The position numbers were made by a program, and so were the translations under genes. DNA of 64,000 nucleotides, taken from NCBI RefSeq assembly GCF_000212815.1, contig NZ_GL890985.1, forward strand, positions 463,324-527,323, written 5' to 3'. The DNA comes from Streptococcus sanguinis SK49. Lineage in GTDB: Bacteria; Bacillota; Bacilli; Lactobacillales; Streptococcaceae. The notes under the pieces are model-generated. The model was not told the origin of the DNA, did not search any database, and saw only the letters and a program-made list of their open reading frames with translations. Shown piece after piece: positions 1 to 64,000 of the stretch; within the stretch, counting starts at the first letter, position 1, and each line of letters opens with the position of its first letter.

Positions 1-1
1 G

Positions 2-67
2 GAAAATCCCAAACTGCTGCCGCGCACGAAGAAATTAAAAGTAAGCAAGGAGGGTTCGTATGGATAA
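2..67 (+). CDS. C-terminal end of an ABC transporter permease (partial)
   Basis: Only the last 21 codons are in the window. They read in frame 2 to a TAA at 65-67, overlap the start of the next permease gene by eight bases, and give a basic tail with a PRTKKLK stretch. Basic cytoplasmic tails and short overlaps are usual between the NikB-type and NikC-type permease genes of dipeptide/nickel importers, and the same arrangement is seen at 3588-3595. The identity is inferred from this position; the rest lies outside the window. Confidence 0.55.
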   Translation, partial: ENPKLLPRTKKLKVSKEGSYG

Positions 68-869
68 GAAAATCAATCGAAAACTCCTGGTCTTGGGCGG
101 TCTCATCCTCCTGGCCTTGGTCCTTTCCTCCTTGGCTCCTCATCTCTTGGGTGACAGTTTAACCAAGGTCAATCTGGGACAAGCCCTACAAGGGCCCAGC
201 AGCAGTGAGTGGTTCGGAACAGACGCTCTGGGACGGTCTGTCTTTGCGCGTGCAGTGAGCGGAGGTGCGGAAACGGTCCTGCCAGCCTTGATGATTCTGA
301 TGCTGATTGCGGCGGTGGGCTCCTTTATCGGGGTGACTAGCGCTTTTATCGGCGGGAAATTCGACCAGTTCATCTTGCTAGTAATCACGGCTTTTCAGTC
401 TTTCCCATCTATCATTCTGGTCATTGCTATCGTCAGTATCTTGGGCATCGGTCTCCAGCAAACCCTCATCGCTATTTGCTTGACGGCCTGGACCAAGTAT
501 GCCTACCTGATGCGCTCCATGACCATGCAGCTGAAAAATGAACCCTATATCCAGTCCTCGAAAATGTATGGCAATAGTTTTTGGACAAGCCTGAAAAACT
601 ATTATTTCCCCAGTCTTTTCCCTCAGATTCTGACGACCATGAGCTTTGACATCAGCACCATTATCATGGAAATCGCTGGTCTCAGCTTTGTTGGATTGGG
701 AGCTCAGGCACCGTCGCCTGAGTGGGGAGCCATGATAAATGACGGACGGATCTACATTCAGGAAGCCCCTTGGATTGTGGTCTTTCCTTGTATCTTGCTG
801 ATTTTGACCATTCTCCTCTTTACCAAGTTCGGAGACGCTCTGAACAGCAAGTACAACCGCATGAATTGA
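60..869 (+). CDS. Dipeptide/nickel-type ABC transporter permease (DppC/NikC family)
   Basis: Inner permease subunit of a peptide/metal-complex ABC importer, 269 residues, the normal family length. An N-terminal membrane helix is followed by the family signature around GTDALGRSVFARA, several further helices, a coupling (EAA-like) loop near residues 160-185, and the typical GLSFVGLGAQAPSPEWGAM segment before the last helix. AAGGAGGG lies 6 bases before the ATG. It overlaps the tail of the preceding permease, so it belongs to an operon that begins upstream of the window. A complete second Nik-type system follows at once, so two related importers sit side by side. The substrate cannot be told from a permease; a nickel or cobalt chelate or a peptide are options. 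Confidence 0.85.
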   Translation: MDKKINRKLLVLGGLILLALVLSSLAPHLLGDSLTKVNLGQALQGPSSSEWFGTDALGRSVFARAVSGGAETVLPALMILMLIAAVGSFIGVTSAFIGGKFDQFILLVITAFQSFPSIILVIAIVSILGIGLQQTLIAICLTAWTKYAYLMRSMTMQLKNEPYIQSSKMYGNSFWTSLKNYYFPSLFPQILTTMSFDISTIIMEIAGLSFVGLGAQAPSPEWGAMINDGRIYIQEAPWIVVFPCILLILTILLFTKFGDALNSKYNRMN

Positions 870-954
870 TTATCAAAAAAACATAAACTATAGCCCCTAT
901 CTCTTGGGACTGCAATCATAAAAAATATGAATACAAGAAAGTGATTCAATAAAA

Positions 955-2562
955 ATGAGAAAAAAACTATTTTTATTAGTTGTCCTCTTGCTGCCTTTAT
1001 TCTTGGTAGCCTGCCAGCAAAACTCAAATTCTTCCAAACAAGCCAATGAGAAAGACAAACTCACTATGGTCTGGGGAGAGGACTTTGGGGATGTCAATCC
1101 TCACCGCTACAATCCAGACCAATTTGTCATTCAGGATATGGTCTATGAAGGCCTAGTCCGCTACGGTGACAATGGTAAAATCGAGCCAGCCTTGGCTGAA
1201 AGCTGGGATATCAGCGAAGATGGTAAAACCTATACCTTCAAGCTGAGAAAGGCAAAATTCTCAGACGACTCTGACTTTAATGCTGAGAATGTCAAACGGA
1301 ATTTCGATACCGTCTTTTCAGAGGAAAACAAGAAAAACCACACTTGGTTTGACTTTACTAACCAATTGGAAAGCTATCGAGTTGTAGATGAGCATACCTT
1401 TGAGATTAAGCTCAAACAAGCCTACAGTGCGACTCTCTATGATTTATCAATGATTCGTCCGATTCGCTTCATAGCTGATGCTGCTTTCCCTGACGGAGAC
1501 GATACGACCAAGGACAACCTCAAAAAGCCAATCGGAACAGGTCAATGGGTTGTCAAAGACAAGAAGCAAAACGAGTACATTACCTTTACCCGTAACGAAA
1601 ATTACTGGGGTGAAAAGCCTAAATTGAAAGAAGTAACAGTCAAGATTATTCCAGATCCACAAACCCGTGCTCTTGAGTTTGAGTCTGGCAATGTTGACTT
1701 GATCTATGGAAATGGCGTTATCGGTCTGGATAACTTTGCCAAGTATGCCAAGGATGACAAGTACACAACGGATGTATCACAACCAATGTCCAGCCGCCTC
1801 ATGCTCTTGAATGCCAAGCAAGAAATTTTCAAAGACAAGACTGTCCGTCAGGCGATGAACCATGCAGTTGATAAGAAGTCTATTGCGAAAGACATTTTCC
1901 GCGGCACAGAAACACCAGCTGATACCATCTTCTCTAAGTCTACACCGCATTCTGACGCCAATCTGACTCCCTATGACTACGACATCAAGCAGGCTGAAAA
2001 GATGCTGGATCAAGCAGGCTGGAAGAAAGGTTCTGACGGTATACGTGAAAAAGATGGCAAGAAATTAAGCCTAAATGTTCCTTATATCTCTTCTAAGGCG
2101 ACAGACAAGGACTTGGTTGAGTACTTCCAAGGCGAATGGAAGAAAATCGGAATCGACGTTCAGCTTAAAGCTATGGAAGAAGATGACTACTGGGAAAATG
2201 CCAAGACAGGAAACTTTGACCTGATGTTGACTTATTCTTGGGGAGCACCGTGGGATCCGCATGCTTGGATGACTGCCTTGACTTCACCAGCAGACCATGG
2301 TCACCCAGAAAATATTTCCCTAGAAGCTCTGCCATCTAAGCCAGAAATTGATAAAATTATCAAGGCGACTCTGGTCGAACCAGATGAGGCAAAAGTCGAT
2401 GAAGGCTATAAGAAAGTCCTCACCATGCTCCATGATGAAGCTATCTATATTCCAATCACTTACCAATCTGTTGTTTCCGTCTACCGCAAGGGAGAACTCG
2501 ATGGCATGCGCTTTGCCCCAGAAGAAAATGCTTTCCCACTGCGCTATATTGAGAAAAAATAA
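955..2562 (+). CDS. nikA: Nickel/metallophore ABC transporter substrate-binding lipoprotein
   Basis: Extracellular binding protein of family 5 (SBP_bac_5), 535 residues. The signal peptide ends in the lipobox LVAC (Cys 20), so the mature protein is lipid-anchored. The NikA-type landmarks are clear: LNP-like NPHRYNPDQF near the N-terminus, PIRFIA, PIGTGQW, NENYWGEKP, PDPQTRALEFESGN and WGAPWDPHAW, all matching what I recall of E. coli NikA rather than generic OppA. It heads nikBCDE. The 85-base gap before it has no clear Shine-Dalgarno, so translation may start weakly. Nickel is the family substrate, but in a genome with cobalamin genes nearby a cobalt-containing complex is also plausible. Confidence 0.88.
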   Translation: MRKKLFLLVVLLLPLFLVACQQNSNSSKQANEKDKLTMVWGEDFGDVNPHRYNPDQFVIQDMVYEGLVRYGDNGKIEPALAESWDISEDGKTYTFKLRKAKFSDDSDFNAENVKRNFDTVFSEENKKNHTWFDFTNQLESYRVVDEHTFEIKLKQAYSATLYDLSMIRPIRFIADAAFPDGDDTTKDNLKKPIGTGQWVVKDKKQNEYITFTRNENYWGEKPKLKEVTVKIIPDPQTRALEFESGNVDLIYGNGVIGLDNFAKYAKDDKYTTDVSQPMSSRLMLLNAKQEIFKDKTVRQAMNHAVDKKSIAKDIFRGTETPADTIFSKSTPHSDANLTPYDYDIKQAEKMLDQAGWKKGSDGIREKDGKKLSLNVPYISSKATDKDLVEYFQGEWKKIGIDVQLKAMEEDDYWENAKTGNFDLMLTYSWGAPWDPHAWMTALTSPADHGHPENISLEALPSKPEIDKIIKATLVEPDEAKVDEGYKKVLTMLHDEAIYIPITYQSVVSVYRKGELDGMRFAPEENAFPLRYIEKK

Positions 2563-2653
2563 AAGCTGGCTTCATAACTGCAAATTTTAATATAAAGGGA
2601 GTAGTGCTGCTAAGTTGAAAAGCTTATCAGCCGCCCCTTTTCTTTTAAGGACT

Positions 2654-3595
2654 ATGAAAAAAGATTTATTTAAAAAAATAGTTTCTTTCTTAGCTGCTCT
2701 ATTGATGATATCAGTATTGACCTTTCTCTTGGCCAAGCTATCCTCGGCTGATCAAGCAGAAAACTATTTAAGGGTATCTAAGATTCAAGTAACCCCTCAA
2801 TCCTTGGAAAAAGCCAGAGAATATCTGGGCCTCAATCAACCTTGGCCCCGGCAGTATCTAGCTTGGCTGACTAAGGCCCTTGGTGGGGATTTTGGGACGT
2901 CTTATCTATTAAAGGTTCCTGTCCTGCCCTTGGTGCTGGAACGTTTCCAGTCAACCCTTTCTCTGGGCTTGACTTCCTTTGCTCTCATTTTGCTTACGTC
3001 CATTCCTTTGGGGATTTTTAGTGCGGTCTACAAGGATTCTCTCTTTGATAAGGTCACTCGTTTTCTATCCTTTTCCAGCGTTTCCATGCCTAGCTTTTGG
3101 TTAGGCTACATGCTGATTGTGATTTTTGCTGTTCAGCTCAGATGGCTGCCCGTTTCGGGCAAGCAGGATTTTAGCAGCTTGATTCTTCCTAGTCTGACCC
3201 TCAGTATGTCATTGATTGGCCAGTATACCGCTTTGATCCGCAAGGCTGTGCTGGAGCAGATGAACAGTGTCCATGTCGAAAATGCCCTCCTGCGCGGAGT
3301 CAGCAAGTTCTTCCTGGTCAAGAATCATCTCTTGAGAAATTCCCTGCCAGCCATTGCGACAGGCCTGAGCCTGACCTTGGTCTATCTCCTGACAGGTTCC
3401 TTGATTGTCGAAGAAGTCTTCTCCTGGAATGGTGTCGGCTCCCTCTTTGTAGATGCGCTCCAGTCTGTGGACCTGCCCATCATCCAGTGCTGTATGCTTT
3501 TATTTGGCCTATTATTCTTGGGAAATAACATTCTAACCCAGCAGCTGCCGCTCTGGATAGACCCTAGAGTCAGAAAAAGGAGGAGCAATGTCTAA
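2654..3595 (+). CDS. nikB: Nickel-type ABC transporter permease NikB
   Basis: First permease of the nikABCDE importer. From the ATG at 2654 the protein is 313 residues and starts MKKDLFKKIVSF, directly aligning with the first membrane helix of NikB; a longer in-frame TTG start at 2615 would add 13 residues not expected in the family. AAGG lies very close to the ATG, so the start choice is not certain. Family landmarks are the LGLNQPWPRQYLAWL segment after helix 1, DFGTS, the SVSMPSFWLGY motif, and the VEEVFSWNGVGSLFVDA segment near the end. It overlaps nikC by eight bases. Confidence 0.85.
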   Translation: MKKDLFKKIVSFLAALLMISVLTFLLAKLSSADQAENYLRVSKIQVTPQSLEKAREYLGLNQPWPRQYLAWLTKALGGDFGTSYLLKVPVLPLVLERFQSTLSLGLTSFALILLTSIPLGIFSAVYKDSLFDKVTRFLSFSSVSMPSFWLGYMLIVIFAVQLRWLPVSGKQDFSSLILPSLTLSMSLIGQYTALIRKAVLEQMNSVHVENALLRGVSKFFLVKNHLLRNSLPAIATGLSLTLVYLLTGSLIVEEVFSWNGVGSLFVDALQSVDLPIIQCCMLLFGLLFLGNNILTQQLPLWIDPRVRKRRSNV

Positions 3596-4394
3596 ACGAT
3601 TTATTTTTTCAAGTGTCATTTTGCTGGTCCTCTTCATCTGCGCTCTCTTTGCTCCCTTTCTATCCTCTTTTGATCCCCAGCAGGTAGAAATCTCAAACAA
3701 ACTAATGGCACCTGACGCTGTTCATCTGCTGGGAACGGATCAGCTAGGTAGAGATGTCTTGTCTCGTCTGCTGCACGGGGCTCGTTATTCTCTCTTTTTA
3801 TCCTTGACTATCAGTCTGCTAGAAGTGGTCATCGGTGTGACAGTCGGCTTGCTGATCGGATGGTACCAGGGAAAGGCTGAAGCAACCTTCTTATGGTTTG
3901 CAAATGTTATTTCCGCCTTTCCTAGCTTCCTGCTATCGCTAGCTACTGTTGGGATATTGGGGCAAGGAATGACCAATATGATTTTAGCCATTGTTATCAT
4001 AGAGTGGGTCTATTATGCTCGGGTAACGGCCAATCTGGTCAAGAGTGCCAAAGAGGAAGCCTATGTCATTTCTGCCCAGACCATGGGACTCTCTCAGATT
4101 CATATCCTCAAAACTCATATCCTGCCCTTTATATACAAGCCTATTTTGATTATTGTGTTGATGAATATCGGGAATATCATTCTCATGATTTCTGGCTTTT
4201 CCTTTCTGGGAATCGGTGTCCAGCCCAATATTACCGAATGGGGTATGATGCTGCATGATGCTAGAAGCCATTTTCAAACGGCAACTTGGATGATGCTGGC
4301 GCCTGGACTGGCTATCTTTCTGACTGTGGTCGCCTTTAATCTATTTGCCGAATGCTTTGAAGAGAAAGGCTGGAAACAGATATGGAAAAAATAG
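3588..4394 (+). CDS. nikC: Nickel-type ABC transporter permease NikC
   Basis: Second permease, 268 residues, with the GTDQLGRDVLSRLLHGAR signature after helix 1, a coupling loop around residues 155-180 (AQTMGLSQIHILKTHILP), and SGFSFLGIGVQPNITEWGMM before the last helix. The AGGAGG ribosome site lies inside the end of nikB, and it overlaps nikB by 8 and nikD by 13 bases, which points to translational coupling across the operon. It is a paralogue of the permease at 60-869, but the two differ enough to serve separate importers. Confidence 0.86.
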   Translation: MSKRFIFSSVILLVLFICALFAPFLSSFDPQQVEISNKLMAPDAVHLLGTDQLGRDVLSRLLHGARYSLFLSLTISLLEVVIGVTVGLLIGWYQGKAEATFLWFANVISAFPSFLLSLATVGILGQGMTNMILAIVIIEWVYYARVTANLVKSAKEEAYVISAQTMGLSQIHILKTHILPFIYKPILIIVLMNIGNIILMISGFSFLGIGVQPNITEWGMMLHDARSHFQTATWMMLAPGLAIFLTVVAFNLFAECFEEKGWKQIWKK

Positions 4395-5173
4395 CAGTAA
4401 AGCAACTGACAGCCCAGATTGAGGGAAAGACCATACTACAGGACATCAGCTTTGAAGTGGAGGTGGGGCAGTCTCTGGTCATCATTGGGGAGAGTGGTTC
4501 TGGTAAAACTCTCTTAACCAAGATATTGATTGGGCAACTGCCTTCATCCTTGAGCATGCAAGGTGAAGTTCACTATGGCTCCATGTCTCTGGAGCGCAGC
4601 TCTCTTAAGGACTGGCAGCAGCTGCGGGGGAGCCGAGTGGCCTATATGTCTCAAAATCCGATGGCTATGTTCAATCCCTTTCAGACCATTCAAAGCCATT
4701 TTTGGGAAACCATGCGCAGCCATAGCAAGATTTCAAAAAGCGCTTGTCTGACTAAGGCCCTAGCCTCTATGAAAGAGGTCAGACTGGGAGAGCCGGAAGA
4801 GCTTTTGAAGAAATATCCTTTTGAGCTCAGTGGCGGTATGCTGCAGCGGGTCATGCTGGCCATCTTGCTTTGCCTAGAGCCAGAGACTATCATTTTGGAT
4901 GAGCCTACTTCGGCGCTAGACATCCACAATCGCGAGCAGATTATCCTCATCTTAAAGGAGCAGTTAGCTAAAGGAAAGACCCTCATCACAGTGACCCATG
5001 ATTATCATTTGGCGCAGGAGCTAGGAGGCAAGATGCTTGTCATGTATCAGGGGGCTATCATGGAGGAAGGTCCAGTGGACAAGATCCTCGAAAGTCCTTC
5101 GCAGGCCTATAGCCAAGACCTTATTTTAGGAAATCCATACGAACGGTTGGTGAGACAAGATGCTGGAATGTAG
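4382..5173 (+). CDS. nikD: Nickel-type ABC transporter ATPase NikD
   Basis: First cytoplasmic ATPase subunit, 263 residues. Walker A is GESGSGKT near residues 37-44, the ABC signature is LSGGMLQRVMLA, Walker B is ETIILDEPTSALD, and the switch histidine is in TVTHDYH. The protein keeps the short NikD C-terminus rather than the longer OppD tail, although it ends with a brief iron-sulphur-free PYERL segment. It overlaps nikC and nikE. With NikE it would form the heterodimeric motor that drives the NikBC channel. Confidence 0.87.
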   Translation: MEKIAVKQLTAQIEGKTILQDISFEVEVGQSLVIIGESGSGKTLLTKILIGQLPSSLSMQGEVHYGSMSLERSSLKDWQQLRGSRVAYMSQNPMAMFNPFQTIQSHFWETMRSHSKISKSACLTKALASMKEVRLGEPEELLKKYPFELSGGMLQRVMLAILLCLEPETIILDEPTSALDIHNREQIILILKEQLAKGKTLITVTHDYHLAQELGGKMLVMYQGAIMEEGPVDKILESPSQAYSQDLILGNPYERLVRQDAGM

Positions 5174-5870
5174 ACATGTTTTTAAAAAATTCGATGGCAA
5201 AATGGTTGTCAAAGACTGTAACTTCTCCGTCCAGAAAGGTGAAATGATTGGTCTGATGGGCGAGAGCGGCAGTGGTAAGAGCACGCTGGCTAAATTGCTG
5301 ATTGGTTTAGAAAAGCCCAGTCAAGGTCAGGTCTTACTAGATGGCCAGCCCTATTCAGTCAAAAAGTCTGGCGTGAGAATTCTGTTGGTCTTTCAAGACT
5401 CGCTCCATTCAGTCAATCCGCACTTTACAGTCGAGCAGGTTTTGACAGAGGCCCTGTCAAAAGATGTGGCTAGAGACGAGATAGAAGCCATTCTAGAAGA
5501 CGTCGGTTTGGATAAAAGCTATCTGAATCAGCCAGCACGCCAGCTCAGTGGCGGCCAGCTCCAACGGATTTGCATCGCCCGCGGCCTGCTCTTAAAGCCA
5601 GATATTCTCATCTTTGATGAGGCTCTGAGCGGTTTGGATCCCATTGTTCAAGGAAAGTTGTTACGCCTCCTATATGATTTGTGGGAGAAATACCAGCTGA
5701 CCTATCTTTTCATCTCGCATGATTTCAAGCTGAGCTATGCTCTCTGCCATCGGATTTTGGTCATGGCAGACGGGGAAATCGTTGACGAGATAAAGGACTT
5801 TGAGCTTCCTATCCAGGCTCATCACCCTGTGACAAAAAAGTTGATAGGCGACATGGGACATTTTAGCTGA
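5160..5870 (+). CDS. nikE: Nickel-type ABC transporter ATPase NikE
   Basis: Second ATPase subunit, 236 residues. Walker A is GESGSGKST, the Q-loop lies in LLVFQDSLHSVNP, the signature is LSGGQLQRICIARG and Walker B is DILIFDEALSGLD, where the usual PTS after the catalytic Glu is ALS; the switch His is in FISHDF. It starts 14 bases inside nikD and closes the operon; about 50 bases of AT-rich sequence separate it from the next gene. Confidence 0.86.
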   Translation: MLECRHVFKKFDGKMVVKDCNFSVQKGEMIGLMGESGSGKSTLAKLLIGLEKPSQGQVLLDGQPYSVKKSGVRILLVFQDSLHSVNPHFTVEQVLTEALSKDVARDEIEAILEDVGLDKSYLNQPARQLSGGQLQRICIARGLLLKPDILIFDEALSGLDPIVQGKLLRLLYDLWEKYQLTYLFISHDFKLSYALCHRILVMADGEIVDEIKDFELPIQAHHPVTKKLIGDMGHFS

Positions 5871-5922
5871 CGCATGCCCCAGCCAGCTAAACTATTTTAA
5901 AATTAAAAATAAAGGAATATAT

Positions 5923-6498
5923 ATGAAACGTACTTTTGAAACGAGAAAACTTTACTTCGGCTTTCCAGTCTTCTTTTTAGGCTATAAAGACGATGTTCAC
6001 GGCTATAATATTTCAACCTCAAGCTCGGTTTATTCCTTGGGCAGCATGATGGTTATTGCCATGCGTACCAAGGGGAATGCCATTACAGAGATTACCAAAC
6101 ACCAGCAATTCACTGTCAATGTCCCTGAGAAGGATTTGACCAAAGAGTCTGAAATTGCTGGTTTCAACAGTCGTAAGGACAAGTTTGCCCTGACCGGTCT
6201 CAGCTACACAATCGGCGAGACTGTGGATGCTCCGCTGGTAGACCAATGCCCTGTATCCATTGAGTGTCAGGTGCTGGATATGGTCGAATGCGGTGCCTTG
6301 ACCAATGTCATCGCCCGTGTCACTCGGCGCGTGGTTGATGAAGACTTGATTGATGAGAATGACGCTTTCCGCAGCGACCGCTTTTCCCCTATCAGCTACA
6401 TGGGAGACGGTGATGGTCGGCTTTACCGCTATTTCAGCGACGAGTCTGTCAAGATGGGCTCCATTATCAAAGAAATCCGAAAACAAGAAGAAAAATAA
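5923..6498 (+). CDS. Flavin reductase-like FMN-binding protein
   Basis: 191-residue protein of the flavin reductase/DIM6-NTAB split-barrel type. The N-terminal FGFPVFFLG followed by STSSSVYSLGSMMVIAM matches the family's FMN-phosphate-binding strand-loop region, and the C-terminal half carries the usual FSPISYMGDGDGRLYRYF segment. AAAGGA precedes the ATG. No oxygenase partner lies next to it, so its electron acceptor is unknown. A strong two-way terminator separates it from queG, which runs in the opposite direction. Confidence 0.78.
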   Translation: MKRTFETRKLYFGFPVFFLGYKDDVHGYNISTSSSVYSLGSMMVIAMRTKGNAITEITKHQQFTVNVPEKDLTKESEIAGFNSRKDKFALTGLSYTIGETVDAPLVDQCPVSIECQVLDMVECGALTNVIARVTRRVVDEDLIDENDAFRSDRFSPISYMGDGDGRLYRYFSDESVKMGSIIKEIRKQEEK

Positions 6499-6500
6499 AG

Positions 6501-6538
6501 AAACCGCTGAGATTGAAGAATCTCGGCGGTTTAGTTTT
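6501..6538. terminator. Bidirectional terminator between flavin reductase gene and queG
   Basis: A 14-base-pair stem (6501-6514 with 6519-6532, one G-U pair, loop GAAG) with T-rich tracts on both sides. It serves both converging genes; the queG stop codon lies in its outer arm. Confidence 0.85.
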
Positions 6539-7673
6539 CTATCATAAGTTTTTCTTTTAGGCCAAATTTCTCTAGGAAACGGCCTTGTTCTTCTTGGATT
6601 TGAGGGGTCGGATTTTTGACGTTCATGACCAGTTCTATCATTTCTGGATGGACCTCACGCACCAGCTGACTCAGAGCCCAGATAGCTGTAGCGACATGAA
6701 TCGGATTTTGCCCCTTGTCGATAATTTCCAGCATTTTAGGAATGGCAGAGCGGTCATTGGCATTTGCCAGAGCGATAATGGCATTGCGCTGCAGGATGTT
6801 TTTCCCCCGCCAGCTGCCAGCCACATGACCGAATTTCTCCTTAAACTGACCGTTGGAAAGCTCCAAGAAAGGCAGGAGCTCTGGATGAGAAAGGTCGGGA
6901 TCAATCTCTGTCGCCAGAGGATTATCCAAACCTTTATTGTAAGGACAGCAGATTTGACAGATATCACAGCCATAGATGACAGTCTTAATCTTCTTGCGAA
7001 ATTCCAGATCCATGACGCCCTTGTCCTGAGTCTGAAAGGATAGACAACGCTTGGCATTCATGCTGCCATCACCAATCAGGCAGGAAGTAGGGCAGGCTGT
7101 CACGCAGCGGTTGCAGTCTCCGCAGCCGTAGTCGACAGGCTGATCAGGCTCGATGTCCAGATTGGTGATTAGCTCTCCCAGAAACATATAAGAACCAAAT
7201 TCCTTGGAGATGACCAAGCCGTTCTTGCCGATAAAGCCGATTCCTGCTCTTTGGGCTACGGCGGTATCGACTAAGGCGCCCGTGTCCACCATGCCCTTGT
7301 ATTCAAAGTCAGCGGTCAGTTCCTCAATTCCCTTGGCAAGCCGGTCCAGCTTGTCCTGCAGGACATAGTGGTAGTCCAGCCCCCAGCTGTTAGGGGTGAA
7401 TTTCCCTCGCTTGTAGGCCGTTTTCTGAGGCTGCTGCTTGAGCTTGTGGGGGTAGGCGACTGCGATAGAGATGATGGTCTTAGCCGAATCCAGACTCAGC
7501 TTGGGCTTGATCCGTTCCTCAATATTCTTGTGCTCAAATCCTGAATTTCGCCCTTCTTCTACAGCCAAGCGCAGCGACTTCTCCAGATAGTCAAAATCAT
7601 CCGCTGTCGTAAAACCAATCTTAGAAATCCCAATGTCTTTTGCTAAGTTAATAATTTCTTCTTTGATATTCAT
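6531..7673 (-). CDS. queG: Epoxyqueuosine reductase
   Basis: Last enzyme of queuosine synthesis: reduces epoxyqueuosine in tRNA to queuosine using two 4Fe-4S clusters and cobalamin. 380 residues, the long form with a C-terminal HEAT-repeat extension (about residues 290-365). The two ferredoxin-like cluster motifs are GCGDCNRCVTACPTSC and YGCDICQICCPYNK; the N-terminal DUF1730-type domain carries SWGLDYHY and the conserved DTGALVDTAVAQRAG. A good AAGGAT-type site precedes the ATG on the minus strand. The need for cobalamin makes its position close to cobalamin genes of interest, although queG also occurs in streptococci without them. Confidence 0.92.
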   Translation of the reverse strand: MNIKEEIINLAKDIGISKIGFTTADDFDYLEKSLRLAVEEGRNSGFEHKNIEERIKPKLSLDSAKTIISIAVAYPHKLKQQPQKTAYKRGKFTPNSWGLDYHYVLQDKLDRLAKGIEELTADFEYKGMVDTGALVDTAVAQRAGIGFIGKNGLVISKEFGSYMFLGELITNLDIEPDQPVDYGCGDCNRCVTACPTSCLIGDGSMNAKRCLSFQTQDKGVMDLEFRKKIKTVIYGCDICQICCPYNKGLDNPLATEIDPDLSHPELLPFLELSNGQFKEKFGHVAGSWRGKNILQRNAIIALANANDRSAIPKMLEIIDKGQNPIHVATAIWALSQLVREVHPEMIELVMNVKNPTPQIQEEQGRFLEKFGLKEKLMIEN

Positions 7674-7871
7674 CCTTTCTATTATAGCGGAAAAATGCCA
7701 ACTTGGCGAATGATTGAGAAAGAGAACTATCCTATAGAAACTATATCTATAGATTTATAAGACTTCCTTAGCCTATATGCTGTATGATATAATGAAATGT
7801 AGAATTTTTTATAGAAAATTTCGCAAAGTTTAGGGGAAATTTTATAAAGTTAGACAATGGGAGTTTACAAA

Positions 7872-8513
7872 ATGAAAAAGAGATATTATGAATTTTTGAA
7901 TGTTCTTGTTACGGATTGTAATCCAATCAAAAACTTAGATTTTTATAAGGCTGGTTTAATTGAGTTATTTTTTATCTCACTGGTATTTATCGTTTCTATT
8001 TTCTTACGCGGTGAGATGCATCATCTGAGTATGATAGTCATGAATTTTACTATCGTTCACACGCTTATTTTGTTTCTAGCCTTTTTACTCTTCCAAAAGT
8101 TTTTTGATACCAAAGCCTTGCAGCTCATTCCGACCAGCTCTTACCTATTTCTTCATTTTGAATTGCTTTTTTGGGGCTCCATCTTTTTTGGTGAGAACCA
8201 CTTAGCATTTTTTATGATTTTTATCATACTCAGCTTGTCTTATCAGCTGATCAATTTGCTCTATCAGATGGTGATCGTTTCAAAATTGAGATATTTTGAA
8301 CAGAAACAAAAGATCAATATTTTGCAGATTCACGCCATCGTCCTGTGCTGCTTGTCAGCTGCAGTAGCAGTCATCACTCGCTTGTTTATGCTGTCAGGAC
8401 TCTATATGATTATTGCCTTGGTAGGTTTGAGCATCGCATTGACGCCCTTGTATCTATTGGGCTATGCACAAGTTTTCACTGGCTGGAGAAATCAAGTGCC
8501 TGAAAAATTGTAG
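7872..8513 (+). CDS. Integral membrane protein of unknown function
   Basis: About 213 residues with five or six hydrophobic segments and a short charged N-terminus (MKKRYYEFLNVLVTD). An upstream ATG at 7857 exists, but GGGAG at 7859-7863 lies the right distance before the ATG at 7872, so the shorter form is preferred. A TATAAT box stands at 7788-7793 in an AT-rich stretch. I do not recognise the family. The first 34 residues are closely repeated in the tiny gene at 8688-8792, so this looks like one member of a duplicating family of small membrane proteins, as seen with ABC-transporter or bacteriocin-immunity accessory proteins; that reading is inference. Confidence 0.6.
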   Translation: MKKRYYEFLNVLVTDCNPIKNLDFYKAGLIELFFISLVFIVSIFLRGEMHHLSMIVMNFTIVHTLILFLAFLLFQKFFDTKALQLIPTSSYLFLHFELLFWGSIFFGENHLAFFMIFIILSLSYQLINLLYQMVIVSKLRYFEQKQKINILQIHAIVLCCLSAAVAVITRLFMLSGLYMIIALVGLSIALTPLYLLGYAQVFTGWRNQVPEKL

Positions 8514-8518
8514 AATTG

Positions 8519-8553
8519 AAGGGGATTATCGAAGAAACGATTTCCCTTTTTTT
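8519..8553 (+). terminator. Terminator after membrane-protein gene
   Basis: AAGGGGA pairs with TTTCCCTT around an inner ATCG/CGAT stem, followed by a run of seven T. Confidence 0.6.
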
Positions 8554-8687
8554 ATTAAGAGGAAAGCTGGAAATATGAACGTATCCTCTATAACTGGATT
8601 GTTTATCAAGAATGATTTAAAATGGATAAGAGTAATTAATACTGAGAAGTTTAGAAGAAACAAAAATATCAATACAGGAGCTGCGAA

Positions 8688-8792
8688 ATGAAGAAAAAAT
8701 ATTATGATTTTTTGAAGATGATTATTATAGATTATAGTCCAATAAATAATTCAGATTTTTACAAATCTTTTCTAATAGAACTAATGGCTTAA
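8688..8792 (+). pseudogene. Truncated paralogue of the 7872 membrane protein
   Basis: A 34-codon frame with a good CAGGAG site seven bases before its ATG. Its peptide begins MKKKYYDFLKMIIIDYSP and continues through SDFYK, matching the first 34 residues of the protein at 7872 (MKKRYYEFLNVLVTDCNP, LDFYK) and then stops. It is therefore the 5' end of a duplicated copy whose remainder was lost, directly ahead of an unrelated membrane protein gene. Confidence 0.65.
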
Positions 8793-8816
8793 ACTAGTGG
8801 AAGGGTGGTCTCGTTA

Positions 8817-9548
8817 ATGGTAAAGATAAATAGAAAAGATAAAGTAAATATTACTAATATAGAAAAAGAAAGATATCACGGTCCTTTGATTACACATGGT
8901 GTCAGTTTAGGATACATTAAGATTTATCCATGGATAAATTTACCATTTTGCTCATTCTTCTTTTACTGGGCCCTTATAGGTGAAACAGGAAGTCGTCAGG
9001 GATGGATTAAAATTCTATTTTTGACTTGCATCATTCTTAATGTGGTAAGTATTTTATTTGCTTTTTCTAAGTTTCTAATCAATCGATTTAAATTTTTAAC
9101 CTATATTCTGATTGCTTTGCTTACTTGGAGCGCATTAGTTTGGATCAATTTTATCGGAATGTTGATGTTTGCAATAGTAGGAGATTCAAAAAGTATAGAG
9201 GGAATATATCAATCCCCTCTCACTCCATTTTATGTAATATTGATGATGTTCCTTTTTATCTTTGCTTGTGGCCTCTATGCTTGGTATTATCTCCCAAAGA
9301 ATCAAGGAAAAGTCTGGACCTTTAATCAAGTAAAAGAGGGAAATAGAAAGAAAACATGGTGGAATAATTTTGCTATAGCTTTTGCTGGGGCAACAATCAT
9401 TCCCTCCCTCCTAACAGGCTATATTCAGAATGTCTTTGGTATTTTATTGGGAATTTTGTTAACCTTGACGCTGACAGCTGTTATGGTAGATGCGTTTTAT
9501 GCAGCTATTTATATAAGGAAGCATCCGAAAAGTGATGAACTGATTTGA
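8817..9548 (+). CDS. Integral membrane protein of unknown function
   Basis: 243 residues from the ATG at 8817 (a GTG at 8805 would add four), with AAGGG 11 bases upstream. A polar N-terminus of about 40 residues precedes six predicted membrane segments, with a basic cytoplasmic loop (NQVKEGNRKKTWWNN) between the fourth and fifth. AT-rich like its neighbour at 7872. No family recognised. It stands just before the catabolite-controlled eut promoter and ends without an obvious terminator. Confidence 0.55.
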   Translation: MVKINRKDKVNITNIEKERYHGPLITHGVSLGYIKIYPWINLPFCSFFFYWALIGETGSRQGWIKILFLTCIILNVVSILFAFSKFLINRFKFLTYILIALLTWSALVWINFIGMLMFAIVGDSKSIEGIYQSPLTPFYVILMMFLFIFACGLYAWYYLPKNQGKVWTFNQVKEGNRKKTWWNNFAIAFAGATIIPSLLTGYIQNVFGILLGILLTLTLTAVMVDAFYAAIYIRKHPKSDELI

Positions 9549-9685
9549 GGTGTTTTTAGTAACTGACAAAAAGTTGAGTGGTGTTCCAAATATCTCCTAT
9601 GTAGTTAAACAGTTATAGCGTTTATATTCTAAAAGTTTGCTAAGGTAGAGAAATATTTTTCTCTGTTTTTATTTTTTTACAAATC

Positions 9686-9727
9686 TGAAAGCGCTTCATT
9701 GACAAAGTCTGCCAGATAGTTTATAAT
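9686..9727 (+). promoter_or_regulatory. Promoter with cre site for the first eut transcript
   Basis: TTGACA at 9699-9704, a 17-base spacer, then TATAAT at 9722-9727: a consensus vegetative promoter. TGAAAGCGCTTCAT at 9686-9699 fits the CcpA cre consensus and overlaps the -35 box, so CcpA binding should block RNA polymerase when preferred sugars are present. Confidence 0.85.
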
Positions 9728-9740
9728 ATAATAACAGTAT

Positions 9741-9820
9741 AGAAAATGGCAAGGAAGCCTGATTTGATCGCAATGAAGCGAGTGTTTCAGAATCAAAGGG
9801 GTTTTCTATGCCATTTTTTT
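9741..9820 (+). promoter_or_regulatory. ANTAR twin-hairpin antiterminator leader 1
   Basis: Two small hairpins with six-base loops: GGC-AAGGAA-GCC at 9748-9759 and CGC-AATGAA-GCG at 9769-9780. Both loops have A at position 1 and G at position 4, the EutV (ANTAR) recognition rule known from Enterococcus faecalis. A competing terminator pairs 9743-9751 (AAAATGGCA) with 9809-9817 (TGCCATTTT) followed by T. Its 5' arm includes the first arm of hairpin 1, so EutV binding and termination exclude each other. This places the downstream phosphatase, eutP and cobalamin genes under EutVW. Confidence 0.88.
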
Positions 9821-9854
9821 GCGCACTATTATTTTTTTATGGAGGATTGTTTCT

Positions 9855-11171
9855 ATGCGGACAAAAGGAATTGTGCTGCTTTGTGGTTTGGCTTTGCTTC
9901 TGGGAGCTTGTCAAGCGGGGAATAATAAGACGACGACGGAGTCATCCTCGGCTAAGACAGAGACAACAGATAAGGACAAGGCTAAGACTTTGGATAAGGG
10001 CGTTTGGGAAGACAAGCTTTATGCCCGTCTGACCAAGCTCATCAAGGAAAATGGGAACACCAGCTCTAGCTATGATAAAAATAAAAAGCCTTATGCCGTC
10101 TTTGACTGGGACAATACGACCGTCATTAACGACATTGGCGAAGCAACCTTTACCTATCAAATTGAAAATCTGGCCTTTAAGATGACGCCGGAAGAATTTG
10201 ACCAAGCAGTACGGACTAATATACCGAGCGACGATTTTGTTGAGGATTTCCATAACAAAGATGGTGAACCAGTGAACATTGACAAGATTGCGGCCGACTT
10301 GCTTTCTGACTACACGGCTATTTACAATAGCTATAAGGGAATGCAAGGAGATAAGTCTCTGGAAGAAGTCAAAAAGACTGATGAATACCAAGATTTTGCT
10401 GCTAAACTCCGCTATCTTTACGAAGCGATTGGTGACACCTTCAGCTCTGACATCAGCTATCCATGGGTGACCTACCTCTATGCAGGTATGACTTCTGAAG
10501 AAGTTCAAGCTCTATCTGAAAAGTCTATTGACCAGGCTCTCCAAGACAAGCTGACTTCTGAAACTTGGGAAAGTCCAGAAGGCTTGAAAGGTGAGTCAGG
10601 CCAAATCACTGTGACCTTCAAGCGCGGTGTTCGCTCAGTCAAGGAAATGCAAAATCTCTACAAGACTCTGATGGCTAACGGCATTGATGTCTATATCTGC
10701 TCAGCGTCTTATATCGATGTGATTATCCCTTATGCTAGTAATTCTAAGTATGGCTACAATATTCCTAAAGAAAATGTTACTGGTATGCGCCTGAAAAAGG
10801 ATGATAAGGGTGTGATTCAGCCGGAATACGATACCAACTATGCTCAGACTCAAGGTGAGGGCAAGACAGAGACCATCAAAAAGCTGATTGCTGTCAATCA
10901 TGACAATCAAGAACCAATCCTGATTGCCGGTGACAGTAATGGCGACTATGCTATGCTCAAGGACTTCCCTAAATTGCAAATGGGTATCATCTTCAATCTT
11001 CTGAGAGATCCTAGCAAGGGAATCGGTCTTTTGCAAACTAAGGCGATTGAAACTTACGGCCAGGAAGATGCCCTTTACTATCTGCAAGGCCGCGATGAAA
11101 ATAAAGGTGTACTGCTCAACGGCAGGGAAACTATCAAACTAGATAGTAAGGAAGCCCAGCTCAGTAAATAG
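9855..11171 (+). CDS. Exported HAD-family phosphatase lipoprotein (candidate phosphoethanolamine phosphatase)
   Basis: 438 residues from the ATG at 9855, with GGAGG nine bases before it; longer starts would lie inside the leader terminator. The signal peptide ends in LLGAC (lipidated Cys 19), then a Ser/Thr/Lys-rich spacer to about residue 50. HAD motif I is DWDNTT (Asp 84 and Asp 86), motif II is in VYICSAS, and the late motif is AGDSNGDYAML. The overall plan, with a helical cap between motifs I and II, resembles secreted phosphorylcholine/phosphoethanolamine phosphatases and phosphoserine-phosphatase-like HADs. It is the first gene behind a EutV-controlled leader, so a role in freeing ethanolamine from phosphoethanolamine outside the cell is a reasonable inference; the substrate is not shown by the sequence. 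Confidence 0.82.
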   Translation: MRTKGIVLLCGLALLLGACQAGNNKTTTESSSAKTETTDKDKAKTLDKGVWEDKLYARLTKLIKENGNTSSSYDKNKKPYAVFDWDNTTVINDIGEATFTYQIENLAFKMTPEEFDQAVRTNIPSDDFVEDFHNKDGEPVNIDKIAADLLSDYTAIYNSYKGMQGDKSLEEVKKTDEYQDFAAKLRYLYEAIGDTFSSDISYPWVTYLYAGMTSEEVQALSEKSIDQALQDKLTSETWESPEGLKGESGQITVTFKRGVRSVKEMQNLYKTLMANGIDVYICSASYIDVIIPYASNSKYGYNIPKENVTGMRLKKDDKGVIQPEYDTNYAQTQGEGKTETIKKLIAVNHDNQEPILIAGDSNGDYAMLKDFPKLQMGIIFNLLRDPSKGIGLLQTKAIETYGQEDALYYLQGRDENKGVLLNGRETIKLDSKEAQLSK

Positions 11172-11201
11172 CGGGCAGTCCCCTGTCATAGAGAGGAATG
11201 G

Positions 11202-11645
11202 ATGCAAAATATGAAAAAAATCATGTTTGTCGGTCCAGTCGGAGTGGGTAAGACTACTCTGACCCAGCGACTGAAAGGCTTGGAGCTAAGCTACTTTAAG
11301 ACTCAGGCTATTGAGTTCTATGATGCCATCATTGATACGCCCGGAGAATTTCTCCAGCATCGTAAGTATTATAATGCTCTGAACGTGACAGCAACAGAAG
11401 CTGATGTGATTGGTCTCTTGGTGGCGGCTTCCAATCAGATGCAGACCTTTCCTCAAGGCTTTTCTTCCCTCTTCAATAAAGAAGTGATTGGCATTGTCAC
11501 CAAGATTGATATGGCTGAACAGCCGGAGCAAATTGAAAAAGCGCGGCGACAGCTGAAAGTGGCTGGAGCCAAGGAAATTTTTGAAATATCAGCGACGGAA
11601 AACGAAGGAATTGACCGTCTTCAGGCTTATCTGGAGTCAGACTAG
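11202..11645 (+). CDS. eutP: Ethanolamine utilization protein EutP
   Basis: 147-residue Ras-like small P-loop protein of the EutP/PduV family. The Walker A motif GPVGVGKTT is close to the start, DTPG is at switch II, and the TKID motif is the guanine-specificity motif. EutP homologues have been reported as acetate kinases or small GTPases associated with microcompartments. GAGAGGA lies four bases before the ATG at 11202; a second ATG at 11211 is possible. It is the second gene of the first eut transcript. Confidence 0.9.
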   Translation: MQNMKKIMFVGPVGVGKTTLTQRLKGLELSYFKTQAIEFYDAIIDTPGEFLQHRKYYNALNVTATEADVIGLLVAASNQMQTFPQGFSSLFNKEVIGIVTKIDMAEQPEQIEKARRQLKVAGAKEIFEISATENEGIDRLQAYLESD

Positions 11646-11709
11646 GGACGAAAAAGCCGAATATGGTATACTAGATTCTAACAAGGAAACGAGGAAGGAA
11701 TGTCTATTT

Positions 11710-12804
11710 ATGAAAGTAGAGCACGGTGGAAATGCGGCAGCTTTGGCTGAGGAATTTGGTTTTTCTCTAGAAGACTGTCTGGATTTCAGTGCCAATATCA
11801 ACCCTTTGGGGATTTCTCAAAAGCTTAGGGCTTGTCTGACCGAGTCCATTGATTGGCTGGTTCATTATCCAGACATCAGCTACAGCCGCTCCAGAGAGCT
11901 TTTGGCACATCATCATGACCTAGAAAAGGACAATGTCCTGCTGGCAAATGGTGCGGTAGAAGTCTTTTATGAGCTGGCCCGCTTCCTGCGTCCAAAAACG
12001 GTCCTGACTCTGAGCCCTACTTTCATGGAATATGAAAAAGCCTTCTTGCAAGTGCAGACCAAGGTGGAGCGCTTTAGCCTTCCTTCTCCATCCTATGAGT
12101 GGAATCTAGCTGACATGTTGCCAGCCTTGGATTCACTGACTGCAGGAGACGCTGTACTCATCTGTAATCCCAATAATCCGACGGGTACCTTGATTCGGCG
12201 TACTGAGTTAGAAAAGCTAGCTGACTACTTGCAGGAGCGGCAAATCTTTTTGATATTGGATGAAGCTTTTATGGATTTTCTGGACGATGAGGAGGCCTAT
12301 AGCTTTGTCTCATGTCTAGCTGTCTATCCAAATGCAGTAGTGGTACGGTCTCTGACTAAGTTTTATGCTATTCCTGGTCTGAGATTGGGCTATGCTCTCA
12401 GCTGTCATCCGACTTGCTTTGATGAGATAGAGGGGAGCCGTGCTCCTTGGTCGGTCAATGCCATGGCGGATTACGCCCTGCCTGTCCTTTTGGAAGACCA
12501 GGCCTATCAGCAAGCTACCAAGGAGTGGCTTCGAGTAGAAAGAGATTTCCTTTTTCAAGGACTGACTGCATTTTCACGGATTCGGCCGGTCAAGCCTAGT
12601 GTCAACTATATCTTCTTTGAATATTTAGGTCAGCAGGACCTGCGTCAGGAGCTTCGGCAGAGAAAGATTTTTATCCGTTCCTGTCAAAATTATCATGATC
12701 TGACAGACCGGCATTACCGCATAGCCATCCGCAGCCATCAGGAGAATGAACAGCTTCTGACTTGCCTGATAGAGGTCTTGGCGAAAGAGGCTCCTTATGA
12801 CTAA
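11710..12804 (+). CDS. cobD: L-threonine-O-3-phosphate decarboxylase CobD
   Basis: PLP enzyme that turns threonine phosphate into (R)-1-amino-2-propanol phosphate, the linker of the cobalamin nucleotide loop. 364 residues from the ATG at 11710, which has an AGGAAGGA site and starts at the family's MKVEHGGN (HGGN is the conserved CobD N-terminus). The fold-type I aminotransferase landmarks are NANPN-like CNPNNPTG, DEAFMDF, and the PLP lysine in RSLTKFYAIPGLRLGY. Histidinol-phosphate aminotransferase is the near relative, but the HGGN start, DFSANINPLG and the next gene (pduX, which makes its substrate) favour CobD. It overlaps pduX by eight bases. Confidence 0.9.
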   Translation: MKVEHGGNAAALAEEFGFSLEDCLDFSANINPLGISQKLRACLTESIDWLVHYPDISYSRSRELLAHHHDLEKDNVLLANGAVEVFYELARFLRPKTVLTLSPTFMEYEKAFLQVQTKVERFSLPSPSYEWNLADMLPALDSLTAGDAVLICNPNNPTGTLIRRTELEKLADYLQERQIFLILDEAFMDFLDDEEAYSFVSCLAVYPNAVVVRSLTKFYAIPGLRLGYALSCHPTCFDEIEGSRAPWSVNAMADYALPVLLEDQAYQQATKEWLRVERDFLFQGLTAFSRIRPVKPSVNYIFFEYLGQQDLRQELRQRKIFIRSCQNYHDLTDRHYRIAIRSHQENEQLLTCLIEVLAKEAPYD

Positions 12805-13663
12805 GGGGATCGTGTCTTGTCCGGGTTCCTGCGGTGAATTATTTCAAGGTCTAGTAGGAGAGCAAGAGGTCCTGCTCTCCTATGGGATTGAGAAGCGTAG
12901 TCGGGTTAGATTGGACGGAACTTCGTCTCTCGCAAGGCAAGCTCAAGGTGAAAAGGTAAGGCGAGCTTTGGAGCTCCTGCCTGTGGCCAATGCTTTCTCT
13001 TTTGTTCAGGAGTCAGACCTGCCGATCAGCAAGGGCTATTCTAGCAGCACAGCTGATATGGTTAGCTGCCTGCAGGCGGCCTTTCTGGGGCAGAAGCAGC
13101 TTCTAAGAGCGGCAGACTTGACTTGTCTCTGTGCCAAGATTGAGCCTACTGACTCAGTGGCTTTTGCGGACTGGACGGTCATTGATCCCCTGACTGGTCA
13201 AGTGGTCTGGCAGACAGACTGGCGACCGGAGCTCTATGTTTATATCTTGGAGCCTGTGGAGATGGTGACTACCCTTGACTTGGTTCGGATGAAGGACAGT
13301 CCTAGCTATCCGGCTGAGGAGTCCAAGCGCTTGCTTCCTCTCTTTCAGGAAGCTTGTCAGGAGAAGAGTCTGGAAAAGATTGGTCATTTAGCGAGTTATA
13401 GTGCTTTGTTGAATAACAAACGGCTACCCAAGCCCTACCTGAAAGAATTACTGAATTTGGTAAAAGAATACCAGTGCTTAGGCCTCAATGTTGCTCATAG
13501 TGGTACATTGGTTGGTCTGCTGCTGAACAGGGAACAGCTAGAAATCTTGCCCAAGCTAGAGGCTGAACTAGCTCGCTCAGCTAGTGGGGCTTATTATCAG
13601 ACTCGGACCTTGAGTAGGATTATTTTTGAAGGGGTGCAGCCGGTCAGGGAGGAGACAGACTAG
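12797..13663 (+). CDS. pduX: L-threonine kinase PduX
   Basis: GHMP-family kinase making O-phospho-L-threonine for CobD, part of cobalamin linker synthesis. 288 residues. The N-terminal PGSCGELFQG and the nucleotide-binding SKGYSSSTADM (the GHMP motif 2, with Ser-rich loop) are diagnostic; the C-terminal NVAHSGTLVGLLL is GHMP motif 3. It starts within the end of cobD and ends two bases before cobT, so the three genes are translated as a unit. Together PduX and CobD suffice to make aminopropanol phosphate from threonine. Confidence 0.9.
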   Translation: MTKGIVSCPGSCGELFQGLVGEQEVLLSYGIEKRSRVRLDGTSSLARQAQGEKVRRALELLPVANAFSFVQESDLPISKGYSSSTADMVSCLQAAFLGQKQLLRAADLTCLCAKIEPTDSVAFADWTVIDPLTGQVVWQTDWRPELYVYILEPVEMVTTLDLVRMKDSPSYPAEESKRLLPLFQEACQEKSLEKIGHLASYSALLNNKRLPKPYLKELLNLVKEYQCLGLNVAHSGTLVGLLLNREQLEILPKLEAELARSASGAYYQTRTLSRIIFEGVQPVREETD

Positions 13664-13664
13664 T

Positions 13665-14732
13665 TTGAAAGACTTAGAAAAAATTATTGAGCAGATTCTT
13701 CCGATAGACAGAGACAAGGTTCAAGAAGGGCAGAGCTACTGTGATCGGCTAGGAAAGCCGCCAGGCTCCTTAGGAAAGCTAGAGACCATCTATGCTCGCT
13801 TGCATGCCATGTTTCCTGGTCCCATTGATTTGGAGAAGAAGATTGTCCTTGTCTACGTAGCGGATAATGGCATCGTGGCTGAAGGCGTTTCAGCCAATCC
13901 TCAGGAAACGACCTATACTGTTGCTCGCAATATTCTAGCAGGGAAGTCAGGCTTGTGTGCTATTTCCAAACATGCAGGTTCAGACATCTGTCTGGTAGAC
14001 ATTGGCTGCAAGAAGGATATCTTTGAGGAGAATGAGGACAAGTTTTGTCATGGGACGCGTAATATGCTCGAGGAGCCAGCCATGACTCGTGAGCAGGCAA
14101 TAGCGGCAATTCTAGTCGGCTACAAGAAGACAGAGGCCTTGATTAAAGACGGCTATCGTCTCTTTGGAACAGGAGAAATGGGGATTGGCAACACCACCAC
14201 CTCAGCAGCTGTTATTGCTGCAGTTCTCGGTCTTAAAGCAGAAGACGTCACAGGCTATGGAGCTGGTCTGACTCAGGATATGAAGGCTCATAAAACTGCC
14301 GTTATCCAGCAGTGTTTGGATCGTCACGCTCCTTATGGAGATATTCTGGATCTGACCGCTAAGCTTGGCGGGCTGGATATGCTGGCTATGGCAGGCACTC
14401 ATCTTGCCTGTGCCCGCTATCAGCTGCCATGTGTAGTGGATGGCCTTATCTCTCTGACGGGGCTTCTGATTGCCCATCAGCTGACTCCTCATGTCTTGGA
14501 CTATACCTTTGCTTCCCATGCTTCGACGGAGCCTGCTTACAGACTGGTCAGTGACTTTCTAGGACTGGAGCCCATGCTTTTGCTGGACATGCGATTGGGT
14601 GAAGGCTCGGGCTGCCCTTTGGCTTTCTTTCTGCTGGGAAATGCTGTCTATACTATGGAGCACATGCCAACCTTTGCTGAAGGCAGCTTGAAAGAAGAAG
14701 ATTATGTTGATATTCGCAAAAATGTGACTTAA
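13665..14732 (+). CDS. cobT: Nicotinate-nucleotide-dimethylbenzimidazole phosphoribosyltransferase
   Basis: Activates the lower ligand base (DMB) to alpha-ribazole phosphate. 355 residues from a TTG at 13665, with GGAGG 11 bases upstream inside the end of pduX; an earlier in-frame ATG would run 39 bases into pduX with no ribosome site. Landmarks are KPPGSLGKLE near the start, FGTGEMGIGNTTTSAA in the middle and the catalytic glutamate in DMRLGEGSGCPLAF. CobU, CobS and CobC are not in this window, so the rest of nucleotide-loop assembly must lie elsewhere. Confidence 0.93.
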   Translation: MKDLEKIIEQILPIDRDKVQEGQSYCDRLGKPPGSLGKLETIYARLHAMFPGPIDLEKKIVLVYVADNGIVAEGVSANPQETTYTVARNILAGKSGLCAISKHAGSDICLVDIGCKKDIFEENEDKFCHGTRNMLEEPAMTREQAIAAILVGYKKTEALIKDGYRLFGTGEMGIGNTTTSAAVIAAVLGLKAEDVTGYGAGLTQDMKAHKTAVIQQCLDRHAPYGDILDLTAKLGGLDMLAMAGTHLACARYQLPCVVDGLISLTGLLIAHQLTPHVLDYTFASHASTEPAYRLVSDFLGLEPMLLLDMRLGEGSGCPLAFFLLGNAVYTMEHMPTFAEGSLKEEDYVDIRKNVT

Positions 14733-14744
14733 AGGAGGAAAAAT

Positions 14745-15344
14745 ATGCAACTCTATACAAAAACAGGTGATAAGGGCTTGACCAAGCTAGTTGGCGGCCA
14801 AAGTGTCGCCAAGGATGCAGAACGAGTTAATGCTTATGGAACCATTGATGAGCTGAACTCTTGGATTGGTTATACTATTACCAAGCTGGACAAGGATGAT
14901 AAGCTGAGAGATGAGCTGCTCCAGCTGCAGCATTATCTCTTTGACTGTGGTTCAGACCTCTCTACTCCTAAGGGAGTTTACCCTTATAAGGTCGATCAGC
15001 AGCTGATTGACTGGATTGAGGAGAGGATTGATACTTACGCAGAAATTCCACCGGCTCTGGAAAGGTTTATCCTGCCAGGTGGTGACGAGATTGCTTCCAT
15101 GATTCATGTGGCTCGGACCATTGCAAGACGGGCAGAGCGTCATATCGTAGGGGCTATGTGGACTACGGAAATTAACAATAATGTCCTGATTTTTGTCAAT
15201 CGTCTATCAGATTATTTCTTTGCCTTGGCTCGGGTAATCAACTTTACCAAGCATCAAGAAGATATCGCCTATGAAAGAGGTGCCAAGGTCTTCCACAATA
15301 TCACCAAGGCGGATGTTGAGCGTTGGGCTAGCAAACGCCAGTGA
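14745..15344 (+). CDS. pduO: Cob(I)alamin adenosyltransferase, PduO type
   Basis: Transfers the adenosyl group from ATP to cob(I)alamin, giving the AdoCbl cofactor of EutBC. 199 residues. The N-terminal YTKTGDKGLT is the ATP-binding motif of PduO/MMAB enzymes, followed by VNAYGTIDELNSWIG, LPGGDEIAS and ARTIARRAER with the conserved arginines; LNRLSD-like NRLSDYFFALAR marks the last helix. AAAGGAGG precedes the ATG. It is the last gene of the first eut transcript and is followed by a large hairpin. A second, EutT-type transferase lies at 27145. Confidence 0.92.
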   Translation: MQLYTKTGDKGLTKLVGGQSVAKDAERVNAYGTIDELNSWIGYTITKLDKDDKLRDELLQLQHYLFDCGSDLSTPKGVYPYKVDQQLIDWIEERIDTYAEIPPALERFILPGGDEIASMIHVARTIARRAERHIVGAMWTTEINNNVLIFVNRLSDYFFALARVINFTKHQEDIAYERGAKVFHNITKADVERWASKRQ

Positions 15345-15360
15345 CAAAAAGATACAGAAA

Positions 15361-15418
15361 AAGTTCTGTCTTTCCAAATTGACTCCTACTGAGTCTTGGA
15401 AGGACAGAACTTATTTTG
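15361..15418. terminator. Bidirectional terminator shared by pduO and the minus-strand riboswitch RNA
   Basis: 17-base-pair stem, 15361-15377 with 15396-15412, one G-U pair, and an inner GACTC/GAGTC stem. The minus strand leaves a run of five T, the plus strand a weaker TTATTTT. It would end pduO messages and also any minus-strand RNA that reads past 15425. Confidence 0.75.
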
Positions 15419-15424
15419 ATATTC

Positions 15425-15800
15425 TAAAAAAGAAAGCCGCCTATACATCATCGTATCTTCATGCTAAGCTTCGTTGATTAGCACTAGCTTTCCAATTATT
15501 GACTCTGCTCCTTTGCAGAAAGACAAGTGAAACCTCATCTTTAGAAAATTAACGTACTTAAACGTAGAGTCAATAATGGAAACTAAGCTAAAATGTTTGT
15601 TCCAAACTGACATCACTACCTTACATCGAGGCATGAAATCTACTAAAATTTAAGAATAAAGACCTGACTTAAAGCTGAAAAGCTTATCACAGTGGCGGGA
15701 CCGCGCTGGATTTGCACCAGACTTCCATATCCTTAAAAGTACTAAAATCAATTTCCTAGTAACTAGATTGTAACACCTTTCACAGGGAATTACAAGGAAA
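15425..15800 (-). ncRNA. EutX/Rli55-like regulatory RNA: AdoCbl riboswitch plus EutV-binding hairpins
   Basis: Read on the minus strand: an adenosylcobalamin riboswitch (about 15800 to 15648), then about 130 bases, then a twin ANTAR target. Hairpin 1 is TCTGC-AAAGGA-GCAGA (15519 to 15504). Hairpin 2 is an imperfect stem with loop AACGAA (15483 to 15462). Both loops keep A1 and G4. A terminator follows, pairing 15487-15493 with 15431-15437 ahead of a T-run, and the larger hairpin at 15361-15412 lies beyond. A long inverted repeat (about 15567-15588 with 15487-15506) encloses hairpin 1. In E. faecalis (EutX) and Listeria (Rli55) such RNAs sequester EutV when AdoCbl is scarce. Exact ends and promoter are not resolved. 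Confidence 0.8.
15648..15800 (-). promoter_or_regulatory. Adenosylcobalamin riboswitch on the minus strand
   Basis: The reverse strand carries the B12-box core: GGAAGTCTGGTGCAAATCC, then GCGCGGTCCCGCCACTGTGA, followed by the 3' element AAGTCAGG; GAAAGGTGTT near 15775-15784 fits the 5' element. No protein-coding gene lies downstream on that strand within the window's intergenic gap: next is the ANTAR hairpin pair, then pduO in the opposite direction. So this riboswitch controls an RNA, not a protein. Confidence 0.92.
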
Positions 15801-15896
15801 ATGAACTAAATTTTAATAAAAATTTAATTCTTCAAATAAACTTGGCTTTGCAAGGGGATGCGGCACTAAAAATTTCTTATATTAATGACTTTTTCA

Positions 15897-15925
15897 TTGC
15901 CTTGAAAGCGCTTTTGTGTTATAAT
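15897..15925 (+). promoter_or_regulatory. eutG promoter with cre site in the spacer
   Basis: TTGCCT at 15897-15902, a 17-base spacer, TATAAT at 15920-15925. TGAAAGCGCTTTTG at 15903-15916 fills most of the spacer and matches the cre core, predicting CcpA repression. Confidence 0.82.
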
Positions 15926-15932
15926 TCAATAT

Positions 15933-16030
15933 AGTACAAAGGGGTACTGAAGATAAATAAGCAATGAAGCTATATGAAAATGCTGTGACGTGTGTAGGGG
16001 AGCAGTCTTATTTTCATATAGTTTCTTTTT
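15933..16030 (+). promoter_or_regulatory. ANTAR twin-hairpin antiterminator leader 2 (eutG)
   Basis: Hairpin 1 is AGTAC-AAAGGG-GTACT (15933-15948) and hairpin 2 is AGC-AATGAA-GCT (15960-15971); both loops have A1 and G4. A terminator pairs 15970-15981 with 16010-16021 (12 base pairs) before a T-rich tract at 16022-16030, and its 5' arm shares two bases with hairpin 2. Transcription would start around 15932, so hairpin 1 is at the very 5' end of the message. Confidence 0.85.
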
Positions 16031-16063
16031 GTTTAAAAATAGATATAACAGAAAGGAGAAAAG

Positions 16064-17206
16064 ATGTATAAGATTTCCTATAAGACTGAATTGCATGTGG
16101 GCAAAGGCGCTCTGCAGCAATTAAGCCATTATAAAAATGAGCATATTTTAGTCGTTGCCGATCCTTTTTTGAAGACATCTGGCACGTTGGATGCCATTTT
16201 AGCCAACTTTGATGACAGCAATGATATTGTTGTTTTCACAGATATTGTGCCTGATCCGCCAATCGAAACAGTTGTAGCTGGTATCAAGAGTGCAGGAGAC
16301 AAGCCAATCAGCATTGTGCTTTCTATTGGTGGCGGCTCTGCTATTGATGCTTCCAAGGCTATGTATTATTTTGCCAAGAAACAGGGTGCCTTCTCCGAGG
16401 CTATTCTCATCGCCATCCCGACGACAAGCGGAACTGGATCTGAAGTAACATCCTTTTCTGTCATCACGGATGCAGAGAGAGGTACCAAATATCCTTTAGT
16501 GACCAAAGAAATCCTTCCGGATGTTGCGATCTTAGATGCGGATTTGGTTCTGTCACTTCCTGGTAACATCACGGCTGACACTGGAATGGATGTGCTGACC
16601 CATGCCATTGAAGCTTATGTATCGACCAAGGCTACGGACTTCTCTGATGCCTTGGCTGAAAAGGCAATCAAGCTGGTCTTTGAATACCTGCCTAAAGCCT
16701 ACAAAAATGGTCAGGATGTAGAAGCGCGTGAAAAGATGCATGCAGCATCCACTCTGGCTGGTATGGCCTTTAACACAGCTTCTTTGGGTATCAATCACAG
16801 TCTGGCACATGCGGCAGGAGCTAAGTTCCATGTACCTCATGGTCGTTTAAACAGTATTTTAATGCCCCATGTCATTCAGTATAATGCTGGTATCGAATTC
16901 AACAATCGGAACCGGCAGGCGACAGACAAGACTGTAGCAAGCCGCTATCAGGATATTGCCAAACTACTGGGATGCAGTGCTTCAAGTCCTGTGTCAGGAG
17001 TAAGACAGTTGGTTGAAGCCATCAAGAAACTGCAAAGAAAGCTGGAGATGCCAACTTCTCTAAGAGAATATGGTGTGAAAGCAGATGCTTTTGCTCAGTA
17101 CAAGGTAGAAATTTCAGAAGCTGCTCTGCATGATGGCTGTACTCCGACTAACCCTCGTGTCCCTACGGCAGAAGAACTGCTTAAAGTATTAGAGAAAGCG
17201 TTTTAA
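16064..17206 (+). CDS. eutG: Iron-containing alcohol dehydrogenase EutG
   Basis: Group III alcohol dehydrogenase that reduces acetaldehyde to ethanol and recycles NADH within the ethanolamine pathway. 380 residues. The nucleotide loop is SIGGGSAIDASKAM, followed by IPTTSGTGSEVTSF; the iron ligands lie in the usual Asp-His-His-His pattern, including GMDVLTHAIEAY, INHSLAHAAGAKFHVPHGRLN and the C-terminal HDGCTPTNPR. AGAAAGGAGAAAAG precedes the ATG. It is expressed from its own cre/ANTAR-controlled promoter rather than as part of the shell operon. Confidence 0.92.
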   Translation: MYKISYKTELHVGKGALQQLSHYKNEHILVVADPFLKTSGTLDAILANFDDSNDIVVFTDIVPDPPIETVVAGIKSAGDKPISIVLSIGGGSAIDASKAMYYFAKKQGAFSEAILIAIPTTSGTGSEVTSFSVITDAERGTKYPLVTKEILPDVAILDADLVLSLPGNITADTGMDVLTHAIEAYVSTKATDFSDALAEKAIKLVFEYLPKAYKNGQDVEAREKMHAASTLAGMAFNTASLGINHSLAHAAGAKFHVPHGRLNSILMPHVIQYNAGIEFNNRNRQATDKTVASRYQDIAKLLGCSASSPVSGVRQLVEAIKKLQRKLEMPTSLREYGVKADAFAQYKVEISEAALHDGCTPTNPRVPTAEELLKVLEKAF

Positions 17207-17215
17207 TCCTCTGAA

Positions 17216-17244
17216 TTGCTGTTATGCCAAAATTATTGTATAAT
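17216..17244 (+). promoter_or_regulatory. Promoter of eutS-eutV-eutW
   Basis: TTGCTG at 17216-17221, 17-base spacer, TATAAT at 17239-17244. No ANTAR hairpin or cre site follows, which fits constitutive supply of the regulators. Confidence 0.75.
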
Positions 17245-17302
17245 GATTAAGAGCATGCAGTACACTTCTGAACGTTTAAAATCATGAAGAAGGTTTACTA
17301 AA

Positions 17303-17647
17303 TTGGAAGAAAAACAAAGAATGATACAGGAATACGTTCCTGGGAAACAAGTGACCTTGGCGCACCTTATCGCTAATCCTGATGAAGTCATTTTTGAAAA
17401 ATTGGGATTGCAGGCAGAAATCAAGGATGCGATTGGAATCTTGACGATCACTCCGAGTGAAGCGGCTATCATTGCGGTTGATATTGCGACCAAGGCTGCG
17501 GATGTTCAAGTTGGTTTTGTGGATCGTTTCAGCGGCTCTGTCGTGATGACAGGTGACGTTTCTTCTGTTGAGGCAGCTCTCATTGCCGTTTTACAAGGTC
17601 TGGAAGAGATTTTGGGCTTCTCCAGCACTGTCGTAACGCGGACATAA
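17303..17647 (+). CDS. eutS: Microcompartment shell protein EutS
   Basis: 114-residue BMC-domain shell protein with the permuted EutS/PduU arrangement: an N-terminal strand segment ([21 protein letters not shown]) precedes the BMC core ([37 protein letters not shown], broken here into two recognisable parts). It starts at a TTG; GAAGAAGG lies nine bases upstream. EutS hexamers are bent and may shape edges or gate small molecules. It is the first gene of a transcript shared with the two-component system eutVW. Confidence 0.9.
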
Positions 17648-17671
17648 AAAATCAAACTGTCGAGGGGAAGT

Positions 17672-18247
17672 ATGAAAGGCAGAATACTAATTGTTGATGA
17701 TGATCCAATTGTAAGATTAGATATCCGAAATATATTAGAGGCAGCTGATTATGAAGTGGTGGCTGAGGCATCCGATGGCTTTGAGGCTATTGATTTGTGT
17801 CAGAAATATCGTTGTGACTTGGTCATGATGGACATCAAGCTTCCGCTTTTGGATGGCCTGACAGCGGGTAAGAAAATACTCGAAGATGCTTTAGCCTACA
17901 GTGTGATTCTACTGTCAGCCTACAGCGATGAACACTATGTTCAAAAAGCTAAAACCAATGGGATTAGTGCTTACTTGGTTAAACCTTTGGATGCCAAGTC
18001 CTTGATTCCAATGGTAGAGGTCTGCATTGAGAAGGGCCGTCAGTTGCAGCAGATGTCCAATGAAATGGTCAAGCTGTCTAAAAAAATAGATGATCGGATT
18101 GTGATTGAAAAGGCTAAAGGCTTGCTGATGGCTCGTGATCATTTATCAGAGCCAGAAGCTTTCAAGCGTATTCGGACAATTAGTATGCAAAAGAGAGTGC
18201 CAATGATTGAGATTGCTAAATTGCTGGTGCTCCAAGATGATGTGTAA
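17672..18247 (+). CDS. eutV: Response regulator with ANTAR RNA-binding domain, EutV
   Basis: 191 residues. Receiver domain at about 3-120: acidic pair in IVDDDP, phospho-acceptor Asp 54 in VMMDIKLP, Ser/Thr in LSAYS and Lys in YLVKPLD. A coiled linker (QLQQMSNEMVKLSKKI) leads into a C-terminal ANTAR domain with KAKGLLMARDHLSEPEAFKRI. Phosphorylated EutV dimers bind twin hairpins with A1/G4 hexaloops and prevent terminator formation. Targets visible here are the leaders at 9741, 15933 and 19693 and the minus-strand RNA at 15425-15800. It shares one base with eutW. Confidence 0.95.
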   Translation: MKGRILIVDDDPIVRLDIRNILEAADYEVVAEASDGFEAIDLCQKYRCDLVMMDIKLPLLDGLTAGKKILEDALAYSVILLSAYSDEHYVQKAKTNGISAYLVKPLDAKSLIPMVEVCIEKGRQLQQMSNEMVKLSKKIDDRIVIEKAKGLLMARDHLSEPEAFKRIRTISMQKRVPMIEIAKLLVLQDDV

Positions 18248-19683
18248 TGATGTATAAAGATAAGATAAAGCAGCTTTGTCAGGAACAGACAAATTTGGAT
18301 GAGGCTGATATCGAGCATCTTGTCCAACAGGCTGACGAATTATTGAAAAACTCAGCTTATGCTAATGAAGATGTCTTCATTGACGTAAAGAATATCTTTT
18401 CGGAACATGCCATTGTCATCTTTCACAAAAAACCGGAAAGCAAGCTCAGCTTGTACGAAAACACGGTCGTAGGTGCTATGGCCTACCTGGAAAATGAGCC
18501 AGGTGTTATCCGGACCTTGGAGACAGGCGCTCCCTCGATTGGGCTTTCGGCCAGATCGCAGGAGGGCTTAGCCATCCATCAGACGGTCTTTCCGATAGTG
18601 AGAGAAGAGCGCGTCATTGGAACGCTGATTATCGAAAGAAATGCTCCCCAGACTTTACCAGACCACTTTTCTTTAGATAAAGAGGATGACGGTTTTGAGT
18701 TGCGGAGCACTCCTGAGATTTCAGTCCAAGAGCAGTTTGTTTTATTTGATCATATTGACGAAGCTTTTCTGGTCTTTGACCAGCAGGGCTATCTCAAGTA
18801 TTTCAATCAAGCAGCTGCCGATTCTTATCGCCATAAGCTGGGCTATATGGACTCGATTGAGGGAATGCACTATAGCAATCTGGTCTTAGACAGTCTGACT
18901 TTTGAAGAAATCCAGCAACTGGGACCGCAAGCCCCTCAAGAAAAACCTCACCAAGTTGAGGTACATTATGGCACTTATTGCTTTTTGGTCAAACGCTATC
19001 TGCTGGCTGAGAGTGAAAATGTGGTCATGATCTGTAAGGATATTACAGACATCAAGGAAAAGGAAGCACAGCTCTTAACCCATACAACTACCATTCGTGA
19101 AATGAACCATCGGGTAAAGAATAACTTGCAAACTGTTGTTTCCTTGCTGCGACTACAGGCTCAGCAAAGTCCAGGAGCAGACACCAAAAAAGCTCTTAAT
19201 GATAGTATGAATCGTGTGCTCTCCATAGCGGCGACTCACGAGCTCCTGTCTTCTCAGCAGGATGACAGCATTCAGATTGAGCATCTGCTGAAGAGAGTTA
19301 TCGAAAATGTTCAGCGTTGTTTTTACGGGCATAGGGAAATAACCCTTACCTATAGTCTGGAACCGGAACTCTGTCTCGATAGCAGCCGGGCCACTTCACT
19401 GGCGCTAATCGTCAATGAATTACTGCAGAATAGCTATGAACATGCTTTTAAGGACAAAAAAAATCCAGAAAAACCGCAAATCCGTTTGCAGGTTGGACTT
19501 AAAAATGATATAATAACTTTAAAAGTACTGGATAATGGCAGCGGTTACAATCAAGAGCACACCTTTGAAAATCATCTAGGCCTGCTCTTGGTGGAACGCT
19601 TTGTCCAAGGAAAGTTGTTTGGAACCTTGTCTATCCACTCAGACCATGAGGGAACGGCAACGACCATTCGTTTTAAAAAATAA
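18247..19683 (+). CDS. eutW: Ethanolamine-sensing histidine kinase EutW
   Basis: 478 residues, no membrane segments, so a soluble sensor. The N-terminal sensor region (about 1-130, with TGAPSIGLSARSQEG) resembles the H_kinase_N domain, followed by a PAS-like domain at about 160-260. A HisKA_2 dimerisation box has the phospho-acceptor His near residue 288 in MNHRVKNNLQTVVSLL, and a HATPase domain carries the N box (NELLQNSYEHAF) and G box (DNGSGY). Two adjacent ATG codons (18247, 18250) overlap the eutV stop. In E. faecalis EutW responds to ethanolamine and phosphorylates EutV. A consensus-like promoter lies inside its 3' end. Confidence 0.93.
   Translation: MMYKDKIKQLCQEQTNLDEADIEHLVQQADELLKNSAYANEDVFIDVKNIFSEHAIVIFHKKPESKLSLYENTVVGAMAYLENEPGVIRTLETGAPSIGLSARSQEGLAIHQTVFPIVREERVIGTLIIERNAPQTLPDHFSLDKEDDGFELRSTPEISVQEQFVLFDHIDEAFLVFDQQGYLKYFNQAAADSYRHKLGYMDSIEGMHYSNLVLDSLTFEEIQQLGPQAPQEKPHQVEVHYGTYCFLVKRYLLAESENVVMICKDITDIKEKEAQLLTHTTTIREMNHRVKNNLQTVVSLLRLQAQQSPGADTKKALNDSMNRVLSIAATHELLSSQQDDSIQIEHLLKRVIENVQRCFYGHREITLTYSLEPELCLDSSRATSLALIVNELLQNSYEHAFKDKKNPEKPQIRLQVGLKNDIITLKVLDNGSGYNQEHTFENHLGLLLVERFVQGKLFGTLSIHSDHEGTATTIRFKK
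19486..19514 (+). promoter_or_regulatory. Possible internal promoter for the eutA transcript, inside eutW
   Basis: TTGCAG at 19486-19491, 17-base spacer, TATAAT at 19509-19514, about 180 bases before the third ANTAR hairpin pair. It could supply transcripts to that leader; otherwise eutA would depend on read-through from the eutS promoter. Confidence 0.5.
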
Positions 19684-19692
19684 ATACTACCA

Positions 19693-19783
19693 GACTAACA
19701 ATGATGTCAGTCGAAAAAAGCAATGACGCTTGAAGAATGTAAATGAACTCTGTTTGTTTGCATTGCTTTGAGCGTCTTTTTTT
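19693..19783 (+). promoter_or_regulatory. ANTAR twin-hairpin antiterminator leader 3 (eutA operon)
   Basis: Hairpin 1 spans 19693-19712 with an A-C mismatch and loop AATGAT; hairpin 2 spans 19718-19731 with a four-pair stem and loop AATGAC; both have A1 and G4. The terminator pairs 19725-19735 with 19766-19776 and ends in seven T. Its 5' arm overlaps the loop and 3' arm of hairpin 2, so EutV binding blocks it. Confidence 0.88.
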
Positions 19784-19796
19784 GGAGGTTTTTAGT

Positions 19797-21230
19797 ATGT
19801 CAGATAAAATTTTGAGTGTGGGGCTCGATATCGGGACAGCCACTACACAGCTGATCTTGTCAGAGCTTACCATCGAGAATATTGCTTCTGTGTTTACTAT
19901 TCCTCGTGTCTATATTACAGATAAAAAAGTTCTTTATAAAAGTGAAATTATCTTCACACCAATTTCGGATCAACTCTTGATCGAGGTGGATAAGATCAAA
20001 AACTTTGTTCTGAATGAGTATGCGAAAGCAGGCATTCAGAAAAAAGATATTCAGATGGGAGCAGTCATCATTACTGGTGAGACGGCTCGCAAGGAAAATG
20101 CCAGTCAGGTGCTTCAAGCACTGAGTGGCTACGCTGGTGACTTTGTCGTTGCGACGGCTGGCCCAGACCTTGAGAGTATCATCGCTGGTAAAGGGGCCTG
20201 CAGCCATCAGTATTCTCAAGAGCATCATACATCAGTGGTCAACATTGATATTGGTGGGGGGACTTCCAATCTGGCGGTCTTCCGAGAAGGAGATGTGATT
20301 GATACAGGGTGTTTTGATATCGGAGGTCGGCTGATAAAGATGGATCCGCAGACCCAGCGGATTAGCTATATTGCTCCAAAACTGCAGACTATCATTGCAG
20401 AGCAGGGGCTTCAGCTGGCAGTTGGTGAAACAGTCCATCGGGCTGATTTGGATCGACTGATTCAAGAAATGGTCTCCGTATTAGAACAGTCTGTAGGAAT
20501 TGACAATCACAGTCCTTACTATGAGCTCCTACAGACCAACCACGGTCTCAAGTTGAACTATGATCTCCACTGCGTATCTTTCTCTGGTGGTGTAGCTGAT
20601 GGAATATACTTGGAAACGACCTCGGCGGATGATTTCCGCTATGGGGATATCGGTATCTTGCTAGGCAGGGCGCTGAGAAAATCCAAGATTTTTGATCAAA
20701 AGAAAGTCATCCAGTCAGCTGAGACCATCCGGGCAACCGTTGTTGGAGCGGGCAGCCATACGACCGATGTCAGCGGCAGTACCATTACCTACATCTCTGA
20801 TATCCTCCCTATTAAGAACATTCCAGTTCTCAAACTGGCTGCTTCTGATGAGCATGAGGACAAGGAGGGGCTGCAGCAGATTATCAAGGACAAGGTGGCC
20901 TGGTTCACACTGGAAAATGAAGTCCAGCAGGTGGCTTTGGCTATCAATGGAGAAAAAAGCCCAAGCTTCGCCCGGGTTTTGGAATATGCAGAGGCTATTG
21001 TCAAGGGAATGAGTGAAAGCATTGAAAAGAAAATCCCGCTGCTAGTGGTGGTCAGAGAAGATATGGCCAAAGTTCTAGGTCAATGTCTCTTTGCTCAATT
21101 ACCTAAGGATTATCCATTTGTCTGCATTGACTCAGTGGATGTTCAAAATGGTGACTATATCGATATTGGTAATCCAGTCATTGAAGGCTCGGTCCTACCG
21201 ATTGTCGTGAAAACATTGGTGTTTAATTAA
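19797..21230 (+). CDS. eutA: Ethanolamine ammonia-lyase reactivase EutA
   Basis: Hsp70/actin-fold ATPase that exchanges damaged cobalamin on EutBC for intact cofactor. 477 residues from the ATG at 19797, with GGAGG eight bases upstream; a longer start would lie within the terminator hairpin. The ATPase phosphate loops are GLDIGTATTQL near the start and VNIDIGGGTSNLAVF in the middle; GAGSHTTDVSG is typical of EutA. First gene of the large shell-and-enzyme operon controlled by the third ANTAR leader. Confidence 0.93.
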   Translation: MSDKILSVGLDIGTATTQLILSELTIENIASVFTIPRVYITDKKVLYKSEIIFTPISDQLLIEVDKIKNFVLNEYAKAGIQKKDIQMGAVIITGETARKENASQVLQALSGYAGDFVVATAGPDLESIIAGKGACSHQYSQEHHTSVVNIDIGGGTSNLAVFREGDVIDTGCFDIGGRLIKMDPQTQRISYIAPKLQTIIAEQGLQLAVGETVHRADLDRLIQEMVSVLEQSVGIDNHSPYYELLQTNHGLKLNYDLHCVSFSGGVADGIYLETTSADDFRYGDIGILLGRALRKSKIFDQKKVIQSAETIRATVVGAGSHTTDVSGSTITYISDILPIKNIPVLKLAASDEHEDKEGLQQIIKDKVAWFTLENEVQQVALAINGEKSPSFARVLEYAEAIVKGMSESIEKKIPLLVVVREDMAKVLGQCLFAQLPKDYPFVCIDSVDVQNGDYIDIGNPVIEGSVLPIVVKTLVFN

Positions 21231-21261
21231 ACTTTTATTTACACAAAGGAGGAAGTAATCC

Positions 21262-22632
21262 ATGATTTTGAAAACAAAATTGTTTGGTCGGCTTTACGAA
21301 TTTAAATCCGTAAAAGAAGTGCTGGCCAAAGCCAATGAGTACAAATCCGGAGATCAGCTAGCCGGAGTAGCAGCAGAATCTGCCGAAGAGCGTGTCGCTG
21401 CTAAGGTTGTACTAGCTCAGCTAAAACTGTCTGATTTGTTCAATAATCCGGTAGTGCCTTATGAAGAAGATGAGGTAACACGGATTATCATTGACGATGT
21501 CAATCTTCGTACTTACGAAAAGATTAAGAATTGGACAGTAGAAGAACTGCGTGAATGGATCTTGGATAACAAGACTAAGAACGTAGACATTCAGTGGCTG
21601 TCTCGTGGGTTGACTTCTGAAATGGTAGCAGCGGTTGCTAAGTTGATGACCAACTTGGACTTGATTGTCGCTGCCAATAAGATTGTCATTACCAAACATG
21701 CCAATACAACGATTGGTATGCCAGGAACCTTCTCTTCTCGTCTTCAACCAAACCATACCACAGATGATCCAGACGGTATCATGGCTTCTACTATGGAAGG
21801 TTTTGCTTATGGATGTGGGGATGCTCTCTTAGGATTGAACCCAGTAGATGACTCAGTAGAAAGTACCAAACGCGTCTTGCATAAGTTTAACGACTTCATC
21901 GAAGAGTACAAGATTCCAACTCAGCACTGTGTGCTAGCTCACGTTACTACTCAGATAGAAGCCATGAATCAAGGTGCTCCGACAGGATTGGTCTTCCAGT
22001 CTATCGCTGGATCTGAAAAAGGAAATGAAGCCTTTGGTTTTGATGCTAAAATCATTCAAGAAGCTTGGGATACAGCTCTGAAAGTGGGAACAGCTGCTGG
22101 ACCGAATGTCATGTACTTTGAAACAGGTCAAGGTTCTGAACTTTCATCTGATGCTCACCATGGAGCAGACCAAGTGACTATGGAAGCTCGTTGTTATGGT
22201 TTCGCTAAACGCTTCGATCCATTCTTGGTAAATACCGTTGTTGGATTCATCGGACCTGAGTATCTTTATGATTCTAAGCAGGTTATCCGTGCTGGTTTGG
22301 AAGACCACTTCATGGGCAAACTGACTGGTATCTCAATGGGTTGTGATATCTGCTACACTAACCACATGAAAGCTGACCAAAACGACGCTGAAAATCTCTT
22401 GGTTCTTCTCGGAGCAGCCAATGTTAACTACATCATGGCGATTCCTCATGGTGACGATATCATGCTTAACTATCAAACAACTGGTTACCATGAAACAGCA
22501 ACCATGCGCTCACTTCTCAACAAACGTCCGATTAAGGAATTTGAAGAGTGGATGGAAAAGATGGGCTTGATGGAAGATGGTCACCTGACAGAAATCGGCG
22601 GAGACGGCTCCATCTTTATGAAATCAAATTAG
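21262..22632 (+). CDS. eutB: Ethanolamine ammonia-lyase large subunit
   Basis: 456-residue TIM-barrel subunit that binds ethanolamine and, with EutC, AdoCbl; it splits ethanolamine into acetaldehyde and ammonia. Conserved stretches include [54 protein letters not shown] and [26 protein letters not shown] precedes the ATG. Length is the family norm. It is followed 16 bases later by eutC, giving balanced subunit synthesis. Confidence 0.96.
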
Positions 22633-22648
22633 CAAGGAGGAAATCATT

Positions 22649-23569
22649 GTGGATGAATTGCAATTAAAAGAAATGATTCGCTCATTGTTAAATGAGATGG
22701 GCGGCGACTCAGCTGTTAAAGAAACAGCAGCGACTGACCAGAACAAAGCTGAAAAACCTGCGGTTTCTCTGCAGGAAGAAGTTAAACAAGACACTTCGGT
22801 GATTGAAGATGGCATTATTCCGGATATAACAGAAGTAGATATTCAGGAGCAGTTCTTGGTTCCAAATGCCATCAATGAAGAAGCCTACCGGAAGATTAAG
22901 AAATTTACTCCGGCACGTCTGGGCTTATGGCGGGCAGGCGATCGCTACAAAACACAAAGTGTTTTGCGTTTCCGTGCAGACCATGCGGCAGCTCAGGATG
23001 CGGTCTTCTCCTATGTCTCAGATGACTTTATCAAGGAAATGGGCTTCATTCCTGTACAGACTAAGGCGACTACTAAAGATGAATATTTGACACGTCCAGA
23101 TTTTGGCCGGGTCTTCCCTGAAGATCAGCAGGCGATTATCAAGGAAAAATGCAAACCTAATGCCAAAGTTCAGATTGTCGTTGGTGATGGTCTTAGCTCA
23201 TCAGCTATCGAGGCTAACGTCAAAGACTTCCTGCCAGCTCTGAAGCAAGGTCTGAAAATGTTCGGACTGGACTTTGGTGAAGTACTCTTTATCAAGCATG
23301 CTCGGGTTGCAGCTATGGACCAAATCGCAGAACTGACTGGAGCAGAAGTTATCTGTATGCTGGTCGGTGAGCGTCCAGGTCTGGTAACAGCTGAGTCTAT
23401 GAGTGCTTATCTGGCTTACAAGCCAACAGTTGGTATGCCAGAAGCGAAACGGACCGTTGTTTCCAATATTCATAAAGGCGGAACACCAGCCGTTGAAGCT
23501 GGAGCCTATGTAGCAGAAATCATTAAGAAGATTCTTGATAATAAGAAATCAGGAATTGATTTGAAATAA
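22649..23569 (+). CDS. eutC: Ethanolamine ammonia-lyase small subunit
   Basis: 306 residues from a GTG with GGAGG eight bases upstream. The first 18 residues ([15 protein letters not shown]) form an amphipathic helix like known encapsulation peptides, followed by a variable Ala/Glu-rich linker to about residue 60. The body (from [16 protein letters not shown]) is the conserved EutC domain that closes over cobalamin; [13 protein letters not shown] and [12 protein letters not shown] are diagnostic. The helix probably directs the lyase into the microcompartment. Confidence 0.95.
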
Positions 23570-23584
23570 TAGGAGGTAGTGGCT

Positions 23585-24238
23585 TTGAAAAATGATCGAT
23601 TAGGTGCAAATGTATTAAGTGCCCTTCTGATTTCAAACGTGGATGCAGGTTTGGCAGCTTCTTTGGAGCTGAAACCACATCACAGAAGCCTGGGAATTAT
23701 CACTTCTGACTGTGATGATGTCACTTATGTAGCCTTGGATGAAGCAACCAAGGCAGCAGATGTCGAAGTGGTCTATGCTCGCAGTATGTATGCTGGTGCA
23801 GGCAACGCTTCAACTAAGCTGGCTGGTGAAGTCATCGGTATCTTGGCTGGTCCAAACCCAGAAGAAGTTCGCAGCGGTCTGGATGTAGCAGTCTATGAAA
23901 TCGAAAATGGGGCTAGCTTCTACAGTGCCAATGATGATGACAGTATTCCTTATTTTGCTCATTGTATCTCTCGTGCAGGTTCTTACCTGTCAGAGGGGGC
24001 TAATGCAGAAGAAGGAACAGCGATTGCTTACTTGATTGCTCCACCGGGTGAAGCTATGGTGGCACTAGATGCGGCTTTGAAAGCGGCTGATGTGCAGGTT
24101 GGAGCCTTCTACGGACCACCAAGTGAAACCAACTTTGCCGGCGGACTTCTGGTCGGATCACAGTCAGCATGCCGAGCTGCCTGCGACGCATTTGCGAATG
24201 CAGTTATCGCAGTAGCAAATGATCCTAAAAGTTATTGA
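23585..24238 (+). CDS. eutL: Microcompartment shell protein EutL (tandem BMC trimer)
   Basis: 217 residues with two BMC folds in one chain (BMC-T), forming pseudo-hexameric trimers with a gated central pore. Landmarks are LKPHHRSLGIITSDCDDVTYVALDEATKAA (in pieces), GAGNASTKLAGE, and the second-domain SETNFAGGLLVGSQSACRAAC. The TTG at 23585 is chosen because AGGAGG lies eight bases before it; a GTG at 23579 is only two bases from that site. E. coli EutL has the same length and order. Confidence 0.92.
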   Translation: MKNDRLGANVLSALLISNVDAGLAASLELKPHHRSLGIITSDCDDVTYVALDEATKAADVEVVYARSMYAGAGNASTKLAGEVIGILAGPNPEEVRSGLDVAVYEIENGASFYSANDDDSIPYFAHCISRAGSYLSEGANAEEGTAIAYLIAPPGEAMVALDAALKAADVQVGAFYGPPSETNFAGGLLVGSQSACRAACDAFANAVIAVANDPKSY

Positions 24239-24253
24239 TTAGGAGTTGATTAA

Positions 24254-24817
24254 ATGGCAGATAGAGCACTAGGTTTAATTGAAGTAAAAGGTTATCTAGG
24301 TGCTGTAGTTGCGGCAGATGCGGCTTTGAAGGCTGCCAATGTATCATTGCTTAATATTGAAACGGTCAAAGCTGGTTTGAATACGGTTCAATTGATAGGC
24401 GATGTCAGTGCAGTCCGCTCAGCGGTTGATGCAGCAGTTGAGTTGGTACAGGATAAACCTTACTATCTGGCCAGCCATGTAATTTCTAGGTTGGATAACC
24501 AGACAGACCTTCTCTTTGTACCAAAGAGAAATAGTAAAACAGCTAAAAAAGAGATTGCTTCTACGGCGGAAACAATCCCTTCAGAAAAAATCGAAGAAAA
24601 GCCTCAGCCTGTAAAGGAAACTAAGGCTGAACCAGCAGAGAAGCTTGAAGGAGAGACAAGGACCTACACCAGAGAAGGACTGGAAAAACTAAAAGTCGTC
24701 GAACTACGCAGCCTTGCCTATCATCAAGAAGGTATCCGTCTCAGCAAGAAAGAAATCAAATTTGCCAACAAGAAACTTCTCGTTGAGACTTTGATGGAAA
24801 CAATAGGAGAGGAGTAA
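24254..24817 (+). CDS. BMC shell protein with C-terminal extension (EutK-like)
   Basis: 187 residues. Residues 1-85 are a typical BMC-H domain (ALGLIEVKGYLGAVVAADAALKAANV). A charged Lys/Glu/Pro linker (about 90-135) follows, then a compact basic helical domain (LEKLKVVELRSLAYHQEG, then KKEIKFANKKLLVETLM). Enterobacterial EutK likewise joins a BMC domain to a C-terminal helical domain with a nucleic-acid-binding fold; here the tail resembles SAP or Rho-N type helix-loop-helix motifs. Its role is unknown: binding nucleic acid or anchoring lumen enzymes to the shell are both possible. Confidence 0.82.
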   Translation: MADRALGLIEVKGYLGAVVAADAALKAANVSLLNIETVKAGLNTVQLIGDVSAVRSAVDAAVELVQDKPYYLASHVISRLDNQTDLLFVPKRNSKTAKKEIASTAETIPSEKIEEKPQPVKETKAEPAEKLEGETRTYTREGLEKLKVVELRSLAYHQEGIRLSKKEIKFANKKLLVETLMETIGEE

Positions 24818-24823
24818 TTGCGG

Positions 24824-26302
24824 ATGTTTTTAGAAGATAAAGATTTGGTATCGATTCAGGAAGTAAGGAATTTGATTCGGGATGCAAAGAAAGCCCAAGC
24901 AGAACTTGCTAAAATGAGCCAAGAGCAAATTGATACCATTGTAAAAGTAGTAGCGAAAGCTTGTTATGATGAGCGTGAACGCCTAGCTAAAATGGCGGCT
25001 CAGGAAACTGGCTTTGGCCGCTGGGAAGACAAGGTGTTGAAAAATGCTCTTGCTTCCAAAGGTATTCTTGAAGAAATCAAGGATATGAAAACGGTTGGGG
25101 TTCTCAGCGAAGACAAGGAAAAGAAAGTCTTGGAAGTTGGAGTTCCAGTCGGTGTCATTGCTGGCTTGATTCCATCAACCAACCCGACCTCAACGGTTAT
25201 GTATAAGGCTTTGATCGCTTTGAAGGCAGGAAACAGTATCGTCTTCTCTCCTCACCCAAATGCTCTTAAGTGTATTGAGGAAACGGTGGAAATCATCAAG
25301 AAAGCTGCTAAGTCAGCTGGCTGTCCGGATGGAGCCATCAGTGCGATTCATCGGGTATCCATCGCAGCTACAAATGAGTTGATGCGACACAAGGATACAA
25401 ATCTGATTTTGGCGACTGGTGGAAATGCCATGGTCAAAGCAGCTTACTCATCTGGTACACCAGCAATCGGTGTAGGTCCTGGTAATGGTCCAGCCTTCAT
25501 CGAAAGAACAGCAGATGTGCCAAAAGCAGTTCGTCAGATTTTGGATTCTAAAACCTTTGACAATGGTGTGATTTGTGCATCTGAGCAGTCTATCATCGTC
25601 GAAGAAGATATGAAGGAAAAGGTTGTAGCAGAGTTCAAGAAACAAGGTGCTTACTTTGTTCCAGCAGAAGATGCTAAGAAATTAGGCTCCTTCATTATCC
25701 AGCCGAGTGGCGCAATGAATCCGAAGATGGTTGGTAAAACACCGCAAGTGATTGCTGAGTTAGCTGGTATTTCAGTTCCAGCTGATGCTAGGGTCTTGAT
25801 TGCAGAAGAAACAGGCGTCGGTAAGCAGTATCCATATTCTATGGAAAAACTGGCTCCAGTCTTAGGCTTCTACACTGTCAAGGACTGGTTGGAAGCTTGT
25901 GAGCTGAGTATTAAGATCTTGCATCATGAAGGTGCAGGCCACACTCTTGCTATTCACAGTCAAAACGAAGAAATTATTCGTGAATTTGCACTGAAAAAAC
26001 CAGTATCTCGTCTGCTGATCAATACGCCAGCAGCCCTGGGTGGTGTCGGTGCAACGACTGGTCTCTTCCCAGCCTTTACTTTGGGTTGTGGAGCAGTGGG
26101 TGGCAGCGCGACATCTGATAATGTCAGCCCACTCAATCTCTTCAATATCCGTCGTGTAGCTTATGGTACATCAGAACTGTCAGACCTGCGACAAGCAGAA
26201 AATATGGCAGTGGAAGAACCAAAAGCAGTAGCAGTTGACGGATCAAACGAAGAAGAACTGGTAACCTTGTTGGTTCAACGCGTATTGGAAAAACTAAAAT
26301 AG
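24824..26302 (+). CDS. eutE: Acetaldehyde dehydrogenase (CoA-acylating) EutE
   Basis: 492 residues from the ATG at 24824, with AGGAGAGGA about ten bases upstream (a TTG at 24818 is only four bases away). Aldehyde dehydrogenase superfamily enzyme turning acetaldehyde, CoA and NAD into acetyl-CoA. Landmarks are GLIPSTNPTSTVMYKALIAL, ATGGNAMVKAAYSSG and the catalytic cysteine in DNGVICASEQSI. A 20-residue N-terminal helical segment before the core may serve for encapsulation. It supplies PduL (27810) with acetyl-CoA. Confidence 0.95.
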   Translation: MFLEDKDLVSIQEVRNLIRDAKKAQAELAKMSQEQIDTIVKVVAKACYDERERLAKMAAQETGFGRWEDKVLKNALASKGILEEIKDMKTVGVLSEDKEKKVLEVGVPVGVIAGLIPSTNPTSTVMYKALIALKAGNSIVFSPHPNALKCIEETVEIIKKAAKSAGCPDGAISAIHRVSIAATNELMRHKDTNLILATGGNAMVKAAYSSGTPAIGVGPGNGPAFIERTADVPKAVRQILDSKTFDNGVICASEQSIIVEEDMKEKVVAEFKKQGAYFVPAEDAKKLGSFIIQPSGAMNPKMVGKTPQVIAELAGISVPADARVLIAEETGVGKQYPYSMEKLAPVLGFYTVKDWLEACELSIKILHHEGAGHTLAIHSQNEEIIREFALKKPVSRLLINTPAALGGVGATTGLFPAFTLGCGAVGGSATSDNVSPLNLFNIRRVAYGTSELSDLRQAENMAVEEPKAVAVDGSNEEELVTLLVQRVLEKLK

Positions 26303-26336
26303 TCAATATTAAACATTATAATTGGAGGATACAATC

Positions 26337-26618
26337 ATGGCAAACGCAAATGCATTAGGAATGGTAGAAACAAGAGGACTTGTCGGCGCAATCGAAGCAG
26401 CTGATGCAATGGTCAAAGCCGCTAACGTAACTTTAGTTGGTAAAGAACAAGTCGGCGCTGGATTGGTAACAGTCTTGGTTCGTGGTGATGTCGGTGCAGT
26501 CAAAGCAGCGACAGATGCTGGAGCAGCTGCAGCTGAAATCGTTGGTGAATTGATTTCAGTTCACGTAATCCCACGTCCACATGCTGAAGTGGAAGTAATC
26601 TTGCCTCATCAAGAATAA
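26337..26618 (+). CDS. eutM: Major microcompartment shell protein EutM, copy 1
   Basis: 93-residue single BMC-H domain; forms the flat hexamers that make most of the shell. ATG at 26337 behind TTGGAGG. Starts [20 protein letters not shown] and ends VEVILPHQE. Copy 2 follows 55 bases later and differs at only four of the first 90 residues plus the tail. Confidence 0.93.
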
Positions 26619-26673
26619 GATTACAGACTTTCGGATAAAATTAAAAACAAGAAAATAATCGGAGGAAATAAAC

Positions 26674-26949
26674 ATGGCAAACGCAAATGCATTAGGAATG
26701 GTAGAAACAAAAGGACTCGTCGGCGCAATTGAAGCAGCTGATGCAATGGTCAAAGCGGCTAACGTAACTTTGATTGGTAAAGAACAAGTCGGTGCTGGTT
26801 TGGTAACTGTAATGGTTCGTGGTGATGTCGGCGCAGTCAAAGCAGCGACAGATGCTGGAGCAGCTGCAGCTGAAAATGTTGGTGAATTGATTTCAGTTCA
26901 CGTAATTCCACGTCCACATGCTGAAGTGGAAGTCATTCTGCCCAAATAA
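26674..26949 (+). CDS. eutM: Major microcompartment shell protein EutM, copy 2
   Basis: 91-residue BMC-H domain, ATG behind CGGAGG. Compared with copy 1 it has Lys for Arg 13, Ile for Val 34, Met for Leu 47 and Asn for Ile 68, and ends in ILPK. The DNA of the two copies is also nearly identical, so this is a recent tandem duplication or a pair kept alike by gene conversion. The extra dose may adjust the ratio of this major shell tile. A hairpin and a BOX-like element follow. Confidence 0.93.
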
Positions 26950-26975
26950 TCTGGGACAGATAAATATTTGCTGAA

Positions 26976-27014
26976 AGGGCCTGTATTGTAGCGTTTAGGC
27001 CTGATACAGGCCCT
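26976..27014 (+). promoter_or_regulatory. Intercistronic hairpin after eutM copy 2
   Basis: 11-base-pair perfect stem (26976-26986 with 27004-27014) with no T-run after it, so more likely an mRNA-stabilising or processing hairpin than a terminator. It could raise the amount of shell-protein message relative to the downstream genes. Confidence 0.55.
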
Positions 27015-27026
27015 GAGGTAAATAGA

Positions 27027-27119
27027 ATACTCAGTGAAAATGAAGCTTATGGGCAGCAGCCCGATACTAGACAGAAATGTTGATTTTCAGAGAGTATCAG
27101 ATTGATTTTCACAGAGTAT
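27027..27119. repeat. BOX-like streptococcal repeat element
   Basis: Begins ATACTCAGTGAAAAT (27027-27041) and ends with the near-perfect inverse ATTTTCACAGAGTAT (27105-27119); a second inverse copy, ATTTTCAGAGAGTAT, lies at 27083-27097. The ends resemble the boxA/boxC ends of streptococcal BOX elements (ATACTC..GAAAAT). Placed inside the operon between eutM and eutT. Confidence 0.5.
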
Positions 27120-27144
27120 CAACGGAGTAGAAGGATGTGAATAC

Positions 27145-27786
27145 ATGTCAGTTTTTACAGAAGCTAAGATTAGAAAGCTTTATAGAGAATCCGTTCTCGC
27201 TGATAACGGTGTCTTTGAATTAAACAAAGATGAAAAACTGACGCCAGCAGCCAGAGGTTTTCTCAATGATCACCATATTCGAATTATTTCTTCAGGTCAG
27301 ACCAAAGGGAAAACAGCCTCAGCTGCTGATGCTATCAGGGTGCCGATTACAAACCTTGAGGACTCTGCTGTGTATCCACGACTATTTAGACTGACTAAAC
27401 TTTATACTTGCTTTTTGAAGAACCAGAGAGAATTGCATCAGGCTTTTCAGGATGAAAAGTGTGAGCAAGTTGGCCAACTATTGAACATAGTAGAACAAAT
27501 CGTCGGCCATCATATTCTGGATGATATTTCTGATTACCAGACAGACCTGCCTAGCAATGCAGAATTGCAGGCCATTCGGGTCAGTCGACAGCTCGATCAA
27601 GAAACGGTTATGATGAGTTATCAAGAGCCGACTTGGCAGCTGAATTGCTATGAAACCTATATCGAAACGACTCTCCTGCGCAAAGAATTGGAGCAGGCTG
27701 CTGATGGTGACAGAGATCAATTTGCTTGTAAGGTTTCTCAATTATTAAAATCAATTGAAGTCTTGCTCTGGTTGATAGCAAGCTAA
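27145..27786 (+). CDS. eutT: EutT-type cobalamin adenosyltransferase
   Basis: 213 residues. Residues 5-50 carry a module also seen at the N-terminus of enterobacterial EutT and EutQ (TEAKIRKLYRE, then LTPAARGFLNDHHIRI). The remainder is helical, with HHILDDISD and a C-terminal region matching the general EutT plan. I see no CCxxC metal motif of the kind known in Salmonella EutT, so this belongs to a variant lacking that site. The predicted job is making AdoCbl next to EutBC. AAGGA stands 11 bases before the ATG. The locus therefore holds two adenosyltransferases of unrelated type. Confidence 0.72.
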   Translation: MSVFTEAKIRKLYRESVLADNGVFELNKDEKLTPAARGFLNDHHIRIISSGQTKGKTASAADAIRVPITNLEDSAVYPRLFRLTKLYTCFLKNQRELHQAFQDEKCEQVGQLLNIVEQIVGHHILDDISDYQTDLPSNAELQAIRVSRQLDQETVMMSYQEPTWQLNCYETYIETTLLRKELEQAADGDRDQFACKVSQLLKSIEVLLWLIAS

Positions 27787-27809
27787 TAACAAGAGAAAGA
27801 AGAACAGCA

Positions 27810-28436
27810 ATGACTTTAGAAAATTTGGTAAATAAAGTAATTGATAAAGTTCAGGAAGAATTGCAGGGGTCATTTGAGGTAGAAGCGAGCGGACGTCATG
27901 TCCATTTGAGTCAGGAAGATTTGGAAGCCTTGTTTGGTCCCAACTATCAATTAACAAAAGCAAAAGACCTATCACAGCCAGGCCAGTTCGCTAGTCAGGA
28001 AAGGCTGACAGTTGTCGGTCCAAAAGGCGCTTTTCACAATGTGGTTATTCTGGGACCTGTTCGCAAACATTCTCAGGTAGAAGTTTCCTTGACAGACTGT
28101 TTGCAGCTGGGCACCAAGGCACCCATTCGCGAAAGTGGTGATATCGAAGGAACACCGGGTGTCATCTTGGCTCATGGAGACAAGGCAGTTTGTCTGGATA
28201 AGGGCCTGATCGTAGCTAAGCGTCATGTTCATATGACACCGGAAGATGCCGAACGTCTGAATGTAAAAAATCACGAGATTGTACAAGTCAGAGTAGAAGG
28301 AGCTCGTCCGCTGATATTTGATGATGTGGTCATCCGTGTTAGTCCTAAATTTGCGACTTATATGCATATTGACTACGATGAAGCCAATGCCTGTGGTTTC
28401 AAAAAAGGAACACGCGGACGGATTATTAAAAAATAA
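27810..28436 (+). CDS. pduL: Phosphate acyltransferase PduL/EutD
   Basis: 208 residues. PduL-type phosphotransacylase, unrelated to Pta, converting acetyl-CoA to acetyl-phosphate and recycling CoA inside the compartment. Zinc ligands are in SGRHVHLS near residue 30 and AKRHVHMTPEDAE near residue 140, the two halves of a repeated barrel domain. Residues 1-20 (LENLVNKVIDKVQEEL) form an amphipathic helix of the encapsulation-peptide type. The usual Salmonella EutD (Pta type) is absent from this operon, so PduL fills its role. Confidence 0.93.
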   Translation: MTLENLVNKVIDKVQEELQGSFEVEASGRHVHLSQEDLEALFGPNYQLTKAKDLSQPGQFASQERLTVVGPKGAFHNVVILGPVRKHSQVEVSLTDCLQLGTKAPIRESGDIEGTPGVILAHGDKAVCLDKGLIVAKRHVHMTPEDAERLNVKNHEIVQVRVEGARPLIFDDVVIRVSPKFATYMHIDYDEANACGFKKGTRGRIIKK

Positions 28437-28467
28437 GTCGTATGAGCAAATAAAAGGTAGGTAAAGA

Positions 28468-29115
28468 ATGGAAAATCTAGATCATTTAGTAGATTTGATT
28501 ACAGACCGCCTGATGGAAAAGTTGAAGAAAAAGCCTCAGAAACCTTCAGTATACGTCATTGGAGGCGATAAGATTCCTGACTTATTAGAAGGGGAAGGCT
28601 TTCAAGTTGTAAAAGATTCTTGCACAGCAGAGATTGTTGTTGTTGAGTCACTTGGTTTTGATGCTTTTCTAAGACTCTCATCCCTTTGCCCTTTAGCGGT
28701 GGAGGAAGCAGTCATTTTAAAGAGTCTTTTGAAAGGCAAAAAAGTCCTCGTATCAGAAAACGCCTTTGCTATTCAACAGTACAAGCAATCTTCTAAGGTG
28801 CACTTGTATCAGGAACTGCAGGGACAGCACGAAAAGCTGGTTCGATACGGTCTGCAATTTTATAAAGAAGGCCAGCTCTTAGCACTCCTAGAAAGCAATC
28901 AGGCTGAAGAGCCTCGTCCGGAAGTGAAACGGGCGGTGGCAGAAGAAGTCAGCTCGAAGACTAAGGCTCCGGGCAAGCCAGTTTTGCTGACAGAGAAGAG
29001 GCTGAGAGAGATGGGCTTACCTGAAAGCGGAAGCTTTAAAATAGAAAAAGGAATGATTGTGACAGCCTTGGCGAGAGATTATCTAAAACGTCAAAAAATA
29101 GAAATCATAGAATAA
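28468..29115 (+). CDS. Conserved eut-operon protein of unknown function
   Basis: 215 residues. N-terminal amphipathic helix (LDHLVDLITDRLMEKL) like an encapsulation peptide; middle part with alternating strands and helices (YVIGGDKI, AEIVVVESLGFDAFLRL, GKKVLVSENAFA) suggesting a Rossmann-like or flavoprotein-like fold; charged linker; then a C-terminal module LTEKRLREMG, TALARDYLKRQKIEII that closely matches the start of the EutT protein at 27145. Proteins of this kind occur in Gram-positive eut operons (I recall them as the eut_hyp family). A shell-associated or scaffolding role is inference. Confidence 0.7.
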   Translation: MENLDHLVDLITDRLMEKLKKKPQKPSVYVIGGDKIPDLLEGEGFQVVKDSCTAEIVVVESLGFDAFLRLSSLCPLAVEEAVILKSLLKGKKVLVSENAFAIQQYKQSSKVHLYQELQGQHEKLVRYGLQFYKEGQLLALLESNQAEEPRPEVKRAVAEEVSSKTKAPGKPVLLTEKRLREMGLPESGSFKIEKGMIVTALARDYLKRQKIEIIE

Positions 29116-29129
29116 AGGAGTGGGTAGAG

Positions 29130-29411
29130 ATGTTTGTTGGTAAAGTAAAAGGAAGTCTTTGGGCGACTAGAAAAGACGAAAATTTAAATGGTTTGAAATT
29201 TTTAGTGGTCGAACGGCAGCTAAATGAACATCAAAGTGACCCAGCTCTGCTTATTGTGGCCGACTGCATCGGTGCAGGCGAAGGAGACCAAGTAATGGTA
29301 ACCACTGGCAGTTCTGCCCGGATGAGCCTAAATAAGACGAATATCCCTGTGGATATGGTCGTTGTGGCTATCATTGACAAGGTTGACTATCACAGTGATG
29401 AAGAATATTAG
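29130..29411 (+). CDS. eutN: Microcompartment vertex protein EutN
   Basis: 93-residue EutN/CcmL family (BMC-P) protein forming the pentamers that cap shell vertices. Landmarks: MFVGKVKGSLWATRKDENLNG (broken after WATRK), LLIVADCIGAGEGDQVMVTTGSSAR and the C-terminal VDMVVVAIIDKV. AAAGGAG precedes the ATG. Usual family length. Confidence 0.92.
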   Translation: MFVGKVKGSLWATRKDENLNGLKFLVVERQLNEHQSDPALLIVADCIGAGEGDQVMVTTGSSARMSLNKTNIPVDMVVVAIIDKVDYHSDEEY

Positions 29412-29427
29412 AAACTAAGGTAATGTT

Positions 29428-30522
29428 ATGAGTATCAATGAAATTATCATTTATATCATGGTTCTATTCATGCTGATCGGTGCAGTGGATAAATGTATCG
29501 GTGGCAAACTAGGACTAAGTGAAAAATTTGAAGAAGGTATCATGGCTATGGGAGCTTTGGCTCTGTCTATGGCTGGGATTATGGTAATCGCTCCCCTCTT
29601 GGCGGATGTCTTGAAACCAATTGTCGTGCCTTTGTATGGCTTGGTGGGCGCTGACCCGTCTATCTTTGCGACAACCTTCATTGCCAATGATATGGGAGGA
29701 GCTCCTCTGGCTCTCAGTCTGGCTCAGGATCCGGCGGTAGGAAATTTTGCTGCCTTTGTACTGGGCTCTATGATGGGGCCAACCATCGTCTTTACGATTC
29801 CAGTTGCCTTGGGTATTATCGAAAAAGATGACCGTCCGCTTTTAGCTCGTGGAATCCTATACGGTTTGGTAACTGTTCCGATTGGCTGTCTCCTCGGAGG
29901 AATTTTCGTGCCAGGTCTGCCTTTTGGAACCTTGGTTGTCAATCTTATCCCGATTATCATTGTATCTGCTCTGATTTTCATAGGATTGCTTTTGGCACCT
30001 AATGCCATGATTAAAGGTTTTGAAGTGTTTGGTCAGATTATTGTTATCTTGGCAACGCTTGGTTTGGCTTTTGGTGCAGCTCAGCTCCTGACTGGTAATG
30101 AATGGCTCATCAGCCTCTATCCAAAAGGTGCTGAGACACTGAAGGAAGCCTTTGAAGTTGTCGGAACGATTGCCGTGACCTTGGCTGGAGCCTTTGGTCT
30201 GGTAGCTGTCTTTACCAAGGTAGCTAACAAACCGCTTTCTGCTATCGGAAAATCCCTAGGAATGAACGAAGTTGGTGCAGCTGGTTTGGTAGCTTCTCTG
30301 GCTAATAACATTGCCATGTTCCAGATGATGAAGGATATGGACAAACGCGGTAAGATTATCAACGTAGCCTTTGCCGTATCTGCTTCCTTTGTTATCGGAG
30401 ATCACCTAGGCTTCACAGCTGGTCAAAAACCGGAAATGATTGTGCCGATGATGATTGGTAAATTTGTCGGCGGTATCACAGCGGTATTACTGGCTTTCTT
30501 CCTAACGAAGAAGGAAGCTTAG
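29428..30522 (+). CDS. eutH: Ethanolamine transporter EutH
   Basis: 364-residue polytopic membrane protein with about ten helices, conserved in eut operons and known to import ethanolamine when it is scarce or protonated. Conserved loops include AVDKCIGGKLGL, FIANDMGGAPLA, GSMMGPTIVFTIPVALG, SLANNIAMFQMMKDM and GDHLGFTAGQ. Start follows a weak AGGTAA site, perhaps coupled to eutN 17 bases upstream. Confidence 0.93.
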   Translation: MSINEIIIYIMVLFMLIGAVDKCIGGKLGLSEKFEEGIMAMGALALSMAGIMVIAPLLADVLKPIVVPLYGLVGADPSIFATTFIANDMGGAPLALSLAQDPAVGNFAAFVLGSMMGPTIVFTIPVALGIIEKDDRPLLARGILYGLVTVPIGCLLGGIFVPGLPFGTLVVNLIPIIIVSALIFIGLLLAPNAMIKGFEVFGQIIVILATLGLAFGAAQLLTGNEWLISLYPKGAETLKEAFEVVGTIAVTLAGAFGLVAVFTKVANKPLSAIGKSLGMNEVGAAGLVASLANNIAMFQMMKDMDKRGKIINVAFAVSASFVIGDHLGFTAGQKPEMIVPMMIGKFVGGITAVLLAFFLTKKEA

Positions 30523-30539
30523 ACTTGGAGGTATAAAGT

Positions 30540-30989
30540 ATGGCAGATATTAATCGTTCTGACCTAGAAACATTGGTTCGTAAGATTTTATTGGAAGAAT
30601 TAGCCACTAAAGATGGCGGGAAGAAAGTCAGTAAGGCAGGAGTGGCTTCTATCGCCCTGCCAGGTCTAGATGTTCGTCCAGAAGATCGCTTGGATACAGG
30701 TGATGCGAGTCATCAAGTTTATACACGAGACTTGCTGACTTTAGACGAAAGCCCACGATTGGGCTTGGGTCTGATGACCATGGAAAAGACAACTTTCCCT
30801 TGGCATCTGGACTATGATGAAGTGGATTATGTCATTGAAGGGCGTCTTGATATTATCGTTGGTGACGAAGTCATGACAGCTGGCCCTGGCGAAGTACTCT
30901 TTATCCCTAAAGGCAGCGACATTCAGTTCTCTGTCAGAGATAAGGCCCGCTTTATCTATGTGACTTATCCGGCTGACTGGCAAGGCTAG
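30540..30989 (+). CDS. eutQ: EutQ, cupin-type acetate kinase/assembly protein
   Basis: 149 residues. C-terminal EutQ cupin (WHLDYDEVDYVIEGRLDI, GPGEVLFIPKGSDIQFS). The N-terminal half of enterobacterial EutQ is missing; instead the first 20 residues (DLETLVRKILLEEL) form an amphipathic helix of encapsulation type, then a short linker. EutQ of Salmonella has been reported to have acetate kinase activity and to be needed for compartment assembly. Last gene of the operon; GGAGG precedes the ATG. Confidence 0.88.
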   Translation: MADINRSDLETLVRKILLEELATKDGGKKVSKAGVASIALPGLDVRPEDRLDTGDASHQVYTRDLLTLDESPRLGLGLMTMEKTTFPWHLDYDEVDYVIEGRLDIIVGDEVMTAGPGEVLFIPKGSDIQFSVRDKARFIYVTYPADWQG

Positions 30990-31001
30990 TTTGTTGGAGA
31001 A

Positions 31002-31048
31002 TTGAACTATTGGATTCAATAGTTTGATTCCCCGCTAAGGGGAAGTGA
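31002..31048 (+). terminator. Two hairpins after eutQ
   Basis: AACTATTG/CAATAGTT with loop GATT, then TTCCCC/GGGGAA with loop GCTAA. Neither has a clean T-run; the pair may still form the 3' end of the eut message, helped by the MITE-like hairpin beyond. Confidence 0.4.
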
Positions 31049-31070
31049 AATACGAATGGTATCCCCATAT

Positions 31071-31157
31071 AAAAACCAGTGCCTCTGTACTACACTACAA
31101 AAGTTAGACACAAAAATCTAACTTTTTAGAGTCAGTACACTTTAGGTGCTGGTTTTC
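31071..31157. repeat. MITE-like inverted-repeat element between eutQ and secA
   Basis: Imperfect 13-base terminal repeats (AAAACCAGTGCCT at 31072, AGGTGCTGGTTTT at 31144), an inner TGTACT/AGTACA pair and a central AAAAGTTAGA/TCTAACTTTT hairpin. The central part resembles the ends of IS3-family elements of streptococci. The last arm ends in TTTT, so it can also act as a terminator. From 31158 to 31411 I see no convincing gene: short frames exist on both strands without ribosome sites or recognisable families. Confidence 0.5.
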
Positions 31158-31411
31158 GTTTATATAACTATCAGCCCGTCTAGTTCCATAAGACTCTAGC
31201 CAATAAATCACGCCATGCAGGTGCAAATTGAAGATTCTCTTAAAAAATCCAAATGCGATACAATTAAGGTGTTGAAGTTTGCTCAAAACTGAGAGGGGAA
31301 AATATAGATTGAAAAGCACATAGTTTATCATGCACAAATTATCCTCGAATATCCTGCCATCTCCCAGTTCTGCAAGCACAGTCTGATGGAGCTTTTTTGC
31401 TTTTTTCATTC

Positions 31412-31440
31412 TTGAAAGATATAGGAAAACATGCTATAAT
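31412..31440 (+). promoter_or_regulatory. secA promoter
   Basis: TTGAAA at 31412-31417, 17-base spacer, TATAAT at 31435-31440, about 50 bases before the secA start. Confidence 0.8.
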
Positions 31441-31490
31441 GAAAAGAACATTCTAAAAATCAGAAAGATTATTATATAGTAAGGAAAAAA

Positions 31491-34010
31491 ATGGCGAATA
31501 TTTTAAAGACTATCATTGAAAATGATAAAGGTGAATTAAGAAAATTAGAAAAAATGGCTGACAAGGTCTTGGCTTATGAAGACGAAATGGCAGCTTTGTC
31601 TGATGAAGAACTTCAGGCAAAAACGGAAGAATTCAAGAAACGCTATGCTGATGGTGAAACTTTAGATCAGCTCTTATTTGAAGCTTTTGCAGTTGTTCGT
31701 GAAGGAGCTAAGCGTGTGTTGGGTCTTTTCCCTTATAAGGTACAGGTTATGGGGGGGATCGTTCTCCATCATGGTGACGTTCCAGAGATGCGTACCGGTG
31801 AAGGAAAAACCTTGACAGCGACAATGCCAGTTTACCTAAATGCCCTTGCAGGAAAAGGTGTGCATGTTGTCACAGTCAACGAATATCTGACTGAGCGTGA
31901 TGCGACTGAAATGGGTGAACTCTATTCTTGGCTGGGCCTTTCTGTTGGTATCAATCTGGCAGCTAAGTCTCCATCTGAGAAGAAAGAAGCATATGCTTGC
32001 GACATTACCTATTCAACCAATGCTGAGATCGGCTTTGACTACCTGCGTGATAACATGGTAGTCCGTGCTGAAAACATGGTGCAGCGTCCACTCAACTATG
32101 CCTTGGTCGATGAGGTGGACTCAATCCTGATTGACGAAGCTCGGACACCACTGATTGTTTCAGGACCGGTTTCTTCAGATACCAACCAGCTTTATCATAT
32201 GGCTGACCACTATGTCAAATCTCTGGATAAGGACGACTACATCATCGATGTTCAGTCTAAGACGATTGGTCTGTCTGACTCAGGTATTGACAAGGCAGAA
32301 AGCTACTTCAAGCTGGACAATCTCTACGATATTGAAAATGTTGCCCTGACTCACTTTATCGACAATGCTCTGCGAGCTAACTACATCATGCTCCTTGATA
32401 TTGACTATGTGGTCAGTGAAGATCAGGAAATTCTGATTGTCGATCAGTTTACCGGTCGGACAATGGAGGGACGTCGTTACTCTGATGGTCTCCACCAAGC
32501 GATTGAAGCCAAAGAAGGTGTGCCGATTCAGGAAGAAACAAAAACTTCTGCTTCCATTACTTATCAGAACCTCTTCCGTATGTATAAGAAGCTGTCCGGC
32601 ATGACGGGTACAGCTAAGACGGAGGAAGAAGAGTTCCGCGAAACATACAACATTCGTGTTATTCCGATTCCAACCAACCGTCCGGTAGCACGTATTGACC
32701 ATTCTGACCTGCTCTACCCAAGTATTGATTCTAAGTTTAAGGCAGTTGTTCAGGATGTTAAAGAGCGTCATGAAAAAGGCCAGCCAGTTCTGGTTGGTAC
32801 TGTTGCGGTTGAAACCAGTGATTATATTTCTAAGAAATTGGTAGAAGCTGGAGTTCCTCACGAAGTTCTTAATGCGAAAAACCACTATAAAGAAGCACAA
32901 ATTATCATGAACGCCGGCCAACGTGGTGCGGTTACTATTGCGACCAATATGGCCGGACGGGGAACTGATATCAAGTTGGGTGAAGGTGTCCGCGAACTGG
33001 GCGGTCTCTGTGTTATCGGTACAGAGCGCCATGAAAGCCGCCGGATTGATAATCAGCTGCGCGGACGTTCAGGCCGTCAGGGTGATCCAGGTGAGTCACA
33101 ATTCTACCTGTCACTGGAAGATGAGCTGATGCGCCGCTTTGGATCAGAGCGCATTAAAGCCCTCTTGGATCGAATGAACCTTAGTGACGAAGATTCTGTT
33201 ATCAAGTCTGGCATGCTGACCCGTCAGGTAGAGGCAGCTCAGAAGCGTGTCGAAGGAAATAACTACGATACGCGGAAACAAGTCTTGCAATATGATGATG
33301 TGATGCGTGAGCAGCGGGAAATTATCTATGCCGAGCGCCATGATGTTATTACTGCTGACCGTGACCTCAGTCCTGAAATCCATGCTATGATTAAGCGGAC
33401 TATCAACCGTATTGTTGATGGCAGCAGCCACTCTGATCAGGATGATAAGATTGAAGCGATTTTAAACTTTGCTAAGTATAACTTAGTTTCAGAAGATTCT
33501 ATTTCTGATAGCGATTTGGAAGGCAAGTCTGACCAAGAAATCAAAGATTATCTGTTTGAACGTGCATTGGAAGTCTACGACAGTCAGATTGCTAAGCTGC
33601 GAGATGAAGAAGCTGTGCGTGAATTCCAGAAGGTCTTGATTCTGCGCGTGGTGGACAGCAAGTGGACTGACCATATCGACGCCCTTGACCAGCTGCGCAA
33701 TGCTGTTGGACTGCGCGGTTATGCACAAAATAACCCAGTTGTCGAATATCAAGCAGAAAGCTTCCGTATGTTCAACGACATGATTGGTTCTATTGAGTTT
33801 GATGTGACTCGTCTGATGATGAAAGCGCAGATTCATGAGCAAGAGCGCCCTCGGACAGAGCGGGCTATCAATACGACAGCTACCCGCAATATCTCTGCCA
33901 AGGCGCCAAATATGCCTGAGAATGCAGACCTGTCTAATGTAAAGAGAAATGACCCTTGTCCATGTGGTTCTGGCAAGAAGTTCAAGAACTGCCACGGCCG
34001 TAAAAAGTAA
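31491..34010 (+). CDS. secA: Protein translocase ATPase SecA
   Basis: 839-residue motor of the general secretion pathway. Walker A is [11 protein letters not shown], the [15 protein letters not shown] block is Walker [14 protein letters not shown] is the NBD2 motif, and the C-terminus carries the zinc-binding and SecB-type tail [17 protein letters not shown]. Length and order match the housekeeping SecA1. TAAGGAAA precedes the ATG. It leads a gene string (DAHP synthases, acpS, alr, recG) conserved among streptococci. Confidence 0.97.
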
Positions 34011-34030
34011 ACATAAAAGAAGGAGAATAG

Positions 34031-35062
34031 ATGACCTTTAAAGCAACTAGTCAACCCATTGATGTGGCAGAAGTTCGCCAACTTGCTAAGCTAGAAGGCG
34101 ACATGTTGGCTCGCAAGGAAAAGCGTGACCGAGAGTTGGAAGCAATTCTGCGTGGTCAAGATGACCGCATTCTCTTGGTTATCGGTCCCTGCTCTTCAGA
34201 TAACGAAGAAGCGGTGCTAGAGTATGCCAAGCGTCTAACTGCTCTCCAAGAAGAAGTAAAAGACCGCATTTTCATGGTCATGCGGGTTTATACTGCTAAG
34301 CCTCGGACGAACGGAGATGGCTATAAAGGGCTTATTCATCAGCCCAATGCGACTGCCGCTCCAAGTCTGATTAACGGCATCAAGGCAGTCCGCAATCTGC
34401 ACTATCGGGTTATTTCCGAGACAGGCATGACCACAGCTGATGAGATGCTCTATCCAGAAAATCTGCCTCTGGTAGATGATTTAATTTCTTACATGGCTGT
34501 AGGAGCTCGCTCGGTCGAAGACCAGCAGCACCGATTTGTAGCTAGTGGAGCGGATCTTCCGACTGGATTGAAAAATCCGACTTCTGGTAATCTCAATGTC
34601 ATGTTTAACGGCATCTATGCAGCTCAGAACAAGCAGAGTTTCCTATTCGCTGGTAAGGAAGTAGAAACATCTGGCAATCCCTTGGCGCATGCAATCTTGC
34701 GCGGTGCTCTGAATGAATACGGTAAGAATATTCCCAACTACTATTATGATAACCTGCTGGACACCATTGCCCAGTATGAAAAAATGGGCTTAGAAAATCC
34801 CTTTATCATCATTGACACCAATCATGATAACTCTGGTAAGCAGTATCTGGAGCAGGTCCGTATCGTTCGCCAGACTCTGATTAACCGTGACTGGAATGAA
34901 AAGATTAAGGCTACAGTACGTGGCTTTATGATTGAGTCTTATCTGGAAGACGGTCGTCAGGACGAGCCGGAAGTCTTTGGCAAGTCCATTACTGACCCTT
35001 GTCTGGGCTGGGCTAATACAGAACAGCTAGTTCGTGAAATTTATGATACATTAGGAAAATAG
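34031..35062 (+). CDS. aroG: DAHP synthase, copy 1 (class I)
   Basis: 3-deoxy-7-phosphoheptulonate synthase, first step of the shikimate pathway, joining phosphoenolpyruvate and erythrose 4-phosphate. 343 residues. Class I (AroF/G/H) landmarks: LLVIGPCSSDN, MRVYTAKPRTNGDGYKG, ARSVEDQQHRFVASG, KNPTSGN and IDTNHDNSGKQ. AAGGAG precedes the ATG. The second copy follows directly. The two probably differ in feedback control by aromatic amino acids, but the sequence does not say which effector applies to which. Confidence 0.93.
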   Translation: MTFKATSQPIDVAEVRQLAKLEGDMLARKEKRDRELEAILRGQDDRILLVIGPCSSDNEEAVLEYAKRLTALQEEVKDRIFMVMRVYTAKPRTNGDGYKGLIHQPNATAAPSLINGIKAVRNLHYRVISETGMTTADEMLYPENLPLVDDLISYMAVGARSVEDQQHRFVASGADLPTGLKNPTSGNLNVMFNGIYAAQNKQSFLFAGKEVETSGNPLAHAILRGALNEYGKNIPNYYYDNLLDTIAQYEKMGLENPFIIIDTNHDNSGKQYLEQVRIVRQTLINRDWNEKIKATVRGFMIESYLEDGRQDEPEVFGKSITDPCLGWANTEQLVREIYDTLGK

Positions 35063-35063
35063 T

Positions 35064-36095
35064 ATGGCATTTATTGAAAAAGGTCAGAAGATTGACATTG
35101 AGCAGATTAAGTCCAGAACCAGGCTGACTGGTCAGGCCTTGGCTCATAAAAACAAGCGAGACCAAGAACTAGCTGAGATTCTCAGTGGGGAAGACGAGCG
35201 TATTCTCTTGGTGATTGGTCCTTGCTCATCAGACAATGAAGAGGCTGTGCTGGAGTATGCCCGCCGTTTGTCAGAGCTGCAGAAGAAGGTCGCAGATAAG
35301 ATTTTTATCGTCATGCGGGTCTATACTGCTAAGCCGCGGACCAATGGGGATGGTTATAAGGGCTTGGTTCACCAGCCGGATACTTCTAAAGCACCTAGTC
35401 TTATCAATGGTTTGCAGGCTGTTCGCCAGCTGCACTACCGTGTTATCACAGAGACTGGTCTGACGACGGCTGATGAGATGCTCTATCCGTCCAATCTTGT
35501 GCTGGTAGACGACTTGGTCAGCTATCATGCTGTGGGGGCTCGCTCGGTTGAAGACCAGGAGCACCGCTTTGTGGCATCAGGTATTGACGCTCCAGTCGGC
35601 ATGAAAAATCCAACTTCTGGTAATCTGGGTGTTATGTTTAACGCTGTCTATGCGGCGCAAAATAAGCAGACTTTCCTTTTTCACGGTCAGGAAGTAGAAA
35701 CCTCTGGGAATCCTTTGGCTCACGTTATTCTGCGTGGGGCGACCAATGAATACGGTAAGAACATTCCAAATTTCTACTATGAAAATATGCTGGATGCCAT
35801 TTCCTACTACGAAAAAATGGGCTTGGAGAATCCTTTCATCGTCATTGATACCAATCACGATAACTCCGGCAAACAATATCTGGAACAGATTAGGATTGTG
35901 CGTCAGACCTTGCTGAATCGGGATTGGAACGAAAAGATTAAGAGAGCGGTTCGTGGTTTTATGATTGAGTCTTATCTGGAAGACGGCCGGCAAAATGAGG
36001 CGGAAGTCTTTGGTAAATCTATCACTGACCCTTGCCTGGGCTGGGATAATACAGTTCAGCTCATTGAAGAAATTTACAACACTTTATTTAGATAA
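35064..36095 (+). CDS. aroG: DAHP synthase, copy 2 (class I)
   Basis: Tandem paralogue of the preceding gene, also 343 residues, starting one base after its stop, so probably translated by coupling. It keeps the same catalytic motifs (LLVIGPCSSDN, KPRTNGDGYKG, KNPTSGN, IDTNHDNSGKQ). Most differences are in the N-terminal 30 residues and in the 120-180 region, which commonly hold effector contacts in class I enzymes. Paired copies here are usual in streptococci. Confidence 0.93.
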   Translation: MAFIEKGQKIDIEQIKSRTRLTGQALAHKNKRDQELAEILSGEDERILLVIGPCSSDNEEAVLEYARRLSELQKKVADKIFIVMRVYTAKPRTNGDGYKGLVHQPDTSKAPSLINGLQAVRQLHYRVITETGLTTADEMLYPSNLVLVDDLVSYHAVGARSVEDQEHRFVASGIDAPVGMKNPTSGNLGVMFNAVYAAQNKQTFLFHGQEVETSGNPLAHVILRGATNEYGKNIPNFYYENMLDAISYYEKMGLENPFIVIDTNHDNSGKQYLEQIRIVRQTLLNRDWNEKIKRAVRGFMIESYLEDGRQNEAEVFGKSITDPCLGWDNTVQLIEEIYNTLFR

Positions 36096-36157
36096 TTAAG
36101 GAAAATTGAAAGGGACAGTCTTGACCTGTAAAGAGGACTAACTGTCGGGTGAAGACG

Positions 36158-36185
36158 AACTCAGCTGGCGGCCCAGCTGAGTTTT
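36158..36185 (+). terminator. Hairpin between DAHP synthase 2 and acpS
   Basis: 11-base-pair stem AACTCAGCTGG/CCAGCTGAGTT, loop CGGC, followed by TT GTC; a weak terminator or attenuator that may lower read-through into acpS. Confidence 0.6.
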
Positions 36186-36206
36186 GTCGCCTTTCTAGAG
36201 AATGAT

Positions 36207-36569
36207 ATGATAAAAGGACACGGAATTGATATAGAAGAGCTGGCTGCCATTGAGCGAGCCTATCTGAAAAATGCCCGCTTTGCAAAGAAGGTGCTGACAG
36301 AGGCGGAGCTTTCTCGTTTTGAGGAGTTATCCGGCAAACGGAAAATTGAATTTCTGGCTGGCCGTTGGGCTGCCAAGGAGGCTTTTTCTAAAGCTTGGGG
36401 AACCGGTATCGGTAAACTCAGGTTTCAGGACTTAGAGATTTTAAATGACCGTCAGGGAGCGCCTTATTTCAGCCGGTCACCTTTTACTGGCAAGGTTTGG
36501 ATTTCGCTCAGCCATGCTGCTGGCCTAGTTACAGCCAGCGTTATTTTGGAGGAAAATGATGAAAGCTAG
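36207..36569 (+). CDS. acpS: Holo-acyl-carrier-protein synthase
   Basis: 120 residues. Transfers 4'-phosphopantetheine from CoA to acyl carrier protein. [11 protein letters not shown] gives the metal-binding Asp and [17 protein letters not shown] the second motif with its Glu and Lys; [17 protein letters not shown] closes the fold. The usual conserved length. It overlaps alr by 14 or 11 bases. Confidence 0.95.
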
Positions 36570-37665
36570 TCTGCATAGACCCAGCAAGGCAGTGATTGAT
36601 TTAGCTGCCATTGATTTTAATATTAGACAATTGAGTGCCCATCTGCCTCAGACGACAGAGAAGTGGGCCGTTGTCAAGGCCAATGCTTATGGCCACGGAG
36701 CTATTGAGGTTTCTAGGCATATTGAGCCCCTCGTAGATGGCTTTTGTGTGTCTAATATCGATGAAGCCTTGGAGCTGCGTTCAGCTGGCATTGGCAAAAA
36801 AATTCTGGTGCTTGGAGTATCAGATCTGGCTGCGCTTCCGCTGGCTAGAAAGGGAAAGGTGTCTCTGACCGTAGCCAGTTTAGAATGGTTGGATCTAGCT
36901 TTAACTGCTGAAGAAGACTTGACTGGATTGAACTTTCATATCAAGATTGACTCTGGTATGGGGCGGATTGGTTTTCGAGATAGTCAGGAAGCTCAGGAGG
37001 CAATCCATCGCCTGCAGGCTGCTGGGGCTGTCGCAGAGGGGATTTTCACCCACTTTGCAACGGCAGATGAAGCGGAGCACCATAAGTTTGAAGCCCAGCT
37101 GGCTCGTTTTCATCAGATCTTATCTGAGTTGGACAATGTACCTCCTCTCGTTCACGCTAGTAATTCTGCCACCTCTCTCTGGCACAGTGAGATTGTTCTA
37201 AATGCCGTCCGGCTGGGTGACATCATTTATGGCCTCAACCCCAGCGGAACTGTTTTAGAACTTCCTTATGAATTCAAGCCAGCTCTGTCGCTGGTCTCAG
37301 AATTGGTACATGTCAAGGAAGTAGAGGCTGGAGCAGATGTTGGCTATGGAGCCACCTACACTAGCCAGTCTCAGGAGTGGATTGGCACTATTCCTTTGGG
37401 TTATGCAGATGGCTGGACACGCGATATGCAGGGCTTTGATGTCTTGATTGATGGTCAGCGCTGCCCTATTGTTGGCCGCGTTTCCATGGACCAAATTACA
37501 GTGCGCCTGCCTCAGGCTTATCCCCTTGGCACGCCGGTTGCGTTGATTGGAAATAGCGGAGCAGAGACCATTACGGTGACAGATGTGGCAGAAAAGCGTG
37601 GCACCATTAACTATGAGGTGGTTTGCTTGATTAGCGACCGTGTACCGAGGGTCTATAAAGACTAA
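36556..37665 (+). CDS. alr: Alanine racemase
   Basis: PLP enzyme making D-alanine for peptidoglycan. 369 residues from the first of two adjacent ATGs (36556 and 36559), with GGAGG just upstream inside acpS. The PLP lysine is near residue 41 in [10 protein letters not shown]; the opposing catalytic Tyr lies in [20 protein letters not shown] and GRVSMDQI are typical. acpS-alr-recG order is conserved in streptococci. Confidence 0.96.
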
Positions 37666-37770
37666 GAAGATTAATGCAGGGAACCGCTTGAAGTATTTGA
37701 TAATGCTCTAGCTTGGTCACCCTGTCTGTGATGACAGCATCGCAACAGTATCAGAACTGAAAGAGGAATT

Positions 37771-39786
37771 ATGAATTTACACCAACCTTTGACGGTTCTG
37801 CCTGGTGTGGGACCGAAATCAGCAGAAAAATTTGCCAAGCTGGGTCTAGAGACCTTGCAGGATTTGCTGCTTTATTTTCCTTTTCGTTATGAGGATTTTA
37901 AGAGTAAGAATGTCCTAGACTTGGAGGATGGAGAAAAGGCGGTTGTTTCTGGTCAGGTCGTAACCCCGGCCAATGTCCAGTATTACGGCTACAAACGCAA
38001 TCGCCTGCGCTTTACCATCAAGCAGGGAGAAGTCGCTCTGGCAGTTAATTTCTTTAACCAGCCTTATTTGGCAGATAAGATTGAAGTGGGAGCTAATATA
38101 GCCGTCTTTGGCAAGTGGGACAAAGCCAAGGCTAGTCTGACTGGCATGAAACTTCTGGCTCAGGTAGAGGACGACTTGCAGCCTGTCTATCGGCTGGCTC
38201 AGGGAATTAGTCAGGCCAATCTGGTCAAGCTGATTAAGACAGCCTTTGACCAGGGATTGGACTTGCTCTTAGAGGAAAATCTGCCCCAGTCCCTGCTGGA
38301 ACGCTACCAGCTAGTGAGCAGAGTTGAGGCTGTGCGGGCTATGCATTTTCCAAAGGACTTGGCGGACTACAAGCAGGCTCTTCGGCGGGTTAAATTTGAA
38401 GAACTCTTTTATTTCCAAATGCAGCTGCAGGTCTTAAAGAGAGAAACCAAGGCTGTCAGCAATGGATTGAAGATTGATTGGCAGTCGGATGCTGTAGCCG
38501 AGAAAAAGCAGAGCTTACCTTTTGAGCTGACTTCAGCTCAGGAGCGCAGTCTGACAGAGATTTTGCAGGATTTGCGGTCGCCTGGACACATGAATCGCCT
38601 GCTGCAGGGCGATGTGGGAAGCGGAAAGACAGTAGTCGCTGGTCTAGCTATGTATGCTGTTTATACAGCTGGCTTTCAGTCAGCTCTGATGGTTCCAACA
38701 GAAATTTTGGCTGAGCAGCATTTTGATAGCCTAGCTCAGCTATTTCCAGAATTGAATCTGGCCCTGCTAACTGGTGGGATGAAAGCAACAGAACGCAGAG
38801 AAACCTTGGCAGCGATTGAAAACGGTCAGGTGGACATGATTGTCGGAACCCATGCCCTGATTCAGGAAGGAGTCCGTTACCATGCATTGGGCTTGGTCAT
38901 TATTGACGAGCAGCATCGCTTTGGTGTGGAACAACGCCGGATTTTACGGGAAAAGGGAGACAATCCTGATGTCCTCATGATGACGGCGACGCCTATTCCC
39001 AGAACCCTTGCCATTACAGCATTTGGTGATATGGATGTCTCCATCATTGACCAGATGCCGGCAGGACGCAAGCCTATCATCACCCGCTGGGTCAAGCATG
39101 AGCAGCTGGGAGTCGTCCTCGACTGGCTTAAAAAAGAGCTTCATAAGGGAGCTCAGGCCTATTTTATTTCTCCTTTGATTGAGGAGTCAGAAGCTTTGGA
39201 TCTTAAGAATGCCATTGCTTTAGAAGGAGAATTGACAGCCTATTTTGGTCATCAGGCCCAAGTGGCCCTGCTTCATGGCAAGATGAAGAGCGAGGAAAAA
39301 GAGGCGATTATGCAGGACTTCAAGGAAGGACGGACTGATATTCTGGTCTCTACCACAGTCATTGAGGTCGGAGTCAACGTCCCAAATGCTACGGTGATGG
39401 TCATCATGGATGCTGACCGCTTCGGACTCAGCCAGCTTCATCAGCTGAGAGGCCGCGTCGGCCGAGGGAGCAAGCAGTCTTATGCCGTCCTTGTTGCCAA
39501 TCCCAAGACGGAGTCGGGCAAGAGTCGCATGAAAATCATGACTGAGATGACCGATGGTTTCCTGCTGGCTGAGGAGGATTTGAAAATGCGAGGCTCTGGA
39601 GAAATCTTTGGCACTCGGCAGTCTGGTATTCCTGAGTTTCAAGTGGCAGACATTGTGGAAGATTATCCGATTTTAGAAGAAGCCAGAAAGGTTGCCAGCC
39701 AGATTACAGCTGATCCGAACTGGCGGACAGATCCTAGTTGGCACTTGATTGCTCTTCATTTGGACAAGCGAGATTACCTAGATTAA
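37771..39786 (+). CDS. recG: ATP-dependent DNA helicase RecG
   Basis: 671-residue branch-migration helicase. N-terminal wedge (OB) domain to about residue 160 with LPGVGPKSAEKFAKLG; Walker A GDVGSGKTVVAGLA; DEQH Walker B in VIIDEQHRFGVEQR; MMTATPIPRTLAITAFGD motif III; HQLRGRVGRG motif VI; the C-terminal TRB-like DLKMRGSGEIFGTRQSG. The 105-base gap before it holds no clear promoter. Confidence 0.96.
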   Translation: MNLHQPLTVLPGVGPKSAEKFAKLGLETLQDLLLYFPFRYEDFKSKNVLDLEDGEKAVVSGQVVTPANVQYYGYKRNRLRFTIKQGEVALAVNFFNQPYLADKIEVGANIAVFGKWDKAKASLTGMKLLAQVEDDLQPVYRLAQGISQANLVKLIKTAFDQGLDLLLEENLPQSLLERYQLVSRVEAVRAMHFPKDLADYKQALRRVKFEELFYFQMQLQVLKRETKAVSNGLKIDWQSDAVAEKKQSLPFELTSAQERSLTEILQDLRSPGHMNRLLQGDVGSGKTVVAGLAMYAVYTAGFQSALMVPTEILAEQHFDSLAQLFPELNLALLTGGMKATERRETLAAIENGQVDMIVGTHALIQEGVRYHALGLVIIDEQHRFGVEQRRILREKGDNPDVLMMTATPIPRTLAITAFGDMDVSIIDQMPAGRKPIITRWVKHEQLGVVLDWLKKELHKGAQAYFISPLIEESEALDLKNAIALEGELTAYFGHQAQVALLHGKMKSEEKEAIMQDFKEGRTDILVSTTVIEVGVNVPNATVMVIMDADRFGLSQLHQLRGRVGRGSKQSYAVLVANPKTESGKSRMKIMTEMTDGFLLAEEDLKMRGSGEIFGTRQSGIPEFQVADIVEDYPILEEARKVASQITADPNWRTDPSWHLIALHLDKRDYLD

Positions 39787-40265
39787 AGGTTCTTTGAATT
39801 AAGTTTCCTGCAAGATATTTATAAGTAGGCTTTAAGTTTGAGGAATTATACTATTGTCAAATCAAAGAAAGAGGTAGGATCAATGACAATGTAAACATCC
39901 CTTAAAATCTGGTAACCAAAGCTTGAAGACTAGAAGACCTGCGAGGTATGTGTTTCTCAAAGAATAAGAATAATTTAGAATTTTTTCATCATAAATCTCC
40001 TAACAATCACAAGCTTCACCCAATCGGTGAAGTTTTTTTGTATTTAATTGAAAAGATTTGTTCATTTCAATTAGTAGGTAAGGATTGCTGCCGGATTTCT
40101 TTGACTATAAGCTTTCCCTAAGAAATCTATAAGAGATTCTTAAGTTTAGGGCTGTATCCTTATATCCAAGTAAGAACAAAAAGATTAGAGACCAAACTTG
40201 AAGTCAAACACTCCAAGAGTTTCGTTTTTGCTCTTAAAGAATGAATGATAAGCGAGGTAAAAGCT
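39787..40265. other. Intergenic stretch after recG
   Basis: About 480 bases without a convincing gene, AT-rich, many stops in all frames. The only solid structure is a terminator at 40014-40039. A short frame starting ATGACAATGTAA near 39882 is too small to mean anything. Confidence 0.6.
40014..40039 (+). terminator. Terminator downstream of recG
   Basis: CTTCACC/GGTGAAG stem with loop CAATC, then seven T. Confidence 0.8.
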
Positions 40266-40343
40266 ATGAAAGTTGCAATCAAAGTCCACTATCCAAAGAC
40301 ATTTAAGAAAGCTCAGAAAATAGAGGTGACCTATGGTAAGTGA
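40266..40343 (+). CDS. Small basic peptide, possible
   Basis: 25 codons behind GCGAGG: starts MKVAIKVHYPKTFKKAQK, a basic and hydrophilic sequence. Overlaps by a few bases the next tiny frame (40333-40389). No family recognised. Could be a remnant of a longer gene or a chance frame; the ribosome site and tight overlap are the only support. Confidence 0.25.
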   Translation: MKVAIKVHYPKTFKKAQKIEVTYGK

Positions 40344-40389
40344 TTATATTTTTGAAATTTTAGAGTCTCTGTTTGAGGTTATCTTCTAA
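40333..40389 (+). CDS. Small acidic hydrophobic peptide, possible
   Basis: 18 codons, MVSDYIFEILESLFEVIF, starting within the preceding small frame and preceded by GAGGTG. Amphipathic and acidic, unlike its basic partner. No signalling-peptide family recognised. Followed by the shared terminator at 40438. Low confidence. Confidence 0.22.
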   Translation: MVSDYIFEILESLFEVIF

Positions 40390-40437
40390 GTCCAGCGATT
40401 CAATGAAGTTTTCCCAATGTTAGAATATGAAAGAGTC

Positions 40438-40469
40438 AAAAAAGTGCTAAGCAACCTTAGCACTTTTTG
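40438..40469. terminator. Bidirectional terminator before ansA 3' end
   Basis: AAAAAAGTGCTAAG/CTTAGCACTTTTT with loop CAAC; T-tracts on both strands. Serves ansA (minus) and any plus-strand transcript from upstream. Confidence 0.85.
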
Positions 40470-40500
40470 ATTTAAAGAAAGTAAATAAGGACTTTTTCTC

Positions 40501-41463
40501 TCAGCCTTCCATATAATCTCGTAGTTCTTGGTCTTTGAGTCCAGCATTCAGGGCGATGAGCAGTTTGATTCTGGCTTTTTGAGCATTGAGCTCCTTGACG
40601 AAGAAGATACCAGCCTGGTGCAGCTGAACTCCGCCTCCTTCATAAGCATAGACTGGCTCAGCAATCCCGTTAAAACAGCGAGAGACCAGAGCAACTGGCA
40701 GGCCGTCAGCTATCATATCAGCCAGTTTGTCAGCTACTTCCTTGGGGAGGTTGCCAGCACCGAATGCTTCTATGATGAGGCCGTCTATCTTGTCTAAATC
40801 CAGCATGTCCAGAAGCTCTGTCTTCATACCGGCATAAGCTGGAATGATGGGCACCAGACCAGAAATGCTGTTCAAGTCAAAGCGGACCCGAGGCTCCGCT
40901 GTCTTAAAATAGAGAATCTCTTGTTTCATAATCAAGCCAAGCGGTCCGTGAGTCGGCGTCTGGAAGGTGCTGACATTGGTCGTGTGGGTCTTGGTTACAT
41001 ACTTTGCAGCATGTGCCTCGTCATTCATAACGACAAGTACACCTTTATCACAGGCTTTTTCATCACTTGCAACCCGCAGGGCTGTCAGGTAGTTATAGAC
41101 TCCGTCGCTCCCCAGCTCATTGGAACTGCGCATAGCTCCGGTCAGAACGATTGGAATCTTCGGCAACTGCATAGTATCCAGAAAGTAAGCCGTCTCTTCT
41201 AAAGTGTCCGTCCCATGAGTAATGACTACTCCGTCAAATTGGTCAGCACTGGCTTTGATTTTTTGATAAAGCTTGAGCATGTGCTGGGGCGTGATATGAG
41301 GACTAGGAATATTAAAAAAGTCAATGACTTCCGTCTCAATCCCCTCAAGCGGAACTGTCACATGGTTCATAGGGTTATCAGCATTGGTGACGACAGCCCC
41401 AGAGCCGTCAGCCTGCATGGAAATGGTTCCTCCTGTGTGCAGGACCAAGATTTTTTTTGTCAT
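40501..41463 (-). CDS. ansA: Type I L-asparaginase
   Basis: 320-residue cytoplasmic L-asparaginase converting asparagine to aspartate and ammonia. The catalytic Thr motifs are LHTGGTISMQ near the start and HGTDTLEETAYFL near residue 85; LTGAMRSSNELGSDG follows, and IEAFGAGNLP is in the C-terminal domain. AAGGAG precedes the ATG on the minus strand. A type I enzyme without signal peptide. Runs opposite to recG and to the next gene. Confidence 0.93.
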   Translation of the reverse strand: MTKKILVLHTGGTISMQADGSGAVVTNADNPMNHVTVPLEGIETEVIDFFNIPSPHITPQHMLKLYQKIKASADQFDGVVITHGTDTLEETAYFLDTMQLPKIPIVLTGAMRSSNELGSDGVYNYLTALRVASDEKACDKGVLVVMNDEAHAAKYVTKTHTTNVSTFQTPTHGPLGLIMKQEILYFKTAEPRVRFDLNSISGLVPIIPAYAGMKTELLDMLDLDKIDGLIIEAFGAGNLPKEVADKLADMIADGLPVALVSRCFNGIAEPVYAYEGGGVQLHQAGIFFVKELNAQKARIKLLIALNAGLKDQELRDYMEG

Positions 41464-41631
41464 AAATCCTTTTTCTCCTTGTAGTCATAATGCAGAGTTG
41501 AAAACTCACATTATATTTTCATAGAGTTTTCATTTCTGTTGCATGGATATTACTCCAGCTTTTCTTTTCTGCAATTCATGTGATTGTATGTCATTTTTGT
41601 GTTATAATTTATTGTATCATAAAAGGAAAGA

Positions 41632-43041
41632 ATGAGAAAATCAATGGAAGTAAAGGCCGTCTTTTTCGATATTGATGGGACACTGGTCAATGATAGTCGA
41701 ACGGTTTTGAAATCTACAGAAAAGGCTATTCAGAGTTTAAAGGAGCAAGGAATATTGGTCGGTTTGGCAACAGGCCGCGGTCCTTTCTTTGTCAAACCTT
41801 TTATGGAGCAATTGGACTTAGACTTTGCTGTGACCTACAATGGCCAGTACATTTTTTCAAGAGACAGAGTGATTTCTGCCAGTCCCATTGACAAGCAGAG
41901 TTTGCGGGATTTAATCTCCTATGCTAAGAAGCATCGGAAAGAGATTTCCTTGGGAACGGCTGAGGCTATGCTGGGCTCCAAGATTATGTCCTTCGGCATG
42001 AGCCCTTTCTCCCAGTGGACTAGCCGCTTCATCCCTAAGAGAATGGCGCGAACAGTTAGTCACGGTTTTAATAAAGTCATCAGCAAGGCCTTGCCCCAGC
42101 ATGAAAAGGATCTCCTGCAGCTGATTCAGGAGCCGATTTACCAAGCTTTGATTTTAGCCAGTCCAGAAGAAAGCCGTAAGATTGAAGCGGACTTTCCTGA
42201 TTTGAAATTTACTCGCAGTAGCCCCTATGCGGTCGATATTATCAATAAAGACACGTCTAAGCTAGAGGGGATTCGCCGAGTCGGCAAGGAATATGGATTT
42301 GACATTCATCAGGTCATGGCCTTCGGTGACTCTGACAATGACTTGGAAATGTTATCGGGAGTTGGTCTGTCCATTGCTATGGGAAATGGAACCAGCTCAG
42401 TCAAGGAAGTGGCCAAGCATACGACTAGCAGCAATAGTCAAGATGGGATTCACAAGGCTCTGGAGCATTTTGGCATACTAGCGAGGGAAAAGGTCTTTAC
42501 CAGCAGCGACCATCACTTTAATAAGGTTAAAGAGTTCCATAGTGTTATGGATGAAAGTACTCAGGAAGAGCCAATTGCTTGGTCGCCTCAGGACGCTCGC
42601 TATCGGGCAGGCTTCAAGCTGGAAGAGCTGGTCGAGTTTCTGCGAGCAGCTAGTAACTCAGAGGAAGACTTTGATAGCTCTGTAGCCTATCTCCATCAGG
42701 CCCTTGACAAGGCTGCCGACAAGGTTCGCTCCAAGAGTCAGGCTGAGGTTTCTCTAGTCGGTCAGGTGGATGCCTTGATTGATACTCTATACTTCACTTA
42801 TGGCAGTTTTGTCCTGATGGGAGTGGATCCAGAGCAGCTGTTTGATATTGTCCATCGGGCTAATATGGGCAAAATTTTCCCAGACGGGAAGGCTCACTTT
42901 GACCCCGTCACCCATAAAATCCTCAAACCAGATGACTGGGAAGATAAATACGCTCCTGAAGGAGCAATCAAAGAAGAACTGGAACGACAAATTCAGGCCT
43001 ACCAGCGTACCATAGAGCAGAAAGAAGAAAACAAAGAATAA
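41632..43041 (+). CDS. Cof-type HAD hydrolase fused to a PRA-PH/MazG-like domain
   Basis: 469 residues. Residues 1-275 are a Cof-type (HAD IIB) phosphatase: FFDIDGTLV (nucleophile), ATGRG, the capping domain, and MAFGDSDNDLEML with AMGNG. Residues about 295-460 form a helical domain resembling phosphoribosyl-ATP pyrophosphohydrolase-like/MazG proteins (FKLEELVEFLRAA, VDALIDTLYFTYG), with the E-x-x-E and later D residues that bind Mg in that family. The fusion suggests a nucleotide-derived phosphate substrate. TATAAT at 41603-41608 may be its promoter. A terminator follows. Confidence 0.82.
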   Translation: MRKSMEVKAVFFDIDGTLVNDSRTVLKSTEKAIQSLKEQGILVGLATGRGPFFVKPFMEQLDLDFAVTYNGQYIFSRDRVISASPIDKQSLRDLISYAKKHRKEISLGTAEAMLGSKIMSFGMSPFSQWTSRFIPKRMARTVSHGFNKVISKALPQHEKDLLQLIQEPIYQALILASPEESRKIEADFPDLKFTRSSPYAVDIINKDTSKLEGIRRVGKEYGFDIHQVMAFGDSDNDLEMLSGVGLSIAMGNGTSSVKEVAKHTTSSNSQDGIHKALEHFGILAREKVFTSSDHHFNKVKEFHSVMDESTQEEPIAWSPQDARYRAGFKLEELVEFLRAASNSEEDFDSSVAYLHQALDKAADKVRSKSQAEVSLVGQVDALIDTLYFTYGSFVLMGVDPEQLFDIVHRANMGKIFPDGKAHFDPVTHKILKPDDWEDKYAPEGAIKEELERQIQAYQRTIEQKEENKE

Positions 43042-43048
43042 ATACTTT

Positions 43049-43088
43049 AAGAGCAGATTATTTATTGGAAATTTTTTGCTCTTTTTTT
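43049..43088 (+). terminator. Terminator after the HAD/PRA-PH gene
   Basis: AAGAGCA/TGCTCTT stem with an AT-rich loop, then a T-run. Confidence 0.6.
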
Positions 43089-43130
43089 ATTTTATGGTAC
43101 AATAAGAAAAAAATGTAGAGGAGAGGACGG

Positions 43131-43481
43131 ATGGATCAATACCAAGTTAAGAGCGACCTATCAACAGCAGCCCGACATGCGACGGCAATCGGAGATGCAA
43201 ATTTCCTGCAGATGATGGCTATTACTCGAGATTCGCAGACAACTGTTGCTGGAAATTCTAATGCAAATGCAGGGATTTCAAATGTTGAGAGCTTACAAGG
43301 GCAGCTCGGGGCACACATTACAAGTATTATTCAGAATGTTCATAGTGTAGCAGCAGAGTTTGAGGACAAGGATGCTATGATTCGTCAAAGTCTGACTACT
43401 AACTATTTACCGCCTAAAAAGGAACCGACAGTCACTAAAAAAGATTTAGGTCTGAATACCTTGACTGCTTTGGAGGAATAA
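43131..43481 (+). CDS. Type VII LXG-effector partner (DUF3130, LapA1-like)
   Basis: 116 residues, helical, start MDQYQVKSDLSTAARHATAI. Belongs to the TIGR04197/DUF3130 family that I recall as SACOL2603-type proteins and as Lap1 targeting partners of LXG toxins. A Thr/Asn-rich turn (VAGNSNANAG) separates two helices in WXG100-like fashion, followed by a short C-terminal tail with YLPP. GAGGAGAGG precedes the ATG. First of three tightly linked genes with the DUF3958 partner and the toxin. Confidence 0.82.
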   Translation: MDQYQVKSDLSTAARHATAIGDANFLQMMAITRDSQTTVAGNSNANAGISNVESLQGQLGAHITSIIQNVHSVAAEFEDKDAMIRQSLTTNYLPPKKEPTVTKKDLGLNTLTALEE

Positions 43482-43484
43482 TCA

Positions 43485-43832
43485 ATGCAGGAAGATAAGC
43501 GGTGGACTGCCTTGTTGGCAAAAGAGCGGAGGCTTGCTGATTATGAATGGGAACTCTATCAAAAGTTGAGAAAGGCAAAAACTCAAGAAGAAGATGTATT
43601 ATGTCAGTTGGATTCTATGGGGACGTGGTTTCATGATTTGTCTTATGATTTCGAAGGAAGTCGATATTATAGTAAGATAGCAGATTATCAGCTAGATTTT
43701 TCTCATCGAAGCAGACGGCTAAAGCTTGATATAGAGGATCAGATACAAAAACTGCGGAAAGTTCATCAAAACGCAGAAAATCAACTAGAAGAAGTCTACA
43801 AAGAGAAGCGTGCCTTAGCTGGCGAGGAGTAA
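43485..43832 (+). CDS. Type VII LXG-effector partner (DUF3958, LapA2-like)
   Basis: 115 residues, almost wholly helical and charged (KERRLADYEWELYQKLRKA and a C-terminal coiled coil). Its size and place between the DUF3130 gene and the LXG toxin match the DUF3958 partners that, with DUF3130, bind the LXG domain and deliver the toxin to the type VIIb machine. It begins three bases after the previous stop and ends two bases before the toxin gene. Confidence 0.78.
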   Translation: MQEDKRWTALLAKERRLADYEWELYQKLRKAKTQEEDVLCQLDSMGTWFHDLSYDFEGSRYYSKIADYQLDFSHRSRRLKLDIEDQIQKLRKVHQNAENQLEEVYKEKRALAGEE

Positions 43833-43834
43833 GG

Positions 43835-45736
43835 ATGAGTATTGATATGTATTTAGAAGCTGCTCGAACGCAGGCAGAAAGCCTTGGAAGAGCGGTTGAA
43901 CAATGTTTGGGGCAGAATCTTAAATTAATAAGCGTTTTATCAGCTTTTCATAATGAGGATGAACTAAAAGGTAAAGCGTATGATTCTGCCAAAAATCATG
44001 TTGTCGGAACGGTCATCCCGATTGTTCAGGGAGTCATTCTCTATCAGGAAGCGATAGCCTTAGCTTGTCAAAATTTTGTTAGTAACTACACGGCAGAAGT
44101 AGACGGTAAGAGCTGGCGCCAATCAGAACTGGAAGAGAAAATTCGTTTTGCAGAACAGCAACTGGCAGAGTTGGAACGCAAATCGCAACTCTATGCAAAT
44201 AATAAAGGTATGTCTATTGTGGATTTCAGTGCTTCCATCGCTGTTGCAGAAAGTGCTAGGCAAGTCTTTCAAGAAATTTTGGATAATTTGCTTGCTTTTA
44301 ATGAGAGTTCGCCAACTATTTTCGCGGAAGCAGAGACTTATTTAGTAGCCGCATCTACTGGCCTGTCTCAGGCAGCACAGAGCTGGGATGCATCTACTCA
44401 GACTTATCTTCCTCCTCGCCGAGATGCTGATCTCAGCTGGAAAGGTACCATCAATACTGGATGGACTAAGCGGCAGGAGATGATTGAAGAAGTAAAGAGA
44501 CAAAATTCCAAGAAGACAGAGTTTGATAGAATCGCAGAGATGGATTATGATGATTTGCTTCATAATTATTCTGAAATTATTTCAGCAAAAGAGAGTGGCG
44601 ATTTAAACAGTCCATACTATAAGCCAAACAAGACTGAATATAGGATTAAACTTGAAAAAGCCGTTGTTAAGAGGTACGAAGAAGTAAAAGACTTGCCTCG
44701 GGAAACCAATGTTAGTAAGTATACTTTGCAGAAAGTGGATCCCTTTTTCAAAGCAAAGATTGACCGAATGAACCAGAAGGAGCTGGAAGAATATTATCCT
44801 GGATTAAAATTTAGTCCTATAGCTCCGATTCTAGATCATAACTATTATTCATCCGAAACAGATAAGGCGAATGATATATATCTGGCTGCTCGCTATCAAG
44901 AATTGGATAGCCAAAATCCTATCAGTAAACATGATCCCAACTTTGAGCAAAAACGTTTTGAGTATATCGCTGAAACGGGACTTGATCCAGTCACAAACAA
45001 AGAGGCTGATAAGGAACTCCTGAATTATGCCACAAACTATACCAAGTATGCACCGAGTATAAAAGCGGGTTATGACTTCCTAATGGTAGGAACAGCAGCT
45101 TGGAGTACTCGGGCTTATAATAAGGATTTGCAATCACAAAGAGCGAACGCAAAGGTCAATGAGTATTATCAGATTAAGGATGCGGTGAGAAATTCGAGTG
45201 TGGGGAGTCAGCCGGTGGTTGGTCCTCAACTTCCATCAAAGAATTGGACTCCGGAATTGCCGTTGATGAACAATATTCAATCTAAATATGTGGATTTGTA
45301 TTCGTATGAATATAATTCATATACCAATCCCGGTCCATTATCTGAATTTTCTACAACGCCAAATCGAAATTTCTATGGAGGTCGATATAATAAAACCGTA
45401 CTTTCAGAAGATACAATATTTTATAGAGCGGGTAATGCTGATAATCCTTTAGGACAATGGTTTACTAGAGAAGCACCTCAGTCCAGAGCACAGGTGAGGA
45501 TTGATACAGCAGTGAAAGATATCTGGACAAACCCTGATGGTTCGTATAGTGGTCAGTCTGCAATTGATAAAGTCTATAAAATAAAGATTCCTAAAGGAAC
45601 TACTATCTATGACGGTCCTGTAGGGAGTCAGGGAGGAATTTATCAAGGTGGGCTCAATAAAGAACAAATTTTCATTGATTCACCATGGAATTTAGATGGT
45701 GTGGAGGTCATAGATTCATGGCCAATAATTCATTGA
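43835..45736 (+). CDS. LXG-domain polymorphic toxin with ADP-ribosyltransferase-like tip
   Basis: 633 residues. Residues 1-210 are an LXG helical export domain (Leu 44-Lys 45-Gly 46 in DELKGKAYD; a hydrophobic VVGTVIPIVQGVILY helix). A middle region (about 230-480) is helical and variable. The last 125 residues look like a TreTu-type ART domain: IFYRAG (Arg 531), GQWFTREAP (Ser/Thr site near 544), VYKIKIPKGTTIYDGPVGSQ, then NKEQIF (Glu 610). No signal peptide, as expected for type VII cargo. The secretion core (EsxA, EssC) is outside the window. The ART call is by pattern only; an NAD-consuming toxin is the broader claim. Confidence 0.82.
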   Translation: MSIDMYLEAARTQAESLGRAVEQCLGQNLKLISVLSAFHNEDELKGKAYDSAKNHVVGTVIPIVQGVILYQEAIALACQNFVSNYTAEVDGKSWRQSELEEKIRFAEQQLAELERKSQLYANNKGMSIVDFSASIAVAESARQVFQEILDNLLAFNESSPTIFAEAETYLVAASTGLSQAAQSWDASTQTYLPPRRDADLSWKGTINTGWTKRQEMIEEVKRQNSKKTEFDRIAEMDYDDLLHNYSEIISAKESGDLNSPYYKPNKTEYRIKLEKAVVKRYEEVKDLPRETNVSKYTLQKVDPFFKAKIDRMNQKELEEYYPGLKFSPIAPILDHNYYSSETDKANDIYLAARYQELDSQNPISKHDPNFEQKRFEYIAETGLDPVTNKEADKELLNYATNYTKYAPSIKAGYDFLMVGTAAWSTRAYNKDLQSQRANAKVNEYYQIKDAVRNSSVGSQPVVGPQLPSKNWTPELPLMNNIQSKYVDLYSYEYNSYTNPGPLSEFSTTPNRNFYGGRYNKTVLSEDTIFYRAGNADNPLGQWFTREAPQSRAQVRIDTAVKDIWTNPDGSYSGQSAIDKVYKIKIPKGTTIYDGPVGSQGGIYQGGLNKEQIFIDSPWNLDGVEVIDSWPIIH

Positions 45737-45749
45737 GGAGGAAGATAGT

Positions 45750-46043
45750 ATGTTAGAAACAGTTTTAAAAGCAATTGATGATTTGTTATCAATAATTGAC
45801 AGATATAAGATTAAAAACGTTCATCCGCAAGTAGAGGATTTAAAATATTTAAAAAAATCTTTGAATACCAATGATGAGCTAAGTACAAGGGAAAAATTTA
45901 CTCTTTATCAAGAACTTTTTCCACCACGCGGTGGTTTATCAGATATTCATTATTGGCATAACGACTTTGGAACAAGAAAAACAGTTAATGAAGTCATATC
46001 AGATTCAACGAAAACAATTGCTGATTATTTGCTGGAACGGTAA
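45750..46043 (+). CDS. Probable immunity protein for the LXG toxin
   Basis: 97 residues, acidic, helical (ETVLKAIDDLLSIIDRYKI, then FPPRGGLSDIHYWHNDFG). GAGGAGGAAG precedes the ATG, 13 bases after the toxin stop. Position directly after a polymorphic toxin is the main support. AT-richer than the toxin gene, common for immunity genes. No family firmly recognised. Confidence 0.65.
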   Translation: MLETVLKAIDDLLSIIDRYKIKNVHPQVEDLKYLKKSLNTNDELSTREKFTLYQELFPPRGGLSDIHYWHNDFGTRKTVNEVISDSTKTIADYLLER

Positions 46044-46055
46044 CAAAATAATTTA

Positions 46056-46406
46056 ATGGTGAATATTCTTAAAAAAATTAAAACCAAAACTTATAATAAT
46101 AAAGATTTAATAAGTAATATAGATTTAATAAGTAATATAGATTTAAATCCAATTGTGTCTTATCACATAATAAAAGAAATTGTTAATAGTGATATCTATG
46201 ATGTTGATGTTATAAATAAATTAAAAGAAATTTCAGTCAGACTTTCGATGGAAGATTCAGTTTTAGGCCCAATTTGTTTGGGGCACATGTCCTTAGCCAC
46301 ATTAAGAAAATTAGGGATTGACTTAAGGGAAACAGAAACTGGTTCAGCTATTTCTGATTATGACTGGGGATTAGTTGATAAATTTTATAACGAAAATGGG
46401 TGGTGA
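46056..46406 (+). CDS. Putative immunity or orphan cassette protein with internal tandem repeat
   Basis: 116 residues, AT-rich gene. An exact 18-base unit occurs twice in tandem (46104-46121, 46122-46139), duplicating the residues DLISNI. The rest is helical with an acidic C-terminus (SDYDWGLVDKFYNENGW). The first 60 bases including the region before the ATG recur at 48693-48752, ahead of the array's end. Ribosome site is weak. Function unknown; context suggests immunity. Confidence 0.5.
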   Translation: MVNILKKIKTKTYNNKDLISNIDLISNIDLNPIVSYHIIKEIVNSDIYDVDVINKLKEISVRLSMEDSVLGPICLGHMSLATLRKLGIDLRETETGSAISDYDWGLVDKFYNENGW

Positions 46407-46419
46407 ATATATAAATTAA

Positions 46420-46730
46420 TTTTTCAAACATGGGGATCAATTTAATAATTTACAGTCTTATTCTAAAAAATATTTGAAAAATGTAAACGAAGTCATTAGA
46501 ATGGAATAGAGATTGAGATTCAGATTCAGTATAGAGGGGAATCGACTAGAGCTTTTGTCAGGTTTATGGGAAATGATTCAAGAGGAAATGCGAAGTTTGA
46601 ATTTGTTGGGATAAGTTCTGAAGGGAATATTGCAACATATCATACAAAATCTGGGAAAGATTTTTGGGAAAAGGTGAATAATGGTGAATTTATCAAAAAT
46701 ATTAATCCAGTGATGTGGGGAAAACAATAG
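46420..46730 (+). pseudogene. Orphan C-terminal tip of an LXG-type toxin, frameshifted
   Basis: Without a start codon, the sequence reads HGDQFNNLQSYSKKYLKN to a stop at 46507-46509, and continues in a frame shifted by two from 46506 as IQYRGESTRAFVRFMGN, ISSEGNIATYHTKSGKDFW, ending PVMWGKQ at 46730. The segment looks like the last 100 residues of a secreted polymorphic toxin left behind after recombination. The small gene at 46731 begins directly at its stop. Confidence 0.62.
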
Positions 46731-46880
46731 ATGACTAAAATGAAAATAATTTCACTTGATGAAACAGATAATATTATTATTCAAATTGGTAATCGAAAAT
46801 TTGAAGCGATGCTATCTATGGCACTGTATTTCTCTGACCATGTAGTTGGAAAAATTATTTCTCGCAAGTATATAGATTGA
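46731..46880 (+). CDS. Small protein following the orphan toxin tip
   Basis: 49 residues (MTKMKIISLDETDNIIIQIG, then ALYFSDHVVGKIISRKYID), ATG directly after the stop of the toxin fragment. Likely the cognate immunity gene or its shortened remainder, by position only. Confidence 0.42.
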   Translation: MTKMKIISLDETDNIIIQIGNRKFEAMLSMALYFSDHVVGKIISRKYID

Positions 46881-46883
46881 AAT

Positions 46884-47396
46884 ATGATTCAAGAGAAGAG
46901 CCTCAGAGCTTGTTTACAAAAATTTCAAGATAAATACTCCAGAAATCTGAAATTCTATTCAAGAGAGCGTGAGGAACTTATGACGGTTGGTTTAAAAGTA
47001 GATTTATATTGGTATTCTATTGGAACAGGAGATTTTCTCCACTCGTTTTTTTCAACAATTTGTGTTCGTTTAGAAAATAATGTTTGGGGGAGCAGATTTC
47101 CTATTTTGATGAATGAGTTATATAGTGGAAAGCTAGAGCCACACAAGTTGGAGGAGGCTTTGCGTGAATTGGAGACCATCCAAAAGGAATTGGAAAGAAT
47201 TAATCCTAATCAAGTTGTTTGGGATAATGAAGACAGAAGTAAAATGCCTCCATGGGGTGACAATATCAGTCCAGATATCAAAGATCTATCAGATTATTTT
47301 GTGACAAGTAGTGGAAAGAATCTAATTTCTGTGATAAAAAGAGCTTTGTTGGATGCTATAGATGAACGAGTTGAACTTGAAATAAAGAGTTTATGA
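46884..47396 (+). CDS. Immunity 70 family protein
   Basis: 170 residues. The conserved core VGLKVDLYWYSIGTGDFLHS, FFSTICVRLE, WGSRFPILMNELYSG matches the Imm70 family of polymorphic-toxin immunity proteins. Ends in a helical acidic region. The gene stands without its toxin; only an unrelated-looking fragment follows at 47454, so it probably protects against toxins of neighbours (orphan immunity). Confidence 0.78.
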   Translation: MIQEKSLRACLQKFQDKYSRNLKFYSREREELMTVGLKVDLYWYSIGTGDFLHSFFSTICVRLENNVWGSRFPILMNELYSGKLEPHKLEEALRELETIQKELERINPNQVVWDNEDRSKMPPWGDNISPDIKDLSDYFVTSSGKNLISVIKRALLDAIDERVELEIKSL

Positions 47397-47453
47397 AATG
47401 TCATGACTGATTAGAATTAAATTTTTTATGAAGAATCCAATATCGATTCATAA

Positions 47454-47588
47454 AACTATTACACGGCTTGGGATTACTCAGGTCGTGTAATTCTTCAAAA
47501 TAGACCTCTATCTCAAAAACTAGCTAAGGTTGATCCTGCTTTCAATAAAAGAATAGACCATTATAAAACATTTAAAAAAATAGAATAG
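47454..47588 (+). pseudogene. Orphan toxin C-terminal fragment
   Basis: 44 codons with no start: NYYTAWDYSGRVILQNRP, KLAKVDPAFNKRIDHYKTF. It ends 12 bases before the barstar-like gene. Reads as the final residues of a toxin whose front was lost. Confidence 0.52.
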
Positions 47589-47600
47589 AGGTTTGAAATC

Positions 47601-48005
47601 GTGAAAAACAAAATTCATTACATTACAAAGTTTAAATTGCAAGACCTGTTACCTTTCAGCGGCTTTGTAGCAATTTTTGATGGGAAGCAGATCCAAAACA
47701 AAGAAGAGTTATTCCGTTTTCTTGAAAAAACTGTCGGCCTTCCTGATACGAATAATTGGTCATCTATTACGGATTGGCTGACAGACTTATCATGGTTAAA
47801 ATCTGAAGAATACACTTTTGTTTTTGAAAATTATGATGGTTTCTTAAAAAATGACTTAATGTCCAAAGATTTATTTTTAGAAATTTTGGAAGAAGATGTT
47901 CTTCCTTGGTGGGAAAGTGATGTTGAAAAACATGTTGTTGGCGGTAAGGCCAAGAGTTTTCAAGTTTACATAGTGGAGAATTCAAAAATGGGAAAAATTT
48001 TTTAG
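47601..48005 (+). CDS. Barstar-like immunity protein
   Basis: 134 residues from a GTG behind AGAGG. The segment FDGKQIQNKEELFRFLEK, NWSSITDWLTDLSWL, then EYTFVFENYDGFL fits the barstar (barnase inhibitor) plan of strand-helix-helix-strand with the conserved Trp-x-x-x-x-D-x-L. Presumably guards against a ribonuclease toxin; the preceding fragment may be what remains of it. Confidence 0.68.
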   Translation: MKNKIHYITKFKLQDLLPFSGFVAIFDGKQIQNKEELFRFLEKTVGLPDTNNWSSITDWLTDLSWLKSEEYTFVFENYDGFLKNDLMSKDLFLEILEEDVLPWWESDVEKHVVGGKAKSFQVYIVENSKMGKIF

Positions 48006-48018
48006 GGAGTTGCCTTAA

Positions 48019-48219
48019 GGTAACAAATTTGATGATCCATATAGCGGTCTATTCATGTCAGAAACTGAGAGGGCTAATCGCAACTATGCAATTGATCGTT
48101 ATTTCCTAATGGACAGTCAGAAATTACTTAGTTGGCGTGATCCTAATTACACGGCGAAGTTCAATCATTACATTCTTGAAGAAAGTATCAATCCGATTAC
48201 GCTAAGCCATCTAGTCTAG
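48019..48219 (+). pseudogene. Orphan LXG-toxin middle fragment
   Basis: 66 codons open from after a TAA to TAG at 48217. The stretch SETERANRNYAIDRYFLMDS, WRDPNYTAKFNHYILEES, INPIT lines up with SETDKANDIYLAARYQELDS, HDPNFEQKRFEYIAET, LDPVT in the intact LXG toxin at 43835. So this is a broken relative of that toxin's middle region. Confidence 0.65.
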
Positions 48220-48244
48220 GATTTGAACGTTAAGGAGAAATTTA

Positions 48245-48607
48245 ATGATTTTTGTAAAAAAAATAGAATGGATAGATATTGATACCAAAGAAGCGGATGT
48301 CACTTTATCGGATAATCAATATGAATTAGTTTGCTTTTCAGATGAATTTTTTGGAAAGATTGGCGGAAAGTTTGATGACATGCTGTATGCTATTGTTGAT
48401 GGAGACGTATATAAAAGTGAAGATAATCTATTTCTAGTAAAGCATCTGAATAATTTTGAATATTTTATAATTGCCAAAATATTTGATAAAACAAGAAATA
48501 TCGCTCAGGTAGGAGAATTTTTGATTAATATAGGTGGAGGAATTCCAAATGATCTTGAGAATGGTGAATTTGTTGAATTTCGTGCTAGACGGATTGATAT
48601 TTACTAA
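48245..48607 (+). CDS. Putative immunity protein (unknown family)
   Basis: 120 residues, acidic, mostly strands (KIEWIDIDTKEADVTLSD, CFSDEFFGKIGGKFDDMLYA, VEFRARRIDIY). AAGGAG precedes the ATG. Last intact gene of the toxin/immunity array. The strand-rich make-up with a conserved-looking CFSDEFF segment suggests an immunity-type fold, but I do not recognise the family. Confidence 0.5.
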   Translation: MIFVKKIEWIDIDTKEADVTLSDNQYELVCFSDEFFGKIGGKFDDMLYAIVDGDVYKSEDNLFLVKHLNNFEYFIIAKIFDKTRNIAQVGEFLINIGGGIPNDLENGEFVEFRARRIDIY

Positions 48608-48692
48608 TGCTCAGTGAAAGCTATACAAAAAATTAATTAACTCTATTGGAAGAGATTTTTGAAGACTACCAAGAAACGCAGAATTTACTGTA

Positions 48693-48752
48693 ACGGTGAC
48701 AAAAAAATTTAATGGTGAATATTCTTAAAAAATTAAAACTAAAACCTATAAA
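48693..48752 (+). repeat. Partial duplicate of the 46037-46096 region
   Basis: ACGGTGACAAAAAAATTTAA, TGGTGAATATTCTTAAAAAA and onwards repeats the DNA around the start of the gene at 46056 with a few changes. The copy breaks off near 48752. A direct repeat at both sides of the immunity array is a likely recombination footprint. Confidence 0.7.
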
Positions 48753-48770
48753 AATATCTCGCATAAACAA

Positions 48771-48813
48771 AAAAACTAGAGCAGATGTGTAGTGCACATC
48801 TGCTCTAGTTTTT
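48771..48813. terminator. Bidirectional terminator between immunity array and uspA-like gene
   Basis: Perfect 19-base-pair stem (48771-48789 with 48795-48813), loop TAGTG, A/T-runs at both ends. Confidence 0.92.
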
Positions 48814-49264
48814 ATAAAGTCTTTTCAGAGTCTCTGACCACCAGCAAGTCAACCTTGGCATGACGCAGGATATATTCGGAGGAAGAGCCGACTAGCAGCC
48901 GTTCAAAGGCATTGAGACCGGTAGCACCGACCATGATCAGATCTACCTTGTGCTCTTCTGGGATATCTGTAGCTAAGAGAGTCTTGGGATTGCCCATTTC
49001 AATGACAATGTCAACATGCTTGACACCGGATTTTTGAGCTTTTTCTTTCAACTCAGCTGTCAGCTTTTTGGCATCTTCTTGTAAGTCCTCGTAGACATCT
49101 GCATCAAAGGTTGAGACACTTTGCAAAGCCCGGGTGTCAATGACATGGGCGATAGTGAGACGAGAGCCGTTTCGGAGAGCCACATTAACACCCTTTTCAA
49201 AGGCTAGTTCGGATTCGTGAGAACCGTCCACAGCAACCATAATGTTTTCATATTTCTGAGTCAT
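48812..49264 (-). CDS. Universal stress protein (UspA family)
   Basis: 150 residues from the ATG at 49264, which has AGAGGAGG upstream; an earlier ATG at 49339 lacks one. The strand IMVAVDGSHESELAFEKGV starts the fold and GATGLNAFERLLVGSSSEYI is the ATP-binding G-2x-G-9x-G-S motif, so it likely binds ATP. Common stand-alone stress protein in streptococci. Transcribed toward the immunity array and away from the aminotransferase. Confidence 0.9.
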   Translation of the reverse strand: MTQKYENIMVAVDGSHESELAFEKGVNVALRNGSRLTIAHVIDTRALQSVSTFDADVYEDLQEDAKKLTAELKEKAQKSGVKHVDIVIEMGNPKTLLATDIPEEHKVDLIMVGATGLNAFERLLVGSSSEYILRHAKVDLLVVRDSEKTL

Positions 49265-49546
49265 AGAGCTACCTCCTCTAAAATGGTCGGCAAAGGACGT
49301 CGCATCATTCACAGAATGATTGGGCTGACCAAAAATCAATCAATCCATAACGTCCGAGTGACTTGCAACTATTTTCTTGTTTCTATTGTAACCCTTTTCA
49401 GAAAAAAAGTAAAGATAAAATGGAAATGCTGTCAGAAAATTACAAGCAGAAAAAGATTCCTTTACTTTGAGGGGTTAGAAAAGGAATAGTGCTCTTTATC
49501 TTATAAATCGCTTCATAATCGCGTGAAAAGTGAGCTTATTTTTTTG

Positions 49547-49575
49547 TTGTCAATCGCTTTTTCTGGTGGTATAAT
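49547..49575 (+). promoter_or_regulatory. Promoter of the AlaT-like aminotransferase gene
   Basis: TTGTCA at 49547-49552, 17-base spacer, TATAAT at 49570-49575. Confidence 0.72.
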
Positions 49576-49608
49576 GATAACATTCTGATGAATAGAGGAA
49601 AAATAAGA

Positions 49609-50823
49609 ATGAAAGAATTTGACAAGTCCAGCAAGCTGGAACATGTTGCCTATGATATTCGCGGTCCGGTTTTGGATGAAGCTATGCGCATGCGGGCCAA
49701 CGGTGAAAAGATTCTCCGCCTCAATACAGGAAATCCGGCTGAATTTGGTTTTACCGCTCCGGATGAGGTCATTCATGATTTGATTATGAATGCGCGTGAC
49801 AGTGAGGGTTACTCTGACTCCAAGGGGATTTTTTCAGCCCGTAAGGCTATCATGCAGTACTGCCAGCTTAAGAATTTTCCTAATGTAGATATTGATGATA
49901 TTTATCTGGGAAATGGCGTCAGCGAGCTGATTGTCATGTCCATGCAGGGCTTGCTAGATGATGGGGATGAGGTGCTGGTACCAATGCCGGACTACCCACT
50001 CTGGACGGCAGCAGTCAGCCTGGCTGGTGGGAATGCTGTTCACTATGTCTGTGATGAGCAGGCAGAATGGTATCCAGATATTGACGATATCAAGTCAAAA
50101 ATCACATCTAATACCAAGGCTATCATTATCATCAACCCTAACAATCCAACGGGAGCGCTTTATCCTAAGGAACTTCTGCTGGAAATTGTGGAAATTGCTC
50201 GTCAGAACAATCTCATTATCTTTGCGGATGAAATTTATGACCGCATGGTGATGGACGGCAATGTCCATACCTCTGTGGCTAGTCTGGCTCCTGATATCTT
50301 CTGTGTCAGCATGAATGGCCTTTCCAAGTCGCACCGAATCGCAGGCTTCCGTGTTGGCTGGATGGTGCTATCTGGGCCTAAGCATCATGTTAAGGGTTAT
50401 ATTGAAGGGTTAAACATGCTCTCCAATATGCGCCTGTGCTCCAATGTCTTGGCTCAGCAAGTCGTCCAAACCTCACTTGGCGGTCATCAATCTGTGGATG
50501 AACTGCTTTTGCCAGGTGGTCGTATCTATGAACAGCGTAATTTCATCTATCAGGCTATTCAGGACATCCCGGGACTGTCAGCTGTAAAACCTAAAGCTGG
50601 TCTCTATATTTTCCCGAAAATTGACCGGAACATGTATCATATCGACGATGATGAGCAGTTTGTGCTCAATTTCCTCAAGCAGGAAAAAGTCCTTCTCGTC
50701 CATGGACGAGGCTTTAACTGGAAAGACCCAGATCATTTCCGCATCGTTTATCTGCCTCGAGTAGATGAGCTAGCTCAAATCCAAGAAAAAATGACGCGCT
50801 TCTTGCGCCAATATCGCCGTTAA
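49609..50823 (+). CDS. AlaT-like pyridoxal-phosphate aminotransferase
   Basis: 404 residues from the ATG at 49609; an ATG 21 bases upstream lacks a ribosome site. Fold-type I aminotransferase of the AlaT/YfbQ type, likely transferring amino groups between alanine and 2-oxoglutarate. Landmarks: NTGNPAEFGF, GNGVSELI, INPNNPTGALY, DEIYDRMV, and the PLP lysine in NGLSKSHRIAGFRVGW. In other streptococci this gene is directly followed by codY; here a surface-protein gene lies between. Confidence 0.88.
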   Translation: MKEFDKSSKLEHVAYDIRGPVLDEAMRMRANGEKILRLNTGNPAEFGFTAPDEVIHDLIMNARDSEGYSDSKGIFSARKAIMQYCQLKNFPNVDIDDIYLGNGVSELIVMSMQGLLDDGDEVLVPMPDYPLWTAAVSLAGGNAVHYVCDEQAEWYPDIDDIKSKITSNTKAIIIINPNNPTGALYPKELLLEIVEIARQNNLIIFADEIYDRMVMDGNVHTSVASLAPDIFCVSMNGLSKSHRIAGFRVGWMVLSGPKHHVKGYIEGLNMLSNMRLCSNVLAQQVVQTSLGGHQSVDELLLPGGRIYEQRNFIYQAIQDIPGLSAVKPKAGLYIFPKIDRNMYHIDDDEQFVLNFLKQEKVLLVHGRGFNWKDPDHFRIVYLPRVDELAQIQEKMTRFLRQYRR

Positions 50824-50832
50824 GCACATATT

Positions 50833-50866
50833 ATAGATAGGTAGCTCGAGAGAGCTATCTATTTTT
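50833..50866 (+). terminator. Terminator after aminotransferase gene
   Basis: ATAGATAGGTAGCTC pairs with GAGCTATCTAT around loop GAGA, followed by TTTTTATTT. The rest of the gap to 51119 is AT-rich and holds no gene or clear promoter. Confidence 0.78.
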
Positions 50867-51119
50867 ATTTCGTCTTTAAATTGTAAAGAAATAAAAATTT
50901 TTGTTAAAAAAGTTGGAAATAAATATTGGCAAAATTGACAAAGTGTATTCATGACGGGCTTTTTTATAAAGAAAGACATGACAATTTAATGACATTTTAA
51001 CTAATTATCCTAATAAAAAAATCAAATGTCTTAGTTGACATCTTTTGCAATAAACGTAAACGTGGTAAAATTATTTCGTCATTTATTATTCTATGATAAA
51101 AAATAAAGGAGAACATTTT

Positions 51120-53735
51120 ATGTTTAAAAAGATGCTCAGTGCATTGTCGATGGGAGCTGTTGCTCTATCAATTTTTTTTGCTAAAGGTGTTAAAGCCGAT
51201 CAGTTGGTGGAAGAAAATTCTTCCTCAGAGGATGCGACTGCGCAAAGCGCAGAGAATCATACTTCTACTTCAGTAGTAACTCAAGGTGAAGTAGAAGCTG
51301 CAAAAACTGCCCTTGATCAGGCCAATCAGGCAACAGTAGAAGGTCAAGAAGCAGAAACTGCTGCTGATCAGGCCGTAGCTGTGGCTAGAAATCAATTACA
51401 GGAAGCTCAACAAAATATTGAAACAGCAGAATCAGCTGTTCAATCTGCTCCTGAAGCTTTAAAAAAAGTTCAAGAAGATATTGAGTCTAAGGAGATTATA
51501 GTTCAAAATGCCCAAGCCGAGTTAGCAAACCGTCAGAATGAGTTAGGAGCAGCACAGTCTGAGGCAGAGAAACAAGCTCAATCTGTTGCAGCTTCACAAG
51601 AGAAAGTAGCTACAGCAGAATCTAAAGTAAATCAGGCTAAAAGCGATGTTGATGCAGCAAAGACAGCTCTAACAATTTCTAATTCTGATGCAATAACTAA
51701 TCTTGAAAATGCCAAAGAAAAAGTCTCTGCAAGTCAGGCTGCTGTGGATAAAGCAAAGCAGAATCTAGAAAAAGCTAATCAATCAGAAAATGACCGACAG
51801 AAAAAGTTAGCAGAAGCAGCAACGAATAAGAGTAAGGCCGATGATGAGGTGGTAGCAACTAAGCAAAAGCTTGATGGTGCTAATGCTCGAGCAGATAAAG
51901 CTCAGTCTGAGCTAGAAACAGCAGCAGCGGCTCTAAATGCTGCGAAAGCTGCTAATAATAGTGGAAGTATCGCCACTTCAAATAACAAGAACACATTTTA
52001 TATGACTCCTGAGTATATTTCTGCTTTGAAGCAACTAGCGGATCCTAATACCCCTCAGTCACAAATCAGTCAAATTGAAGAAACTTTGAAAGCTGTGAAT
52101 GACAAAGCGAAGTCTTATAATAATTACGTGGCAGATCCTACTGATAGCCAGACGTTGATTGATACAAATAATATACCTTATGATGTGCGATTGCAACTTT
52201 CTCAGTTCGCTTCTGAATTAATAAATCAAATTCGTGCGCAGATGGGGACTGGCGAGACTGTTGTTACTCCTTCCGCGCTTGATTTTGCTGATAAGGTAGC
52301 CCGTGAGTACAAAAATGATAATTGGTCTTGGGATTTAATGAATCGTTACCATCATGATGCTTGGGGAATTAATCGTGTAGCAAGGGAATATGGTCTAATA
52401 ACAACTAGTTCTGAACAAGAACAACAAGGTGTTCAGTATTATGAAAATGCTTATATTTGGAAGGCTAATAAAGCTCAAATGAGCTTAGCAGATATGAAAC
52501 ATGACATTTATTCTTCTTTGGTCGAATTTATGTATAATGGATATGAGTGGCTACATGCTAAATCAATTTCTGGCTTAAATACAGGTAGTCAAAAGAACTA
52601 TTTAGGTGTTGATTTTTCAATGGAAAGTGATATTACCGTTGCTCACTTTACAATGGTTTCTGAAGATCAAGTAAGTTCTGCTAGTAAAAATAATTTCAAT
52701 GCAACACCGATTGTGAGTAATACAACTGAAAATACAGGAACAGCAGATCCAGAAAAATTGTCTCAAGCGCAAGCTGCCTATGATTCAGCTCTAGTAGCTA
52801 ATAATGAAGCGAAAGCGAATAAGGAGGAAGCGCAATCGGCTTATGACAAAGCTCAATTAGCTGCTACTCAAGCCCAGTCAGCCTTTGAGGAAGCTAGTCA
52901 AACGCCATTGGATGTTTCACAGGCTCAAAAAGATGTAGAAGATACAGAGAAGCAACTAGCAGCTGATAAAGATGCTTTAATTCAAGCTCAAGAAGTTGTT
53001 AATAATATAGATGGCGATAGAAGTAAGAAAGAGGAAGAACTTGCTAAAGCTGAGGCAGAACTTACTGCCGCTCAAAATAATTTAGTACAGGCTCAGGATG
53101 AAATTTCTAAAAAACAAAAAGAATTAGAAAAAGCCCAGTCAGCTGTAGCTGCTGCGACTGAAAAACGTGATTCCGCTCAAGCGGAGCTTTCTAAAGCTCA
53201 ATCATCTTTGGAAGAAGCGAAGAAAAATTTGGCTAATTTAGAGCAAGCGGAAGAAAACCTCTCCAAGGCAAAGGCTGCTCTTGATATTGCGAAGCAAGAA
53301 GTTTCAAAAGCAGAAGCTGTTCAAGCAGCTGCTAGAAAACGATTGGTAGAGCTAAAAGCGGCTCAGGCAGCTGCCCAAGCGACCTACGATCGTTTATCTG
53401 CTCAGCTAAATTCTCAAAAGGCACAGGAGCGTGATGACCATTATAGAAGAATTTTGGACCAAACTGAGAAAAATTTAGAATCGCAAGCCCAATCAAAACA
53501 GCAAAGTTTAGATTCAAATAATTTGAATGATCCGCAAATCTTATCAATGAAAGATAAAAAATCTGAAGGAGAGATTCAAATCTTATCTAGAAGACAGGAT
53601 CATTCAAACGTTTCTAACAAGTATATTCTACCGAATACAGGTATGAAGCTATCAATTTTGAATCAGATTAGTGGGATTATTCTTATTTCTGCTAGTTTTA
53701 TATTATTTAGCTGGAAAAAAAGAGAGGAAAAATAA
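51120..53735 (+). CDS. LPXTG-anchored surface protein with SEC10/PgrA-type domain
   Basis: 871 residues from the ATG at 51120 behind AAAGGAGA. Signal peptide (SALSMGAVALSIFFAKGVKA) with cleavage before DQ. Residues about 30-290 and 560-800 are long Ala/Gln/Lys-rich heptad coiled coils; between them (about 300-540) is a globular domain with YHHDAWGINRVAREYG and YLGVDFSMESDITVAHFTMV, matching SEC10/PgrA surface-exclusion proteins of plasmids and conjugative elements. The C-terminus has LPNTG, a membrane helix and a basic tail for sortase anchoring. Probably a cell-surface adhesin or exclusion-type rod protein. Confidence 0.88.
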   Translation: MFKKMLSALSMGAVALSIFFAKGVKADQLVEENSSSEDATAQSAENHTSTSVVTQGEVEAAKTALDQANQATVEGQEAETAADQAVAVARNQLQEAQQNIETAESAVQSAPEALKKVQEDIESKEIIVQNAQAELANRQNELGAAQSEAEKQAQSVAASQEKVATAESKVNQAKSDVDAAKTALTISNSDAITNLENAKEKVSASQAAVDKAKQNLEKANQSENDRQKKLAEAATNKSKADDEVVATKQKLDGANARADKAQSELETAAAALNAAKAANNSGSIATSNNKNTFYMTPEYISALKQLADPNTPQSQISQIEETLKAVNDKAKSYNNYVADPTDSQTLIDTNNIPYDVRLQLSQFASELINQIRAQMGTGETVVTPSALDFADKVAREYKNDNWSWDLMNRYHHDAWGINRVAREYGLITTSSEQEQQGVQYYENAYIWKANKAQMSLADMKHDIYSSLVEFMYNGYEWLHAKSISGLNTGSQKNYLGVDFSMESDITVAHFTMVSEDQVSSASKNNFNATPIVSNTTENTGTADPEKLSQAQAAYDSALVANNEAKANKEEAQSAYDKAQLAATQAQSAFEEASQTPLDVSQAQKDVEDTEKQLAADKDALIQAQEVVNNIDGDRSKKEEELAKAEAELTAAQNNLVQAQDEISKKQKELEKAQSAVAAATEKRDSAQAELSKAQSSLEEAKKNLANLEQAEENLSKAKAALDIAKQEVSKAEAVQAAARKRLVELKAAQAAAQATYDRLSAQLNSQKAQERDDHYRRILDQTEKNLESQAQSKQQSLDSNNLNDPQILSMKDKKSEGEIQILSRRQDHSNVSNKYILPNTGMKLSILNQISGIILISASFILFSWKKREEK

Positions 53736-53758
53736 AAACAGTCAATTGACTGTTTTTT
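53735..53758 (+). terminator. Terminator after the LPXTG gene
   Basis: AAAACAGTC/GACTGTTTT stem with loop AATT, then T. Confidence 0.82.
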
Positions 53759-53860
53759 CTCTCTATAAAAGCTAAGAAAGGTCAAATAAAAGGTTTATAA
53801 AGTAGTGATTTTATAGAATTGTATGTAATTGTTTTTCAATAAAAAATTTTCAGATAATTA

Positions 53861-53889
53861 TTGAAATTTTACTGCTTTTATGTTACAAT
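53861..53889 (+). promoter_or_regulatory. codY promoter
   Basis: TTGAAA at 53861-53866, 17-base spacer, TACAAT at 53884-53889. ATTTTCAGATAATTATTGA upstream partly resembles a CodY box (AATTTTCWGAAAATT), so autoregulation is possible. Confidence 0.7.
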
Positions 53890-53915
53890 GAAGCTAATAA
53901 ATATGAGGTAATAAT

Positions 53916-54704
53916 ATGGCCGATTTACTAGAAAAAACACGAAAAATTACGTCTATTCTGAAACGCTCGGAAGAGCAGATGCAGGAAGATTTGCCCTATA
54001 ATGCTATTACGCGTCAGTTGGCTGATATTATCCACTGCAATGCCTGTATTATCAATAGCAAGGGACGTCTACTAGGCTATTTCATGCGCTATAAGACCAA
54101 TAATGACCGTGTAGAAGCTTTTTTCCAAGATAAGAATTTCCCAGAGGAGTATGTCCAAGAAGCCAATCTGGTTTATGAAACGGAGGCTAATCTGCCAGTT
54201 ACGCATGATTTGACGATTTTTCCGGTAGAGACCAAGGATGATTTTCCAGATGGCCTGACTACTATTGCTCCCATCCATGTTTCAGGGATTCGTTTGGGCT
54301 CATTGATTATCTGGCGCAATGACAAGGAATTTGCGGACGATGATCTGATTTTGGTTGAGATTGCCAGCACAGTGGTTGGTATCCAGCTGCTTAACTTCCA
54401 GCGGGAAGAGGATGAGAAAAATATCCGCCGCCGGACAGCAGTGACCATGGCAGTCAATACCCTGTCTTACTCAGAACTGAGAGCTGTTTCAGCAATTTTG
54501 GGCGAGCTCAATGGCAATGAAGGCCAGCTGACTGCATCTGTTATTGCTGATCGCATTGGGATTACCCGTTCAGTGATTGTTAATGCCTTGCGCAAGCTGG
54601 AAAGTGCTGGGATTATTGAAAGCCGCTCGCTGGGGATGAAAGGAACTTATTTGAAAGTTCTTATTCCGGATGTCTTTGATGAAATTAAAAAGAGGGACTA
54701 TTAA
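53916..54704 (+). CDS. codY: Global nutritional regulator CodY
   Basis: 262 residues. N-terminal GAF domain (about 1-155) that binds branched-chain amino acids; C-terminal winged helix with the recognition segment [20 protein letters not shown]. CodY represses amino-acid uptake and synthesis genes under nutrient excess. Shares one base with the following hydrolase gene. Confidence 0.96.
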
Positions 54705-55261
54705 TGGCTAAAGCACTAATTTCCATTGATTATACAGTTGATTTTGTCGCAGATGAGGGCAAGTTGACAGCAGGAGCGCCCGCTCAGGCAATTTCTGAAG
54801 CCATTGCTCAAGTGACTGAGGCAGCTTTTGACCGAGGCGATTATATCTTCTTTGCTATTGATGCCCATGATGAGAATGATGCCTTTCATCCTGAGAGCAA
54901 GCTGTTTCCGCTTCATAACATCATAGGAACTAGCGGTCGCAATCTTTATGGCCCTTTGGCTGATTTTTATGACAAGCATCAAGCAGACTCTCGGGTCTTT
55001 TGGATGGATAAGCGCCATTATTCTGCTTTTTCTGGTACGGATTTAGATATCCGCCTGCGGGAAAGAAAGGTAGATACGGTTATTTTGACAGGGGTCTTGA
55101 CGGATATTTGCGTCTTGCATACAGCGATTGATGCCTATAATCTTGGTTATCAGATTCAGGTGGTAGAGCCAGCTGTGGCTTCTCTGTCAGAGGAAAATCA
55201 CAAATTTGCCTTAAACCACTTGCAAAATGTCTTGGGTTCGACTATAATAGATACAATTTAA
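54704..55261 (+). CDS. pncA: Isochorismatase-like cysteine hydrolase, nicotinamidase-type
   Basis: 185 residues. Catalytic triad candidates are Asp 9 (SIDYTVDF), the Lys in MDKRHYSAF and the Cys in LTDICVLHTA; the non-prolyl cis-peptide segment GVLTDICV is typical. Nicotinamidase (nicotinamide to nicotinate) is the usual call beside codY in streptococci; the family also contains other amidases. Translationally coupled to codY. Its 3' end carries the promoter of the next operon. Confidence 0.82.
   Translation: MAKALISIDYTVDFVADEGKLTAGAPAQAISEAIAQVTEAAFDRGDYIFFAIDAHDENDAFHPESKLFPLHNIIGTSGRNLYGPLADFYDKHQADSRVFWMDKRHYSAFSGTDLDIRLRERKVDTVILTGVLTDICVLHTAIDAYNLGYQIQVVEPAVASLSEENHKFALNHLQNVLGSTIIDTI
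55220..55248 (+). promoter_or_regulatory. Promoter of the T-box aspS-gatCAB operon
   Basis: TTGCAA at 55220-55225, 17-base spacer, TATAAT at 55243-55248, lying within the last codons of the preceding hydrolase gene. Confidence 0.8.
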
Positions 55262-55480
55262 GAGTAAAAGAGAAGCAGAGTAGGCTTGCTGACTTGCACA
55301 GAGAGTGCTGATAGCTGAGAGCAGCACCAAGAAAGCAAAAACCGAAGAACATGTTTCGTAATCTTTTGTGTGATTAAGCACAAACGTCGCTCACGTTACG
55401 AGCTCAGAGGCTGCCTTTTAGGGCGGCGAATAACAGTGGTACCACGGCTTTCGTCTGTTTCATAGACGAAAGCTTTTTAT
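55256..55480 (+). promoter_or_regulatory. T-box leader, probably asparagine-responsive
   Basis: AGAGAG near 55300 begins stem I; the T-box core AGTGGTACCACGG is at 55435-55447; a terminator pairs 55447-55456 with 55464-55473 before five T. The likely specifier region reads ACCGAAGAACATG (55341-55353): it offers AAC (Asn) and the overlapping GAA (Glu), with no GAC (Asp). Uncharged tRNA would stabilise the antiterminator and switch on aspS-gatCAB. Confidence 0.88.
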
Positions 55481-55572
55481 TTTGCAGTAGGTCAAGTGAA
55501 GACGATGGGGAAGTATAGCTAATATCCTGAACAACAGGGCGGAGCTACAAATTGATTTGAGAGGGAAAGAAC

Positions 55573-57309
55573 ATGAAAGAAATTTTTATCGGAAACTATG
55601 GTTTAGAGCAAGTCGGACAGACCATGACCGCGACTGGCTGGGTAGCCAATATCCGCAATCACGGCAAACTAGCCTTTATTGAGTTGCGGGACCGCGAGGG
55701 CTTGCTTCAGGTCTTCGTTGGCGGTGAGATTGAAGATTTTGCCAAGCTGGAAGACATTGGCAAAGAGGATGTTATTGCAGTGACAGGACAAGTCGTTCAG
55801 CGGGAAGAGCGTTTTGTCAACAAGTCCATCAAGTCTGGTCAGGTTGAGCTGAGGGCAGAGAAGATTGAGGTTATTGCTAGCAGTAAGACCCTGCCTTTTG
55901 AGCTGGACCAGCATGCTCATACAGGGGAAGACCTGCGTCAGAAATACCGCTACCTGGACTTGCGGCGTGAGAAGATGACACATAACCTCAAACTGCGTCA
56001 CCAGGTCACCTCAACCATTCGGGAATATTTGAATGGTTTGGACTTTTTGGAAGTCGAGACGCCTTATCTGACTAAGTCAACACCTGAAGGAGCTAGGGAT
56101 TTCTTGGTTCCTAGTCGGGTCTTTAAAAATCAATTCTACGCGCTGCCTCAGAGCCCACAGATGCTCAAGCAGTTGCTGATGGGAGCTGGCCTCGAGCGCT
56201 ATTATCAGATTGTTCGTTGTTTCCGTGACGAAGATTTGCGGGGAGACCGTCAGCCAGAGTTTACCCAGGTGGATTTGGAGCTGAGTTTTGCTAACGAGGA
56301 AGAAATCCGAGCTCTGGTTGAAGCTATGCTCAAGGCTGTCGTCAAGAAAACTCATGGTTTAGAGTTGACAGAAGATTTTCCAACTATCAGCTATGAAGAG
56401 GCTATGAGCCGTTTTGGCTCTGATAAGCCAGATACACGCTTTGGATTAGAGCTGAAGAGTTTGACAGATTTGTGCCAGTCCAATGATTCGCTTCTCATCA
56501 AGAAAGCTTTGGACAACCAAGAGGAAGTGATGGGAATCTGTGTGCCCGATGCGGCTAGCGCTTTTAGCAAGAAACAGCTCAGTCATTTTTACCAGGAAAT
56601 GAAGGAACTTGGCTGCAGTCGTTTCGCCAGTCTAAAGGTTGGAAATGGCCAGTTAGTTGGTGATTTGGCTAGTACCTTTGAAGCTGAAAGTCAGGAGTTG
56701 CTGGAACGTTTTGAGACCAAGGATGGAGATTTGATTCTGCTAGTCATGGCTAAGAAGCGTCGGGCTCAGGAAGCTTTGGGACATTTGCGCATAGAAGTCG
56801 CAAAAGCTTTGGATTTGATTGACCCGAGTCTGCTTCATTTCCTCTGGGTTGTGGGTTGGCCGCTGCTGGAGTGGAATGAAGACCAAAACCGCTATCAAGC
56901 CATGCACCATCCTTTCACACAGGGCATCTTTGAAGATGGACAAGAGCCAGACCAATTCCGTAGCCATGCCTACGACATCGTCTTGAATGGCTATGAAATC
57001 GGCGGTGGGAGTCTACGGATTCATGACCGGAAGGCTCAGGAAGCGATGTTTGAGCTATTGGGCATGAGCCGAGAAGACTATGAGCGGGACTTTGGTTTCT
57101 TCCTAGAAGCCTTAGAATACGGCTTCCCACCACACGGCGGTTTGGCTCTAGGCTTAGATCGCTTGGTTATGATTTTGGCTGGGGAAGAAAATATCCGACA
57201 AGTCATCGCTTTTCCCAAAAATGGTACTGGCTTTGATCCTATGCTGGAAAGTCCGAGTTTGGTTGACCAAAGACAGCTCAAAGAACTGCATTTGGAATTG
57301 AAGAATTAG
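55573..57309 (+). CDS. aspS: Aspartyl-tRNA synthetase, probably the non-discriminating second copy
   Basis: 578 residues. N-terminal anticodon-binding OB fold (WVANIRNHGKLAFIELRD), class II core with FRDEDLRGDRQPEFTQVDLE, the GAD insertion (about 300-410), and motif 3 in GLALGLDRLVMILAGEENIR. Linked to gatCAB behind a T-box with an Asn-type specifier, so it probably charges both tRNA-Asp and tRNA-Asn with Asp, the latter then amidated by GatCAB. A separate housekeeping aspS is expected elsewhere. Confidence 0.9.
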   Translation: MKEIFIGNYGLEQVGQTMTATGWVANIRNHGKLAFIELRDREGLLQVFVGGEIEDFAKLEDIGKEDVIAVTGQVVQREERFVNKSIKSGQVELRAEKIEVIASSKTLPFELDQHAHTGEDLRQKYRYLDLRREKMTHNLKLRHQVTSTIREYLNGLDFLEVETPYLTKSTPEGARDFLVPSRVFKNQFYALPQSPQMLKQLLMGAGLERYYQIVRCFRDEDLRGDRQPEFTQVDLELSFANEEEIRALVEAMLKAVVKKTHGLELTEDFPTISYEEAMSRFGSDKPDTRFGLELKSLTDLCQSNDSLLIKKALDNQEEVMGICVPDAASAFSKKQLSHFYQEMKELGCSRFASLKVGNGQLVGDLASTFEAESQELLERFETKDGDLILLVMAKKRRAQEALGHLRIEVAKALDLIDPSLLHFLWVVGWPLLEWNEDQNRYQAMHHPFTQGIFEDGQEPDQFRSHAYDIVLNGYEIGGGSLRIHDRKAQEAMFELLGMSREDYERDFGFFLEALEYGFPPHGGLALGLDRLVMILAGEENIRQVIAFPKNGTGFDPMLESPSLVDQRQLKELHLELKN

Positions 57310-57512
57310 CCTGAAATATGGTAAAATGAAATGATGCGAATTCCTGAAGAATGGCAGGAAGAAGCTGAAGAAAAGAGCTAGCGGATAGCAAATAAATGAG
57401 CGTCCCTAGCTTGTCAAAGTAAAGGTGAGCTGAAGCTTGGAAATAAAGATGTCATCTAGAAATTGTTATTTTCAGTCGCTAAAGCTCACATATCTTATGA
57501 AAGGAATCAGAG

Positions 57513-57815
57513 ATGAAGATTACTCAAGAAGAAGTAAGTCACGTTGCTAAGCTGTCAAAACTGGCTTTCTCACCAGAAGAAACGGCTGAGTTTGCGACGA
57601 CCTTAACCAAGATTGTTGACATGGTCGAATTACTCAATGAAGTGGATACGGAGGGTGTACCTTTCACTTCCAATGTAGCTGCCAATATCAACTATATGCG
57701 AGAAGATGTGGCTCAGCTGGGCTGGAACCGGGAAGAACTTTTCCAAAATGTACCTGAAAAAGAGCGGGGCTACATCAAAGTGCCTGCCATCCTAGATGAC
57801 GGAGGAGATGCCTAA
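57513..57815 (+). CDS. gatC: Aspartyl/glutamyl-tRNA amidotransferase subunit C
   Basis: 100 residues, the small belt subunit joining GatA and Gat[21 protein letters not shown], then [20 protein letters not shown] and the conserved KVPAILDD end. The 200-base gap before it has no promoter I can support and contains a long weak inverted repeat (GTGAGCT/AGCTCAC). Overlaps gatA by one base. Confidence 0.95.
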
Positions 57816-59281
57816 TGACTTTTAATCACAAGACCGTTGAAGAGTTGCATGATTTGCTGGTCAAGAAAGAAATTTCTGCGGTAGAGTTAACTCAGGCAAC
57901 TTTGGCAGATATCAAGGAACGTGAAGCAGCAGTGGATAGCTTCATTACTGTCAGCGAAGAGGAGGCTTTGGCTCAGGCTGAGGCTCTGGATGTTAAGGGC
58001 ATTGATGCGGACAATCTTATGAGCGGAATTCCGCTGGCAGTTAAGGACAATATCTCAACCAAGGGAATGTTGACGACGGCTGCTTCTAAGATACTCTACA
58101 ATTACAAGCCGATTTTCGATGCGACTAGCGTAGAGAAGCTTTACGGTAAGGATATGATTATCGTTGGGAAGACCAACATGGATGAGTTTGCCATGGGTGG
58201 TTCTAGCGAAAACTCTTACTTTAAGACGACTAAGAATGCTTGGGACAGCAGCAAGGTTCCTGGTGGATCATCTGGTGGTTCAGCGACAGCTGTTGCCTCT
58301 GGTCAGGTTCGTCTGTCACTGGGTTCAGATACGGGTGGTTCTATTCGTCAACCGGCTTCCTTTAACGGTGTAGTCGGCCTCAAGCCAACCTACGGTCGGG
58401 TTTCTCGTTTTGGTCTCATTGCTTTTGGTTCTTCTTTAGATCAGATTGGACCTTTCTCTCAGACAGTTAAGGAAAATGCCCAGCTTTTGAATGTTATTTC
58501 TGGTAATGATCCTAAGGACTCTACATCATCACAAGAAGCAGTACCAGACTTTACCAGCAAGATTGGCCAAGACATCAAGGGCATGAAGATTGCCCTGCCT
58601 AAGGAATACATGGGTGAGGGAATTGATAGTAAGGTCAAGGAAACAATTTTAGCAGCAGCGAAGCACTTGGAAAGTCTAGGAGCTATCGTTGAAGAAGTCA
58701 GTCTGCCCCACAGCAAGTACGGCGTGGCTGTTTACTATATCATTGCTTCTTCTGAAGCCAGCTCTAACCTGCAGCGTTTTGACGGTATTCGCTATGGCTA
58801 CCGCGCAGAAGGCATTGAAAATCTAGAAGATGTCTATGTCAAATCTCGCAGTGAAGGCTTTGGTGAAGAGGTGAAACGCCGCATCATGCTGGGAACTTTC
58901 AGTCTGTCATCTGGTTACTACGATGCCTACTTCAAGAAAGCTGGTCAGGTTCGGACCTTGATTATGCAGGATTTTGCCAAGGTTTTTGAAAAATATGATT
59001 TGATCTTAGGTCCAACTGCACCAACTGTAGCTTATGACTTGGGCAGTCAAAACCAAGATCCAGTGGCCATGTATCTGGCTGACCTGTTGACCATTCCAGT
59101 CAATCTGGCTGGCCTGCCAGGTATTTCAATCCCAGCTGGCTTTGTAGATGGTCTTCCTGTTGGCCTGCAGCTGATTGGGAACCACTTCGATGAAGCGACC
59201 ATCTATCAGACAGCGGCAGCATTTGAAGCAACGACTGACTACCACAAACAGCAGCCAGTTATCTTTGGAGGTGAAAAATAA
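57815..59281 (+). CDS. gatA: Aspartyl/glutamyl-tRNA amidotransferase subunit A
   Basis: 488-residue amidase subunit that frees ammonia from glutamine (or asparagine). Lys in PLAVKDNI and the two serines in [14 protein letters not shown] and [10 protein letters not shown] form the Ser-Ser-Lys triad. Tightly coupled to gatC and gatB by one-base overlaps. Confidence 0.97.
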
Positions 59282-60714
59282 TGAACTTTGAAACAGTTAT
59301 CGGACTGGAAGTCCATGTTGAATTGAAGACCAATTCAAAAATTTTCTCACCGGCTCCAGCTCACTTCGGTGAAGATCCCAATGCCAACACCAATATCATT
59401 GACTGGTCTTTCCCTGGTGTTCTGCCTGTTATGAACAAGGGTGTCATTGACTACGGTATCAAGGCTGCTCTGGCTTTGAACATGGACATTCACCAAAAAA
59501 TGCACTTTGACCGCAAGAATTACTTCTATCCGGACAATCCAAAAGCTTATCAAATTTCTCAGTTTGATGAGCCGATTGGCTACAATGGTTGGATTGAGAT
59601 TGAGCTAGAAGACGGCACGACCAAGAAAATCCGTATCGAGCGGGCCCACTTGGAAGAAGATGCCGGAAAGAATACCCACGGCAGTGACGGCTACTCTTAT
59701 GTGGACCTCAACCGCCAAGGGGTGCCGCTGATTGAGATTGTATCAGAAGCGGATATGCGCAGTCCAGAAGAAGCTTATGCCTATCTGACTGCCCTCAAGG
59801 AAATCATCCAGTACACGGGCATTTCGGATGTCAAGATGGAAGAGGGTTCCATGCGGGTGGATGCCAATATTTCTATCCGTCCTTACGGTCAGGAAGAATT
59901 TGGTACCAAGACTGAGCTGAAAAACCTTAACTCCTTCAACTTTGTCCGCAAGGGTCTGGCATTTGAGGAAAAGCGCCAAGCTGAAATCCTACGCAGCGGT
60001 GGTCAAATTCGTCAGGAAACCCGTCGTTATGACGAAGCAACTGGCGAAACCCTGCTCATGCGGGTTAAGGAAGGTTCAGCGGACTACCGTTACTTCCCAG
60101 AGCCTGATCTACCTATCTTTGAGATTGAGGATGCTTGGATTGAGCAAGTACGCAGTAGCTTGCCAGCCTTTCCAAAAGAGCGCCGAGCTAAGTATGTGGG
60201 CGATTACGGTCTGTCTGACTACGATGCTAAGCAGCTGACAGCGACGAAGGCTGTGTCAGACTTCTTTGAAGCAGCTCTTGCAGCAGGTGGTGATGCTAAG
60301 GCTGTCTCTAACTGGCTCCAAGGGGAAGTGGCTCAATACCTCAATGCCGAAGGCAAGACCATCTCTGAGATTGAGCTGACACCTGAGAACCTGACTGAAA
60401 TGATTGCATTGATTTCAGACGGAACGATTTCTTCTAAGATTGCTAAGAAGGTCTTTGTCCATCTAGCTAAAAACGGTGGCTCTGCCAAGGAATATGTGCA
60501 GAAAGCAGGCCTGATTCAAATCTCAGACCCAGCCCAGCTTCTTCCAATCATCCAAGAAGTATTTGCCAACAATGAAAAAGCTATTAATGACTATAAGGGC
60601 GGCAATAAGAATGCGGCTAAATCCCTGATCGGTCAATTGATGAAGGCTACTAAGGGGCAAGCCAACCCACAAGTAGCGCAAAAACTGCTTAATGAAGAGT
60701 TGGAGAAATTATAG
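59281..60714 (+). CDS. gatB: Aspartyl/glutamyl-tRNA amidotransferase subunit B
   Basis: 477 residues. Kinase/amidotransferase domain with [18 protein letters not shown] and [15 protein letters not shown], then the C-terminal helical and YqeY-like tail domain (about 330-477) binding the tRNA. Completes the GatCAB complex that makes Asn-tRNA-Asn (and Gln-tRNA-Gln) from mischarged forms. A terminator follows. Confidence 0.97.
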
Positions 60715-60724
60715 AAATAAGTAG

Positions 60725-60749
60725 AAAACCAGCCGTGAGGCTGGTTTTT
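60725..60749 (+). terminator. Terminator after gatB
   Basis: AAAACCAGCC/GGCTGGTTTT with loop GTGA, then T. Confidence 0.88.
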
Positions 60750-60802
60750 GTTGTGTAGAAATTAAAAAAATAGCAATGATGATGTTATTAGGAGAGAATG
60801 GG

Positions 60803-61260
60803 ATGATTATGTTAGCTGGATGTAGTTAAAATAGTAGTCAAAAATTTATTGAAGGGAAGGCAGTTGAGCTCAGCAAGTTCTAACCAACAGAAAATTTGGA
60901 AGACCTGTTTGATAAGTTTCCGAGTTGGTTTAGTATTTGGAGTGAAGATCTTTATGATGACAAGGAAAGGGAGGGGTACTTGTTCCAATCTGTAAAGTTA
61001 AAAGGTAATATTGAGACTCAAAGAATTACTGGGACTATTTATGGAAGAAAGTAACTATTGATAATGATAAAGAACATACATAAATACTCTATGAAGGTGA
61101 AATTGTTTATCAAGATGGGATGATTCAATTGAAGCCTCTTTAGGTAAATGTAACGATAAGGAATCCTAAACGATTGCTACAAGAATTTACGATTAATAGA
61201 GACGTCTTATCAAAATTAAAAATTGGCGTGAAAAGTTATAGTATTGGAATACATAAATAA
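60803..61260 (+). pseudogene. Decayed lipoprotein gene upstream of the lipase module
   Basis: Behind GGAGAG, an ATG opens MIMLAGCS (a lipobox), but in-frame stops occur at once and repeatedly. Between them the sequence still reads as protein: ENLEDLFDKFPSWFSIWSED, LKGNIETQRITGTIYGRK, then after a probable frame change EGEIVYQDGMIQLKP, NPKRLLQEFTINRDVLSKLK to a TAA at 61258. Position suggests a lipoprotein partner of the next gene, possibly an immunity lipoprotein of the TilA kind; this is inference. Confidence 0.6.
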
Positions 61261-61273
61261 TATGAGGTAAAAA

Positions 61274-62548
61274 ATGGGTGAAGAAAAAACAGTTACTCTT
61301 GATGTAACCATTCCAACACTAGATGCCTCTCAATTAAGCTATGAATTTGAAAAAGCAAGAATTAAAGGGGTCGAAGGGACAAATAATTTATTAAGAGAAT
61401 ATTCGAAACAAGAAAATGTTGCAATGCCCGAGAATTTCGAGTATGTGTCCAGTTTTCGTGACCCTGATACAGGAACCAGTGGGGCTGCCTTTAAAGATAC
61501 TACAAGTGGAAAAACCATTATTGCTTATACAGGAACCAATCCTGATACTGACTTGGCAAATGATGCAATCCTGACAGATGGAATCGGTATTGGGGTTGGA
61601 ACGGGTCACCATTACAGCTCGGCTTATCAGTTTTACGAGGATGTCCTTAAAAAGAACAACTTGAATCCAGAAGATGTTATCTTGACAGGTCACTCACTAG
61701 GAGGGAATGTTGCTCAGCGTGTAGCTCTGAAATACAATGCTCCTAAAACCATTGTCTATAACTCAGCTCCTCTCTATGTTCCTACAGGTGCAGTTATTGG
61801 GAATGGACTCATAGGTAATCCTTTGTTAGCACTCGCTTCCGCAAAAAATATAGCTGAGATAGAAAGTGACAAAGCTCAGTTTACAGGAAGTGTGACTCGT
61901 ATTACAACAGAGCAAGATCCTCTTAATAAATGGTCTGATCGTTTTGGTGGAGTTTATTTGGGTGATGAATATGTCATTCCACATTCAGGTGGTCACTTAA
62001 TGGGTGATTTGAGGGCGGTTAGTGGTGATATCCAGAAGATTGAACAGTCTACTATTGCTATAGAGAACGTCGAAAGAAGTACTCAAGTCAAATTAAAGGG
62101 CGTTCAAAGTAAAAAAGAACGATTCAAAGTCAATGATATCGGTACGGGTTCTCCAAATGGATTGTCCAAGGCAGAACTAATTGCACTAGATTCTGAGCAA
62201 GCGTTGGTCGTCGCTAGCGGTTTATCTACTGCCTCAACAGCAGCTATCACCTTTATAGAAGCAAAAGTGACAAGTGCTGTTGAGAAGGCCAAAGCATTGT
62301 ACGATACTCTTGATGATGTACCTTTTGGCTTCATCCTCTCTCCCGATGAAGTCAAGCAAACCTATAACGAAAGTGGCGTGAATTATAGCTCTACAGTAGA
62401 AGCGGTGGATAGTCATTGTCAATCAGTTAAATCAAATGCAGATACGATTGCAACTTCTTTTGTAGACTTGGAGACAAAAATTAAGGCAGGGGTTGAACAA
62501 ATTGTTCAAAAAGATACAGAACTACAAGGATTAATTGCTCATGGATAA
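61274..62548 (+). CDS. Lipase-type type VII effector with C-terminal export domain (TslA-like)
   Basis: 424 residues, no signal peptide. Residues about 60-260 form an alpha/beta hydrolase of the class 3 lipase/DUF2974 type: IIAYTGTNPDTDL for the oxyanion part, the nucleophile elbow TGHSLGGNVAQRV, a possible Asp in TEQDPLNKWSD, and His in HSGGHLMGD. Residues about 290-424 are helical (SSTVEAVDSHCQSVKSNADT, ending in VEQIVQKDTELQGLI) like an LXG/WXG-type export domain. The order toxin-first, export-last matches the reverse-organised TslA of Staphylococcus aureus. Followed by helical partner genes. Confidence 0.75.
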   Translation: MGEEKTVTLDVTIPTLDASQLSYEFEKARIKGVEGTNNLLREYSKQENVAMPENFEYVSSFRDPDTGTSGAAFKDTTSGKTIIAYTGTNPDTDLANDAILTDGIGIGVGTGHHYSSAYQFYEDVLKKNNLNPEDVILTGHSLGGNVAQRVALKYNAPKTIVYNSAPLYVPTGAVIGNGLIGNPLLALASAKNIAEIESDKAQFTGSVTRITTEQDPLNKWSDRFGGVYLGDEYVIPHSGGHLMGDLRAVSGDIQKIEQSTIAIENVERSTQVKLKGVQSKKERFKVNDIGTGSPNGLSKAELIALDSEQALVVASGLSTASTAAITFIEAKVTSAVEKAKALYDTLDDVPFGFILSPDEVKQTYNESGVNYSSTVEAVDSHCQSVKSNADTIATSFVDLETKIKAGVEQIVQKDTELQGLIAHG

Positions 62549-62957
62549 GTGGAGTAAGATTAGGGCTAAGCTAGTGGATGCCCAAGAAGAGCTCTATAAG
62601 ATTAATGATAAGTTTAGAAAGTCCAAGGATGACCTGGACACCAAATGGGGGTTATTGAATGAGTTTAATAAGGGTCTGAATCAAAAATTTGATGAAAAAT
62701 ATTCCATTGTGTTATCAGCTTATTCAAAAATGCCTGATGCGACTGAGGACATGCTTGAAGCTGCGGTAGGAACAATTGAACGATATAGGATGGTGAATGA
62801 AGAAGAGTTTTTGACTCGGCGACACGAGCTGGAAAGAGAATATAATGACTTAGAAGATAGATATAAAAAAGAATATCGAAAACAAGAGAGGGTTATTGTG
62901 CAACTTTCTAGTGAGTTAAAATCATACCTGACAGATGAGGAACAGGAGGAAAATTGA
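62541..62957 (+). CDS. Coiled-coil partner protein of the lipase module
   Basis: 138 residues from the ATG at 62541, which overlaps the lipase stop by eight bases. Charged, helical throughout (KIRAKLVDAQEELYKINDKF, LEREYNDLEDRYKKEYRKQE), no signal peptide. Its place and make-up fit a WXG100-like or DUF3958-like targeting partner of the effector's helical domain. Overlaps the next frame by one base. Confidence 0.62.
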   Translation: MDKWSKIRAKLVDAQEELYKINDKFRKSKDDLDTKWGLLNEFNKGLNQKFDEKYSIVLSAYSKMPDATEDMLEAAVGTIERYRMVNEEEFLTRRHELEREYNDLEDRYKKEYRKQERVIVQLSSELKSYLTDEEQEEN

Positions 62958-63391
62958 TGGGATTATTTGAAGATGTTGGCAATGGAATTTATGATTTTGC
63001 CTCAGATACACTGGATAACATAGGTAATATAGTCTCTGAACTCAACGGTATGGCCAGAGACAATATCCCAATAGTAAGGGATGTAGAAGATAGCATACAT
63101 GGAGCTTACGATTGGGGGATGGATTAATTACGATCTAATGAAGCTTACAGTAAAATCGAAAAAGACTTGGAAAGAGCACTTATCCGTACTTTATATGTTC
63201 CTGCTAAAAATCGAGCAATAGCTCGTATTATTAAGGGGTTTGATAAAGAAGTAAAGGAAATCGGTGAAAAAACCAAGAAAACGATTGATTCCGTAAATAA
63301 TCAAATCGATTCAGAAATTAAAGGCGAGTTTTCAACTGCCACTCAGGATTCAGTTAATAAAGAAAATCTCAAATGGGAACAGTTGGTTTAG
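62957..63391 (+). pseudogene. Third gene of the lipase module, split by an in-frame stop
   Basis: A frame of 144 codons starting ATG at 62957 behind AGGAGGAAA. It reads MGLFEDVGNGIYDFASDTLD to AYDWGMD, meets TAA at 63125-63127, and continues in the same frame as LRSNEAYSKIEKDLERALIR, then a helical Lys/Asp-rich region, to TAG at 63389. One base change therefore separates a 56-codon and an 87-codon half. The second half could restart only at weak codons. The product would be a second helical partner. Confidence 0.68.
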
Positions 63392-63471
63392 TTTTACCAT
63401 AGATTCTGTTAAATTTTATATCTTCTTTTACCTTCTATGTTAAAATAATTAAAAAAACAAAGGAGTCTTTT

Positions 63472-63828
63472 ATGTCGGAAATCAAAGTGAAACGTGGGAC
63501 AGGTTTTGTTGGAATTATTGGAAAGTTTCCAATCTTTATCAATGATCAGAAAGTTGGCGTAATTAAGAATGGTGACGAGGCTGTTTTTCCTATTGAGGGA
63601 GAAGAAGCGGTTGTTCGTGTAGGAGCAGCTCCTATGAAAACCAAGCCAGTGACAGTTAAAGCAGGACAAACCTTGCTGATTGAAACAAATTTTATTAATG
63701 TTTCTATTTGTTTAGGAACTTTAGTGGTTGCTTTTCTATTTGGCGGATTGCTCCGTGCGATACTCTTGATTCTTTATATTGTTTTAATGTTTCTTTTTCC
63801 GTTTTACTCGGCTAGAATTGCAGAATAA
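63472..63828 (+). CDS. Small membrane protein with N-terminal strand domain
   Basis: 118 residues, good AAAGGAG site. Residues 1-75 are strand-rich (KVKRGTGFVGIIGKFPIFIN, EAVVRVGAAPMKTKPVTVKA), resembling PEGA-like or pilus-minor domains; residues 78-113 are one or two membrane helices. Follows the lipase module; whether it is part of it, for example as membrane-bound immunity, is open. Terminator directly after. Confidence 0.55.
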   Translation: MSEIKVKRGTGFVGIIGKFPIFINDQKVGVIKNGDEAVFPIEGEEAVVRVGAAPMKTKPVTVKAGQTLLIETNFINVSICLGTLVVAFLFGGLLRAILLILYIVLMFLFPFYSARIAE

Positions 63829-63835
63829 GTCTAGG

Positions 63836-63856
63836 ACCAGCTGATGCTGGTTTTTT
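63836..63856 (+). terminator. Terminator after the small membrane protein gene
   Basis: ACCAGC/GCTGGT stem, loop TGAT, then six T. Confidence 0.82.
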
Positions 63857-63888
63857 GTATGCTATTTTTTGAAAATGTAGCTAATCTT

Positions 63889-63917
63889 TTGACAAGATTT
63901 CTGAAAGGGTTTACAAT
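63889..63917 (+). promoter_or_regulatory. Promoter with cre-like spacer for the alcohol dehydrogenase gene
   Basis: TTGACA at 63889-63894, 17-base spacer, TACAAT at 63912-63917. TGAAAGGGTTTACA at 63902-63915 matches the cre core except for one base, so CcpA control is possible. Confidence 0.75.
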
Positions 63918-63949
63918 AAAACTAACAAATTATAAAGCGAGGTATGTTT

Positions 63950-64000
63950 ATGGCAAAAATGAATGCTGCGCGTTGGTATGGTGCCAAAGATGTGCGTATT
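63950..64000 (+). CDS. Zinc-type alcohol/butanediol dehydrogenase, N-terminus (partial)
   Basis: Only 17 codons are present: MAKMNAARWYGAKDVRI, with GCGAGG before the ATG. This is the usual start of medium-chain zinc dehydrogenases of the 2,3-butanediol dehydrogenase type. The gene runs off the window. Confidence 0.6.
   Translation, partial: MAKMNAARWYGAKDVRI

Follow-up and report, generated by a model that had tools for sequence, protein, structure and literature searches.

An exported HAD phosphatase associated with ethanolamine utilization genes in Streptococcus sanguinis SK49 is a predicted phosphoethanolamine phosphatase

In the 64,000-nucleotide stretch of Streptococcus sanguinis SK49 DNA that we have analyzed (the window), the gene preceding eutP encodes a HAD phosphatase with the features of an exported lipoprotein. 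We conclude that this membrane-anchored enzyme probably hydrolyses phosphoethanolamine outside the cytoplasm to give phosphate and ethanolamine, the latter being imported by EutH and used by the eut enzymes; it might act on related amino-alcohol phosphates too. The conclusion is supported by comparative genomics, i.e. kinship with PchP in sequence and fold, export signals, linkage to eut genes in five phyla, and the presence of eutB in 15 out of 15 Streptococcus carriers. It agrees with the original prediction of external release of ethanolamine from phosphoethanolamine before import by EutH. Very probably there is a PchP-like exported phosphatase family dedicated to ethanolamine supply, as judged by comparison of sequences. 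On balance we also favor a wider reading, in which ethanolamine catabolism in bacteria has a hitherto missing front end, a widespread and still unnamed family of exported enzymes that cleave phosphoethanolamine. This family would be linked to the pathway in several phyla and types of operon (EutV microcompartment operons, short eutBC-permease operons and bare phosphatase-permease pairs), making phosphoethanolamine a source of carbon, nitrogen and phosphorus, with a product-induced feed-forward loop in streptococci. The use of ethanolamine has links to colonization of the gut and to disease, and free ethanolamine is the usual starting point in drawings of the pathway. If our reading is correct then bacteria have access to phosphoethanolamine, which arises when lipids are broken down, and lipid turnover is linked directly to the eut system. 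It would also provide a testable function for a family with a solved structure (4GXT) to which no function is assigned.

The features of the locus are collected in Table 1. The ATG of the phosphatase gene is preceded by GGAGG at 9841–9845. The protein begins with the lipoprotein signal MRTKGIVLLCGLALLLGAC, followed by a Ser/Thr-rich linker and then the HAD domain, and both a signal peptide and a lipobox cysteine are found from the sequence and a crude hydrophobicity test. Seven named S. sanguinis records contain copies of it with 98–100% identity. The lipoprotein character and the motifs DWDNTT, CSAS and GDSNGD on which the original prediction was built are all present in the open reading frame, together with K337, which was absent from its list. 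In an alignment of 38 sequences D84, D86, K337, D360 and D364 never vary, position 283 is occupied by either S or T, and the full set of HAD superfamily features (DxD, S or T in motif II, lysine and acidic GDxxGD) is present. The Pfam HAD score of the SK49 protein is 17.1, below the cut-off of 27; the cut-off was passed by two of the three relatives scanned, the third (L103) having no match. Amongst NCBIfam models the protein matches HAD subfamilies only, all below cut-off, and no specific family. HAD-IB-type models are the matches common to many of the 38 diverse homologues. One S. sanguinis strain, B14863032 (G009 C10; L087:10001–11316), has a broken reading frame in this gene, which is either a real loss or a sequencing error.

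Table 1. Features of the phosphatase gene, its leader and neighboring genes, with positions in the window
Feature	Position	Strand	Basis
Exported HAD phosphatase, lipoprotein, 438 aa	9855–11171	+	Open reading frame, profile and structure matches, 38-sequence alignment
Signal peptide; followed by lipid-attachment Cys19 (9909–9911), lipobox LLGAC	9855–9908	+	Sequence
Motif I DWDNTT, residues 84–89; putative nucleophile D84, second Asp D86	10104–10121	+	Sequence, alignment; roles by analogy with PchP (from part of PMC3170909)
Motif II CSAS, residues 282–285; S283 aligns with PchP S166	10698–10709	+	Alignment
Motif III lysine K337; aligns with PchP K242	10863–10865	+	Alignment
GDSNGD motif, residues 359–364; D360, D364	10929–10946	+	Sequence, alignment
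Leader hairpin P1, GGC[AAGGAA]GCC, ANNGNN hexaloop	9748–9759	+	Motif scan, folding
Leader hairpin P2, TCGC[AATGAA]GCGA, ANNGNN hexaloop	9768–9781	+	Motif scan, folding
Competing terminator-like fold; T-run from 9814 at its end	9737–9822	+	Folding
Second dual-hairpin EutV-type site, upstream of eutG	15932–15971	+	Motif scan
eutP	11202–11645	+	Pfam/NCBIfam family search
cobD, threonine-phosphate decarboxylase	11710–12804	+	NCBIfam
GHMP kinase, pduX-like by position	12797–13663	+	Weak family match; name inferred
cobT-like gene (name presumed from the sequence)	13674–14732	+	Used as query
PduO-type adenosyltransferase, eutT role	14745–15344	+	NCBIfam
eutV, response regulator with ANTAR domain	17672–18247	+	Domain search
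eutB, eutC, ethanolamine ammonia-lyase	21262–23569	+	eutB by family search; eutC by position and homology
eutD, PduL-type phosphate acyltransferase	27810–28436	+	Pfam
eutH, ethanolamine importer	29428–30522	+	Family search

A profile search against solved structures gave 4GXT with E = 1.3e-106, PchP with 2.8e-23 and then weaker HAD proteins. Among the entries to which a function is assigned PchP ranks first, followed by phosphoserine phosphatase at 2.4e-4. Using an AlphaFold model with a mean pLDDT of 91.8, structural Z scores were 51.3 for 4GXT, 27.7 for PchP, 21.8 for 4ovy, 18.8 for an uncharacterized Bordetella protein, about 15 for phosphoserine phosphatases and 10.4 for the acid phosphatase AphA. 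The Anaerococcus prevotii protein 4GXT is a member of the same family with 36% identity, and its entry title carries no assigned function. It had been proposed earlier that related secreted HAD enzymes act on phosphorylcholine and phosphoethanolamine, and that the structure should be compared with Pseudomonas PchP. PchP is indeed the nearest characterized relative by both sequence and fold, and it hydrolyses phosphocholine and phosphoethanolamine (portion consulted of PMC3170909). A firm grouping with acid phosphatases would have spoken against the proposal; on structure the class B enzyme AphA lies well below PchP, although a low Z score by itself leaves kinship possible.

The SK49 protein and PchP of Pseudomonas aeruginosa (4AS2; compared using part of PMC3170909) share the fold, the HAD catalytic residues, export and part of the amine-binding residues. 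The alkylammonium residue E43 of PchP corresponds to E96 (conserved in 37 of 38 sequences), Y84 to Y189 (38 of 38) and Y82 to Y187 (Y or F in 36 of 38). E42 and Y83 are replaced by G95 and L188 in the SK49 protein, and this counts against phosphoethanolamine as substrate. The two proteins are 24% identical in structural alignment. The SK49 protein has GDSNGD where PchP has GDTPxSD, and its gene neighbors are ethanolamine genes, not choline genes. In a tree of 80 family rows and eight PchP-type rows the two sets are separated by a fully supported branch, and the protein does not group with the PchP family; the tree was made by a quick method, contains several long branches, and left out six near-identical S. 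sanguinis loci (L081, L082, L083, L085, L086 and L087) and two fragments (L142 and L147). The protein has a PchP-like fold and catalytic residues, yet lies on the other side of this branch, so it would be expected to work like PchP from outside the PchP clade. By these comparisons it belongs to a separate, unnamed family of which PchP is the nearest characterized protein.

The gene was originally placed first behind a EutV-controlled leader, and the leader does have the expected form, with two ANNGNN hairpins, a short linker and an overlapping terminator. Hairpins P1 and P2 start 107 and 87 bases upstream of the ATG, and in each hexaloop the first base is A and the fourth is G. Their linker of 8 nt falls inside the range of 5–12 nt reported for Enterococcus faecalis EutV sites in the portion consulted of PMC3369931. 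The entire leader folds as a single long stem resembling a terminator (−33.7 kcal/mol, z = −6.4), so that the two-hairpin and terminator folds are mutually exclusive. The section 9745–9785 alone folds as two hairpins, but no better than shuffled sequences (z = −0.8). The window contains three dual sites compared with a mean of 0.1 in 20 dinucleotide shuffles. Two are the leaders of the HAD gene and eutG; the third, at 6741 and antisense to a gene, is probably due to chance. The dual hairpin is found upstream of the HAD gene in all nine other Streptococcus loci examined in which this gene comes first (L084, L088–L094 and L097, the six near-identical S. sanguinis loci being left out). Their linkers are 4–8 nt in length, three of them at 4 nt and thus just below the published range, and both sides of the stems change, e.g. 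TCGC/GCGA and TTGC/GCAA. The dual hairpin is absent in L095, where the HAD gene sits after the eut operon, and there is no EutV-type dual site before the homologues in seven loci from Granulicatella, Enterococcus, Brevibacillus, Ammoniphilus and a Synergistaceae genome. The form of the leader, its conservation and the ANTAR domain of EutV therefore lead us to predict this regulation with good support, including binding of EutV to the leader. In both E. faecalis (part of PMC3369931) and Streptococcus there is a dual-hairpin antitermination leader upstream of eutG and another at the eutP end of the operon, but in Streptococcus the latter stands upstream of the HAD gene, itself 5′ of eutP. The window differs further in having no complete dual site upstream of eutS or eutA. 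The eutA leader at 19718 has a single ANNGNN hexaloop hairpin near the start codon.

Catalysis through a phospho-aspartate is established HAD chemistry. Phosphoethanolamine would form a phospho-aspartate on D84 outside the membrane, whereupon ethanolamine would leave and water would free the phosphate. EutH or a permease would take up the ethanolamine, which the lyase would split. Ethanolamine and adenosyl-B12 would open the Streptococcus leader through EutV, so that the phosphatase would be made when both are sensed. This would constitute a feed-forward loop: ethanolamine, the product, would induce the enzyme that supplies it, a little free ethanolamine leading to more phosphatase. The substrate, the metal, the binding of EutV and the feed-forward physiology are as we infer them.

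Amongst 147 Streptococcus genomes the HAD phosphatase is present in 15 and eutB in 19, and every carrier of the phosphatase has eutB. None of the 128 eutB-negative genomes carries the gene, aside from three weak matches (G070, G079 and G139; E ~1e-4) that cover the signal region only, within the first 66 residues, and were not counted as carriers. The probability of this co-occurrence is 3e-17 when kinship is ignored; among the 15 carriers, eight genomes of S. sanguinis type are nearly identical to one another, and one of these eight has a broken frame. The gene is missing from four eutB-positive genomes, and so is accessory. Streptococcus merionis has a second, divergent paralogue with 33–36% identity that has no signal peptide and lies near transporter genes (L049:9772–10923, G021; also L088 near 3657).

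A scan of one genome per species gave 406 relatives, the best 80 of which (16 from Streptococcus and 64 others) were studied. Ethanolamine genes (eutBC, eutH or an ethanolamine permease) were found in 16 out of 16 Streptococcus loci and in 35 of the 64 others among these best 80, using one marker set and one set of thresholds for the stretch fetched around each gene. Permeases were required to have 45% identity, and EutV, EutG, EutM, EutK, EutE, EutW, EutT, EutR and the product of the gene at 28468 were not counted as ethanolamine-specific. Two loci (L137 and L152) are linked via EutQ alone, and without them the count is 33 of 64; eight Paenibacillus and four Herbaspirillum loci among those linked are not independent. 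Ethanolamine genes were found in none of eight PchP-type loci and in none of 20 control segments of 20 kb drawn from two carrier genomes. In 28 of the 35 linked loci an ethanolamine gene lies on the same strand within 3.5 kb. In the remaining seven (L116, L123, L125, L130, L131, L141 and L152, Brevibacillus being among these) the ethanolamine genes are only on the other strand or further off.

Several arrangements recur. The order permease-eutB-eutC-HAD is found in Cupriavidus (L118 and L121), Lampropedia, Acidovorax and Pseudorhodoferax, while Cupriavidus L122 has eutBC only; permease-HAD-eutB-eutC is found in four Herbaspirillum loci and Ralstonia, and eutB-eutC-permease-HAD in Methylobacterium. 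All eight Paenibacillus loci have a permease gene on the same strand 33–86 bases downstream of the HAD gene, and in Ammoniphilus eutH is next to it. Loci of microcompartment type occur in Synergistaceae, Selenomonadales and, on the other strand, Brevibacillus. All six permeases tested from linked loci score above the curated cut-off of the model for ethanolamine permease. The permease and phosphatase genes of L136 have between them a EutR-like regulator, which scores below its own cut-off. The public annotation of a Methylobacterium nodulans plasmid has an AraC regulator, eutB, eutC, eat and a HAD hydrolase. Of 80 genomes from the order of Sebaldella (Fusobacteriota), 23 have a match, which in 15 of them reaches E < 1e-100. 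The contexts of 14 of these 15 strong homologues were covered (including G610, which is L112, and leaving out G645); 12 are eut loci, eight of which have the order eutH-HAD-eutQ. The weak homologue G639 is not linked to eut genes. Linkage is therefore found in five phyla, Bacillota, Pseudomonadota, Synergistota, Elusimicrobiota and Fusobacteriota. The Cupriavidus-Acidovorax and Herbaspirillum-Ralstonia-Methylobacterium groups fall in different well-supported clades of the tree, an indication that the linkage arose more than once within Pseudomonadota.

Most homologues have Sec, lipoprotein or twin-arginine signals. Amongst the best 80 relatives, 48 of 51 eut-linked homologues pass a crude hydrophobicity test for export, a test that is also positive for window proteins needing no signal peptide (eutG, eutV, eutL and eutK). 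The three misses are L118, which was read in the wrong frame and whose close relatives L121 and L122 are lipoproteins; L151, which has a twin-arginine motif; and L152, whose start is near the contig end. By eye, a signal-like segment is seen at the N-terminus of all 12 eut-linked homologues of the Sebaldella order (in L258, in one of two copies). The homologues without a visible signal (L117, L135, L047, L269 and the second copy in G021) are none of them next to ethanolamine genes, the G021 copy being about 5 kb from the eut-linked copy.

Two other roles would place the enzyme inside the cell. In 15 of 16 Streptococcus loci the gene order is HAD-eutP-cobD-pduX-cobT-eutT, which would be consistent with a phosphatase that acts in B12 assembly on a phosphorylated lower-ligand or aminopropanol intermediate. 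Such intermediates are cytoplasmic, whereas the phosphatase is exported. Of the Streptococcus genomes 18 have cobT, but G111 has no cobT match and keeps the HAD gene, with eutB, beside its eut operon, while G013, G064, G120 and G124 have both eutB and cobT without the HAD gene. The gene is therefore associated with the breakdown of ethanolamine, not with B12 assembly. Moreover, cobD- and cobT-like matches occur in the stretch covered in just one (L116) of the 64 non-Streptococcus loci among the best 80 of 406 relatives. We therefore rejected a role in B12 assembly, which is very unlikely given G111 and the 63 loci. The second proposal is from the literature. In its consulted part PMC6620236 describes a HAD protein with 28% identity to PchP in the Eut clusters of 12 Fusobacteria genomes, taken as a third, non-homologous form of the Eut phosphate acetyltransferase in genomes having no other such gene, and PMC11796344 lists a HAD hydrolase in the Fusobacterium nucleatum eut cluster, with no function given in the portion consulted. 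This is very probably the same protein as the Sebaldella-order homologue that we find mostly between eutH and eutQ, for which we propose a phosphatase. There is no eutD match within 20 kb in eight of the 12 eut-linked Sebaldella-order loci, as an acetyltransferase would lead one to expect. However, the other four have a PduL-type eutD within the same 20 kb (one confirmed by Pfam), as does the SK49 window. The phosphatase residues are intact in the 38-sequence alignment, which contains one Sebaldella row and no Fusobacterium row, and linkage extends to eutBC-permease operons and bare permease pairs. The signal-like N-termini of the 12 Sebaldella-order proteins also speak against it, and we rejected the assignment: export signals, by eye and in the crude test, do not fit a cytoplasmic or microcompartment location. 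The evidence argues against the published acetyltransferase assignment of the fusobacterial homologue, which we regard as extremely improbable. Our searches of the open-licence literature revealed no proposal of a phosphoethanolamine phosphatase connected with eut genes. A review of eut begins with phosphodiesterases, and the words phosphoethanolamine and phosphatase are absent from the part consulted (PMC5821096).

The remaining alternatives concern the specificity of an exported phosphatase. It might be a broader amino-alcohol phosphatase, with phosphocholine or another ester as its main substrate and ethanolamine as a side product. PchP cleaves both esters (part of PMC3170909), and by analogy release of choline by the SK49 enzyme is possible. 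Furthermore, 29 of the 64 non-Streptococcus loci in the best 80 of 406 relatives have no ethanolamine gene in the stretch covered, some being on short contigs, and this counts against our reading. The one recurrent setting noticed among them on reading the neighbors by eye is in Clostridiaceae, where glmS adjoins the HAD gene in L096, L105 and L117, as identified by family search, and in L100, as judged by eye. In L096 (from the family search) and L100 (again by eye) the HAD gene lies between glmS and glmM, and all these neighbors are on the opposite strand. Such copies may serve a different function or may just lack the linkage. The HAD gene is also not beside ethanolamine genes in three Ventosimonas-family genomes (G563, G580 and G592). 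In a plasmid collection eight records match, and of six examined just that of M. nodulans is linked, those from Peribacillus, Burkholderia (three) and Paraburkholderia being unlinked. In a sample of the phylum four non-Streptococcus genomes out of 396 carry the gene; three have eutB, in no case within 20 kb of the HAD gene, and the chance of this overlap is 0.002, uncorrected for kinship. Against a mainly choline enzyme, control by EutV and siting beside ethanolamine importers would be odd, and none of the eight PchP-type loci has ethanolamine genes. Methylobacterium terricola provides a natural control. On one contig it has an SK49-type phosphatase behind eutB, eutC and a permease, and a PchP (E = 4.3e-159 to 4AS2) directly behind a choline dehydrogenase gene, the latter scoring below cut-off because only its C-terminal part was inside the first stretch. 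Each of these exported phosphatases lies beside the genes for breaking down the amine that it would set free. Overall we consider the broader specificity unlikely. Promiscuity is frequent among HAD phosphatases, and the protein might even be a general phosphate-scavenging acid phosphatase with an incidental placement. Yet the leader is of EutV type, the AphA-type acid phosphatases are far lower in fold score, and linkage to ethanolamine genes clusters on the tree (13 changes compared with 29.5 in shuffles) while occurring in distant clades. Incidental placement is thus highly improbable, and an exported phosphatase directed at phosphoethanolamine is the reading that we prefer.

Some further features of the window were observed. 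Downstream of the adenosyltransferase gene the eut operon encodes EutVW, EutABC, shell proteins, the PduL-type EutD and EutH. An AdoCbl riboswitch lies between eutT and eutG at 15605–15753 on the minus strand; the reverse orientation of EutX in S. sanguinis has been described already (in the part consulted of PMC5821096). Within the operon, the protein encoded at 27145–27786 has no NCBIfam match, and the sole match of that at 28468–29115 is below cut-off, to TIGR02536 (eut protein of unknown function). Phosphoethanolamine might be supplied by the action of phospholipases on lipids or by a free pool in the host; as a candidate supplier in the genome, the GDPD family gave one match, in a 587-residue open frame. 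At 43131–46406 and 61274–62957 there are clusters of small and larger proteins that on reading resemble type VII secretion cargo, although no Pfam family was above cut-off for the three proteins tested. A NikABCDE-like transporter is encoded near the eut locus at 955–5870, its first gene scoring above the nikA cut-off, and a similar transporter adjoins HAD-eutQ in four loci from the order of Sebaldella (L256, L263, L264 and L265). It may bring cobalt for B12.
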